From Branchiostoma floridae (lineage: Eukaryota; Chordata; Leptocardii; Amphioxiformes; Branchiostomatidae), in the NCBI RefSeq assembly GCF_000003815.2, contig NC_049997.1, positions 9,009,812-9,073,811 of the forward strand: a stretch of 64,000 nt of DNA. The letters run 5' to 3'. Position 1 is the first letter of the stretch. Every line of letters starts with the position of its first letter. Under the pieces are notes generated by a model. The model was not told the origin of the DNA and did not search any database. It saw nothing but the letters and a program-made list of their open reading frames with translations. Made by a program: the position numbers and the translations under genes. This document shows, piece by piece, positions 1 through 64,000 of the stretch.

Positions 1-49
1 TCAAAATCTCCTAAAACATATTTTCTCTGTTTACCAATGACATGTACAG

Positions 50-1755
50 GCCGGCACCCACCTTTTTACCTTATATGGAGACAAGATGAGGCAGCCGACG
101 CCCTACACCATCCAGGTGGCCAGCCACTCCCACATCCATCCTGAGGGGAAACTCATTTTTGTCAATCATTCCTGCAGGTAAGGGGGTTTATCCCTGGGGA
201 AGGTAATTATATTACTATTACTATTTGATTATCCTTTTGTATCATTATCACATCCTATGTGTTACTCTTTTGTGTTATCTATTGATTACCATACATTTTG
301 TTTAGTATAGAGGAGGAGGGAATAGTATAAGCTGTTAACAGTTTTCCCCTCCTCCTGCACCTGTTTTATGTATTCTTTTCTGTATTCTTTTAAGTATTTC
401 GTTGTGCGAATAAATAAACAAAGAAGGTTCATTATTTAATGTTGGACTCTGGGAGGAATACATTTCTTCTTTGGGAAAAGTTTCTTGTTCTATGCAAAAG
501 TCCAATAAAAGTATCCTGTCTTTGACACAGAACCTAAAGCAAAGACAATAATTTTATTTCACTCACACGACAGTCAACATGTAGTTTGATATTAATTTTC
601 TTCTTTTATTTCTTGATTGATTTGGTGACTAATATCTAGTAACGTTAAGTTAGATTAGGATAAACCTGGACATGATTAGTAGTAATTCTATTTTGGTTGA
701 CTCCTTCAGCCCCAACACCCAGTTCCAGTACAGCCCGTCCTGGGACCTGTATGCAGTCAAGGACATCCTTCCAGGGGAGGAGGTGAGTTTACCTGTGTAA
801 GAGGCGAATAGAAATAGTCTTCTGGCTCCCGGGATTCGAATCCGTGCCAAACCCGGGCCACTATGTCACAAACGCCAGATCCGTTTGGCTTGGTTAGTTT
901 GGTGGCATTTGAACCCCACTGTTACACCTGCTTTTGAAACTTAAAACTACAAAATCCATAGTAAATGTTGTCAGCAGTGGTGCAATTCTGTAATCTAATC
1001 TCAATGAATACTGTATTATATATAGTCTGAAACTTTCTCAGTTGTTTTTCTGCTGAAGCAAATGTTTGTGCCCTCTTTCTCACACCTTTTAATTATGACT
1101 TATCTTAAGAAGATGCATAGTGATGCATTTATGACCAAGGATACTAAGACAAGCAATATTCTTTCCATAACAACAGTTAGTCCTTGAAGAGACAAAAGTT
1201 TTTAACCATATTTTTTCCTCCCCGCAGTTAACTTTTGACTACACCACGACAGAGTGGCAAATGGCCCAGCCCTTCCAGTGTAACTGCTGCAATACCAAGT
1301 GTATACACAAGGTGATGCTTAAATATATATGGAATTCAGCGTGTATAACCATTTGCCACAAAACTCAGGCAGTCATCTGGCTTGAACAAATAAACTACAA
1401 ATCGTAACACAAATCAACAAACAAACCCTTTAGATTTGGCGTGTGGTTGTCCTTGCAAGCATGTAATGCTTGTCAGCTATGTAGTCCATATCAGTCTTAT
1501 CATACATGACGTCACAGACGAAATGCCAAATGTCTGTCAGTGACCGTTTCCAAAATTATATCCAGCTGCTTGAGCAATTGCTATGAGTATGAGGTGTATA
1601 CATATCTTACCTGGATGTCTAACCTTCCTGTTTTGTTTCTGTACCAGGTCCAAGGGTTTTACTTCCTGAATCCTGAACAGAAAGCAGAGAGAGAAGCAGT
1701 CATCTCACCTGTCATCAGAGAACAACTGGAGGAACAACAAACAAGCACAGAATGA
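50..1755 (+). CDS. SET-domain protein, C-terminal part (5' exons outside window)
   Basis: Four exons in phase: 50-177, 710-782, 1228-1311, 1648-1755 (TGA at 1753-1755). The spliced protein contains the SET-domain motif NHSCSPN, split across the first two exons, then an LTFDY segment matching the catalytic-tyrosine end of SET lysine methyltransferases. A short cysteine cluster CNCCNTKC follows, in the place of the post-SET zinc-binding region, then VQGFYFL and a charged glutamine/glutamate-rich tail. SET proteins transfer methyl groups from S-adenosylmethionine to lysine. The N-terminal half lies upstream of position 1, so other domains and the substrate cannot be told. The arrangement (SET followed at once by a CxC...C cluster and a QGF-like motif) resembles small stand-alone SET proteins more than large histone methyltransferases; that comparison is from memory of the family. 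Confident of the SET assignment, not of the orthologue. Confidence 0.85.
205..425 (+). mobile_element. 3' end of a truncated retroelement (LINE- or SINE-like)
   Basis: Lies in the intron after the first visible SET exon. A purine-rich arm near 311-322 pairs with a pyrimidine arm near 342-356, and the segment ends in an ATAAATAAA tail near 410-420. The same design, a GGAGG/CCTCC hairpin followed by an AAATAAA tail, occurs at 41670-41775, which suggests 3' ends of related retroelements. No coding remnant is visible. Confidence 0.4.
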
Positions 1756-4319
1756 CACAGTGTCATGATCAAGTCAAAATAATGGACACTATAGATGTAG
1801 GGTTCTTACCAGGGCATAGCATGGGGGCCCCTATGCTGTGATTTCGTATCCCCAGTACTCTGTGATTGGGCCTAATTATGTTTCAACCAGCATAGTGAGC
1901 TTACCTGTTGTCTAAAGGTAAAAATTGATAGCTTTTTCTTCCTCAAAATGCAGGAAATAGACCATTCTGAGGGTTGTAAATATCAAATTAAAAATTTCAG
2001 GGGGGGATGCTCCCCTACAATGCTCATCCCTGTGTCTCACGCCATCTAGCTTGGTCGTGCTAATTAAGATGTTCCCTTTCCTGTAAAAAAATCCTGGTTA
2101 GAACCTTGCACTAAAAGGCACTATCAGGGCTCGAAGTACTGGTGAACATGCACTCTGGTGGCTTTTAAGCTCAGAGAGTATGCCACACTTTTCTCTGTAT
2201 CCCAATGTTTCATCCGTGAATGCAAAGATCAAATCCATTCTCAGCCTGACATCAAAAATGTTAATGAATTTAGAGTTTCTATAGCTCTGACGACCAGTTT
2301 TTGCACTGCCATTGGTAAACATTTTGTAGCTGTCAATTTACTAAGATTTTCTTTAAAGGTTCTTTGAAATCATACATGTATCTCCAAGTCACATTCCATC
2401 TATATTAATATGTCTTTATTAAGAGATGTATATTAAGGGTGGTTCTAAGATTTTTAGTGACTTCATGTGGTCTAAGATACTAAACCACCTCATATACCTT
2501 AGATCCTGTGGGCAAAGATAGAATGATATGCTATGTTTTTGCTCTCAATTTACTGTTTGATTACATATCATGATAAACTGTATCTGTTAAGGTCCTTATA
2601 GACTTGTTTCAAAGTACAATAATTATTCTATTGTATTGTATTTTATCTTACCTTTATTTTGTTTTATCTATTTTGCTGGCAACAACGAGAGGCAACTACA
2701 AGCCTCCAACAATAACATATTTACATGGTATATGCTGCTTTTGTTTGACATTATATTTAGATATTTATTATATCATTTCAACATGACATCACTCAGCCAG
2801 AGAGCTGAAATCCTCTGCAAAGGTTGCACAGTTTCTGTAATGCAAGTCCACTGTTATCCACGAGATAACCTTTATCCATTGATTTTAAAACCAGTATTTT
2901 AGGAAAATTAAGTCAATAGACAGTGGTTTCCAATTGCATCAAAATATTGCACCGTCAATCAACTTCCCTAAATACCCGGTTTAAAGAAACAACGGATATA
3001 GGATTACCCCACAGATAAAGGTGTTCTAGCGTGTGCCAACGATAGTTCCATTCTTTACCATTTTGGTGAAATTTAAGTGTGATGAGTCAGGAAGTTAAAG
3101 TGACTTGGCAGAGGTAAATAACAAACAAAACTCAGGAGTTTGAATTTTTTGCCTTCAACTCTCAGGATAAGTTTTTCTTTTCCAGGTTGCTTTTATTTTC
3201 CTGACTGATTCTTTAACTGGTATAGTATTTCCAGTACATGTACATACATACATATGTGTATGTAATTTTGATGTATTTAGCATTTGTTGAAAATATATAA
3301 CATTTGTAATGTGCTGAGCTGTCATTGAAACAATGATAACGATACCAAAAATTGTGCTTCCATCGGCATAAATGATCAGTGCCTCTAAACAACAATGCTA
3401 TCCCTTATATATACTAGTATATGATGTGAAGCTTTCCACTATGTGATATATGAAGAAGTTTGTGACATTATCTTGCAAACGTTTTGTACCAGGTGATTTC
3501 CGATTCTAGTTTTTTTCTTTTCTTTGCAATGTGAGAAATGACATCAAAATATGATAGACACTTATAGATAAGTAATGTTAGGTATGAACACCTTTGAGAA
3601 TTGCAAACAATCATGTTTTGTTCATTGAAAATTTACTGTAATGTTAGTTTTTAGTCATAACTGCTGTGGCCTGTTTTTGTAGAAGTTGCAGTGATTTTTT
3701 GCAATTAACTTGACATTGAAAATTAAGGTTTTGACTTGGCTCTATTTGGATCCACAATTAGCTTTATAATAACAACAAACAAGTACATTGTACCTTCTTT
3801 TTCATAGATTTTCTTTGATTTATCGACTCAGTGACTAAAAGAACTGTTATCCTAACAGTTTTTAGTTTATAACGTTATGTCACAACTTATGTCTCAGGAA
3901 TATGTTATCCCAACATTTGGAGATAACGTTAAATGTTACATCGGTGAAAACAGTTCATGCAACACACTGATTTGTCGGCAAAAACAATTATGGTACGTTG
4001 TACTAATAGGTTGATAAGTGACTGTTAAAAGGTAATACATCATCAATTTTGATTTTACCGCAAGCATTGTTATCATCACTTGATCATGATCTGAGATTTG
4101 GTTTCTTGATTCCTTGATGGAACCATGGAAGGATGGATGGATAAAATGGGTGGATGGATGGACAGTAAAATGGATGGAGCTTTAGCTCTTTGGTTGTGTA
4201 GACGTATGGGGACTATCTTTTTATGTAGACATAGACGTGGATATCGTCATACAAAGTTATAAGTGTCAGATATTGATCAACTACCTTGCCTATCTATTTT
4301 TCAAATTTCCCGCTCATTT
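1756..4319. other. Intergenic, no gene seen
   Basis: AT-rich sequence between the SET gene and RAB21. Open frames here are short, lack splice or domain support and look random. A degenerate GGAT/ATGG minisatellite lies near 4125-4172. A segment near 2900-3040 loosely resembles 59095-59200 and may be a dispersed repeat. Confidence 0.6.
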
Positions 4320-4328
4320 TCCCCAACA

Positions 4329-4400
4329 TCTCGCGAGATTTCCCGTGATTCACCTGTCACATGATGTCGTTACGTCATCTCTCAAAAGGAAAGACGCCAT
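4329..4400 (+). promoter_or_regulatory. RAB21 core promoter elements
   Basis: About 210 bases before the RAB21 start codon lies a perfect ten-base palindrome TCTCGCGAGA (4329-4338), the element bound by BANP in CpG-island promoters of vertebrates. It is followed by TCACATGA (4357-4364), an M-box/E-box type site, TTACGTCAT (4370-4378), a CRE-like site, and a GCCATTTTGG stretch near 4395 resembling a YY1 site. The close packing just upstream of the first coding exon supports a TATA-less housekeeping promoter. Binding is inferred from motif identity only. Confidence 0.6.
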
Positions 4401-4539
4401 TTTGGTGGACTTCAACATTTCCTAGTGTTCCTGTTATTTCACAAACTTCTACTCCTGTTGCAAAACCAGAGATATTTGCCGCAGTCGGAGCTAGAGTTGA
4501 GATCTTTGAGAGTTTTGTGGAGTGACTACTGGTGTTGAC

Positions 4540-7500
4540 ATGGCCGCAGGCGGCGCAAGAGGACACCAGTTTAAGGTGGTTCTGTTAGGGGAGGGGTGTG
4601 TGGGGAAAACGTCACTAGTTTTGCGGTACTGCGAGGACAAGTTCAACGATAAACACATCTCAACTTTGCAGGTAGGAAACAAATTATGTCTCCCATATAA
4701 TCCCGATATATTCGTATTATCTGACATATTCGATGTATGTTGTAACATCATGACGGAACAAGATATGTGTGTACTGTAACGTTAATTAAATTACTGGAAA
4801 ATAATATTTCCAAGATAAGGGACCGTACGGCGTTTAGTGAGGGGGGAGGGCCGGTCGCCAGAGGGTCGGGTCAAAAAATTTTTGCATGGCCCTCCCCCCA
4901 GGTAAAATTTTTTTTGCTAGGCCCTCCCCCCAAGACAAAATATTTTTGCTTGGCCCTCCCCCTCCTATCAACTTTGAAAAAAATATTCAAGACGCCAATA
5001 AAACACTGCGCTCCCGCATTTGGAAATGTGCTTTGCGTCATACTTTTTCATGATTTTCATCGAGAAGCAGATCTCTCACCCTTAGTAAAAAAAGGAAAAC
5101 AGAATGGCTCAAAATATCTGCTAAATAGAGGGATAAATATCTGCTTCATAGAGGCATAAATATTTGCTTTATAGAAGCTATTTCATTGTTTTGATATTGA
5201 TACTACACCTAAAAAGCATTTGTACCTGGGTTTCTAGTAGATTTGCGCCACGAAGCGGCGCGCGCCCCGCTCCCTAAATTTACGTATTGCAAGCTCGCGG
5301 GCCTGAGCGGCTTGACGGAAACTATTTTCAATTTACATATATTTTGGACTTTTTTTTGGTTCTGTGGTGGTAATAACTTACGGTAAATCGAGGGGGGGGG
5401 AGAAATGAAAACTAAAACGACAGCACGATTCGACTTCCAAAACTGTAGTGGGGAGGGGGGCGCCGACGCGTGACGCTGATTTTCCCACGGCGGGGTAAGA
5501 CCGGTCGCCAGTCTCTCTAGCCGCCGGCGGGCGTGAGACCGCAGACTTGCAGGAGATCTTTTAGAAATGCCACGCTTTTTTGCCACGATTTCCTGCATTG
5601 CTTTTTTTATGGGAAAATTTGCTGGTTAGATGACATTTCTATGAAAAAAAAATACGAGGGTTTCAAGTTTTTGAGAACGACGTTCCGAACACCATGTTCG
5701 GCGCCAAAGGCACGAAGAATCGCAAGGTAGGTCCGGGAGAATTTTGAAATCTTGACCCTCTTAAAAGCTATTTCCTTCAGTTTGAGGAGATATTTTGCTG
5801 ACAAACAAAGCTAACTTTAGTAGCATTTCAATTTAGAAATACAAAATCAAATCCCCCCCAAACACAGTATCACGATGTCGGTCATCAAAGGCGCGAGGCC
5901 GGTCACGTCAAAAGGGATCCAGGGAAATTTGCAAATATTTACGCTCGAGCTTTGAAACGCCATTTCTTACATTTTGAGGGCAATAAGACAGGGGTAAATT
6001 TTGCTGGCAGACTAATTTAGAGTTTAATAACATTTCTGTGCGTGAAGAAGGTTTTCGAGGGCGTCATGCATAAGCCCCGCCCCCTCCCTTTCGCATTTTC
6101 ACTGTATCCCGAGCGCCAACCTCGGCGATCCCTTGCAGAGGTCCAGAAAAATTTTGAAATCTTGACCCTCTGAAACGCCGTTTCTTGGATTTTAAGGGAC
6201 ATATTTTGCTGGCAGACCAAGCTATTTTTTTTTTTGCTTGGCCCTCCCCCCAAGTAAAAAAAAATTTGCTAGGCCCTCCCCCTGGCAAAATATTTTTTTG
6301 CATGGCCCTCCCCCCCCTGGCGACCGGCCCTCCCCCCTCGCTAAATGCCGTACGGTCCCTAACGTTTTATAATTTTTGTCCAGATATTTTTCAGTGTAAC
6401 TTGTGTAACGACGCATAACTATCATCAGTACAAGTGGATATGGTTGTTATTCTTGTAAAGACATAATTAGATGGCTGTCACGAGTAGTGGCTAAACAAAT
6501 AATGTTGTCAAGCCCCAGAAATTCTTTGCTTCGAGTTTTCAAAGAGCTGTTAATGTTATGATAGATGTTGAAAATCACAAAACCCAATCTGTATGCATGG
6601 CAAGAAAGTCTTGATCATGTGAATTGAAAGGCATGTGAGTTCTATGTAATTTTTGAATGACATGTGGTTGGCATTATGTCAATGTAGTATTGTATGTTAC
6701 CCATGTTTGCATTCTTGTGGAACTTATTGCACCATGCCTTATATATTAGTAGAATCAAGTATAATTTGTATAGCCAGTATGATCATCCTTCAGCATAATA
6801 CACCAGCTTTTATATGAATGATAAGTGTTAGTACCGGTAGGTACTGGTACACTGTATCAGTACAAAACTGTTTTTTCTTGTTGGACCAGTCCACGATATC
6901 CCGACCTGAAAAAATAAGTGGATAAAATGTTGGACGGATTAAAAAATGAACAGATTATACTGACAGGCCTTCATATGTTTAAGGGCTTACCGGTCCAAGA
7001 AAATAACAAGAGTGAAGTAGAGGAGAGTTGATAGTCATTTTTACCTGTGCCTGCAAAGCTGGTGTGTTAGTTACAGCTATACTGGAACTTAGTATCCAAT
7101 ACCAACTTAGCTTAGACAAGCTTAAGACGTTAAGTGCTGCATAAGTCGTTCTGGTTTTAAGAGGATGTGGGATTGGAAGCCCTACCACAAGATAGAACCA
7201 CAGGAAAAGTAAATGGTCTTACTGTACCATTTCCCCCATGTAAAATACTGTTTGTGGACTGCATGCCATGATTGTCAAGGTATGGCAGTACAGTTGTATA
7301 ATGATAATTCTGTGGCGAAATATATTTTTCCTCTGAAATAACAGGTATTCTTTAAACTATAAGAAATATTAAGATGAAACAAACCAGATGTTCAGGACTG
7401 GAATGGCTAATTTAGATGTGATTTGTGTCCATTATAACATCATAAAAAGTGCGCCTCCCGCACAGGTAAACAGAAGTACCTGGCCATTTGGTCATGTGCA

Positions 7501-10500
7501 AACTTGAAATAGTCATGTTGTAGAGAAGATTTTAAACTTTGTTCTTATTCTTTTTTCACAGGCAAGTTTCCTCACAAAGAAGCTCAACATAGCTGGGAAA
7601 AGAGTAAACTTGGCAATTTGGGTAAGTCATCTTTGATTTCAGGTACATGTAAATGTAAGCATTTTTCCCAATTCTTACAAAATGTTCTTTTAATTCAAAG
7701 GTCTCAATAATATTTCTGTGTTTAAGTAATTGTCATTTAGATTTACCTTTTCCCTGGTAATGTGCCCCATTGCCCAGGGGATCTTCTGACAAGCATGACA
7801 TTCTGATTGACCAGGGATACTCCTACCTGTACTAGGTCACATATAGATGTGTCTACAGTCAACTGTGACCTGTTTGGCATCAGTTTTGGCTCTCAAGAAG
7901 CCTTAGAATGTCCCATTCTAACTTAGAATCCTGTCACAACGTTGTATCACAACGTTGAAGGGGATAAACCTACACCATCCCCTTATATTACTTGGTCGTT
8001 GTGCACCCAGGCAATGCAATTTTATTCCTAGGAAGACCTCTGCAATAACTTTGAATAAGATATGTTTTTTGTGCACTGTAGGATACGGCAGGACAGGAGA
8101 GGTTCCATGCGCTGGGTCCCATCTACTACAGAGACAGTAACGGAGCCATTCTAGTATACGATATTACAGATGAGGACTCTTTCCAAAAGGTACACACATA
8201 TGTATATGCACTCATTTTGAGAACCATTACACTGGTACACAGGTTTGCAAAGGCACATGAAAGTCAGCAAAACCTTGGTTACCAGCCAATACAGTTTCAA
8301 CCTGTCAGAAATTGCCATTAACCCAATTCATGTAGCTATATATTATGGGGCTTGGTGTTATTAATGCTGTATACTATTAGTAGTATATAATATGGTATTT
8401 TTACATATTATTATGTAACCCTACACAAATACATGTATCTAGGTGCAACAGTATACCCACAATCACAGCATGGTGACAGCTCTGAGCCATGGTGCACAAA
8501 ACTTATACATATATGTATACTCTCCAATCTTTTAATTTCCCCATCTTTCTTCAGATAGACACAATCCACAATTTTGCCCAAATTAAGTACTTTTACTGCT
8601 AGAGTCTAAGTTTCAGTGTTTATGCAATAAGTCAGACATTGTGCTACAATGAAATAAATCAGACCGTGTCCATTTGCCAAGAATCAATGAAAATCTGATA
8701 GAATCTAGCAAACTAATTGCATTAAATCCTGACCCTCATGTCAGACATAGTCTGGTACCACTATAGTATAGGTGATCATAGCATGTTTGTCATATTTGAA
8801 TATGCTCCGTTGTTATAATGTATGCTGCCCTAACTGTATAAGATTTGTGTTTGGAACTACTGTTGGTAGTGTATATGTAAGTAAGAAAGTCGATTTCTTT
8901 AAGGAATCTTACGCACGGTACTTAAGATTGTCCCACAACTAATGTTGTATTAGTTAACAGCTTTTAGCTTTGTAGCTATTCCCCCCCATTTATCTGTTAT
9001 CTCCCATCCTTTTGCTCTGTGCTCCTAAGTGTTGTGTTAGGTCTTTCCATAGGGTTGTTTCCCTTGATAGAATGGCTTCCAGTTTTTAGCAATTCTGACT
9101 AGAATTGTTCTGAAAGGTATGAAAATATGTCTTATGCAGCATCTAAATCTACAAAACACTTTGTATCCTCCAGGTGAAAAACTGGGTAAAGGAGCTGCGA
9201 AAAATGCTGGGCAGTGAAGTCACTCTTTGTATAGCAGGTAAGGAAGTTCTTCTATACAATACAGTAGAAGTTGTTCGTGCAATTATCTGGTGGTGCAATA
9301 ATTTGGAGATATTCAGCTGGACCACACCGGCTTGGGATTTTGGGATTCTGTGCAATTAACAGACGTGTGCAGTTATACATTACCGAAAGTCTTCCTTTTC
9401 TTTATAGTTTTTTTATTGTCAGTTTTGGACTTATTATGTTGTGTCAAGACACAACATTGGTAATGCTTTTATTTTCCTTCATTGAAAAAAAAATAGAATC
9501 TTCTTGCAGTGCTAAGCTGTAATAGTAAAACTATAATTCAAGCCAAGAACATATACAGCTTGTTACACAAAGACAAGACACTGAAGCTGCTTGTATACAA
9601 CCAAGAATTTCTTATCTCTCTCAAGGAAACAAGATAGATTTAGAGAAGCAGCGAAACGTTCCGGCAGACGAGGCAGAGGCGTACGCGACGTCGGTGGGAG
9701 CCAAACACTTCCACACGTCCGCAAAACTCAACAAAGGAGTAGAAGAGATGTTTCTAGACCTTACGAAGAGTAAGTCTTTACTTAACAAGTTGATATTCTT
9801 TCTCTGAAACTATTTATCAGTGAAAAATGCCTGACATTATGTTTATGTGATGCATTATCATGGAAGCTCATCTTTGTTAGTAGGAATCATAGTACAAAGC
9901 TGAACTTTCCTCCAATACAAAAGTATACACGGATAAAATTTTCAATGACAGATGAAGGCAACAGTGGTTGCTGAATATTTGATCCTTGTGTACTTTTGTG
10001 TTAGAAGAAAGTTAAGCTTTGTACTATGTTGTGATGCAATTGTTAAATTTTCAATTTGCAGTCTGACATAGTTTTAAGAAAAAATACAGGTTTATATATT
10101 TCTTGTTTTGTGTTTTCACTGGTAGAATGCCTGAAGGCTCTCGTCCGAAGGCAGGCGTATTCAACGGGGCTCACTGACCTACAAATATTGTCCAATCTCT
10201 GAAAATTGTGCAATGATGATAAGGGTACCAGACATATTCCTGTCAAAATGTCATCTATAATTATAGCTTGCAGACTCATTTTCTGATTGATTCCAGTGCT
10301 GTGTGAAGGGCTGAAATCAGTCTATGCTATCAATTTCACCTGAGTGGAGTGCATAACATTGGGACCTTCAAACCAAGAACCTTTAAATTCCAATTCAATA
10401 CATTCTTATTTATCCACACGGCCATTACATGACTCTGTTATCCATAGGAATTTCATTGGTCGTATTGCTAACAGTGTTGTTTTGTTATTTCTCAATTTGG

Positions 10501-10622
10501 TAGGAATGTTAGAAAAGGACTCCAATTCCAAAGCAGACGCCACAGCCAAACCTGGGTCAACACGGAGAAACATTCAGATCACAGAGGACGAACCACAGGA
10601 GCAGAAGAGCGGGTGTTGCTGA
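4540..10622 (+). CDS. RAB21: Rab21 small GTPase
   Basis: Six in-phase exons: 4540-4671, 7562-7621, 8082-8189, 9174-9237, 9626-9769, 10504-10622, giving 208 residues. Rab21 is an endosomal GTPase that works in early endocytic traffic and integrin recycling in animals. All nucleotide-binding motifs are present: GEGCVGKTS (P-loop, residues about 18-26), WDTAGQERF (switch II), NKID and TSAK. FKVVLLGEGCVGKTSLVLRY and the HALGPIYYRDSNGAI stretch are characteristic of Rab21 rather than Rab5 or Rab22. The C-terminus is KSGCC, a di-cysteine geranylgeranylation signal, so it is membrane-anchored. The start at 4540 (MAAGGARGHQ) was chosen over an in-frame ATG at 4522 because it fits the family N-terminus; the leader is shorter than in vertebrates. 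Intron 1 contains a 1.54-kb transposon. The 3'UTR probably runs to AATAAA at 12837 or 12881. Confidence 0.97.
4819..6359. mobile_element. Non-autonomous PIF/Harbinger-like transposon, 1541 bp
   Basis: In RAB21 intron 1. Terminal inverted repeats begin GGGACCGTACGGC at 4819 and end with the complement at 6359; at least 45 bases match with a few mismatches. The trinucleotide TAA flanks both ends (4816-4818 and 6360-6362), the TWA-type target duplication typical of PIF/Harbinger elements. Just inside each end are subterminal tandem copies of a GGCCCTCCCCC/AAAATTTTTTTGC unit in inverted orientation. The centre (about 5580-6230) is built from about three diverged units of about 200 bases, each with a TTTTGAAATCTTGACCCTC-like or related block. 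No transposase frame is visible, so it must be mobilised in trans or be dead. Confidence 0.75.
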
Positions 10623-13600
10623 AGGAGAAAAACAGAAGAAAAAAAACAGAAAAGAAAGTTGCAACATTTTGTACTGTGACTTTACTCTCTGGTAGTCTGT
10701 CCAAGGATTTGTTGAGGGGCCAGTGAAATGAAATTTTCTCTATCACTAGCATAAAATTTTGGCCTTTCTAAAAACATCTACATAATCTTGAAGTGATTTA
10801 TTGTGTACTGTACATGGGTGGGACAAATCAACAATGGGTCCTGACATTATTGGATAGACTACTGTAAATGCATTTAATTTTGCAGGAATTTCGCAGTAGC
10901 GGAAAAAGGACTTTTTGTGTTGGTTTTAAGTTCGTGGTAGCACCATGCACTGTGGTCTCTTACTGCCATGGAAAAATGTTTGCGGTGGTTTTAAGTTCGC
11001 GGTAAAGCTGCCACCGCAAAAAAAAACAAAACAACATACAACCACCGCTGACATTTTTGCATTTACAGTATCTGTTGGGAGAGTTCTTTCTATGAAGTCG
11101 CAACTGGTTGATCATTTGTCTTGCCAAACCCGGAAACGGAGTTAAAGATTACTTAGATGTTTTCAGAAAAGATTAGATTTTTAGATGAATGATAGAGGAG
11201 CGTTCATTCCTGGAACTTCAAGAAGGTTTCTCCCATTAATTTGGCCAAGATGACATGTCTGTTACATGTATTATACTTGCATTGTACAACAAACACTTGC
11301 CCTAGCTACATGTATGTACCTGATTAATATGTATGTATATGTATATGTATACAAGCACTACTTTTAGGAATCATGAGTAAGAAAGGTACATATTGTTAGC
11401 TTAATGCAGATGTGATGAAATTTGTGAAAAAAACGGTTTACATAGCTGTTGTATAAGTTAATGCATTCTATAGTGTGAATAATTGTACTCTATTCCGAGT
11501 ATTGATAGCTGTGTATTTCTTGGTGAAAATTGGACTAGAACTTTGTTTCATTATGTTGGAGCCAGTATGTAGATGGTCATCTTTTGATTGATTTTGTAAT
11601 TCTGCATATGATTTTTTTACAGATATTAATTTGCACATTGTAAAGAATATATGGAACTTGATAAGTTAAGTGTATGAATGCATCAGACAGTCTCATAATG
11701 CCTGTAAAAATTCTCACATTGTACAAAGAAAAAAGATAGATGACAATCTGCTACAAAATTGTCACTTTGCTACACAAGAAGTTCACGACCTTGGCTGACC
11801 TCTATTGCTGCTTTCTGATTGGTTGACAAGTGGTTGTGTGTTTTCTGTTACAAAATGTGTCACTAACTAAGTGTGGTTAAAACAGAGCCTTTCAGAGCAT
11901 CTGTTCTGTATGAAATTTTAGGGATCAAAATTTGTGCATATTTTGTTTTCTTTCAAATTTTCATCCTCTCCTGTGCACTAGTATTAGTAATGTCCCCACA
12001 TTTTGCTAGGAAACAACCTTGTCGCTATTTTAGGCCTGTTCCGAATTGTCTGATATTTCATTATTAATGAATATAAGTTAATATAATATCAAATAGATGT
12101 GGTAACAGGCAGTAGCTTACAAGACTATAAGTACAGTATGTTGTGACAGTATGTGTTCAACCTCTGGTTAACAACTATATATTAGCACACATTGGAAAGT
12201 TATACTGTGATAACTAAAGGTACATATTATATTGTAACTTTTGTTTCGTCAGTGTTAACCAGCACGAGTTAGTAGTAATTGATGTAAGTCGATATTGACT
12301 TGTAGTGCTATCTTGTGATGCGCATAGGGGGAGCCATGTACCCAAGTTTGTAGATTTGTTTGTACAGAAGAAATAGTGTACAACAGTGAAACGTATTAAT
12401 TCTTACAATGTCACTGGCTCTTAGTAATCACAACAAAAGTCGCTGTGTACACAAAATTAAAGGGAAGGTCCAAGCAGATGTTGGAAGAGAAATTGTAACA
12501 TGCTGTAAAGTTATCTACTTTCACAGTGGTTTTATATTTTCCTGGAGTTAAAAGTTGGGGATGGAAGCAATTCTGTATAGTACAGTAGAAATACAAAACA
12601 GGAATTGCAGTTATTTTACGGTACCGGTAAGGCTGTGTGGTTACCACTACAATGAAACAATTACAGTATCTTGGTTGCAGCGCTGTTTTCCATACATGTA
12701 GGTCTATGTGTCCATAAGGAAAAATAATACAGCCTGAATGAATGTTACAATTTCTCCAAATATCTGCTTAGAGATCGTGTTAGGGATAGGGAGCTAAAAC
12801 GATCGAGTTGATTATTTTTTTCACAGCAGAATTGGAAATAAAATATTAAAGATATACTGAATGTATGATGCAAGGTTTGAAATAAAAGTGTAATGCTACT
12901 ACTCTCGTTGATTTCTGAGAAATGATGAAGATTAAAACTAATTATTTTGCCAATTTCTTGGATTTTTAATCCATAGTATATAGACTTAAGATATCAAAGG
13001 TCACGAATTAAAACACCAAGGCTGAAAATAACCAAATTGGGGTCCAAAATTTCTAATGATTCGTTGGTGCATTTGTACCAGACCAGAAACAATTGGGTTT
13101 ATTTCTTTTGTCTAAGGCTAATAGTCTAATGATAATAAGTTTGTTTTATCAATTGGGAATGTTTTTTTTACCATCTTTAGTAAGAATTTTGTGTTGGAGA
13201 TCAACGGCAAAAATAGAAAGCTCTTGTATCCCCCTCATGAAATTTGCTTTTTTTAATATGTTGATTAAGTTATGTCATGCCAGGGTCCTCGTCGACACCC
13301 AATGGACGAAAATCATGTTTTGATCAAAGTTTTTTCTTAATCTCAGTGGTATTAAATTGAGTTTTGTCAGCGTCTCTTTGCATTTTGGTTATTGTCCTAT
13401 CGTGCATTTTTTTCTCATCAACCTGTGGCCCCGTCAGTAGAATGGCATGGTCCAAAGTGGGTTTTCCCGTTGTGCAAGACCAAGAAGTGTGCTGGCACAA
13501 CTCGCGATTACATTTATGGCTGGTTTTAATATCATGTCTCTTGTCTTTGGTGTTTCTTCAAATCCTTACTCTGCCTTGGAAGAATGCTGTTATTCTGATC

Positions 13601-13721
13601 TCATTGTCATGTCGGAGGATCAGTTTTCAAAACTGCAGTGTTTTAATATTACTTGCTGTCTTCCGTAATCAAATGTGGTTTGACCGGTTGTCTGTGCATG
13701 TAAAAAAGAAGCGCTAACAAT
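10623..13721 (+). other. RAB21 3'UTR and intergenic sequence
   Basis: No further gene seen. AATAAA signals at 12837-12842 and 12881-12886 are candidate RAB21 polyadenylation sites. One MITE is embedded at 10862-11068. Open frames at 13093-13717 have no recognisable domain and overlap the presumed promoter of the next gene. Confidence 0.5.
10862..11068. mobile_element. MITE with TA target duplication (Tc1/mariner-type)
   Basis: Inverted ends CTGTAAATGCA and TGCATTTACAG, each flanked by TA (10860-10861 and 11069-11070). Inner repeats contain GTTTTAAGTTCG(T/C)GGTA and complementary CCACCGC blocks. TA flanks and short ends fit a Tc1/mariner-derived miniature element. It sits in the presumed RAB21 3'UTR. 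Confidence 0.6.
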
Positions 13722-16700
13722 ATGGAGACTCCGTCCCGGCCTATGTCATTCTTTATGTTGACCGTTCTCTTCACGTTATCGGTGATTCTCTACTACTACT
13801 TCGTAACTTTTGACATACCAACATTGACAAGGTAAGTCACAACTGAATTCCACTCTAGATCATAGAGCTAAATTATCGTATTCGGACGTACTACATGTAA
13901 TAGCCACAAATAGCTGACTCTACGAACACACATGTAGATTTTGTTGTTCGAAAGTCACGTAAGATTTTTTTAACATTACGGATTGGGAAATAACTTCGTT
14001 AATGGTTTAAACGTTTACTTTTTGTGACAGTGATCAATTTTAACGTTCCTAATTGTCATATACAATCGTAATGTAGCAAGCTGTAATGCTACTACGTTGT
14101 TAACAACAAATCTGCTAGTACATCATGTTGAATGTTGTTTGTTTTTTTCAGCTACAGTGTAAATGCAGTACAGAACAGAATCCAGCTGAGACAGACGGTC
14201 TCAGACTTCCACATACGAGCCAACACTACAAGGTTCGTGTTCACAGTTTAATGTTCACAGTTCGGATACAGTAGAAGCCAGTTACTAAATTGCACAACGG
14301 TTTATCGCACACGAATCCTAGTCTCCAAGCAGACCCTACGTACGGTGCCTTAGAAATAGTATCAAAGCTGGCAAGGCCCGTTTGACTCCCTTAGCCGGCT
14401 ATCTCCCTTTGGCCGGCTATACTCCTTTGCCAGCTTTGATACTATTTCTAAGGCACCGTAGGGTCTGTTTGGAGACTACACGAATCCCAACGTCCTGTAG
14501 TGGTATGGTGTAGCTGGATAACTTCGCTTTGTCGCACCACCCGGATAATTGGACTGAATATGCTGGCAAATTAGGGGTGCAATTAAACGGCTTCTACTGT
14601 ACTACCAAGGAGGTTAAAGAAAGATTGTTGATGATTCTTTAACCTCCTTGGTACTACTAACCACTATTCAACCATGTCTTGGTGTTGTAAAACATTCTCG
14701 TAAGACAGGTCACCTAGCTAATAGGTCGCACCGACTTCTCCGGAACATATCTAAAAGCACTGTTAGATATTGACAAATGTATGGGTGTTGCTATGGTGTC
14801 TACTTACAGTATAACGTATACGTCTCATGTTTATGCTTATTGATTATTTGAAAACTAGTATCAATGAAGATTATATATATAACATATATGCAAAAAGCAA
14901 TACAGCATTCAACGCTAGGCACAATCATAGTGATACAGTAACTGTCACCCTTCTGGCACTGAAATCCATTGGTATCATGTTAATGTTTTTGTTATCACAA
15001 ATCAACTACACATGTATTGTCTATTTATCATGATCTGTTCCGTTCAGGGCTCCTAGAGTGACGAAACATTTCCAGTCAACAAGGAAGAATGAGAACTTGA
15101 AGAAAAATCTCACAAGGTGGTACAAACTTCATCATTTTAGTATTCAGATATCATTGACAGATATATTAGTGTTGATACAATTTCTAACTTGTTCGTATCG
15201 ACGCTATAAGTTTAATAATAATTCTAAAACTTGACCTCTTTTGACACTGGAAGCTAACATACTAGTTTCATGTTCAAGCCACTCTGATTACACATTCTAA
15301 TATACCTGTCTATTTATTATCTATTCATTTAGGGCTCCAAAAGTGACGAAACATTTCCAGCCACCAAAAAGGAAAAAGTTAGATGCGATTCTGAAAAAGA
15401 ATCTCACAAGGTGGTTAAAAATTTTTAAGCATGTTAATATATCATAAAAAGAGCTTCTGCATCTGAGTATCCAGCAAGACGTTTTTTTATGTAAAAAATA
15501 AAATGTAAACAAATACTCCCCACTATAAACATAACGTTGACTCGACATTTTTTTGACTAAGTAAACGGGGACATAAGATTTAAGGCAATGTGTTTATGTG
15601 TCGTAATGATTAAACAATTTTTTTACTGATACGACAAAAGTACCTTTGCGGCTTTTATATTGCCTTTCACAACTGCATGTGTGTCAGTCACAAAGCGATG
15701 GATATGCAACAAACAGTATATAAAAATTAGACATAAATGAAGTAACCCACATACCAGTATGTCACTAGGCAAATTGACATGTTGAGTTTTAAGTATCTCA
15801 GATGGACTGAAGATATTGCTCATGTGATGCATGGAATTTTGAAATGAAAAATCGATATTTCTCTTTTCAGACTCGACCAATCATTGCAGAAACTGAGAAC
15901 TTTTGACAACTTTGCATATTTCTCCGAATACAAAAACCGCAAAAAGTGTAAAAAGCGGAAAGACTGTCCAACAGAAACACCGGTGCTTCACTACCGCACA
16001 TGCGCAATCGTCGGCAATGGCGGGATTCTTCTCAACAGCAGCTGTGGGAACGAGATCGACAGTCATGATTACGTCATCAGAATGAATATGGCCGACATAA
16101 GAGGTTACGAGCAGGTCAGAAATGATCTTTTGTGAGAATAGATTTCGTTTGATTTACTGTAACACAAATTATTAGGAAGCAAATACGACGTCCCAACTAC
16201 CCAAGGTTATACTGATGTTATAGCGCTTGTTTGACTAAGTTTTATCATTATCTGGTAGGATGCAAATTTTACTTACAAGTACGCATCCAAACTTCTTAGG
16301 CTGGAAGGAAATGAATGTTAACTTTAAATTTGTCACAAGACCAAAAGTAACAAACTCATCAATGGCATATGTCCATATGAACAGAGAATACAACGTGTGG
16401 AATGAACATGACTATTTCATATGTTATATTTTGTCGAGAAATTTACAAATTAGAGACTCTATATAGATCAGGGAGGTGTAACGTTAAGACATACAATTTC
16501 TCGTTTCACTGTGCTGCAACTCTTTTCATCTTCAGGACGTTGGACTAAAATCAAACCTATCCTTCATCAATTGGAAGAGGGTTAAAGAGCTAGGAGATGA
16601 GCTGTCATCCAACGACACGAGAGAAGAAGTTCTTCAACATCTGGTCTTACTGAACGGAAGCGTCTTCAGCTATGTCAAGTTAAAGACAGGCGCCGCTATC

Positions 16701-17438
16701 CGAGCTCTGGAGGCGCTACAGGCGCTTTTGAAGGAATACAAGCTGAATATCACTATGACGTACTCTCGGAGTAATGTTCCAGTGGTGTTCACAAAGTAAG
16801 GGTGGTATTTTTTTTCATTCCATTTCAGGGAAAGATATCACCTAGTAATGATAGTATGCATTATAATGTACTCCTGGGTAAAACAGGCGTAAGCTATCTA
16901 CATCAAATCAAATCAATGACACGATTAATGAGTAGCTATGGGCACGGTAGAGTAGTAAAACAATTTAGTTTTATCATACATTTGTATATAAAGTCTATTT
17001 TCTTACGTAAGAAATCACCACTCAAAAAGTGTAACATGCATAAGTTAGCTACATTGAAAAAAATTGCTTTTCAAGAAAATGTTTGACAAATCAGTCTTTT
17101 TCTGTCCTTTACTTGAATGAAAAAGTCATATTTCAAATTTACTTTTCTCTTGTTGTCCCAGGCCACTACGTGACACTTTTATTCCTGGCTTGAAGTCTCC
17201 AACATCCGGGCTAATCGCCTACATCCTGGCAACTAGATTCTGTGACGTCATCACCCTGTACGGTTTCTACCCGTTCGACACGGATTCGCGCAACAGGAAG
17301 CTGTTTTATCACTACTATGATAACATTACGGTTGCAAAGAAACGCAGAAGTCGCCATAACTTTGGCATTGAGCATGACTTCTTTAGATTACTGCATCAGA
17401 ATGGACTCGTCCGACTGGTATCAGACATTTGTGAATGA
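13722..17438 (+). CDS. ST8Sia-like alpha-2,8-sialyltransferase, copy 1
   Basis: Seven in-phase exons: 13722-13831, 14152-14232, 15048-15116, 15333-15410, 15871-16114, 16536-16795, 17162-17438; 372 residues. Predicted type II Golgi enzyme that transfers sialic acid from CMP-sialate to glycans. An N-terminal signal anchor ([20 protein letters not shown]) is followed by a basic stem made of three short exons. Sialylmotif L is [20 protein letters not shown]..., ending DVG at an exon junction; motif S starts [20 protein letters not shown]; motif III is HYYD; motif VS is HNFGIE (H-x4-E); a terminal cysteine (DICE) is typical of ST8Sia. Stem exons 3 and 4 begin with near-identical coding (RAP(R/K)VTKHFQ) and look like a tandem exon duplication. 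Linkage preference (mono-, di- or polysialyl) cannot be read from sequence. Confidence 0.92.
14319..14478. mobile_element. 160-bp foldback MITE with 9-bp target duplication
   Basis: In intron 2 of the first ST8Sia-like gene. Left arm starts TAGTCTCCAAGCAGACCC and the right arm is its complement over about 50 bases, so almost the whole element is a hairpin. The nine bases CACGAATCC flank both sides (14310-14318 and 14479-14487). A 9-bp duplication fits Mutator-type elements; the family is inferred. Confidence 0.75.
14604..14652. repeat. Perfect 18-bp stem-loop
   Basis: ACCAAGGAGGTTAAAGAA at 14604-14621 is exactly complementary to 14635-14652 with a 13-base loop. It lies in an intron 125 bases after the foldback element. 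Could be the remnant of a very small inverted-repeat element; no protein role. Confidence 0.6.
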
Positions 17439-17627
17439 GATTTCGAGTAGTACTAGTGTCCACGAGACACTGACCACACTGGTGTAGACGAGTACCTGAC
17501 GTCAGTTAACCGACTTGAAGGCGAAGGGGGGATGGAATTCAAAGGGACCCCGCCGTTCAAAACCATGTCCAAGTGTGGATAGCAACCAATACAAATGTCT
17601 CTACGGCATCAACACGTGAATGATCAT

Positions 17628-18415
17628 AGATAACTTTATTGCACAACAATTGTACGAGGTACAAAGTATGGCATCTACATAACTACAGTTCTATAGCTTA
17701 ACTAACTAATACAGGAGTTGTAGTATGGGATAAGCTTCTTACAATCATTGGAAGCTTTTACAATCAGTTGAGGAGTTTCTAATATCCAAACCTTCTTTGA
17801 TATATTTTCCTATATCTGCCATGCAGGGATTGTCACATGTCATGATGTATTTGAATTTGCACTTCAGGTCCATTGAGATAAATCCTTGTGTATAAAATGA
17901 CAACCTTCTGTATAGAGAATTGCGTATTTCAGAATATTTGGGACATACAATCATAAAGTGATATTCGTCTTCAATTAACTCTGGACAGAATGGACAAACC
18001 CTCTGGTCGATAGGGATTTTTTGGAATCTCCCGGTTTCTATATTTAATTTGTGACAGCTAATTCTGAGTTGTGTGATTGCCCTACGAACGTCAAGGCTCT
18101 TTATGGTTGAAATGTAATTCTCTTGCTTGTAATGCTTGTTCAATGTAGAAAGAGAGGAGAGTTTAGAATTGGTTCGAATAGAGGAATGCCAATTTTGCAC
18201 GTATATATCTTGTAAACGTTGTCGTAACTGAGTGTTGATTGTATCTATGTGGTATGACCTCGGGTTCAGCCATATGTGTCCAAAGCCATATACGGGACTA
18301 CCTTTACTTAGAGGACCTGCTCTTATGAGGTGGGAAACACAACCTGACATTCTACGAAGCAAAATTACCTGTTTGTTATTGTTTCTAGTAATAGTCTTTA
18401 GAAAATGAGCATATT
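17628..18415 (-). mobile_element. 5'-truncated non-LTR retrotransposon (LINE), 3' part
   Basis: An open frame at 18362-17745 encodes about 205 residues ending in a cysteine/histidine cluster (RVCPFCPELIEDEYHF...C), the zinc-knuckle-like tail often found after the reverse transcriptase domain in LINE ORF2. The 3' end, near 17628-17650, reads AACTTTATTGCACAACAATT on the plus strand; the same tail recurs at 25371. No reverse transcriptase core remains, so it is a dead-on-arrival copy between the first two ST8Sia-like genes. Confidence 0.7.
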
Positions 18416-19225
18416 TCGGAATGCTGCTACTAACAGACTAGATCTTCCTATTACCCATTTCTAAGGTGAACAAGAGAACCAGATTAAACTTTAACTTGAA
18501 AATAAACTGCAATAAGTGAATGATGTCACATTTCCCCTTCTTTGAGTTTTGTTTTCCATGAGTCTCCCTATAGATGTTTGTGTTCTTGCTTGTCTTTTGT
18601 TTTAATGCTGTAGAAATAGAATATGAGATTAAGATGGTATATATGGAGACTGAAAGGACCGAAGAGGGAAAGGGGTAGAAAATTTTCCTTACGCTAGCCA
18701 TGTTCACCGAAGAGGAAATGATCACCAGTTAACACAGATAATACTAATGACAATAATCAAACCCGAGTTTGTATGATCCATGGCTTTTATATGCAAGCCA
18801 TACGACAAATTCAAGATATTTAAAAAGGCGTGAGTTTTTTTATCCCTTGTTTTATATACTGATGTCAAACATTTACCTGTCGTGTGATGTGGGCTTGTGT
18901 CCTGCACACTCAGTGTATACATAAACCTTTGACCACGCTTGCTATGATCACAGGTGACTGGCAGTGTTGATAACAATTATTAGACATGCTATGCCAAGTA
19001 TAGGTTTCTGTAACTACAATCCTTTTAAAAGTAGGAACCCTACATTGCTACTGAATTTTTTCACATGTACCTAGCCAGTTTAATTTGCATAAAAGAGGTT
19101 CTGTTCTAATTTGTGTACCTTCTGATTCTGCCCCTCCACAAGTATAATGGTATCGCCCGAGGTTAATGTCCGTTTTACCTCGTCTGCCCTCCTGGTTAGG
19201 TTGTAAAGTTAGGAGACGATTTTCA
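18416..19225 (+). other. Intergenic, presumed promoter of second ST8Sia-like gene
   Basis: No gene recognised. Minus-strand frames here are short and without domains. The first exon of the next gene starts at 19226 with no clear TATA box. Confidence 0.5.
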
Positions 19226-21138
19226 ATGGCGGCTTCTTCGCGGCAGCTGTCGTCTTTCTTCATCCTGCTCGTAGTTTTCACAACATTACTACTGATCTAC
19301 TGTCTCGTTCCGTATGGGGTATCGTCAAGGTAAGGGACAGAAAACTTAAAAATGGGCAGAATGCTGTGTTTATCATATGATTCACGCATGCCACCATAAA
19401 GCAACGGCTTAGATATGAGCTGTGAGATCTTACACTTTACATGTAGTATGAATGTATGATTCAGAAAATTGCGAAGGCGTACGTACGTTTCATAAGGTGT
19501 TTTTTTGCAAGCATACAACCATTGGCATTGAAAGGAAATCTTACGATTGCGTACTGAAAAAGATCATTGTTTGATTATGATTAATGATCAACAAGTTTCG
19601 ACAGTTTAGCAGTCAAAGCGCCCAAAAGAGAGTAATGGAGAATACAAGATGTGTATGATACAATCATTTGCATATCAAAGCATTGAGTGAGCGAAGCAAA
19701 ATTGTATACTGTTAGTACAACATTTCTTTTGTAATTACAAGTACCAGTGTGGTATTCTATTGAAATTGGTAACCCATAGTAATTTTTTTAAGTTTCAGGT
19801 TACCGTCACTTAAACAGAGAATCCAGGCGAGAAAGATCTCCTCTGTGGAAGACGTGAAAGATACTACAGCTAGGTAATCAATATTCATTGAATCGAGGAA
19901 CTCAACGTAACATTAAAGTAGTTGATAGACTTGTATTCCAATGCCTGCTACGAAGAGTTCGATCCCAACAAACCTAACTCTACGTGTATCTTTTATCAAC
20001 GTCTTACTTTAGAAATCTTCCTATTGTGTATATCACTACTATGATTATTATCATTATTCCATCATATATTTAATTGCGATTAGTCACTTGCCGTGTCTTT
20101 GCAAATAAATCATTATCATTGTTATTATATAATTTACCGTCCCTGCGATAGACACGTAAGATTTAGAAAAATAATTTTCTATTTCTTTTGCTTGTTGATA
20201 TTTTCATTCGATTCATAACATTTTAGGGTTTTGAAAGTAGAGAGTCGACCTCAATCAAGAAAGCTGGCGTCAAAGCCCAACGAAAAGGCCAACCGCATAA
20301 GGTAAGTACACCTTCAATTGTTAGGTTATCTTATTGTACGACGTGATACTTTTGATATTAAAAAACAAAGACAAAACAACACCCACAAAGAAGATCTAAA
20401 GGAAAGTTCCTGGGACTTTTTCGATCGTATATAAATTATGTTATGAGGCAAATAGCAAAGTATATTCTGTCAGCAACAAACTACATGTACTAGGAACTCT
20501 TTTTCTTCTTTCAGGCTTTTGACCTTCAAGTATTTTAGGACGTTCGAAAACTTTGCGTATTTTTCGGAATTCGCCCAAAACCGTTTGAAGTGCAAAAGAG
20601 GGAAACGCTGTATGACAGCAACACCCGTCCGCCATTACCACACATGCGCAATCGTGGGAAACGGCGGGATTCTCCTGGACAGCAGTTGTGGGAACGAGAT
20701 CGACAATCACAATTACGTCATCAGAATCAACATGGCGCCCATCAAAGGTTATGAAAAGGTGAACATTTCTCAAATTTCCGATGTGGCAACAACATTACTT
20801 GAGATTTCGCCTCAAAATAGAACTTTTGGCTTAAAAGTGATTCTGTTATTCCGAACGTTTTTCAACAGCTCGAGGTATTTTGACTTTACTGTGGTGAGAT
20901 ACATTCTGTGAGTTGACTATATTCAGATGTTTCAGGGGAATGGCTACCAAAGAAGCAGCCGTCAGAGATCCCGGCTGAAACCTCTGCTGGGGGATTAGAT
21001 TCACTAGTTAACCAATTTGTCGTCTTGGATTTCTTTGCAGTTTTCTGATTTTTTCACCATATTTTGTGGAAATTGTATAGTTTTTTTTCATATTAAAGCC
21101 CTCGCCACCAATGGACGACCCCACATGTGGATCATAGG

Positions 21139-21209
<71 letters not shown>

Positions 21210-22459
21210 TTTGTAATGCTTATTATTCAATAAGCAGATTCATGGCAATAACTGCACATGGAAGTCGAAATGCATCGTTTGTAATGGTCAGAAAGGCTCC
21301 TTACTTGTATTTGTTGAGTATGATTTAGGCTATGGTAAAATGTCCAGATGGGGTCTTTACCTTTTACATATTTCAGGCAATCTCGCTGTGCATGCTTAGT
21401 CAAAACCATGAACATGCTTATTCCATTCTCCGCACAGGACGTTGGAAGCAAATCGAACATGACGTTCGTCAACCTACAGAAGACCCTGGAGCTACGGAAA
21501 GACCTGATGTCCAGAAGAAAGAGGAAGGGGGTACTCAAAAACTTGGCTCCTCTAAACGGGAGCGTCATCAGCTACGTCAAACCAAACACCGCTTCCGTTA
21601 CACGGGCTCTGGAGGCGCTCAGTTCCGTGCTGAAGAAAAATAACCTTGACGTCACCATCACGTATTCATTACGTAATGTACCGGTAGTGATGACCAGGTA
21701 CGCATAAGCAGACCTTTGACAAAAACGTATTGACAACATATAATTGATATTAATTTAACGTCAAGAAAGAATTGCGAAGTATCAGATATGATACACAAAA
21801 CAGATACTAAGTTTGACAAAATTGACAGCTAGTATGCAGGGTGATTATTAAATGAGATATTTAATGTTATCCATGATGAAATAACGTTCTGTCAATAAAT
21901 TGATTATTGAACAAAAGATTCATCAGCATAATGCGATTTAAAACTTGTGGTTTTCAACGTTTTTAGAATCAGAATAATTTAGATAGTATTCTCTCAAACT
22001 GTGGCACCCGCTCAACGAAAACACAACCGCCATTATTACAATTTCAGCTTCGATATACATGGATATCAGGTGCAAAACAAATATAAACTGACCACGTTTG
22101 TCAAAACTCCACTATAAGAATAAAAACCCATTCTTAAACTCTATCATCTAGTTCACGGAGGTTTGTTTTCTTTAACCTCTTGTTCTAGGATGCTTAGGTC
22201 AACCCTGATTTCCGAGATGAAGTCTCCAACATCCGGTCTCATCGCCTACATCCTGGGAACGACGTTCTGTGACGTCATCACCCTATACGGTTTCTACCCG
22301 TTCACCACGGACATGCGCAACAGGACGCTGTTTTATCATTACTATGATCATATTCCCGTTAATCACAGAAATAGGCATAACTTTAATATTGAATATGACT
22401 TTCTCAGGTCTGAAAACCAGACTGCGTCGGTAAGATTGGTTACGGACATATGTACATGA
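19226..22459 (+). CDS. ST8Sia-like alpha-2,8-sialyltransferase, copy 2
   Basis: Six in-phase exons: 19226-19329, 19799-19873, 20227-20301, 20515-20758, 21438-21697, 22189-22459; 342 residues. Same enzyme class as the upstream copy. The N-terminal anchor is FFILLVVFTTLLLIYCLV, then a basic stem of two short exons. Motif L is [20 protein letters not shown], motif S begins [20 protein letters not shown], motif III is HYYD, motif VS is HNFNIE, and the C-terminus is DICT. The three catalytic-half exons are 244, 260 and 271 bases; the first two lengths match the upstream copy exactly, as do all intron phases, so the two arose by duplication. It has one stem exon fewer than copy 1. AATAAA at 22488-22493 is the likely polyadenylation signal. 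Intron 4 holds a long (AT)n tract. Confidence 0.92.
21139..21206. repeat. (AT)n microsatellite, about 68 bp
   Basis: Uninterrupted TA dinucleotides in intron 4 of the second ST8Sia-like gene. Likely variable in length. Confidence 0.95.
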
Positions 22460-23888
22460 AATTAACAAATAACGAAATTTCATCTGAAATAAATGAATAA
22501 TAAAGGACAATATGGATATTGAGAACTCAAACTATTCACTAATTTAGAAAAAAATGGACTGATCAAAACTTTTGACTGAATCACTCAGTCCTCTGAAACT
22601 ATCTGACCCGATCACCCTGAACACGTTATTTTATGTACCTGTGATGTCATCAAAGACTTTAAATGTTGTCGGAAGTTGATGTCGCCCTCCGTCCCGGTTA
22701 TGAGACAATTGGTGCATCCTGGTGTAGATGGCCTCCTTTTTTTCTCACAAAGTCTACATATCTGGTATCCAGAATATTGTGACACGAGCTACAGACTTGT
22801 GTAAACTAATCGAAATACTCAATCTTTCTATGAATGCCGATGTACAACTACTATCTAAAATTGTTAATTCATCTGTTAAGAAATAAGGCAAAGACTATAA
22901 TGAAGACGATTGTACATTATTTTGTTTTGAGGTTCGAACTATTGTGCACTTGGAAACTCACCCAATTGCCCGAGAGGAATAAAAAAATTATAAAAACGAT
23001 ATCGATAGAAGAAATTGATGACGGTATAAATACAAGTTCCCATCTTTTGACATGAAGCTTTCCTTCGATATACTAGTATGTAATGAATTCGTGTTTCCAT
23101 TTTCTCTTAAGCTACTTCCTATTTCTTCCACCAGTCTTTGATTACATTTTCAAGCATTTAGTTAACAAATCCGGCGATAGGATCAGACAGCGCCCCTCCC
23201 CGCATCCAGCACTCCCGTCTCATGTTCCGCGGGAACCGGGAACATCTAGAGCTCACTGTGGACAGGGACAATATGAATATTAAGCTCATATTTCTAATAT
23301 GGTAAATCAAACTACATATGAGCAAGCTTTTCCTTTAGTTCTGTAAATATTCAATATTCAAATATTAACATTTTACGGTTATAATAAAGGATTGTTTATT
23401 TATGTTTTGATCCAAGAAGGTTGTTGATCCGACCACACACGGACCCACCAGGGTCAGCTTAATTAGCTACAGGCAGGCGGGACAGTCCGGGGCTCATTCC
23501 CGGACCGCCCTTCAACGCGTGCGGACGCGAAACCCCGCCCACCACCAACCGTAACAAGAACTCTGTAAACAAGAACTCTGTAAAGAAACACCGTAAACAA
23601 ACTATCACTGTATATACTGTATAACTACCAATGTATGTAACTACTTCTCCTGTGGAGAAAATTCATCTGTCATTTTTATTGTTCACCATTAAAAAATGAT
23701 TATACCCCCAGTCATGCGTCTCGCTCGTATGTATAGATTAAACATTATCTCTTGCGATATGAGATCACATGCGAATGAGTTTCTCCTTTATCTGTTTTCT
23801 TTGATAATGTTTCAACCTTCCAATTTTTCTTGTACTATCAAATTAGCGACGTGATGACAATACCTGTTATTTAATATAGCGTATTATT
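22460..23888. other. Intergenic, no gene recognised
   Basis: Follows the poly(A) signal of the second ST8Sia-like gene. A GC-richer block at about 23405-23700 (GGCGGGACAGTCCGGGGC...CCCGGACCGCCC) contains a short inverted repeat and may be an old repeat insertion. Nothing codes convincingly. Confidence 0.45.
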
Positions 23889-25190
23889 TTAACAGTCACG
23901 AAACCACATTTCAAGGCCTCTTCTGGGAATCTCCTCCTGGACTATCATGAAGGTTTACCATTCTGGTAGGAATCTATAATAAATACAATAAATAAACTCG
24001 AAGATGTGTTTGAGTGATATGATAGTTTGAAATGCAGTTTATAATTCTCAAACTTACCGTCTATGATTTCACAGTTTTTACCGGAGAAGTCCCTGCGACA
24101 GTTACAGTAATATCCGTTCTGGCCGCTCTTAAAGCATGTAGCTCCCCATAGACATGGCTGACTGGCGCAGCCCAAATTCACCGCTTCAGAAAGAAAACAT
24201 GAATATTTTCATTGCTTACAATTTTTGAACACCAGGAAAACTGTAGTAGATGTTATGAGACGATCCATCATTTGGAATAACATTGGATCTCTGTGTTCAC
24301 CACCAAGGACAGGCATGCTGGCGCGCAATACTTGGGTCACATTTCCAAACGCACGAAGCAGTTTGCGGACACGAAAAGTATTCTTACGACTGATTTATTT
24401 CTCCTTTTCTCTGTGTTTTGTTGCCTTTGGTGTCATACTTTTCGTTCTGGCAAATTACCTGGCTTTCGCTTTAGCATAAGTAGGAATTGGCACCATACAT
24501 AGCTATTGTTTGTCTTGTCTGTACGTCTGTATGTATGTATATCTGTCTCTCTCTTCCCAACATGCGCATTGTAAGCTTATATGCGTATCAAAAGTTTCTA
24601 AAATTGTTCTGCGGTTTTCAGCAGAAATTAATTATAATATGTAACCCAATTATTGGTATAGTGAAGGAGTACTAAGTACTATAGTCTGTCTGGCTATTAA
24701 TATAACAAAAAATAGTATTATACGAAAAGGCGACGGTTTATGTATACCTGTTTCACAGTTTCGGCCGGTCCATCCTATCTTACACTCGCACGTATAACTG
24801 TTATGTCCGTCTCTGCAGCGTCCGCCATTTTGACAAGGGCTGGGCCAACACTCGTTAACAGCTATACAAAAAATAAGTAGAAAAACTGCATAAGTTCAAA
24901 AAGACAGAGAATTTACGAAAGAAATATCGAAGTGATAATGCAACTGAAGTTAATAAATTTAAAATGCAACAACGTCAACTATTCCTTAATATACATCACA
25001 AGGACATTCTTATGGAGTAGTAACGTACTAAGCATTCAAGAAAAATGAGCGTTGAAATTGCAAAATATTGACGTACATCGTTCACAATTCTTTCCTTCCC
25101 ACCCGGGTTGACACGAACACACGTAACCGTTGATCTTGTCCACGCAGTTTCCGCCATTTCGGCATGGATTTCTGTCACACTCGTTGATAT
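23889..25190 (-). CDS. Three EGF exons at the 3' side of the lectin-protease gene
   Basis: Three minus-strand EGF exons, all phase 1 in and out: 25190-25077 (INECDRNPCRNGGNC..., a calcium-binding-type start), 24861-24748 (VNECWPSPCQNGGRC...) and 24183-24058 (VNLGCASQPCLWGATC...). Each has six EGF cysteines and canonical splice sites. A donor after the last one implies another exon; 23941-23889 is a possible terminal exon (about 17 residues, then TAA) but is weakly supported. Exon phase would let them join directly to the C-type lectin exon ending at 26515. Whether they belong to the main transcript, an isoform or a decaying tail is unresolved, because the EGF exon between them lacks a usable phase-1 donor and a LINE tail lies in the gap. 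Confidence 0.6.
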
Positions 25191-25206
25191 CTGAAACAGT
25201 ATACAG

Positions 25207-25318
25207 AGAATATTGCTGACCATGGCCAGGTCTGATGTATTTACACACGTTAAAACATGTACAGTTCTTGGAACAGTAACAGTCAGTCACTTGTATCAGG
25301 CTTACGGGTAAGGTAACT
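25207..25318 (-). pseudogene. Decayed C-type lectin domain fragment
   Basis: This stretch aligns with the end of the intact lectin exon at 26510-26600: shared blocks include CAGTCACTTGTATC against CAGTCCACTTGTATC and ATTTACACACGT against ATTCACACACGT. Read on the minus strand it contains stop codons. It sits immediately upstream of the EGF exon at 25190, just as the intact lectin exon sits upstream of the EGF exon at 26481. It is therefore the relic of a tandem duplication of a lectin-plus-EGF unit. Confidence 0.65.
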
Positions 25319-25338
25319 TTAGGTGATCGTAACAAATG

Positions 25339-25370
<32 letters not shown>
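25339..25370. repeat. (TA)n microsatellite at a LINE 3' end
   Basis: About 32 bases of TA repeats directly beside the LINE tail at 25371, possibly grown from the element's 3' terminus. Confidence 0.85.
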
Positions 25371-25372
<2 letters not shown>

Positions 25373-25470
25373 CTTTATTGCGCAACAATTGTAACAGTTA
25401 CAATGTATGGCAATGTGAACAACTATATACTAATACAAGTAACTAACAACTAATGTAATATAATATAACA
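25371..25470 (-). mobile_element. LINE 3' tail, same family as 17628-18415
   Basis: Begins AACTTTATTGCGCAACAATT, matching the 3' end of the LINE at 17628 at nearly every position, then a GTATGGCA block also shared. Only the extreme 3' end is recognisable; the upstream limit is uncertain. Confidence 0.6.
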
Positions 25471-26353
25471 GTATAAACAATCTAGTGAGTATCATAAAGC
25501 ATTATCTCGTTTTTGCAATGAAGCAGGGTGGGAGTTGAAAAGAGATGGTTTACATTTCACCTTAGAATGTATTAATGTGGGCTGCTACATTTGAATCTAG
25601 ATTTAAGTCTCGTTACAATGCTTTTGAATTATGCCATTACTATAGAGAAGCACCAAAATGACAAAACAATACGCAGGTAAGTTATCATGTTTATTTCATC
25701 GGTAAAATGCTACAAAATTCTTAAACAAAAATCATGTATTACAGAGGCACATAAAATGCAGTACGAGGTGGATTTCTGCACGGACCTCATTTAGTTAGTT
25801 ACATTTCTCTACCAGTTTTGTCTAATATGTGAGAAATTAAAAAGTTGACGTTCTTGATATATAAACCTTGACACAATGTGGTGATTAAGTATGGTGACGT
25901 GAGAGGTCATAATCAATAATCAATGATAGCGTAAGATTGATGTGTATAACCAGTTTATTGATGGAATATAAGTGAGATGGGTGTACAAAGTTGCATTTTC
26001 GTTTAGATATTAAGTAAAACGTCTGGAGGACCATTCAGGATGACGTAGGCGGAGAGAAATCGTCCGTATGTACTTCTTATTTATCGGTTTAACTGTTCAG
26101 CACGCTCAGCCAGGGATCCACTACTATGCTATGGCTATTTGGTTTAAGGGCTAGCTCTACTGACAAAGACAAAGTAATGTACCACACAGGTGAGTGATTT
26201 TTGTACAACAGCGTGTAACGGAGGCAGTAACGGATTAAATATCTGAGACGTTGCACCACGTGTCAACTTCGGGTGGTTAGGCTCAACTTAGCCAGCGTAG
26301 AGTTGGCTACCTAAAACTGTTCAGCCTGTTCTTATACAAAAACCGATTGAACA

Positions 26354-26481
26354 CTAAAAATACCACAAAAATTCACAGTTTGTTCCATCATATGCTTCTG
26401 TACACCAACACTCGTAGCCGTTGATTTTGTCCACGCAGTTACCGCCATTTTGACACGGATTGCTGTCGCACTCGTCGATAT
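26354..26481 (-). CDS. EGF exon running into an in-frame stop
   Basis: From an acceptor at 26482-26483 the frame reads a complete six-cysteine, calcium-binding-type EGF domain ([15 protein letters not shown]...) and then FLWYF and TAG at 26354. The lectin exon ends 33 bases upstream at a GT, so joining them would need a 33-nt intron. There is no phase-1 donor after the sixth cysteine. It may be an alternative terminal exon or a decaying copy of the EGF exon at 25190, which it closely resembles. Confidence 0.5.
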
Positions 26482-26506
26482 CTGAAACGGTAGAAAACCT
26501 TAAAGT

Positions 26507-29500
26507 TTACTGACCGCCGAGTATGCTGTATTCACACACGTAAAAAACAGTTTTGGAGCAGTCGTAGTCAGTCCACTTGTATCTAAGGTAAGGTCTCCAC
26601 CCAGCGCAGTCTTCACCATTGCCGTTGTCGTCAGGTTGTCCTCCGTACCAGTTGGACCAATCAGCGAGCGGCGTTCCGTCCTCCCATATCCAGGCTCCCT
26701 CCTGCACCTGGTCCGTCAGACCGAACCAGATTTGAGGGTTGTAGCTGCCCGAGCCGAACCTAGGATTTAAAACCTGGTTCACTACAAAGTCGTTGGTCGC
26801 CTTGTCCTTTACCAGAGCTAAACGGCCACCCGATGATTGACAGTCAAGCTTGGCTTCGTTGTATGACTTTCCTCCAGTTGACAAACTGAAGCATGTGTCT
26901 CTGAGCTGTTCATGACCATCGGGACAGCCTAACTTCTCAGGGCGGGATGCACGGACTTCACACACGTGAAAACCACTTTTGGAGCAGTCGTAGTCAGTCC
27001 ACTTGTATCTAAGGTAAGGTCTCCACCCAGCGCAGTCTTCACCATTGCCGTTGTCGTCCGGTTGTCCTCCGTACCAGTTGGACCAATCAGCAAGCGGCGT
27101 TCCGTCCTCCCACACCCAGGCTCCCTCCTGCACCTGGTCCGTCAGACCGAACCAAATTTGAGGGTTGTAGCTGCCTGAGCCGAACCTAGGCTTTAACAGT
27201 TGGTTCACCACGAAACTGTTCGTCTCTTCGACCTTTAAAAGAGCAAGTCGTCCGCCTGCTACTCCGCAGACGGACCTTGCGCCGTCGTAAGAGTTCACTT
27301 CGGTGGACAAACTGAAGCATCTGTCTTTGAACCGTTCATATCCATCAGGGCAGTATAGCTGTTCAGGACGGGCTGCAGACAGAACAACGGAAATTATTTG
27401 TCCATGATACCTTTCCAACTAGCCGCCTTTTTTCGCGAAACTTGCTTTGGCCCCAAACGGCCCACCGTACTGTCTAAGCTATCTGTAAACCCCGTATTCA
27501 GATTATGGAAACCCGCCGTTTCTTTGCTCAGTTATCCTCCTTGAAAGATTTTCACAAAACGCCCCTACAGTTACATAGCAATCTGCTAGGGGCCGAAACC
27601 AACATTTAAAAAAATCAAGACGATAGCGTGTCGAGGGCAAAAGATACAAAAAGGTGAAAGTCCTGCTGCATTACAAAGGTCAGCCACCTTGACCTTTGTA
27701 TGTGTTCACAGTACATAGTAGCCAAAGACCAAATATCACCACAATCCACCCTGAGCTATTTGCGGCTGCAGAAACGCGTACAAACCAAAAACTATATACC
27801 TATATTTTTGATAAAGGTCACAAGTAAATTCAAAGAATCTCACCTATCTGACAGTTCTCTCCGGTATATCCCGACGGACAGTCGCAGGAGTAACTGTTGC
27901 CTGTGTCCATACACTGCCCACCTTGCTGACAGGGGTTGCTGGCGCATGCGCTGATTGCTATAAGGGTGGTAAAGTTGTAGGTCTGACATTGACACTGACA
28001 AAATTTATTCTGTAGTTTTGACAGTCTTGATTACGATACAAACGAATTTAGGTTTGCTTGAATGAGTGAAGAAGCGTGAGTCGTTCGTAAATTGGCCTAT
28101 TCACTCCTGGTGTAAGTGGATCAATTAGATCTTTCAGGATATACAACTTATACTTTTCAGCATAAACCTGGTTTGTTAAGCCATTAGATGGTTTACTGTG
28201 GATTGGGTAGAAACACACAAACAAAGAAATCTATGTGAAACTTATTTGTGCAAAATTGCAGGTACCATTTTTGTAGCAACATTATGACAGTTAATCTCTG
28301 TTTAAACATGATGAAAATCCATACCTTGTTCGCAGTTGCGTCCCTCCCAGCCTTCCAGACACTCGCAGAAGTATCCCTGATGCCTGAGCACCAGCCACGA
28401 GGGGAGGTCATGTCCCTCTACACACCTGCCTCCGTTCCGACAGGGGGCGCTCGTGCACTCCTCAACCGCTGAAGGGGAAGTAGCAGAGATGATTTAAAGT
28501 TTGCTTTCCGTTTTTTTTCTGTATTACACAGTTGAGACTTTTAAGATTATAGTATGGCCACACTTGTCGACTCATGGATGTGCAAAATGAGAAATGTGGA
28601 AAGTTTTGTGCAACAACGTTCGATTCGAGCCGCCATGTCAGATGACATGCGTGACACCGATCATAGACGTTAGATTTGGCTAATTTTGATTACCAATAAT
28701 TCTAGCCATTAAGTATACTTTGCTGAAAAAATACCGTATACTCCTGCCATGTTTTGCAAAAAAAAAAGCACGTCTCATTTTCAGACGCTCATTATTAGCA
28801 TCATCGTTATGTATTATAACGCTTGCTCTGTCAAAACCTTTCCTGAATACTACTCGAGGTCTCCCTACCTACCCTGTTCACAGTGTGTCCCTTTTCTCCC
28901 AGCAGGACATTCGCACGTGTATCCAGCCTGTTGCCTGACACAGACGCCTCCATGCTGACAAGGGTTACTGGCGCAGCCGTCAATAACTTCTATAGGTGAT
29001 GTAAGAAACATTTTCTGAATCACGATAAATAAAGACAAGAAAGAAAATTGCCTTTACTGGTTGGTGACACCTGAAACTATTCACTTTCACTCTCATCTCG
29101 GGACTCACTATACGTATGTATAGAGTGCACGCAGAATCGATGTACTCGTAGAGCAGAATATCTTCCGTTCTTATCGACTGAAAGCACAACGAACAGTAAT
29201 TTAAGTGGTCTACATCAAATGACTTGTCGTGTAGACTGCAATCCGCAGGGTGCAATTCGGATTGGTATTGTCTCGCTGCACTTGGGACACCGGTGCGGCA
29301 CTATGGTTCGTTCACTTCGGGACTGTTGTTATTTTCGCCGATTTTTTATAATCAAGATTTTGCGTAGTACGTAAAAGAATGACTTAGAAGACAACACAAT
29401 ACACAAAACGTACGAAAATACGTTCTTTATCTCAGAGTGAAATTCGTTGTGTAATCTTTCAAACCCCACAGTGATGCACCGGCTACGTAAATACAGAGAG

Positions 29501-32500
29501 ATACCACCTTAATGTACCAGGAACGTACCCTGTTCCTCGGTTTGTTCTGTGATCCAGTCCCTGAACCTGTGCAGACGGGTGTAGACGCCATACTTCCCCC
29601 TCAGTGCGCAGCCGTCTCCCCAGCTCACCACGCCCAGCAGGTGCCATCTTTGGGAAAAAAGGACTGTCAATCAGTATAAGTTATCACACCTTAGCTTAGT
29701 TTAATAAATGCCTAGCAATAGATAAAAAGTGCAATGATGAAAAAGAAAAAAATAACGTCTCATAAACCATTCAAACCTTTTTTTTTACATTTTCATAAGT
29801 AATTATGCGATCATTGAATAAGAAAATGAGGTCCACCTACAGATGGGAATTCAAGATGATTGTGGCTAATACTTAAATCAATATGCTTAACGGTTGTCAT
29901 TGTTTGTTAACATTGTGAAACTGCACTGTGCTTTTGCTGATGAAAACGTATTTATTGCAACACATTTTTACAAGACATGGTAACGGCACACGCATCTTTT
30001 GCACCATTACTCGTTATGAAAGTGATATTCGGAAGCTGTCAAGAGGGTTTGGACATGCACTGATATATGGGAGTTTTTGTGTGTGTAGGAGGATTTTACT
30101 AAAACGTATTTCCGACCTCCCGTTGTCGAAAGCTGCAAACGGCCCTCCGCTGTCACCCTCACACGCGTCCTTCCCTCCCTCCCTCCGGCCGGCACAGAAC
30201 ATGTTCTGACTGATCTCCTGTGCGTACTGAGGATGGGAGTCCCGACACCGTCTCAGAGACACCACGGGTAGGCTTACCTGGAATATAGGAACATTTAGAC
30301 TCATGATGAACATGTTGATTTGCATTGTGTACAAGACCAAACTGACTGCTTGTTACATCGTCTTCTGAAACTGGAGACCATAGCGAAGCTAGCTCATCAA
30401 ATAAGAAATGTAATGTTAGAAGGGAATAGTTTGCTACGCCGTCTTCTAAATCTAAGAGCAGATGTGGGGTAAAAGATAGTCATGTTTTCTGAGTGACGGC
30501 AGGGTTTCTCTGACATTTCCTTTTCTCATAAAAGCAGAAAAAAAGACAACAGTTGCTTCAAAAGCTAGTAGTAATTGAAATTGAACGTAAATTATTTTGG
30601 AAAAATGGAAGCATAGGTTGGCCTACAAAAGAGTCAGATTTCACAAGAACTTACAAGTACTGTTTGAGCGTACATTTTCGACGCAAAGTTTGGGCCTTAT
30701 GATTTGACTTAATGCAATGTGAATTTTGAAAAGAATTGCTTTTGAGGGAGACTGCCAGTGACATTGTCTCCTTTGTGCAATATGAGGAATCATGACAACC
30801 TTCATTAGCTTCTCAGAAGTCCCTTCGCCCACCGCTTGGGCGCCCCACCCCGTCACGGTGCCGATGTTTCCCGGTCGGATCAGCCGTCGTGCCTCGGGAA
30901 TTTCCGGAAGGCAGATCGGCAGGATGTACTCGGTAAACGTCACTTCCGGTAGAGCCAGTTGGAGAAGTGCTACGTCAGACTCGTAGGTGTCTCCGTTGAA
31001 GTCAGGATGGACGATGATTCTTTCGACAATGTATGACCTGTGAGAATTGCATAATATACATAGTCACTGCGGTCAATATGATTATAAAGCAATCATAAAT
31101 TTCATGCTGTAGCTTTGGTCATTCTTGCTAAGAGAATTTTGTTATCATTGAAGAAAGAAGTCAACCTATGTGTGCGATAGCATGCTATACTTTAATCTTT
31201 TTTCTCACTTGCTACGCTTGCATAAGTTAAGGAATGCAGCACTTGCTACGATTATGCATGATTATCAAAACTATGTATTACTGAATAAACAGCTATTTCA
31301 ACAATTGTTAGTAATTTTACCGTTTGCAAACATTCATTGGGTACAGTGCGTGTACAAAATCGACCAAGTTCCCAGAGGTACACATGTGATTTTGAAATAC
31401 TTTGATCCTGATCGAAGTGCTTCATGGGAGCCCAAGGCCCCGTCTTGGAGGCGTCGCCAAAAGACTTTGCCAGCTCACCTCTCGTTCGCTTCCAGCACGC
31501 CCCGCACAGAGGTGTGTTTCCCGAGACGGACGATAAAGTCCTGCTCGGTCAGACCCAGTTCCCGGATGCAGTGAGCGGCAGTGATCACCCAACGCTTGTT
31601 GATAAGACTTCCCGAACAGAAAAATCTGAAAACAATGATTTAAACACTAAGCGACAAATACAGTCATCTGTAACTAAGTGACTGTCTGCCGTAGTTAAAC
31701 ATTGTAACCTTATAGAGCTTAAACTTTGTTTCAACCCCAAAAAGTATTTTGCTACCCTATTGCCAGTCTTTCTCGGGATTATAGGGGCGTGACGTCAGAA
31801 GTGACGAAAGGGTTATAACGTTCACCTTCTTTGGCTAATGTTGGGTGCATTATGGCTGGTTGATGACATTCAGTCATCCAGGATGTGTATAAGTTGCGAA
31901 ATATGTATTGCAAAGAATGGTGGGATGGTTGCATGATCCCTCTGGCCTTTTTTTCTGTCTCATAATACACTTTTGTTGGACATTTCTTTCTGTACTGGGT
32001 CACTTCACCATTGGCCCCCGGTAAAAAAGGCCCCAGAGAGCCTGCTATGGAGGCTACAGTTGTACCTGTTTCTAGTCGGTCTGATGTCCCACAGCATGGC
32101 CTGCCACGGGAAGGCGCCTGGTTCCACCTCCGTCCCGCCCACAATGAACCCGTCCGAACCCGTGGCATGGAACGGGCGCCCGCAAACTGACGAGATAAAG
32201 AGAAGCAAAAACTTTATTCGGATCGTAAAGGGTGCATTGCATTCGATAAAAATTCTTATCAAAAGAAATCATAGATATTTTGCTCTTGATAACTACCAAG
32301 GAAAAACATTACAGGCGCCAAGGAAAGGAAATCGTTTATCAGGTATACTTTATGACTTTATACTTATGATTTTACACTTGTGTTGAGCCCACAAAGATGG
32401 CGGACACAATAACACGTCATAATCACGTGACTACAAAGCAAGACGCAAAGTACGATGGGAATACCTCCATCAATATCAACATCAACAACCAGGGTAGTCT

Positions 32501-34785
32501 TGGCCTCTGTGGTATGACCGTCGCTGTCCCTGCTCGCCTTGCAGGTGTACCGGCCTGTGTCCGTCAGGGTTACGGAGGTCAGCACCAGGTCCCCCCGGTT
32601 CTGCAGGACGCGCTCCCCGTCGATGAACGAGCTCGGCGGGCGGCCATCTTTGTTCCACGTGATCCGGTCTGCGCCAATCGCGCTGCATCTGAACACGTGA
32701 CTCTCCCCGAACTGCACCGTAGCGTCGACTGGAGCCTCTAAGAACCTCATCTCTGTAAAAACACGAGAAGTTTTCTGCAGATTAGAAAGACAAAGTATTT
32801 GAAAAGGAACAAGAAGTATCTTTTCCCTATCAGTACGACATACAAGATTGTGCTGTACAATATTTGTCGTGAGAAGAATGGGATATTCAATTAAAAAAAA
32901 AAACCTTTCCGACTTCAAAGCGCTCAATTCCATCCACTAAAGGTTAGGGACATTGTACTGTGTAAGTATGCTGAACAATCTAGTTCTTAAAATCAATTTT
33001 AGACTATGATCAACAAGGCTACAAAAATGCTTATACGCATAGTTTACTCTTTCTATGATAATCGATACGTGTAAATAGTTCAAGTGAAGCATTATATTTC
33101 TTGATGAATGTGAACATACCAGAATGTATCGTTATCCAGGCATCAGCCGATATCCTTGTATTTCCCCTTTTCAGTTCACAGGTATACTTATCAGCATTGT
33201 CTCTGTTAGCAATGACCAGCAAGTCGTTGTTGAACAGGACGAATATCGTCCGAGTGAAGGGCGGGGTCAGCGCTTTCCCGCCTTTGTACCACGTGACGGA
33301 GATGTCGTTCTGCTCATGCGCGGCGCAGTGGAGGATGACGGTATCGCCCAACATGGCGGTTTGGTTCGACGGCCTCGTTCTGAATGATACTGTAGATGGA
33401 GGTTAGGAAGTTGCTTGAAATAAGTCTAATATATACGATTTGTATTCATACTACTGACGTCATACGTCAAACATCTGCAGGTAAAAGAACCAAACACACT
33501 TCTGAGTGAGGCCACGTTGTACTTCATGCTGCTATTAAACCATATCAAACCATACAGATGATGACTCAGTGATGATGCCTAATACAAAAAGAATGAGGCA
33601 TAGCCCCAAACCATTTTGCCTTGTCTTGTTCTGTGAACGAAGGCTTTACCTTCCTACTGACAATCTTTAATGGGAAAACAGATTCAGAAGGCTGTCAGCA
33701 GCAGTATTTCGTATCAATTTAAACCTACGACAATTGCGTAAAGTATAGCGCAGATATAACGTAATGGATACTGACATACAATTCAACTAAAAAACTAAAA
33801 CTAGTAAAGGCAGTTTCGTCTGCCATTCTAGTCAACTCGACGAGAAATAAATGATACACTATTATATATTGTAAACAGAAAAGTGAAAATGTCACCAGTA
33901 GCATCTCTTTTTCCTCGCCCGTGTCGAACTGCTCCGTACTGACGCACTTGGTCACTAGAAACAACAACAAAGCCCGGAAATTGGTGAATACGTTAAAAGT
34001 GAGCGAATGTCTCGTCATTGAATAGAAATATTGTCCCCTGATGTCAGTTTTACAGGAAAAGATATACAGTTTCAGTTCTTGGTAAACCTTTTTATTGCTC
34101 GATCAGAAACATCAATGCACCATGTCACAATACATGTATCTGTGTGCTTGGTTGTGACCTGTATTACAAATCATTTTAGGGCCATTTTGAGGCCACAGTT
34201 GTTCTTATAAAATGTGAACAACTCCCGCGGATAACTCCCCAAAATTCTCATTCAAATAAGAAAGAAAAAATCAGTTTGAGAATTTATTGAGTTCATAACC
34301 TTTATCATTGCAGAGGGTTCCTTCACTGACAAGAGTGGTGTTTCTCAGAAATGAACCGAACTTCGTGAGCCGTGTTGATGTGCCACTTGACAGACAGGCA
34401 AAGCCTTGAAAACGAGCACGACATTTCTTCATTGGCCACTCGCCATTTTTGGTCAAGACACGCAAACGCTAAGTCCACCTCCCGCTACCGAAGACGAAAG
34501 ACTTACATAGCTTAGCCTTTGGTATGAGGCATCAGTTTAAAATTTTCTTTGATAATACATATTTCAAAATTAAAAGCTCACATTGTCCAAAGCGTTTCTA
34601 AGATTATAAGGTAAATAACCCTACCGCTAGACCAGAAAAGTTAAACTAAATCAACCATTTTGAACAAAAGGCAAACTTGTGTCAATACCAATATCCCTGT
34701 GTCAGTAAGAAATCGATACATACCTGGGAAACCCGTATATAGAAGTCAGCTGGATGATACAAAGCAAGACAGTTGTCTTTGACAT
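26507..34785 (-). CDS. Secreted Ig-Ig-trypsin-EGF3-CTLD2 mosaic protein
   Basis: Thirteen in-phase exons on the minus strand: 34785-34724, 33954-33896, 33389-33120, 32752-32465, 32186-32066, 31625-31479, 31037-30800, 30277-30117, 29647-29529, 28989-28873, 28468-28325, 27957-27844, 27372-26507; 901 residues if the TAA at 26507-26509 is used. Order: signal peptide ([18 protein letters not shown]); two Ig domains (about 41-226; DNADKYTC and DTGRYTC mark their second cysteines); S1 protease (about 241-480) with H285 (TAAHC), D337 (SDVALLQL) and S438 (GDSGGP), and Asp six residues before the serine, implying cleavage after Lys/Arg; three EGF domains (489-613); two C-type lectin domains with QPD and WTD calcium-site motifs (galactose-type). 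A cysteine before IVGG and one in PICLP could tie the chains after activation. Residue before IVGG is Phe. No known protein with this order comes to mind. An upstream in-frame ATG at 34815 is possible. Confidence 0.88.
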
Positions 34786-34815
34786 CGGCGAAGTGAAGCG
34801 ATACCCTGGACTCAT

Positions 34816-35100
34816 CCTTATAGTCTTTAATAATATACGTGTTGTCTATGGAATATGTGGCAAGAAAAAACTTCAAAGTTTCTCTACTTCTACATACACG
34901 TGTGTTCACGACGCTCGCTGCTGCAGTTATACGTTGTGGCACGAGAGAACAGGAAATGTCAACACAAATCAGCGAAAAAGAAAAGAGAAACAAAGCGGAA
35001 GTGACCACCCTTGAGCTTTACCGCGAGTGGTGAAGTCCACCGGAAGTCGCACGACAGGATATGACGTCACGTGTAGATACTGGTTTCTGCGTGCCAAGGA
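34816..35100 (-). promoter_or_regulatory. Presumed promoter/5'UTR of the lectin-protease gene
   Basis: Two ETS-type sites (GCGGAAGT at 34995-35002 and CCGGAAGT at 35040-35047) and a perfect CRE overlapping an E-box (TGACGTCACGTG, 35062-35073) lie within 300 bases upstream of the signal-peptide exon. Clustered motifs support a promoter; the start site itself is not visible. Confidence 0.45.
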
Positions 35101-35778
35101 CATGTTGCTTTGCACGTACATGTATATATATATAACTTCACGTAAGCTTACCTTAACGAAAAAATAAAATCAGCCAATTTGAGTGTATGTTGACACGTAT
35201 CAATCTCTGTGTTGTAAATATGGAACAGTCCATAAAGAAGGTACCCTTTACCATTTAGTTAATTTCGACAAAAATCATCCAACTTAATTAGATAAGACAT
35301 AACCTTCTTGATGACACCAGAAACTGAATAGGTCTTCGAAGTTGGTAAACGGTCAGGTCCATACATGAGATATCGTTTCCTTTTGAATACCGATCTGGTG
35401 CGCTTTACTATGATAATGTGTTACTACAATGCTATCAAGGAAATAAGTAACACATAGATACGGAGGTCGCTTTGTGGCCAGTGATCCCTCTTTGCGCTGA
35501 AATGACCTACGAGTATGCGTGCTACATACGCATGGCAACAAATTGCCACTTAATCTCCTAGCATGACAATAGTTGAATCTCCTAGCATGAAAATAGCGGC
35601 ACTGGTATTTTTACCTTTCTTTGTAGTATCTACAGAACGTCATTAGCACGACTGGATCTTTATAACATGTGGTTTTGAAGGTTGGGACGGCATATTTACA
35701 GTGTATGTGGATGAAGGTAAGTCAACGGCCATACCTTAGTTGCCACGATGTACTGTTGTTTGTACAGTTATAAACACA
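35101..35778. other. Intergenic, nothing recognised
   Basis: AT-rich sequence with no coding support. A 20-base phrase containing TCTCCTAGCATGA occurs twice close together (near 35555 and 35578). Confidence 0.5.
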
Positions 35779-36333
35779 GTCAAACCTGTATTAGCGGCCA
35801 CCTTTCCATAGCGACCACCTGGCCATTGCGGCTTTGTCAGTCCGTTGGATTTTCCCCATTGACCTAACCTATAGCGTCCACCTCTCTGATACGGCCACGA
35901 CCACGCGATTTCCGGTCCCGTAGATACAGAAGCACTGCATAATGCGGTCTTGACTTGACAGCGGCCATATGTCACCCTGCGCCTAGTTTAATATTGTAGT
36001 TTCCGGCAGGGTCATTTTGTCGGTGGCGGAAGGTACGTGTGCCTTGAACGTTATCTAAAGCACAAGTCCCTGTCAGCGAATTTACCAACATTGCACGTGG
36101 CAACATCAATCATTTTCGTAGATTTGATTTAAATGACAGGGTCAGTTGAATTTTGAGACAATCGAGACAATATGTTACTTGGCGAGAATGATCAGTGGGT
36201 ACTAAAATCATGTGTAACTTATTGCTCGTGGTCAATTGATCTGCATTTTCTCTATAGTGGTCACCTGTCTATAAACTATATAGACTATTTATATTCTCCA
36301 GTCCTTTGAGTGGCCGCTATTGACAGGTTTGAC
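35779..36333. mobile_element. Non-autonomous DNA transposon with GTCAAACCTGT ends
   Basis: Left end GTCAAACCTGTATTAGCGGC is mirrored by the complement at 36310-36333 with a two-base difference. Inside each end are further degenerate copies of a GCG(A/T)CCACCT / GTGGTCACCTGTC motif, giving multiple subterminal sites. About 555 bases, no transposase. AACAC occurs just outside both ends and may be the target duplication. Family not certain. Confidence 0.6.
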
Positions 36334-36689
36334 GTAACACGTAACAACAGTTGGGAGTTGGCGAACTTGATGCGCACGTGTGCATAGTTCTAAGGCACGT
36401 AATTCTCTGTCGCCCACTCGAATCTAATACTTAACTTGGGTACTGTGTGGTGAGGCCACATCCAAAATAAACCAAAAATAGACGACGATATTTCAAGCGA
36501 ATTCTGCGTACAATGAACTTTCAAACCTAGCTCGTTTAGAATTATAAAGTCAGCAGGCTAACATGCAATCAGTTTGAATGTTTCTTTTGTGTTGGTTTAA
36601 AGTTACACCCCTTTCAATGTCGACACTAAAATATTTCGTGAAATGTATCCAACACGCAAATTGAATGTAAACAAATCTAAACGGAGTTA

Positions 36690-37940
36690 GTTTCACAAGG
36701 TACAAAAACAACGTGTTATATACCGATTGTAATCTTCAAGTGTCAACAGATGTTATATAAAAATGGAAGACGCTAACATGACTCAACTCTCCGCATAAAA
36801 ATTTCCCAGATGAAATATCATCATGCACACCCTAGATGTTGCATCGACTAATGGTTGTAGGGGGTAGGTATACCTGTGCCATGTTCTGTACTCTGTTGCA
36901 GGTATTGTTAGTCAGACTGAAATCTAATCCAAGTTCATGTGACTCCCATTACGAGTAAACAATACATCTACCATGACCTACTGTACTGACATAACCTTTC
37001 AATGCCTGATTTGAAGCCAAAGCAGGTAAGAAATTTGCATATCGTCGTTGACAGGTGAAGATCAAGTGCTTCTCATGGCGGCACTAACACAACACCCTGT
37101 TCTGTTGTACTGTGTGAGGCACTCCCTCCTTCGTCAGTATTGTACAGCCGGGGAGACAGCTTTACAGGCAAACTAAACTCCAGGTAAAGTCAAGATCTTG
37201 CATTCAACAATTTTCTGATAGCTCTCCTATTGAACTGAAATCTTATATACGTTCACATGACTTACGTTAAGAGTTAACAATACTTTTACCGCGCCAAAAC
37301 AGGCAAAAGAGAAATTTGCTATCGGCGTTGACATAACTCGACAGGTGAAGAACAAGTACTTATCATGGCGGTACTAACACAACAGGCTGTTCTGTTGTGC
37401 TGTGTGAGGCACTCCTTCCTTCGTTCACACGGTACAAAAATAGCATGTTCTTCACAGAATTTAATCTTCAAGTGTAAAATGCTGTATAAAAGTGCAAAAA
37501 TTTCCCAGATGAAATATGACACTATATATGCACTCTTCAGAGATTGCATGATACTAAAGGGGGGAGGGATGGAAATAGGTACACCTGTTCGTGTACAATG
37601 TTCTGTATGTTGCAGGTATTTTGAGTCAACAGGGTAAAATCTAATAAACGTTCATGTCTTCCGCTACTTATATATAAGCGTAGACAATACATTTACCATG
37701 ACCTACTGACATAACCTTTCAATACCTGATTTTAAGCCAAAGCAGGTAAGAGAAAAATTTGCATATCGTCGTTGACATAACTCGACGGGTGAAGAACAAG
37801 TGCTTCTCATGGCGGCACTAACACAACACCCTGTTCTGTTGTACTGTGTGAGACACTCCTTCGTTCGTTAGTATTGTATAAACGGGGAAACAACTTCACA
37901 GGCAAACCAAACTCCAGGTAAAGTCAAGATTTTACATTGA
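36690..37940 (+). repeat. Locally duplicated intergenic units carrying a repeated mini-frame
   Basis: Three kinds of block recur in the same order. One block (ATTTCCCAGATGAAATAT with ATCTTCAAGTGT upstream) is at about 36730-36815 and 37460-37520. A second (CATGACCTACTG...GCCAAAGCAGGTAAG) is at 36970-37030 and 37695-37755. A third (CATCGTCGTTGAC-like, then ATGGCGG.ACTAACACAACA) is at 37030-37125, 37317-37425 and 37757-37860. Each third block starts a frame MA(A/V)LTQ followed by VLL.CVRHS, at 37075, 37365 and 37809; the second reaches 90 residues. Possible GTAAG donors follow two copies. No domain is recognised. Confidence 0.7.
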
Positions 37941-37970
37941 ACAACTTTCTGATAAATTTCTTATTGCAAC

Positions 37971-38149
37971 TTATCTCCGAGGAGATCCTCTGGTAACATA
38001 AGATAGTATAGAAAAGGGGGCAAAGGCATGTAGTCGGCTAGGAGTGTGCGCTCCGGTAGCAAATGCACACTCCTAGGCCGGTTACACTTGATTCCCTTGT
38101 CAACTTATGATACTTTCTTATGCTACGACAGAATATGCTCGGAGATTAA
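37971..38149. mobile_element. Foldback element, about 180 bp
   Basis: Outer ends TTATCTCCGAG and CTCGGAGATTAA are complementary, further arms (CATAAGATAGTAT and ATACTTTCTTATG) pair imperfectly, and the centre is a tight hairpin (GGCTAGGAGTGTG / CACACTCCTAGGCC). A nested palindrome of this size fits a miniature inverted-repeat element. No clear target duplication was found. Confidence 0.6.
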
Positions 38150-39370
38150 TTATATCTGCAGCAATGTACGTTTGTTGGTGTTCGCGAGATGTCAGAATGC
38201 CTGTATACTATAATTGTTTTTGTAGACAGTTGTGGAAGCAAGTAGAGGGCCGAGTTCTGTCAATTTCTTTTGGCACTTATATTGCGAGTGAAGTTTATTT
38301 CACTAAACATGCTAATAAGTTAAACGTAACTTGTTTGAATTTTTAAGGAAACGTAGAGAAATGATGACTTAAAAAGGCATGTCTGGGGTAAGCTTGTTGC
38401 GTTTTCCGCCATGTTTTCTTCAACTGTAAACATTACGTGTTTCCATAATACAAGAACTATGTGGTCCTGATTTGGGGAGGGGGGGCCTGATATATGGTTC
38501 ATAAAGTATGACTTACAATGTAATAACTGAATGCTGCTTTATCACTTATAGCTTTTTTGGTACCCATAATTATCAAGGAACACTTTTCTGCGTTTATGAC
38601 ATAGAGACATGATTTTCCTCAAGCTTGAAATGGTAAAATGTTGCATATCAATATCATCTTCAGAAGACCTCTGAGGACACAGCGTGGTTCTTAAGTCTAG
38701 TACTCTCATTGCACTTAAGTCAATCTTTCGTCACTGTATTGTTATTTTCTCCAATTTTATTAGATATTGCGTAATACGTAAAAGTATGACTTACAAGACG
38801 ACAAACTACACAAAAACTAAAAAATTTGTTGAGTCTCTCCCGCAGTGATGCAATCTTGACTCAAGTGCAGTGAGAGTTCACCTTTACATTACCACCCCAT
38901 ACCACCCCTGTAAAAAAATCCCAACTTTGTTTTTGTTACCTGTTTAATAGACCGTTACTCTGCGCAAGGCATTTTTACAATGCCCTAACTGCAACCGAAC
39001 AATGATGATGAACCGGAACTATTTCATTTATGATATTTGAACATCTGGGAAGATTAAATATCATTGATCTTTCAATGACAATGATATTTGAACACGTTCA
39101 AAAGACGGGGTCATAACCGCCATGACTATTGTACAAATAGTATTGAGTTAAAGTTTAAACTACATTTAAAGTTTGGAATATACAATAAACTCGGGACAAC
39201 AAAACCATGAATCACCAATCCAGAACAGACTCTTTTGTTTGTCCCTCGTGTTGTGTGTGAACAGACAGTTATTAGCCCAGGTTAGGGATCCCAAACAAAG
39301 TCCAACGTTCAATGAGTCCAGTGTCCATACGTATACTTTGCCCCATGTAGAGACCGTCTTATGTTTCTCC
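38150..39370. other. Intergenic, no gene recognised
   Basis: AT-rich sequence upstream of the ST6GalNAc-like gene. Open frames are short and unsupported. Confidence 0.5.
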
Positions 39371-39374
39371 AAAC

Positions 39375-39829
39375 AAGATGGCGTGGGCAGATAGAACGTG
39401 ACAAACTGTATATGTACGTGCGTACCGCTTTAAGTAGCAACCGTGCCGTAGGAGGTAAGGCTAAGGTTTTGTTTGCTGTTTGTCTGTATGCATAGTATTA
39501 CCTTAACTGCAGCGCTAGCGTTGCCATATTTTATGTGAGAGAGGGAGAGAGAATAGACGGAGTTCCTGAGTCAATAAAGCGATTTGCAGAAATTTTACTC
39601 CTACATTGATTACATTATGTAGATAAAAGACTTGGATATAGTTCATGACTAGTTCGTTAGTTAATGTTTCAAATGAGACATTCCTCATCTTTACACACGA
39701 TGCTACACACCATAGCGCATATACATGTAGTTAGTAACTGAGCAGTATTATGACTATAACAGGTATATGTTTATTGCTTTCAGATTGTCCTTTGGATGCC
39801 TGTGGGACACCAGCTAAAGTCGCGCCACC
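39375..39829 (+). promoter_or_regulatory. Promoter-proximal site and 5'UTR intron of the ST6GalNAc-like gene
   Basis: A YY1-type AAGATGGCG (39375-39383) marks a likely start region. A non-coding first exon would end at a GGAG|GTAAGG donor (39454/39455) and splice to a TTTCAG acceptor at 39783, so that the 5'UTR continues 39784-39829 and ends in a strong start context, GCCACCATGG. The intron is inferred from splice signals only. Confidence 0.5.
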
Positions 39830-42800
39830 ATGGTCAACATAAAATTTTACGACAAGCACGTCTACGTGTACTTCTGTGTCATCTTAGCCCTAGGTTTTCT
39901 CACCTTTTTTCTCGTGCAATATCGTTCTTCTTCTTCTTCTTCAACACATCTTACAAGGAAGCTTTCTCGATGGCGGTCCGCCTCTCGTCTGTTTATAGAG
40001 ATTCGTAGCTCCACAACAAAGCCTATGACTGATCAAGAAAAATTGTTAGAAATTGCGAACATCCTAAACGTGCACGGAAACCTAGAGGAAGAAGTATATC
40101 ACAGAATGCTCATAGAAATCGTCATTTTAGCTCAGAACCAGAGAAAACAGCGAGTGTCAGCTAAGGACACCATAGAGGAAATTCACAACATGATTTTGCA
40201 TCACACTAAGAACTCTGAACTGATGGAAAGACTTCTTGAAGATATGGATGTCTTGGACAACCTTCTACCGAAGAAACTGGACAGAGAATTAAGTGTGTAC
40301 CCTTTCAAGAAGGATGCTGCCTTCACACCATCGGTAAGTTAAACTCACTAAACGAAGCATTTTTTGTCATATGTAGAAGTCAGAAAAGAATTTGATCATC
40401 CGAATTCATTCTCAAGAACAATGAAAATTTTCCTCATTTTTCTTTTCTGATTGTTACCGTTTGGGTAGATTCCAAAATTACTTCAAAATGGCAATGGGTT
40501 TCTAACTCACAACCTTGTGTTATAAAGTTGGACCGCATACTGTATACGTTACAGCGCACTGTGCATGCACTGTATCGCGTCAATGACTACAGTAGTACAG
40601 TTCAGCAGTGTCCTGTCTAATGCTGAGACAGGTTTCACTGCCAACACTTTGGTAATAAAAGTACTTACAACTTAAATTTGCACATGTTTGCCAGAAATGT
40701 CCGAACAGCTTTAAGAGAAGATCAGAGGTATCCAGGTGGTTTCGGGACAGGTACGTAGCGGACATCAAGGTACTGTTGGACATCAGTGACGTATCAGACG
40801 GAGGATTTCTGGACCTGAAGTTTTTTAAACTTCCCTTCGGCTACAAGACTGAGAGTGAGGAAAGTGAGTAGGTGTACATAACAATTCTGACTGTCAACTT
40901 CTCGCACTGCCTAACATTATTTTTTTAGACCTGCTGTTTTAAGAGCGCCACACTGCTTTATTCGCAGACATTGCAGCTGACATATCCGTTTGGAAATACA
41001 GATACACATATACATACTGTTGGACAGACAAATACTTGTATAGGCACACACACACACACAAACACAAACACAAACTCACCAAGGGTGTTAGAGAGCTTTA
41101 AGTTGTTAACGTGATAAATGACACAATCTGCGTTCAGAGTATCATTGTCGTTTATGCGACAGTGTCATTTGGCGACATTACTGCATTATGATGATGTGAT
41201 ATTTCTTATAGTTGTACAGAACATATTGAGGCATTTGGAAAATGTGGAACTCTACCGCGGAGGGAGACAACCTTGCATTAGGTGTGCTGTGGTCGGCTGC
41301 GGAGGGATACTGAACGGTTCGAGGAAAGGAGATGAAATCAACGCACACGATTACGTTTTTCGGTACGAAGACAACTAAATTTTATGTGTTGAGTACAGCA
41401 TACACGTGTCGTGTATGATTAGTATCCAGAATATCATCACGATTATGTTTCCAATTGTAAACAAACTTACGCTTCAAATGCTTGCAGCAAGACCACTCCT
41501 TTTTAAGTTTTATGCTCCTCAGACTAATTGGTTGCTTGAAAATACTATAAGGAATAATTCTGTGTATAATTGTCACCGAATTGTATATTCATGTCTACTG
41601 ACTTTTGATGTCTAATGTTTATTGTTTGATTTTGGTTTCGTATTGTAATTCTATTATCATTTCAGGTTTGGGAGGACAACTTGTAAAGGTGTTGATACAC
41701 CTGTTTTGTCCTCCCTTCCACTTGTTTTTGCATGTGGTAAATTCAAATAAAGAAATAAAGAAATAAAGAATACTATGGCATTAACATTACATACATGTAG
41801 TATTACTTTCCTCACAGACTGAACCATGCAGAGATCGGACCTCGGTACGCACCTGACGTCGGAAACAAAACCAGTTTCTACATCTTTTTCCCGGAGTCTG
41901 CGGACAACAGGCTTCTACTGGATCAGGTAAGAGTTTGATACCGCAAGAGGTTTTTTTTTTCTAATTTTTCGCCCCAATGGTCCTTCAATAGTCAATCGAA
42001 AACACTTTGGTTGGTTGTAATAGACTACTTCGTTTACCCATGTTGTGGCTTCTACGCATTAGCCATATGCATTGGCCGGGTCACATAACATTGTTGCATG
42101 GGGCTAGTCCACGTGTGCTGTATGTTCTTTTCCCAAAGATTTAAGTGCTTGCACGGCATAAGAACAAACAGTATATGCCATTTTAAAGTCTTAGGTATGT
42201 CTCAACCCTTTGAAATGCAAGGCGAACACTCTAATACGTAATATGTCACCTATTCCCTTTATCATCCACAGGATGTGACGTATCTGTACGTGCCGTTTAA
42301 GACTTACGATCTACAATACATCAACGAGAAACTGCAGTACGATACGATCCCAGACGTATGTGCCAATGGAAAATGCAAGTACGTATTCACAGATTTTCTT
42401 TCTGAAAATACGCAATGGGATCATTTTTCGTGTACATTATACAGTCTTTGCTTGCAAGTTCATCTGTGTTGGTAGTAATAATTCCGAAGCAAAGTTTGAA
42501 CAATGATTTCCGACACAGCAACTTGGATTTACCGAAATTTTCTACTGCTCAACTCCAGTCTTTATCTATGAATGCGCAACCCATCGCTTCAGTGACGTCA
42601 CGTTGTGCAGACAGAACACCTCACTCAGAAAGCAGAAAGCCTATGTCGCCACCCGTCTCAGTCTCATAATCAAATGTCTACTTTTCAACCCACAAACAAC
42701 AGGAAACTGTGCAATCCGAAGAACGTGACGTCACACAACCTTCGCGTCGTCCACCCAGACTTCGTCCGCTACGTCACTCGGTGACCAATGAAGTTGTAGA

Positions 42801-43350
42801 AAGCCTATATCACCACCCGTCTCGGTCTCATGATCAATTCTTTTTACTTCCAACCCTCCTACAGGAAACTACGAAAGCCCAAGAACGTGACGTCACACAA
42901 CCTTCGCATCGTCCACTCAGACTTCGTCTGCTACGTCACTCGGTGGCCAATGAAGTTGTAGAAAGCCTATATCACCACCCGTCTCGGTCTCATGATCAAT
43001 TCTTTTTACTTCCAACCTCCTACAGGAAACTGCGCAATCCGAAGAACGTCACATCACACAACCTTCGCATCGTCCACCCAGACTTCGTCCGCTACGTCTT
43101 CGCCAACTACCTGAACGCCACCTCGAGTCGCCCCACCACCGGCGCGCTCACGGTCTTCCTCGCCATGCACCTGTGCGATGACGTCACCCTGTACGGGTTC
43201 GGCTACGACAAGAGGTTCTCCCTACACTACTACGACAAGACGTTCGTGAACTCCACGCAGTGGAAGACCGGTTCTCACGATGTAGATAATGAGAGGGTAC
43301 TGTGGAGCAGGCTACATCAAGAAAACGTCGTCACGTGGTACCAGAGATAG
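39830..43350 (+). CDS. ST6GalNAc-like alpha-2,6-sialyltransferase
   Basis: Six in-phase exons: 39830-40333, 40695-40863, 41212-41362, 41818-41926, 42272-42378, 43026-43350; 454 residues. Predicted type II Golgi enzyme adding sialic acid in alpha-2,6 linkage to GalNAc on O-glycans. The signal anchor ([19 protein letters not shown], about residues 12-30) is followed by a long helical stem. Motif L is [14 protein letters not shown]...NAHDYVFR and continues LNHAEIG...DVGNKTSFY. Motif S lies in [20 protein letters not shown] with LYGFG; motif III is HYYD; motif VS is HDVDNE; the end [12 protein letters not shown] matches ST6GALNAC1/2 rather than ST8Sia. Two oddities: Cys replaces the usual Asn in VVGNGG, and the last exon's acceptor and first 75 or so bases occur three times in tandem. 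The third acceptor (43025) gives an intact frame. A poly(A) signal may lie near 43769. Confidence 0.93.
41400..41775 (+). mobile_element. LINE 3' end with AAATAAAG tail
   Basis: Lies in intron 3 of the ST6GalNAc-like gene, ending 43 bases before the next exon. A perfect hairpin (GGGAGGACAA at 41670-41679 with TTGTCCTCCC at 41706-41715) precedes a tandem AAATAAAG tail (about 41745-41770), the style of 3' end found in CR1/L2-type LINEs. The 5' limit is uncertain and no coding remnant was confirmed. Confidence 0.65.
42640..43100 (+). repeat. Tandem 162-bp repeat spanning an intron-exon junction
   Basis: Three copies of a unit made of intron 3' end, acceptor CAG and the start of the last ST6GalNAc-like exon. 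Exon-like copies begin at 42703, 42865 and 43026 (spacing 162 and 161). The first two keep GAAACT...AAGAACGTGACGTCACAC and the exon start through GCTACGTCACTCGG, then return to intron sequence (GCCTATATCACCACCCG). Entering at the first acceptor in the gene's frame gives a stop after 25 to 30 codons. Confidence 0.85.
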
Positions 43351-43574
43351 AAACACTGTAAATCACGCCCGACGGTGCCAACTGCGCATGCCCAGGTCAA
43401 ATGTGAACGTCCCATGACCATAGACAGAAATAGAGATCAGTGTCATTCTGTGGTGCGCTATACTTGAAACAGAGAGAGAAGACATGTCTTTTTGGATTAT
43501 ATGCTTCCTATAGTTTTCAATATCTAAATAGCACAGATAGAAAGTACATTCTTTTTGCAATTATTATATCAAAT

Positions 43575-43785
43575 ATAGATTAACCATGCATTGTATGCTC
43601 CATTTGTCCGTACATTTACTGGCAGCTACGTTGAGACTCAAGAAGTTTAGTCTACGTACACTGTAGACGCGTTCAGATACCATATTATTATATGGCTACA
43701 ACTACTATTGTACTTCTGTTTTATCACCCCGACCTGTACTTAGATTGGAAGAGCATAAACGTTCCATAAAGATCTAACATTTTTA
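43575..43785 (+). repeat. 3'UTR-like segment, duplicated at 47070-47280
   Basis: Follows the ST6GalNAc-like stop codon. Shares ACCATGCATTGTA / ACCATGTATTGTA, GATACCATATTATT, and TATCACCCCGACCTGTAC / TATCATCACGACCTGTAC in the same order with 47070-47280, including an ATAAAG-type polyadenylation signal at each end. Most simply the two are duplicate 3' ends of one gene. Confidence 0.6.
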
Positions 43786-43799
43786 TTAAAGTGACAGGA

Positions 43800-45477
43800 G
43801 TGGACCTGCATGTTCCTAGTAAGTGTAACTTATTGAATAAGTTGAAATCTGAGAAAGTGTCTGGGAGTAGCCAAATATCAGAGGAGGACTGGTTACAGCA
43901 CTTTAGTAACCTGGACAAACATTTATCAAATGGTTTCTGTAACATAGACGCTTCAACCACTGAAACCGTAGACACTTCATCCCCTTCAAATACAATCCCA
44001 ATGGAGAGCTCCATATTAGACTCCCTTATAACAGAGAAAGAATTGGACACCGCTATATCAAATCTAAAAAACAAAAAATCTAGCAGTGGCGACATGATTA
44101 ATAATGAAATGTTTAAATGTGGAAAACATATCCTAAAGAAACCACTTCTACATCTTTTCAATTCCTGTCTACAAAATAGTTACTTCCCTAAAGAATGGTC
44201 ACTAAGTCATATTGTACCCATTCATAAATCCGGGGACACTTCTGTCCCAGACAACTATCGAGGAATATCCATTATTAGTTGTCTGGGAAAACTATTCTCA
44301 TCTATTCTGAATACCCGTCTAGTTAATTATGCAGAACATTACAGCCTTTTCAAACCACAACAGGCCGGTTTTAGAAAGAACTTTAGAACAACTGACAACC
44401 TTTTCGTATTATCAACCTTAGTTAGCAAATATCTGAGCAAAAACGCACGAATTTATGCCTGTTTTGTAGATTTTAGCAAGGCGTTTGACTCGGTTTGGAG
44501 AGAAGGCCTTCTACTGAAATTAAACAAACTTGGATTAGGAGGGAAATTTCTACTCACTATAAAAGACATGTATTCCAAAACAAGAAATTGTGTTAAAACT
44601 AGCCACGGTCTTACCGAAACTTTTGTAACTAACTGTGGGGTTCGACAAGGCTGTAATCTTAGTCCAACTTTGTTTAATTTATTCATAAGTGATTTACCAG
44701 ATGTGTTTAATGACCATTCCTGTAACCCTCCTATATTGCACGATAAGAAAGTGTCATGTTTATTATATGCAGATGACCTGGTACTTTTGTCTGAATCTCA
44801 ACAGGGTCTGCAAACTTCTCTAAGTAGATTAGAAAATTATTGTGAATCATGGAAGTTGAATGTTAATCTAAAGAAAACTAAAGTCATTGTATTTACGAAA
44901 GGTGGCCGCCTACCAAAAGACTGCCTTTTTCTATATAAAAGACATGTAGTAGAAATTGTTACAAATTATTGCTACCTGGGCATTGTTGTAAACTCAGCTG
45001 GCACGTTCAAGGCAAATAACAAATATCTGCACAGCAAAGGCCTGAGAGCCCTCTATGGAATCAACCAATCCCTTGGCAAAGCCGACGCTTCTATATCCGT
45101 AAGAAGCAAGCTATTTGACACATGCGTGAAACCTATTCTGTTGTATGGTTCGGAAATATGGGGTTCATTCAAAACTCCAAAATCATCACCAATTGAAGCT
45201 ATCCATTTAAAATTTTGTAAACAATCATTGAATGTCCCCAGATCCGCATGTAACCTGGCCGTAATGGCAGAACTTGGAAGACACCCTCTTAAACTAGAAG
45301 CATCCCTTAACGCCATCAAACAGTATATTAGAGTACGCCAGAACGTGCCAGCTGATAGTCTATCAGCAGACGCTCTTTTGTGTCAACGTAAACTGGACAC
45401 ATTAGGCGCTAAATGCTGGGCTTCTGGAGTCCGCAAGACGCTAGAGGAATGTGGTTTTGGCTATGTCTGGCACTCTC
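43800..45477 (+). mobile_element. LINE reverse transcriptase, 5'-truncated and cut by a gap
   Basis: One long frame (43791 into the gap, about 560 residues) with all core reverse transcriptase motifs: VPIHKSGDTSVPDNYRGIS, FVDFSKAFDSVW (motif A), GVRQGCNLSPTLFNLF and the catalytic LLYADDLVLLS (motif C), then a thumb-like region (NYCYLGIVVNSAG). The style resembles CR1/L2/Rex-type non-LTR elements. The endonuclease domain is absent, so the copy is 5'-truncated. It has no internal stop and may be recent. The C-terminus is lost in the N run. It lies between two similar 3'UTR-like segments (43575 and 47070). Confidence 0.88.
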
Positions 45478-45577
45478 NNNNNNNNNNNNNNNNNNNNNNN
45501 NNNNNNNNNNNNNNNNNNNNNNNNNNNNNNNNNNNNNNNNNNNNNNNNNNNNNNNNNNNNNNNNNNNNNNNNNNNNN
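45478..45577. other. Assembly gap, 100 N
   Basis: Exactly 100 ambiguous bases, the usual placeholder for a gap of unknown size. Sequence on either side is repetitive: LINE on the left, tandem repeat on the right. Confidence 0.98.
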
Positions 45578-46200
45578 ATATCTAGAGCACCCCTTTACCA
45601 AATTTTGGGCTCATTTGGTTGTAAAACGAGGGAACAGGAGCCAAAAATGTCCAATTTTTGTCTAAATATGGCCATAAAAATGCAATATTGAGCATTATGT
45701 TGTACTGTATGGAAAAACTGTTATTGAATTCATGCGCACAAAATTGAAGGGCACTTGTATACCAAATTTCAGGTCATTCGGTTGTAAAACGAGGGTACAG
45801 GAGGCAAAAATGTGCTTTTTTTGTCAAAAAATGGCCAAAAATCGCAAAATTAAGCATTTTGTTGTACCGTATACCAAAACTGCTATTAAATCTGGGTGGG
45901 CATATGATCAGGGCACCTCTGTACCAAATTTCATGTCATTCGGCTGTAATACCAGGGTACAGGAGCCCAAAATATACATAAAAATTGACAAAAACCTCAA
46001 TAAAATCATTTCAAAGGCAGATATGAAAAAAATGAAAAAAACACCTAAGGGTATTGGCTTACTCTACCTTTGTGCCAAATTTCAAGTCAATCGGTTAAAA
46101 AACGGCGGAGTTGATTCGATTTGAAGATTTGGCAGGAGAAAGAAAGAAAGAAAGAAGAAAGAAACATTACGAATACAATATATTTCACCATACCTATGGT
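45578..46200 (+). repeat. Tandem 160-bp repeat and microsatellite tail after the gap
   Basis: Three to four diverged copies of a unit with the phrase TACCAAATTTCAGGTCATTC then GGTTGTAAAACGAGGGTACA, near 45595, 45760 and 45925, with a shorter copy near 46072. The array ends in (GAAA)n at about 46138-46165 and a palindrome CCATACCTATGGTATGG near 46190. It may be the 3' region of the interrupted LINE or a separate element; the gap prevents a decision. Confidence 0.6.
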
Positions 46201-48055
46201 ATGGCTGAAATATAAAAATACTAAAACAACATCGCAACCAGCGATATCTTGGGATAAAACTGAAAGACTTATAAAACCGTATTCAAAAATGTAATATAAC
46301 AGACTTCGTATAGCTTAAGTAATTTTCCATTCGTCAATGAGTTAACGTTTCTTCTACACACGTGGAGGTTTGTATTTGTGTAGGTGCAAAGGTGTAATGA
46401 GTTCGGTGTGGGACCTAGTCTGGATGTAAAAAGAGAAGAATTTGGCCAGATAAATTGCCATGGAATTTCAGTCAGCCTTTTGCAGTTTATCCGCCGGCTA
46501 GACAGTTCACTCCTAGGCCAAGTAACTCCTACTAGACTTTTATTCCTAACTTGGCTAACGTCCCCTGTTACTCTATTCGGCTAGGCCGAAGTCTGGTAGA
46601 GACTAGATGGGACCGACGTCATGGTTCCGTATTCCGTACACCTGGATGGACGTATCGGCTACACGACCCCTGCACGGTGGGTTTGGCTCGGTCCTTCAAG
46701 TGTGACCAACAACAGCAGCTCTTCATACCTCACCTTTGTGCTTTGTACTGTAATTCATGCCCTAATTGATGTTTGTCATGTAACGTGATGATTGTAATTG
46801 ATGTTAGTGCAAATTCCTGCCGTGTGAACAGTTGACATTCAGTGAGTTCTGACTGATGACCCACGAACGGAGGCTGGTATAGAGATCTTGGGTATACGGT
46901 TTTGTGCATCGTTTGTACGCGGTTTTTACACGCAAAGATATATATTTTTATACACAATACATTTATCTTGAGCTCCATTTCTTAATGATGGTATTTCCAA
47001 CACAGCAAATATATTTAGATCATGTATTATGCAGCTTTCTGCCCACTAGGATGGAACTAGGTAAGATTAGGTAAACCATGTATTGTAAGCTTCATATACA
47101 TGTATGTCTTTTCATTCACAATTACGAAGCGAGAAGTTTAATCTATGTACATTGTAGATGAAGTAGGATACCATATTATTGTATCACTATATAACAATTT
47201 TATTTCTACTTTATCATCACGACCTGTACGTAGCTTGTAATGTAAGAGCAAAAACGTGCAATAAAGTTATTTTATTTACTCAGTAAAAGTAACAAGGTTG
47301 GAGCTGTTTCTTTCTTCCTTTATTTTTCTTAAAACTCCCCACACGTGCGGATAGGGACAGAGAACAGGCTAAATATCTTTACTAACTCTCATTCTATTAT
47401 CCCAGCTTTCTGCAGTAAAACAAATAAGCCTTAAATGTGGACTTTAGATATCCTTCATTTTCTTTTAGATGCGAGATGTAACCAAAACAAAATCATAAGA
47501 GATGTATGTACTTCTAATAATAACGTATTACGTATTACAAGTAGATTGATTGCAATTTGAACGTAACTATAACGCAGACAGCATGTGTATATTCATATTG
47601 AGGTTTATTCCAGTTTTATCAGGGTTACAAATGCAGAGGAATCCTACATACTCTTCTAATCATGGTGTAGTCCCAGTGTTCAAAATTAGTTACCTTTCCC
47701 ATTCATTAATCATTGGCTTGAATACCTGCGATGGTAGCGGGTTTTTGTTAGTTTGACTTTGAATGCATTTGTGGAGGCAAGATTTGTACAATGTGTTCCC
47801 TTATTCCAACATCTGTACAACTAATGTATTTCGAAAAATAGGCTACGATAGAAGTATCGGGCATATGATCTTTGGTACACAGATTTATTTTACGTCTTTT
47901 GTCTTTCACCAACTTTGTAGCTTCTGTTGAAAGTCTCCTCAGTCTTTCACGTTTGGCAAACAACAGCTCTTTGTGTTTACTATGTGATTTGTACTGTTTT
48001 AGTCAATCAATTAATCCTTCGCTTAAAATACTTTGTACTGTAGGTTGATACATTT
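46201..48055. other. Intergenic, no gene recognised
   Basis: Contains the second 3'UTR-like segment (47070-47280, AATAAAG at 47258) and scattered phrases shared with the later duplication (for example ACAGCTCTTTGTG near 47966 and CAGCTCTTCATACCTCACC near 46717). No open frame is convincing. Confidence 0.5.
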
Positions 48056-49010
48056 GTCAGAGTGTAATGTTCCACGTAGAGGCATCACTCGTATGGATCG
48101 TGGTTACATCAGATTTAGCCCTTGTCCGTATCTCTTGGGTCAGTTTGCAGATGGCTCCTCTAAATAAGTTACTTTTCACCAGCATGAAAACATAACAGCT
48201 AGCCTGGCATTCAACAGCTAGGTCTATATTTTGTGTGTTAAAGAAGCAAAAAAAGTATTCAGGTGGTTATTCAGAAGTAAAAACAAAATCGTGCGACGCT
48301 CAAAAAGTTTGCACATCGCAAAACGCAGATCGCTGGCTAAATAATTATGATTTATCTGAATTTTAAAGCGATAATCGTGCGAATTACGGGGTTATATGTA
48401 TATATATCAAGTTAATGCTATCATAGTTGCTGCGCACCATGTATATGAGTGTGACGTAAGGTCGAAGAACTCTATACATACTCTTTTAACTATGGTGGAA
48501 CATCGACTATCATAATTCCACCGTGTGTCATAATTCCGCCACCTCAAAAAGACGTTAGTAAAGAGGTCTTCCCATGATTGTCTTGAACACCGAATGTTAA
48601 ATATCCTAAATATAATACAAGTCAGATATTTAGGTGTTGAAAACAATCTTGAGAAGGCCTCTATAACAACGTTGTTTTTTTTTTTTTTTTTTGAGGTGGC
48701 GGTATAATGGTACCTGGTGGGATTATGCGAATGTATGTTAGTCCCTGTGCACAAATAGTGATGCAGGCTTTTGGGCAACTTTCTATTTATCAAACGCTGG
48801 CTTCATTACACGTGGTGGTAGAGACCTCTTATTTGTGTTGGCGTGTATTTGTGGAGGTGGTATTGGTCTTAACTGGTGTTTGTAATACCTTTGAGGCTTT
48901 GACGACATTATTTGAGTTTGCTTGAATGTGCTAATACTTGTAAAATACTTGTAAACCATAGAACTCACGTGTGTTAAGACTGGTTATTGGGTACACGTTT
49001 ATCTATGTTT
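48056..49010 (+). repeat. Segmental duplication, first copy
   Basis: Aligns in order with 54297-55070: GAGGCATCACTCG, CCGTATCTCTTGG, ATGGCTCCTC, CAGCATGAAAACATAACAG (TAGCATG... in the other copy), TGGCATTCAACAGCTAGGTC, then TTATCAAACGCTGGCTTC and AAGACTGGTTATTGGGTACA. Each copy precedes an ST8Sia-like gene (50308 and 56329), so gene and upstream region were duplicated together. A poly(T) of 18 at about 48675-48692 is only in this copy. Confidence 0.75.
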
Positions 49011-49252
49011 ACCTCTTTTACGGGAGTAGATTTTCCAGCGCATTTGTAGCTCGTTTCACGTTTGGCAAACGACAGCTCTTTGTACCCCACCCTTGTGCTT
49101 TGTACTTCAGATTGATGCCCTTGTAAGTGCACATTCCATGTGAAGTGTCTGAATATTTTTGACAGAAAATACTGGACTCTGAGTAACGATCCCAGGCATG
49201 ATAAATTAAGACCCAGCTATACGGCATTGTGCATTCTGTGTCTTGGTACTGT

Positions 49253-49268
49253 ACACACACACACACAT

Positions 49269-49307
<39 letters not shown>

Positions 49308-49370
49308 CATACACACACACACATACACTCACACACACACACACACAGACACACTCACACACACACAGAG
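49253..49370. repeat. (CA)n/(CATA)n microsatellite
   Basis: Mixed ACACAC and ACATACAT dinucleotide/tetranucleotide tract. Long apparent frames here in several phases are artefacts of the repeat. Confidence 0.95.
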
Positions 49371-50307
49371 GAAGGTCAGAAAGTCGAGAAATGCATCAAG
49401 ATGTACATCCATTACTTGCGTCAAAACTCTGAATGGCGTTAAAACTTAAAAGAGTACTAATGAGCATTGACACAAATCGGAATGTGCCTCAACCGGTTTT
49501 TCTTGTACACAGTGGACAGACGATATGGGCAAGTTCACGTTACCGGAAAATCTCACCTGCTCTTGTCCGGCTGAACAATAAACAATACGAGAAAGAGTGG
49601 GGCCATTGGTGCACGAACGCTAACGAAAACGTAGCCTTCTTTGTGACGGAAGGTAAAAATCCCACCTGCTCTTGTCTGGCTGAACAATAATAAACAATAC
49701 AAGATAGAAAGTTGGAGGGGGGCATTGGAGTGTACGAACGCTTAGATTTTAAACGAAAACGTAGTCTTCTTTGTGACTGAAGGTAAAGATTGCAGGTTCT
49801 CAAATAACCGTCTTTAAGTTAGTACAAATACATGCGTATATGTATTATATATTCAAGCTGGTGTGTAACGCCGAAGGGCGGTTATACCGGCTATATAGAT
49901 ACAGATATATATTACTCCTTCCTAATACATCAGTTACGTTGGAGCTCTGATGCTTTTCAACAAAACAATCCCACTTTGGTTACGTTTGATTTGGGTTATT
50001 GGGATGTCCATTTGTGATACATGTAACGTTACATCACTACTCTTCCTGGAGTTCAGATTTGAAAAATACAAAATATAACAGAAATATACAACAAATTATG
50101 ACTTTGACATGACAAAAAAAACATCAAAGTGATAGTCATATGTCAATCATGCTCTAATGTATACAACAAAATGTATTTGAATTAACAGAAAACTTGATAA
50201 CCTTAACTCAGAAATTGCACTATGGCATTTTATACGCATTTAGCCGATATTTTCCGCTCACTCTTTTTTCAAACGTATGCTCAAAACCCCCCACACGTAG
50301 CCGCAAA
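49371..50307 (+). other. Upstream region of third ST8Sia-like gene
   Basis: Includes two local copies of an AATCTCACCTGCTCTTGTC-like segment (near 49550 and 49666), which also appears at 55840. No gene. The last 40 bases before the ATG (ATGCTCAAAACCCCCCACAC...CCGCAAA) resemble those before the genes at 56329 and 62901. Confidence 0.5.
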
Positions 50308-53300
50308 ATGGCTCGCGCCTTTTTCTGTGCATTTGTGTCTCTCTGCTGTCTAGTAGCGACAGCCGTAATTTTGCTCAACTTTGACGAGTGGAACACGTCA
50401 TACAAGTTTAAGGGGTAAGTAGTTTCCTTACGTAGGTATGAATTGGGTAAGATTTAGGGGAAATTAAGGAAAACTAGTATCATGATGGTGAAAATGAGGA
50501 GTGACCTCTTTACTTAGTGTAGTGTAGTGCATATAAGTGTAGCAAAATGTCGTCTAGAAGTACCAACTATCATGTATCAGCTTATCAAGCTCATGGTCAC
50601 TCAATCTAAAGTGGTCCCGTTGTCTTGTCATTGGAATGGAAATACAAATGTACAGTTTGTGAGTGTTGCGAAATATCGATGCTAACGTTGACCTTAAGGT
50701 GGGGTCACACCTGCGTATATATTTAAGTCCGTATGAGGCGCGCATGGGAGTATTTGCCTCAACCAGGCTCCACGTTGGAAAAATAATAGAAATTGGACAA
50801 ACGTAAACAGGTAACATGTCAGACGACTTAGCTGGGTCGCTAACCATACTTATCGGTCAGCTAACTCATATGGCATGTTATGTATCTATATTTTTCCGAT
50901 TTGTACTATTTTTCCCTCGACCTGTGGAGCCTGGTAGAGACTAAGAGCGTTATACGCAGCTCAAACGGACTTGAAAGATACGCATGTGTGACCCACATTT
51001 ACAATGGAAGGTTACCTTGTCAAGCGTAACACCAGAGGCGACAGTTGCACATGGAGCGCTAGTCTTTCTATTTCAGCTAAGCGGCCGTAAGTTTTAATTT
51101 GATTGGAATGTGACCGAAAGCTCGTGTAGAATTTGAGTTGGACGTTTTGAATTTAAAGGCGTTTTGAAACTCCGGAAATCGGTCATGGCTTTGAACAAGA
51201 CAATCCGAACAACTGTATACGAGTATGCAAAGGGGGGCCATTGAAAATAACCGCAAAAACAGAACAAGCGACGATAATATGTACATAACATATATAGCCT
51301 CCTTCGGTCAATATTGACCATATGCATGCTAAAATATTTTATTAATCCTATCGATATCAGTCTTACAGAGCTACATAGGGCACATCTAACATCTAAAATG
51401 TAACAACGTAACATAAAAACATCGGAAGTTGCGTTTAGGGACTGATTCTAATGACCGCCATCTCCACATGATATATTGGAGTATGTTTGGTGACATATTA
51501 ACCTGTCCGCCCTTGTCAGCTTTATGGTTTACAGAAGGAAAGCCCAAACCTTGTGTAGTCTTGGGAACCACAAGAACAACGTGACTGCCAAGGAGGTCAT
51601 CAGGTATGTCTTCATTTCACAATGCTATAGTAAGTCTAGCCCTGTTAGATTCAAGCTAGGGAGTCTAAACTCTGTCACATTAAAATGAACGAGTGTGTTT
51701 TATAGCTGCAGTACTTTCTTCTAGTCACATTATTTTAATTTAAAGATTAAGTTTTTAGTGAGAAACCGTGTTCACTACTTTTACACGAGGTAATGGTTGT
51801 CACAGTGATATTACATTATTTCACCAGTACATTTAGACCAAAATTATCCTCTTACTATTGAATTAATGTGATAGAGGGTGCTATCACATTTTCCACTAAT
51901 AAACACAATATTCCCTCTTAATAGTGAATTAATGTGATAGGGGAAAATGCGATAGTACCCCTGTATTACATTAATTTACGAGTAAAAAAATTTAAAAACT
52001 GGTCTGAATTTGTGTCCACTAGAGAAAAAAGTTCATAGCACCCCTCTATCACATTAATTTACCAGTATATAGACAATTATTGAAATAAAAGTTCAACAAC
52101 TTTTCCAACTATCACGTTTTTTTTTCAGGGCCAAATAAATATTATGATAAAAGTACTTTATAGTTATTTCTCATTTTCTGCATATGATGTTAGTATGCTA
52201 TTGATTATCACACGGCGAATAAAGAGAAAAATTCTATATGATAAGCAGCTGTCAAAGTTCAACATAATCACACAAGCCGAAACGTGTTCAACAATATTGT
52301 TGACAATGCAAGAAAGGTAAATCCACGCCAGGTATAGAGATCGATATTGAAAAGATCAAATAAGACAATTTGGTCGCATAAAAATGTGTTGAAATTATCA
52401 AATTTGATTGAAAATTGATCTTGTTTAGGTCCGGAATACGGGACTAGTTCAACACACATGCACTGTACCGGTTGTCTTTGTTGGTTGCAATAATTTGATG
52501 AAGAAGGCATTATTTACTAGGAATATTACACGAAATTATGTATTGTGGACCATTATGATACTTTGACATCCTACCTTTTGAAAAAAAAAAAACATTTGTA
52601 AGCACATATTTCACACGTATTGTAATTAGAATATGGCCAATAGTATATCGTCAAGAGCAAACATGAATATACTATTCAACTTTTTTTCTCAGAAATTTGA
52701 CCTTGAAACATTTCAAGACATCGGCAAATTTCGCCTACTTTTCGGATATAGAGGAAAACAACTTAAAATGTAGAAGAATGAGAAAATGCGTCACTCGAAC
52801 ACCAGTTCGTCACTACCGCACATGCGCAATCGTCGGCAATGGCGGGATTCTACTCAACAGCAGCTGTGGGAACGAGATCGATTGCCATGATTACGTCATC
52901 AGAATCAACATGGCGCCCGTCAAGAACTATGAGAAGGTAAAACTACATTAGATGTCTATTGGCTGGTTGCATCCACGTGACGATGACGTAAATTGAAATT
53001 TTCCACTTTAGAAAATGTCCATAATGTACCTTTGATTGACTGTCTACATTGTCGTTTTTTCTATTGTCGTTTCAACTTTTCTATTAATATTATTTCCTAA
53101 ATGTAGAAAAGAAAATGATTAAAAACAACTCAAGGTTTGTGCATCTACATATGTACATTATGATACGTTGTTTTGTTAGATTATATGTTACATATTCTAC
53201 TTTTACAGGACGTTGGAATGGGGACGAACATAACTTTCGTCAATTTCAGCCTTGCCAAAACCCTCCTAAAGAAACTGTCAGACAACACCACACGGGGAGA

Positions 53301-53876
53301 GGTTGTGGAACGTTTGTCGTCTGTGAATCATGGAATCATCAGCTACGTTAAACACATGCCAACGCAAGTCAAGAAGGCTCTTCAAGCCATAGACAGCAGT
53401 CTGGTACAGAATGGCATGAACGTCACAGTCACATACTCTTTAGACAACGTGCCAGTAAAAATGACTCGGTAAGACACTCTAAGACAGAGAGAAAATACAA
53501 CGGTTACAGCATTCGTGTACAAACATTGAACCTTCAATAGGAATGTGGAGTACACAAGCACACAATAGTATTTTCTGTATTAAAAGCAGTCATTATACAT
53601 ATACTCAAGCAACTCGATATGATTTCGGAAAACGGTCAGACGCTTCAGACAGCATCCACCGTATTTCGTCGCTGGCGAAAGATAGTGGATGTTACATGAA
53701 ACATCAGGCCGATTCCAAAATCATATCCAGTTGCTTGAGGAACTGCTTTTTTGTCTAACCTCGCGCTCCATTGACGTATATTTTCTGTTGTTTCCCTTCT
53801 ATGACGAGAAACAAAGTCTCGATCACAATTTTACATCACTGTATGACATAATTCGAATCACACATACACACACACA

Positions 53877-53937
<61 letters not shown>

Positions 53938-54275
53938 CATGAAAAAATCAAAACATCGCTAGAAGAAATAAACTTGTAAGGTAACTCTATCTTATCACTT
54001 CCAGCATACTACGCACCACTCTGATCCCAAAGTTGAAGTCCCCAACATCCGGGCTCATTGCCTACATCCTGGGAACGACGTTCTGTGACGTCATCAACCT
54101 GTACGGCTTCTACCCGTTCACCACGGACATGCGCAACAGGACGCTGTTTTATCATTACTATGATCATATTCCCGTTAATCACAGAAATAGGCATAACTTT
54201 AATATAGAATATGACTTTCTTACAACGCTTCACAACACCGGGGCTATTAGGCTGGTTTCAGACATATGTAAATGA
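50308..54275 (+). CDS. ST8Sia-like alpha-2,8-sialyltransferase, copy 3
   Basis: Five in-phase exons: 50308-50414, 51535-51603, 52693-52936, 53209-53468, 54005-54275; 316 residues. Type II Golgi sialyltransferase with anchor [17 protein letters not shown] and a single short stem exon. Motif L is [20 protein letters not shown] followed by [20 protein letters not shown]; motif S begins [20 protein letters not shown]; motif III is HYYD; motif VS is HNFNIE; the C-terminus is SDICK. The catalytic half uses exons of 244, 260 and 271 bases with the same phases as the genes at 13722 and 19226. It is closest to the gene at 56329, with which it forms a tandem segmental duplication. Motif S reads VINLYG where all paralogues have VITLYG. 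Intron 2 holds a palindromic repeat and intron 4 a (CA)n tract. Confidence 0.92.
51800..52080. repeat. Palindromic repeat cluster in intron
   Basis: GAATTAATGTGATAGAGGG (about 51860) and GAATTAATGTGATAGGGG (about 51925) face complementary copies CCCCTGTATTACATTAATTTAC (split, about 51958-51980) and CCCCTCTATCACATTAATTT (about 52045). The nested inverted copies suggest a foldback element. No clear target duplication. Confidence 0.6.
53859..53935. repeat. (CA)n microsatellite
   Basis: About 75 bases of CA repeats in the last intron of the third ST8Sia-like gene. Confidence 0.95.
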
Positions 54276-54296
54276 TTTTATATCCTATAATTTTCC

Positions 54297-55070
54297 ACTT
54301 GGAGGCATCACTCGCATGGTTCGTGGTTAGATCAGATCTCAGCCCTAGTCCGTATCTCTTGGTCAGTTTGCGAATGGCTCCTCGAAATTAGTTTCTTTTC
54401 ACTAGCATGAAAACATAACAGCCTGGCATTCAACAGCTAGGTCTATGTTTTGTCGTTAAAGAAGCAAGAAAATCGTTCAGGTGGCCATTCACAACTGAAA
54501 AACCGTGCGACGCTGGAAAATGTTCAATATCGCAGAACGCCCCGCACTGGCTAATCTTACCAACGATTTATCTTCATTTTAACGCGATTATCGTGCGATT
54601 TACGGGGTTCTAAATAAGCTATCGTAGGTACGTCGTACCATGTATGAGACAGTGACGTAAGGTAAAAAAAAACTCTGGACATACTGTTGTAAATATAGTG
54701 CAGTCTCTGTGCACAAACAGTAATGAAGACTTGTGGGCTAATTTCTATTTATCAAACGCTGGCTTCCGATTACACGTGGTGGTAGAGACATTTTATTTGT
54801 GTTGGCATGTATTTGTAGAAGTGATATTGCTCTTAACTGATGTTGGTGATACCCTTGACAACATTATTTGAGTTTGCTTGAATGTGCTAATGCCTGTAAA
54901 CCATAGAACTCACGTGTGTTAAGACTGGTTATTGGGTACACGTTTATCTATGTTTACCTCTTTCACGGAAGTAGTTGATTTGCTAGCGCATGTGTAGCTC
55001 GCTTCACGTTTGTCAATCAACAGTTCTTTGTACCTCACCCTTGTTCTTTGTATTTCAGGTTGATGAATGT
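54297..55070 (+). repeat. Segmental duplication, second copy
   Basis: Counterpart of 48056-49010, starting 22 bases after the stop codon of the third ST8Sia-like gene. Same block order, with the poly(T) missing. It marks the start of the second repeat unit, which carries the gene at 56329. Confidence 0.75.
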
Positions 55071-55119
55071 GCTAATGACTCCGTGTAAAGTGCCTGAATA
55101 TTTGTAAATATTGTACATC

Positions 55120-55470
55120 TAAAGCAGTGGGAGACGAAACACATTTCATTTCCAAATGTTCATTCAACGAAACCGAAATAATCACTCTGTTTATAGAAGC
55201 CACAAAGACTTATCCCAACTTCCCCACATTGACAGACGAACAGAAAGCCACTTTTCTCTTGAAATCGCAGAACCCACAAATTTTAGAAAATGTGGGGCTT
55301 TTCGTCTCCCTCTGCTTCCAAAAAAGAAGTCAAACCCAACCTGTTTAGAAGTAGCCAACGCTAGTATTAGATTAGAATATTGTTTATGACTGTCCATTGT
55401 CACTATGTGTATACCATGTACTTGCAATTAGCCCTCGGGCACGAACTTGCAAATAAACTTCATTCATTAT
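55120..55470 (+). mobile_element. LINE 3' fragment with C-terminal ORF2 remnant
   Basis: Frame 55127-55348 reads GDETHFISKCSF...LFIEATKTYPNF...ATFLLKS, the H/C tail and helical end typical of LINE ORF2 C-termini. It is followed by GGGCACGAACTTGCAAATAAA at about 55437-55457 as the 3' end. The same 3' phrase recurs near 60925-60950 and a weaker one near 58345. 5'-truncated and present only in this copy of the segmental duplication. Confidence 0.65.
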
Positions 55471-56328
<858 letters not shown>

Positions 56329-58791
56329 ATGGCTTCTTCGGGAAGGCGCGCCTTTCTATGTACCTTTGTGACTCTCTGCTGTCTAGTAGCGACAGCCGTA
56401 ATTTTGCTCAACTTTTACGAGTGGAACCCTGTATACAAATTTAATGGGTAAGTAGTGACGATATGTACATAATATATGAATTTCGGAAAATATAGGATAA
56501 CTAAGCTAAGGAAAACTTGTAAGGTCAAATTAAGGAATGGCGTCTTTGTTTGTGTAAGTTTTACGAGTGGAACCCTGTATACAAATTTATGAGGTAAATA
56601 GTGACGATGTACATAATATATGAATTTCGAAAAATATAGGATAACTAAGGAAAAACTTGTATGGTAAAATTGAGGAATGGCCTCTTTGTTTGTGTAACTT
56701 TAGTCAAGCAAGATGTTGTCTTGAAGTGCCAACTATCATGTATCAGCTAATCCAGTTTATTCTCCTTCAGGGTTAGGCTAGTTGTGTGAGCCCGGGACAA
56801 TGGACCTGTTGTCCAGTTATTGGGATTAAAATACATTTTGTGAATGTCGTGAAATATCGATGCTTCACCTTACATGTAAAAATACCTTGTCAAGGTTAAC
56901 ACCAGGGACAAGGATTGTGTGACAGTGACTGCTAGCCGCCTGTCTCAGCCAAGCGGCTTTCAGTCTTAATCTAATTCATAGGGTCGACGGCTTAACTAAA
57001 TTCTGATCTGGACGTGGGAAAATTTAAAAGCGTTTTGAAACTTTGAAAAATCAGTCATGGTTTTGAACACGACAATCCGAACACCTGTTCAAGTGTATGC
57101 GAAAGGGTTCCACAAACACGTATCTTCGCCAAATAAACAAGGATTATGGAGTGGTTTCGTTTTATTTATTTTAGATGATTTTTGTTGATTATATACAGTT
57201 TATAAATTTTACAATTCGATACAAATGATATGTTAAATAAAGATACATGTTACAAAATTCTTTGCAAGTTGTATGTAGATTGGCTTAGATATATTTAAGA
57301 TATAGACTAAGCTACAACTAGGAACCATCTCCACTCCATGGGAGTATGTCATGGTAACATAGGTAACAAATTAACTTTGTTACGTTTTGTGGCTTACAGA
57401 AGGAAAGATCTACCCTCATGTAGTCTTGAAAACCACAAGAACAACGTGACTGCCCAAAAAATTATCAGGTATGTCTCCATTTATTAAGTCTGTAGCATTG
57501 TTCAAAGTTTCAGACCAGGGAGCCTAAACTTGACATACTAAGATATTACTTTAGGAAGAATCATTTGTAACCACGTAATTCACACGTATTGTAACCAGAA
57601 CAGCAGTAGTATACTGTTTCATATACTAGTATATAATGTGTCATTCACTTTTTCTCCTAGAAATTTGACCAGGAAACATTTCAGCGCATCGACAAACTTC
57701 GTGTACTTCACAGACATGGAGGAAAACAACTCAAAATGTAGAAAAAAGAGAAAATGCGTCACGAGAACGCCGGTTCGTCACTACCGCACATGCGCAATCG
57801 TCGGCAATGGCGGGATTCTTCTCAACAGCAGCTGTGGGAACGAGATCGATTGCCATGATTACGTCATTAGAATCAACATGGCGCCCGTCAAGAACTATGA
57901 GAAGGTAAAACTTGATCTCTATTGGCTGGTTACATTCACGTGACGATGACGTAAATGTTGCTTGCCATGTTGGTTGCTTTAAGCTGAAGGTTACAAGGCA
58001 AATTTATATTCTACATGCATTTCAAGTTATGTTATGTTATGTCATGTTATGTTAGACTAAGTGTGGTATTGAGTCGAAGCAAAATTGAATGTAGAGTGTT
58101 GACAATTCTCCATTCTATTTAAAACAGTAACTATCGGCCATGGCACCATATACACCGGGGAACTGGCGAGTCATTTTCAACTGTTTTCAAAAAAGAAAGT
58201 CAAACCCCGCAATAGTAATGTAGGTTTTACAATCGTACTCGATATTCTGTATGACCATACAATCAGTTAATCTTCATATGTTAGAATTTAGATTATTTAC
58301 CCGTTTTCAATCACTCCATGTATTCGATTTTGTTCACTTGCAGTTAGCCACATGGGCATGAATTTGTATTAAAACATTTCAATTAACCCTTAATTAGTCC
58401 ACTCTTTTACAGGACGTTGGAAGGAAGACGAATATGACTTCCGTCAATTGGACCCTCACCAAAATACTCATGAAGAAGCTGTCAGACAACGACACACGGG
58501 AAGGAGTTGTGGACAGTTTATCGACTGTGAATCATGGAATTATCAGCTACGTTAAAGTAATGCTAGACGAAGCCAAAGAGGCTCTTCGAGCTCTGGACAG
58601 CAGCCTGGCACGGAGCGGCATGAACGTCACAGTTACATACTCTTTACACACTGTGCAACCAATACTCACACGGTAATTTATCTTCTTATTCATTTATAGT
58701 TTATTTCATGCACATGTCATATCATAACATAGAAAATAACAAATAAGACTGAGCGGTTGCGGGTATATGCAACACTGTTTTCTATAGTTTT

Positions 58792-58826
<35 letters not shown>

Positions 58827-59591
58827 GAGAAAGAGAGAGAAGACAGACAAATACACTTAAGCACAGAGAAAGAGAGACAGTCATACATGTTATTAAAACA
58901 AACCCGTTGAAATCACGTAACATTGAATAATTTTTATATACTAAATAAATGGGCAAGTAGATACAAGATGCATGTAATGGTCGTTCACCTTTATTCACAT
59001 GGTAAACTATATTCGTTGTTTTTAAAAACGAAATATTCTGGGAAATCTAGTCGACGGACGTTGGTTTCAAATTGAAATATTTTCATGGCATTCCAGTCTG
59101 AAACAATGGTCTGTCGACTTGATATCCCCAAATACTCCTATTTTATGTACAACGGATAAAGGTTCCGCCGCGGATAAAGGTGAACTAGCGTTAATCTAGC
59201 CATAACTCTATAGAGACAAGAAGGGAGGACGGAGAGATGTGAAATAGACGTATCGATAGACAGTTACATCGATATATGCAGCGCTGTCTAATGCACAATT
59301 ATTCTCTCATCACTGTCTAGTATGTTACGTGCAAAGCTGGTACCAAAACTGCGCGTTCCGACTTCCGGGCTCATCGCCTACATCCTGGGAACGACGTTCT
59401 GTGACGTCATCACCCTGTACGGCTTCTACCCGTTCGCCACGGACATGCGCAACAGGACGCTGTTTTATCATTACTATGATCATATTCCCGTTAATCACAG
59501 AAATAGGCATAACTTTAATATAGAATATGACTTTCTTAAAAAGCTTCACAACACCGGGGCTATCAGGCTGGTTTCAGACAAGTGTAAATGA
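56329..59591 (+). CDS. ST8Sia-like alpha-2,8-sialyltransferase, copy 4
   Basis: Five in-phase exons: 56329-56447, 57400-57468, 57661-57904, 58413-58672, 59321-59591; 320 residues. Close duplicate of the gene at 50308: same exon lengths except the first (119 against 107). Anchor [17 protein letters not shown]; one stem exon ([18 protein letters not shown]). Motif L is [20 protein letters not shown]; motif S is shifted to [20 protein letters not shown] where paralogues have SPTSG; motif III HYYD and motif VS HNFNIE are intact; the end is SDKCK rather than SDICK. All catalytic motifs are kept, so it is probably active. The end of exon 1 with its donor is repeated in intron 1 (56559-56700). Confidence 0.92.
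56413..56700 (+). repeat. 146-bp tandem duplication of exon 1 end and donor
   Basis: 56413-56558 contains the last 35 bases of exon 1, its GTAAGT donor and following intron. 56559-56700 repeats all of this (TTTTACGAGTGGAACCCTGT in both) with a few changes; the second donor reads GAG|GTAAAT. The copy is fresh enough to align without effort. Confidence 0.9.
58792..58824. repeat. (CA)n microsatellite
   Basis: About 33 bases of CA in the last intron of the fourth ST8Sia-like gene. Confidence 0.9.
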
Positions 59592-60494
59592 ATTTATATC
59601 CTAAAATTGGTACAAATTAACAAGTGAAACCATGTGTGCATTAGTAATGGTTCTTTAGGAGCTTACCGAATTCGTTAGTCTATTGTAGTCTAATTAGAAA
59701 AGACAGTGACCCCTTCATTGAGCCCCACCTTATTGTATGGAGGTTTTCTTATTCTATGTTGTTGGATTAGTAGAATTTTATATCCAATATTGTTTAATTA
59801 GTAGAATTTTACGATCTATTCTGTATTCCTTTTCTTATTAGTTAATAGTTGACCATACAAAAGCCACTGTAATTTTTTTGAGTGTCAATAAAGCTTGTAT
59901 GTCGAGGCTGAGACATGTGTTTAGGGTACATATTTATTCTACCTCTTTTACGGGAGTAGTTGATTTTCTAGCGCTTTTATCGCCACTTGTTCAGCTTTCT
60001 CCGAGCAGTTGGAGCTCGCTTGTGTGTACACAGGAAACCCCCAACCTACCAAAGTACAAACAATCTCTTTAACCATCTCCGCAAATAAGATAAAAGAGAC
60101 TCAGTAGCTACACCAGGTTTGGTTCGCCATTCTGACAATGTGAGTGAGTGATTTTTATTTAGTAACTATTCAAACGGATTCTAACATGGCGGCCTTAAAC
60201 TGTCACTGTCAGGTGACCACATACGTACAAATACAGTCCAAGCTGTTAAAACAGACCACTCTATGTGGTTTGGTAGTCACTTTAGACAAGGTCATGATTG
60301 TGTCGATGGGGAAAATTGTATTCAATGTAGAACTAAACACTGGTCGCATTGGCTAAGTGGTCCTTTTCGTCACTTGTACAGGTTTGACTATACACTACGA
60401 CAAATTGTTAACATACTCCAGCTAGATGATATAGAGTGACACATGTACACCCAATTTGTACTTCTTATTTGGTACTTCCTGAATGCATTCCGTA

Positions 60495-60960
60495 TTAACA
60501 ACAACAACAAGCTTTATTGACACGACAAAAAGTACAGTAACTTTTGTTTGGTCAAATATGAACTACAAAAAAGTGAATACAGAATTAATCTTAGAAATAT
60601 ACTAACTAAAAACAATATCGGATAATAAGAAAACCTCCATAAAATCAGGGCATGTGGCTAAACATGGGTGTCAATATCTTTTCTAATCCCAAAACAATCT
60701 TTTATGTATGTACCTATCTTAGCATTATGAGGGCTATCGGACCTAAAGATATAGTCAAATCTACTTCTATTGCTCCCGTTCTGCCTTTAACTGCTTTTGT
60801 CTTTATTTAGCCTGAAATAGCCAGCACTAGTTTTCGATTAGTCTTTTTTACAATAATACTTATCACTATCCATTGCCACGTGTATGTTCCGTATGTTTCT
60901 ACTATGTACTTGCTATTTGCCTCCGGGCATGAACTTGCAAATAAACTTTCTTTCTTTAGA
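60495..60960. mobile_element. Two retroelement 3' ends, opposite strands
   Basis: At 60498-60520 an (ACA)n tract then AAGCTTTATTGACACGAC looks like the 3' tail of a minus-strand LINE or SINE. At about 60800-60950 a plus-strand segment ends in CATGAACTTGCAAATAAA, matching the LINE tail at 55457. Neither keeps coding sequence that could be verified. Confidence 0.5.
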
Positions 60961-61904
60961 GCTGTACATGTTTGGCTGCACACTGCGACAAATGGTTAAC
61001 ATTCTTCAGCTAGATAAAAACGAGCGACACACACGGCAATGCTCTCCTGTTTCACCCTCTTTATCCAAGGAAACAAAAACAAACATTATATATATATATA
61101 TATAATGTTGGATCCGTCACACTACTGCTGTAATTAACTTATCGTCTGTTTTGTCCTTTGTTTATTTTATTTTCAAATGTCACAGTGGTGATGTTGATAT
61201 TAGCTAGAGTGCATTTACCACTGTGTCTTGTCTGATATGTATACCAATAAAAAAAAGCACTGCTGCTAATTTGTGCTTCGACTTCATCAGTTCCTTCTAT
61301 ATATTCTGTATGCGAAGGATTCGTCCTGCCTTAAACTGCGCCCGTTTACGTGCTTTTCTTGTCAACACCTGCTGTCACCAGCTTTCTCAACTCCGTCTCC
61401 AAATCCTTCTTCTTATCCAGAAGACGGTACAACATCGGACATGTTACGGCGGGGAAATTCTGTCCTTATCTGGCTATCTTAGCACATAGAAGAATAGATT
61501 ATTCTAAATTCTGTTTATGATTGTAATTTCTCTCAGGGCCGAATAGATTCTCACTAAGAAAGCTCTGAATCAGAAAACTTGTCACGTATACGGACATTTT
61601 ACCCCCGAACCATGCAGGTTTTGACCTCGACCGTGCTCGCGAATTCGTTGGATTCCGTAAGATTTCGTACGGAGGTGGTACTTACAACTTATGGATCTTT
61701 AAAGATTGACTAAGGTTTTTGCACGTAGACAGCACGCAGTTGCACGTACGGCAGGTTGTGACCTTAGCTTTAACTACGCACCATCATATGAAGGGGAGGG
61801 GGGGGGGTCTGAGGGCGACATGTAGATGCCCCAAAAGAGGGCCCAGGGTTAGAGGTATACGGTATTGTGTATTGTCTGTCTAGACTAGGGACTTACCACA
61901 TATA

Positions 61905-62150
61905 TTACACAGACACACACAAACATACACGCGCGCACACACACACGAACACACACACGCGCGCGCGGTGCGCGCACACACACACACACACACAATCACA
62001 CACATACACACACACACAATCACACACAAACACACACACACACACACGATCACACACACACACACACAATCACACACACAATCACACACAAACACACAGC
62101 TGCGCGCACGCACAGACATACATACATACACACACACATATGCGCGCGCA
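61905..62150. repeat. Long impure (CA)n array with GCGCGC blocks
   Basis: About 240 bases of CACACA with interspersed ACGCGCGCG and TCACACA variants. The alternating purine-pyrimidine sequence could adopt Z-DNA. Frames reported on either strand are artefacts. Confidence 0.95.
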
Positions 62151-62900
62151 CCTACAATAAGACACCAGGTATATAGAGCTAGATAATATTCGATGTAGTT
62201 GTCAGAACTAGATCTAGATATGCATTAATTTTGATTAATTATGAAATCGTGTCAAAACATAGCTGAAGAGATAACGTGAGCTACAGCCAGGATAAGAAAT
62301 TCAAAACATCACAGTACTGAAAGATCCACCTTGATCCTGTCTGTCAATTAACAATGCAAAAAGGGGGGGGGGGGGGGAACGCTACCGGTAATTATTACTG
62401 GTTTCCAAATAACGGTCTGACTTCAAATATCTGCTTATACTTCTTTCTTAACGATAACCAGTTACTTTGGAAATTTGATGCTTGTCAACAAAAAAAGTAA
62501 TTAAATAAATTCTAATTAAGTAAGTCATCCTTTATTGGATCATGCATTCCAATTACTATTTTTATGCCCAATGTTTGGGATAAAATGTATGCCCAATTTG
62601 CCCGATAAACGCTAAATTTCGGCCGAAACGCGAGAAAAACATATCACAACAAAGCCCGGAACCATTGCTGCCGTCTTCGCCAAAATGAAGGATTCACGTG
62701 ATCAAAATCCTGACTGATATATCATTTTTCAGAAGTGATGGTAGCAGTTCTAGACCTGCAATTTTCCCTAATGCCGCATGATGGTGCATGGCCAACTGGC
62801 CATTAAATATCCATTACGTAACCTGCGCAGTCTAGGTTGCGCTGACTAAGCTGCTGCTCAGATTGAGACGTGGCCAAAAAACCCAAATCGTACCCTCAAA

Positions 62901-63013
62901 ATGGCTTCGCTATGCAAGTGCGTCTGTGCATTTGTGTCCCTCTGCTGCCTACTGGCGACAAGTGTAATTTTGCTCAAATTTGACGAGTGGGACTTGGCAT
63001 ACACATTTATAAG
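62901..63013 (+). CDS. First exon of a further ST8Sia-like gene (partial)
   Basis: Only exon 1 is in the window. It encodes a short start, then the anchor FVSLCCLLATSVILLKF and DEWDLAYTF, ending at a GTAAGT donor in phase 2 (63013/63014). Sequence, phase and upstream context match exon 1 of the genes at 50308 and 56329, so it is a third unit of the same tandem series. No second exon was found before position 64000; a large inverted repeat occupies the end of the intron. Could be an intact gene running off the window or a truncated copy. Confidence 0.75.
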
Positions 63014-63345
63014 GTAAGTAGTGACTAGTCGCGACGTATGTATGAATTGGGGAAGATTGAGGAGAAATAAGAAAAATTGCTATATATGGTTGAAATGAGG
63101 AATGACAGCTTCTATCAGTGTCAATGGCGAAAGAGTGGTAATCTACAAGCAAAATATCATCAAACCAGGACAAGCAAGAACTGTCTTAGTCGCACGTAAA
63201 AGGTATAGCTAATGTATGGTGTTGTGCTTAAATCTACCGGGGAGCTTTCTTGGGGGAGCTTGCAGTTTTCGTTGGCTTTCACTTGCCCGCATATTACCCA
63301 CAACGTTTCAGCCAACGTATTTGTCGTTTCTCTCATGAAATGTAA

Positions 63346-63995
63346 GCTTACTAGTGTTATCAAGAACTAAATAAATCAACATTCTTTATAAATTACATTG
63401 TTCTCCTAGCTGTGTCTATAAACTTAATTTGCTAGCTTGTTGATTTAAAGTGTAACTAGATCTTATCTTTCCATGTTTCTCTATTTTGCAACTTGAGACA
63501 TTCGAACCAAAACAATGAATACACAACTAATTTCCGAGAGAAAAAAGTCTTACGATTTATTTATTTTGTTGTCTTCTAAGGAATACTTTTACGTGTTGTG
63601 CAATATCTAAAGCTAAGGGCACAACCCACCGTGCAAATACGTGCTGTCTACATGTGTACCAAAACTTGGTTAACCTTTTGGGATCCGTATGTAAGTGTTA
63701 AATACCGCCTCAGTACGAACTCGTAGCTATGGGGAATCCGACGGATTTTGGAGCACGCAGACACGCCCTAGAACTTAACGAGCAGGCAAGACTTTGTGTG
63801 CTATCGGGCTTTAGTTGTGTATTCATTGTTTTGGTTCGAATGTCTCAAGTTGCAAAATAGAGAAACATGGAAAGATAAGATCTAGTTACACTTTAAATCA
63901 ACAAGCTAGCAAATTAAGTTTATAGACACAGCTAGGAGAACAATGTAATTTATAAAGAATGTTGATTTATTTAGTTCTTGATAACACTAGTAAGC
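63346..63995. repeat. Inverted repeat, 185-bp arms, 280-bp spacer
   Basis: 63346-63530 and 63811-63995 are complementary base for base as far as could be checked by eye (outer ends GCTTACTAGTG / CACTAGTAAGC; inner ends CACAACTAA / TTAGTTGTG). Such long identical arms fit a recent terminal-inverted-repeat element. The spacer has no coding frame. No target duplication is visible, though the right flank has only five bases before the window ends. Confidence 0.85.
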
Positions 63996-64000
63996 CTCGG

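Follow-up and report, generated by a model that had tools for sequence, protein, structure and literature searches.

Does a single lancelet gene encode both a sugar sensor and the protease that acts on what the sensor finds? In vertebrates these two functions lie on separate molecules, the sensor being a collectin or ficolin and the protease a MASP, which must assemble before they can work. The window analysed here, a 64,000-nucleotide stretch of Branchiostoma floridae contig NC_049997.1, holds a locus whose first-pass annotation described a secreted protein with the order Ig-Ig-serine protease-EGF-lectin.

A single open frame on the minus strand

Thirteen exons, joined at 12 of 12 junctions by GT-AG introns, give a single open frame of 2736 nt (911 residues plus stop) with no internal stop codons. 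From the N-terminus the domain order is signal peptide, Ig, Ig, S1 protease, three EGF and two C-type lectin domains (CTLDs).

26507..27372, minus strand: exon 13, two tandem CTLDs and TAA (Lectin_C, 8.2e-18 and 1.2e-21)
27844..27957, minus strand: exon 12, EGF 3 (EGF, 3.4e-11)
28325..28468, minus strand: exon 11, EGF 2 (EGF, 2e-07)
28873..28989, minus strand: exon 10, EGF 1 (EGF, 4.6e-10)
29529..29647, minus strand: exon 9, protease C-terminus with SWGDGC and GKYG, Y478 being at position 225 (frame, structure alignment)
30117..30277, minus strand: exon 8, protease, pocket residue D442 (position 189) and catalytic Ser (GDSGGP, S448, codon AGC) (frame)
30800..31037, minus strand: exon 7, protease, catalytic Asp (DVALL, D347) and C368; weak donor GTTGTC (frame, splice scoring)
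31479..31625, minus strand: exon 6, protease, catalytic His (TAAHC, H295) (frame, Pfam)
32066..32186, minus strand: exon 5, linker Cys (CGRPF, C238) and activation site DGF/IVGG with P1 Phe250 (aligned with thrombin DGRIVEG)
32465..32752, minus strand: exon 4, Ig domain 2 (I-set, 4.4e-12), phase 1-1
33120..33389, minus strand: exon 3, Ig domain 1 (Ig_2/I-set; Ig_2, 2.4e-10), phase 1-1
33896..33954, minus strand: exon 2 (tentative), 20-residue linker with a dibasic GRGKR stretch (joins in frame; weak donor CTG/GTGACA, weak acceptor)
34724..34815, minus strand: exon 1, start codon and signal peptide (frame; donor GTATGT, best-scoring of 16)

These are the thirteen phase-consistent exons first proposed, with the ends given for them at 34724, 29529, 27372 and 26507, and Pfam matches together with the catalytic residues confirm the two Ig domains, the full S1 domain with H, D and S, the three EGFs and the two CTLDs. 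Frame and Pfam also bear out the placement of the protease in the middle of one secreted chain, where the binding modules behind it span over 400 residues. As to the proposed extent of 26507..34785, the 13 exons do end in a TAA at 26507; 34785 is the second in-frame Met of exon 1, the first lying at 34815, and the 3′ end is probably further on. The hydrophobic core of the exon-1 signal peptide has a hydropathy of 2.42 across 11 residues, and the modules join one another in phase 1 throughout. GC content is 55% in the exons of the extended model described below (62% at third positions) against 37% in introns. The 13-exon frame, the domain matches and this difference are together far beyond chance, and the locus looks like a real animal gene, intact, whose product would be a secreted trypsin-like protease preceded by Ig domains and followed by EGF and lectin domains.

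Splice sites were scored by a leave-one-out procedure, with a matrix built from those of the model itself. By this measure 14 of the 16 donors of the extended model fall within the best 11% of all GTs on the strand; those of exons 2 and 7 are weak (38% and 33% of all GTs, respectively, score as high), as are the acceptors of exons 2, 8, 5 and x15, matched by 29%, 22%, 15% and 14% of all AGs. Exon 2 can be skipped in frame through an acceptor just before 33379, giving a count of 12 or 13 exons; a model lacking exon 2 and using the exon-3 acceptor at 33389 was rejected, as it breaks the frame.

Protease domain and activation site

The S1 domain matches the Pfam Trypsin profile over its full length (positions 1–220 of 220, 2.2e-60 in a scan of the extended model) and has the complete triad, H295, D347 and S448, with D442 in the pocket. 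Its eight cysteines agree in number and place with what we take to be the usual S1 pairing, C42-58, C168-182, C191-220 and the chain-linking C1-C122, in which C368 is presumably the partner of C238, following the chymotrypsinogen pattern. The activation site, read straight from the sequence, has Phe-Ile (DGF/IVGG) in place of Arg-Ile, and the zymogen should therefore resist enzymes of the trypsin type.

A search of solved structures places the domain closest to thrombin (E 2.3e-58), and every one of the best 60, out of 479 distinct sequences, is a thrombin, prothrombin or prethrombin; with the Ig-Ig-S1-EGF3 portion at a strict cut-off of 1e-60 there was no match. GKYG at position 225 is common to this protein and to prothrombin/thrombin, from which it differs in having no Gla or kringle domains and in carrying Phe where thrombin has Arg at the activation site. 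The protease with the first EGF found 114 relatives among genome contigs, the best 80 of which are all on bacterial records. Among these best 80 of 114, 10 have no Ile or Val at position 16 and P1 is unreadable in 9; in the 70 that do have Ile or Val there, P1 is Arg or Lys in 37 and Phe in 4. Position 225 is Tyr in 28 and Pro in 34 of the same 80. A P1 Phe is not unique to this protein, and Tyr at position 225 is not telling.

Lectin, EGF and Ig modules

Each Ig domain, both CTLDs and EGFs 1–3 clear the Pfam cut-off when scanned singly, and the whole extended model gives EGF at 3.1e-40 (six stretches), Lectin_C at 2e-38 (two) and I-set at 1.1e-20 (two). Both CTLDs retain six cysteines, QPD, DQVQEG and ED. 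Their earlier description as QPD-type is right as to QPD, but the position usually read as WND is WTD in both, which could weaken the sugar-binding calcium site. The structure search returned 102 distinct matches, with PLA2-receptor/mannose-receptor, Mincle and collectin kinds among the best; six cysteines, QPD and ED link the lancelet domains to these, and Mincle reads DQVVEG, EPN and ED at the aligned motifs. WTD in place of WND sets the lancelet domains apart, as do their tandem arrangement inside one exon and a homogenised second half, which is nearly identical in the two CTLDs, as after gene conversion. Against viral contigs the lectin exon gave three pattern matches and no relative.

The 3′ end of the gene

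A GTCAGT donor (GCG/GTCAGT, within the best 4.3% of all GTs) overlaps the exon-13 stop. An exon 13 ending there, at 26515, is a symmetrical 858-nt phase 1-1 cassette, and four more exons (25190-23945), three for EGFs and one for the tail, then prolong the frame to 1036 residues in 17 exons, all open. The gene's 3′ end is thus probably at 23945, beyond the coordinates first given.

23945..23973, minus strand: tail exon of the extended model, DSYQNGKPS and TGA (frame)
24058..24183, minus strand: EGF-like 6 exon of the extended model, phase 1-1 (frame; sixth EGF stretch in the whole-model Pfam scan)
24748..24861, minus strand: EGF 5 exon of the extended model, phase 1-1 (frame, Pfam)
25077..25190, minus strand: EGF 4 exon of the extended model, phase 1-1 (frame, Pfam)
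25954..25959, minus strand: AATAAA, possible end of a short transcript stopping at 26507 (hexamer scan)
26354..26481, minus strand: relic EGF exon (EGF, 1.2e-06; acceptor in the best 0.6% of AGs)

Poly(A) hexamers follow the tail exon, ATTAAA at 23875 and AATAAA at 23680. The relic EGF exon starts 33 nt past the exon-13 donor, a gap too short for splicing by what is generally known of minimal introns, and it was rejected as a spliced exon for this reason; no phase-1 donor was seen at its end. It lies within a 121-nt repeat of the EGF 4 exon (26372-26492 against 25081-25201, 79%).

The stop overlapping the exon-13 donor, the relic exon close behind the lectin exon and the repeat whose first copy has no visible phase-1 donor would be consistent with a decaying or misassembled copy, in which the 3′ half is degenerating and only a truncated product is made. 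We consider this very improbable, given that 17 of 17 extended-model exons are open with whole Pfam domains, and that no assembly gap falls in the gene, the sole run of Ns in the window being at 45478-45577.

One gene or several

If the locus held two or more genes read as one, they would be an Ig-Ig-protease gene ending near 29509, where an in-frame stop lies at most 20 bases beyond the exon-9 donor, and a downstream EGF-lectin(-EGF) gene, whose product would by itself be a secreted lectin of an ordinary kind. Shuffled modules generally have phase-1 junctions, which are no proof of linkage. Against a division, the donor of the last protease exon (29529) is among the best 2.2% of GTs and matches the EGF exons in phase, and the 539-nt intron that separates the protease from the EGF exons contains neither AATAAA nor ATTAAA; both are absent from all of 29705 to 28009, which is mild evidence at a density of 16 hexamers in 12.5 kb. 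Nor was a single signal-peptide exon with a fitting donor found in 29528-28990: the only hydrophobic ATG frame in the intron, at 29096, has no phase-1 donor passing the filter. This filter requires one exon with a phase-1 donor; exon 1 of the gene itself, being phase 2, would not pass it, and a two-exon start would be missed. Nothing between the protease and EGF exons points clearly to a second gene, and we regard a division as improbable.

The frame, the domains, the catalytic residues, the P1 Phe, the set of cysteines and the duplicated lectins are all read from the DNA, and we infer from them that the exons are transcribed as one unit. Our preferred reading, tentatively held at a little short of even confidence, is that one gene would encode a secreted mosaic S1 protease zymogen with lectin-tethered activity, working in the manner set out in the final section.

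Comparison with known mosaic proteases

MASP-1/2/3, C1r and C1s are likewise mosaic S1 zymogens. In these the protease is C-terminal, behind a CUB-EGF-CUB-CCP-CCP part; the MASP-type activation bond is Arg-Ile, and AGY-type MASPs have the protease in a single exon. In the lancelet protein the protease instead sits mid-chain with a Phe-Ile bond and is spread over five exons, and the lectins are covalently attached, not carried on a separate protein. The catalytic Ser codon is AGC here and is reported, in an excerpted source, as AGY in lamprey MASP-A and MASP-B. Membership of the MASP/C1r/C1s group was rejected for want of CUB and CCP domains: neither CUB nor CCP (Sushi) is found in the 1036-residue extended model at E up to 0.01, nor in the 10 longest of 65 upstream minus-strand frames of at least 30 residues (34600-40500), and the idea that a CUB part of the gene lies further upstream was dropped after the scan of those 10 of 65 frames.

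The activation bond of factor C, the LPS-sensitive S1 zymogen of horseshoe crabs, is also Phe-Ile. As described in excerpts of PMC10672452, factor C is a single chain with EGF-like, C-type-lectin-like and S1 domains that becomes two disulfide-linked chains after activation, and a reference title in the same paper names its activator as chymotrypsin, not trypsin. The domains run, in the excerpted accounts, as a Cys-rich region, EGF, CCPs, LCCL, CTLD, more CCPs and a C-terminal S1 (PMC10672452, PMC10090249). Compared with this layout the lancelet protein shares CTLD, EGF and S1 in one chain but has no LCCL or CCP (Sushi), and its S1 is not C-terminal, with two Ig domains ahead and the EGFs and two CTLDs behind.

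An Ig pair ahead of S1 is reported in part of PMC11312191 for arthropod C1s-like proteases (CUB-EGF-CUB-IG2-S1) and for some protostome MASP-like proteases with Ig in place of CCP. The lancelet protein shares this pair, but it has no CUB and its EGFs lie behind the protease, whereas those proteins are written there protease-last with EGF in front. By mechanism the closest known system would be factor C; by part, protostome MASP-like proteins come closest with their Ig2-protease end. The initial claim of an undescribed system is consequently too strong, since factor C already unites a protease with a lectin-like domain (PMC10672452, PMC10090249) and an Ig pair before S1 has been reported (PMC11312191), as far as the excerpts of these papers go. 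What is new is a domain order, not a kind of system, and the unusual part is the placing of the lectins behind the protease. No description of the Ig-Ig-protease-EGF-lectin order was found in titles and abstracts of the literature searched, a coverage that excludes most subscription papers.

Putative working of the protein

In our speculative model the two lectin domains would tether the molecule to a glycan-coated surface by a bivalent grip, and the N-terminal Ig pair would bind a partner or brace the protease, at the place that MASP and MASP-like proteins give to CCP or Ig pairs. Cleavage after Phe250 by a chymotrypsin-like enzyme would be followed by insertion of the new N-terminus, Ile251, after which the trypsin-type pocket (Asp442) could cut Arg/Lys bonds of nearby substrates, a C3-like or clotting-like protein being a first guess. 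With Cys238 expected to bond to Cys368, and the EGF-lectin tail running on unbroken from the catalytic domain, cleavage would not set free the Ig chain or the lectins; the active enzyme would remain on the surface it had found.

Within this same preferred reading, and with overlapping odds, ligand-packed molecules might instead cut each other at Phe-Ile as in factor C, with no upstream enzyme. The P1 Phe shared with the factor C bond favours such firing, but the pocket Asp (D442) favours Arg/Lys, and the likeness to factor C is one of domain types (S1, EGF, CTLD) known here by description alone; we give it a small chance.

The first proposal of a lectin-pathway protease, possibly acting in innate immunity, is conjectural; mosaic extracellular proteases also act in matrix, fertilisation and mucus, and the same single chain might serve as an extracellular-matrix, egg-envelope or mucus protease anchored through its lectins and EGFs. 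Matrix proteins carry Ig, EGF and CTLD modules as commonly as immune proteins do, the gene sits within an array of GT29 sialyltransferase gene pieces, and no other immune-type gene was recognised in the scanned frames. We hold this non-immune role to be somewhat unlikely: factor C, the nearest design with a known function, is immune, being reported in excerpts of PMC3351276 as necessary and sufficient for C3b deposition on Gram-negative bacteria. For the preferred reading it is also a precedent of sensing and acting by one and the same chain.

Returning to the lectin-tethered zymogen, the unusual order of familiar parts may let one molecule find and act on sugar-coated surfaces. In its boldest form, which we think doubtful, this chordate protein would amount to a complete lectin pathway on its own. 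One covalent chain would carry both the sensor of sugars and the effector protease, be fired by a chymotrypsin-type cut in the manner of factor C, and remain attached afterwards; it would have been reached independently of factor C, through the union of an Ig2-protease unit with an EGF-lectin tail, and gene conversion would keep the sugar-binding halves alike. If true, it would offer a testable chordate case of recognition coupled to proteolysis without a complex, in parallel to factor C, on which endotoxin testing rests, and the Phe-Ile activation site predicts the class of enzyme that switches the zymogen on.

Gene model and domain order

The mosaic protease gene is an animal-type, intron-containing gene on the minus strand (34815-26507), whose 13 exons, found by sequence, join into 2736 nt with GT-AG at 12 of 12 junctions and an uninterrupted frame of 911 residues. 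It encodes, in order, a signal peptide whose hydrophobic core, by hydropathy, is at residue 16, a short linker exon (exon 2) carrying a dibasic GRGKR, two Ig domains, an S1 protease, three EGF domains and two C-type lectin domains. The joined frame agrees with the order proposed in the first-pass annotation, as do Pfam matches of an extended 1036-residue model to Trypsin (2.2e-60, entire profile covered), EGF (3.1e-40), Lectin_C (2e-38) and I-set (1.1e-20); scanned singly, both Ig domains, EGF1-3 and both lectin domains each lie above the Pfam cut-off. The annotated boundaries at 26507, 27372, 29529 and 34724 are those of the joined exons, while for the annotated start at 34785 there may be an alternative start codon at 34815.

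Splice sites were scored leave-one-out against all GTs and AGs of the strand, using a matrix built from the splice sites of the model itself. Fourteen of the 16 donors fall in the best 11% of GTs, the weak ones being those of exons 2 (38%) and 7 (33%), and the weak acceptors are those of exons 2 (29%), 8 (22%), 5 (15%) and x15 (14%), the last in the added 3' part. Exons 5, 7 and 8 are pinned by protease homology despite their weak sites. Exon 2 may be dispensable, as an acceptor just before 33379 would join exon 1 to Ig1 in frame; with no homology to fix it, the thirteen phase-consistent exons annotated earlier all join but number either 12 or 13.

One gene or two

If the donor of exon 9, the last protease exon, is bypassed, an in-frame stop follows within 20 bases (29509), which on paper would allow the product to end with the protease, and two genes could be envisaged, with Ig-Ig-protease ending near 29509 and EGF-lectin starting downstream. 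Against this division, the exon-9 donor is of matching phase and in the best 2.2% of GTs, and no AATAAA or ATTAAA was found on the minus strand between 29705 and 28009, although with 16 poly(A) hexamers in the 12.5 kb examined on this strand their absence is mild evidence only. A filter for one-exon signal-peptide starts followed by a compatible donor likewise found none in 29528-28990, where the one hydrophobic ATG frame (29096) lacks such a donor; this filter is blind to two-exon starts like that of the mosaic protease gene itself. All inter-module junctions are phase 1, which is usual among shuffled modules and does not separate one gene from two. On these tests, which are limited, a single gene is very probable.

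Extension past the lectin exon

The end of exon 13, which holds both lectin domains, reads GCG/GTCAGTAA, so that a donor (best 4.3% of GTs) overlaps the stop codon. With this donor the exon is 858 nt long and phase 1 at both ends, like the Ig and EGF exons, and the extended model continues in frame:

25190-25077, minus strand, EGF exon
24861-24748, minus strand, EGF exon
24183-24058, minus strand, EGF exon
23973-23945, minus strand, short tail exon with TGA

As a separate start for these EGF exons, 26506-25191 offers two hydrophobic ATG frames, neither with a fitting phase-1 donor. Poly(A) hexamers lie behind both the TAA of the short form (25959, 25695, 25379) and the TGA of the long form (23875, 23680), and we think that either both forms are made or the long form alone. 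Behind the lectin exon lies a relic EGF exon (26354-26481, minus strand). Its acceptor is good and lies 33 nt from the lectin-exon donor, and no phase-1 donor is seen at its end. The stretch 26492-26372 matches 25201-25081 at 79%, the relic being a duplicate that apparently lacks its donor.

Lectin domains

Both lectin domains retain six cysteines, QPD and ED but have WTD in place of the usual WND, so that calcium and sugar binding would be likely. Aligned over 418 bases, the two copies differ at 74: 51 in the first 150 bases, 10 in the last 22, and 13 of 246 positions in the sugar-binding half (bases 150-396, limits picked by eye). A test placing its own break set it at 162, a result reached by none of 2000 shuffles. 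Changed codons number 5 silent and 6 not in the conserved stretch, and 17 silent and 22 not in the first 150 bases; because silent changes are so few in the former, the comparison favours gene conversion or a partial duplication of recent date over selection by itself. On the minus strand, the near-identical second halves with their sharp break (26531-26830 and 26957-27256) are likely a gene-conversion tract.

Protease domain and activation site

The catalytic triad is H295, D347 and S448, and the pocket residue D442 (position 189) predicts Arg/Lys specificity. Eight cysteines stand where C42-58, C168-182, C191-220 and C1-C122 are expected, a pairing we take to be the known S1 family pattern. 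Among the solved-structure matches listed (best 60 of 479 distinct sequences) all are thrombin, prothrombin or prethrombin. Position 225 is Tyr, a hallmark residue of the sodium-regulated enzymes of clotting and complement; it says little here, being Tyr also in 28 of 80 bacterial homologues.

Where thrombin has DGR/IVEG at the activation site, the mosaic protease has DGF/IVGG. Cleavage after Phe is not expected of a trypsin-type enzyme; self-activation of the ordinary kind is therefore unlikely, and the simplest reading would be an activator of chymotrypsin type. Bacterial S1 homologues offer a rough yardstick, though a poor control: of the 70 that have Ile/Val at position 16, 37 carry Arg/Lys at P1 and 4 carry Phe, suggesting that Phe is unusual but not unique.

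Putative mechanism and known counterparts

In the mechanism we consider most likely, the lectin domains would anchor the zymogen to a glycan-coated surface, with the Ig pair as a brace or partner-binding site. A chymotrypsin-like enzyme would cleave Phe250-Ile251, the Ig chain being retained through C238-C368 and the lectins through the peptide bond, and the active enzyme would then cleave Arg/Lys bonds near the anchoring surface. The best precedent is factor C, the LPS-sensitive horseshoe-crab zymogen that likewise carries lectin and protease in one chain (PMC10672452, PMC10090249). With LPS it is described as activating C3 on Gram-negative bacteria, and it was reported to be both required and enough for depositing C3b on them (PMC3351276). 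An Ig pair precedes S1, as here, in arthropod C1s-like and some protostome MASP-like proteases as described in PMC11312191; one of these, a molluscan MASP that lacks CCPs, reportedly brings about cleavage of C3. Each half of the mosaic protease thus has a known counterpart, and the undescribed system first suspected reduces to a novel order in which the lectins follow the protease. Lancelets are rich in shuffled domain combinations, which lessens the surprise.

Surroundings

Five clusters of GT29 sialyltransferase gene pieces, recognised as matches to GT29 frames and assigned at family level, with a Pfam GT29 match for three of the query frames, flank the gene on the opposite strand:

15854-17411 (around 15.9-17.4 kb), plus strand, GT29 cluster
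20456-22363 (around 20.5-22.4 kb), plus strand, GT29 cluster
41283-43347 (around 41.3-43.3 kb), plus strand, GT29 cluster
52643-53469 (around 52.6-53.5 kb), plus strand, GT29 cluster
57542-59564 (around 57.5-59.6 kb), plus strand, GT29 cluster

They are reminiscent of the ST8Sia EX genes, described as tandemly duplicated in B. floridae and, in that study, as present in sea urchin and lancelet only (PMC2564942). One GT29 frame that is open contains 2.9 copies, at 88% match, of a 162-bp unit (42634-43098, plus strand), giving a 54-residue in-frame repeat. A long reverse-transcriptase frame (43770-45662, plus strand; RVT_1 4.2e-37), probably of a LINE-type element, crosses the window's sole N gap (45478-45577). 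On the minus strand, the adjoining frames 37322-37651 and 37706-37867 share the peptide ECLTQ(H/Y)NRT(A/G)CCVS(T/A)AM, perhaps through local DNA duplication.
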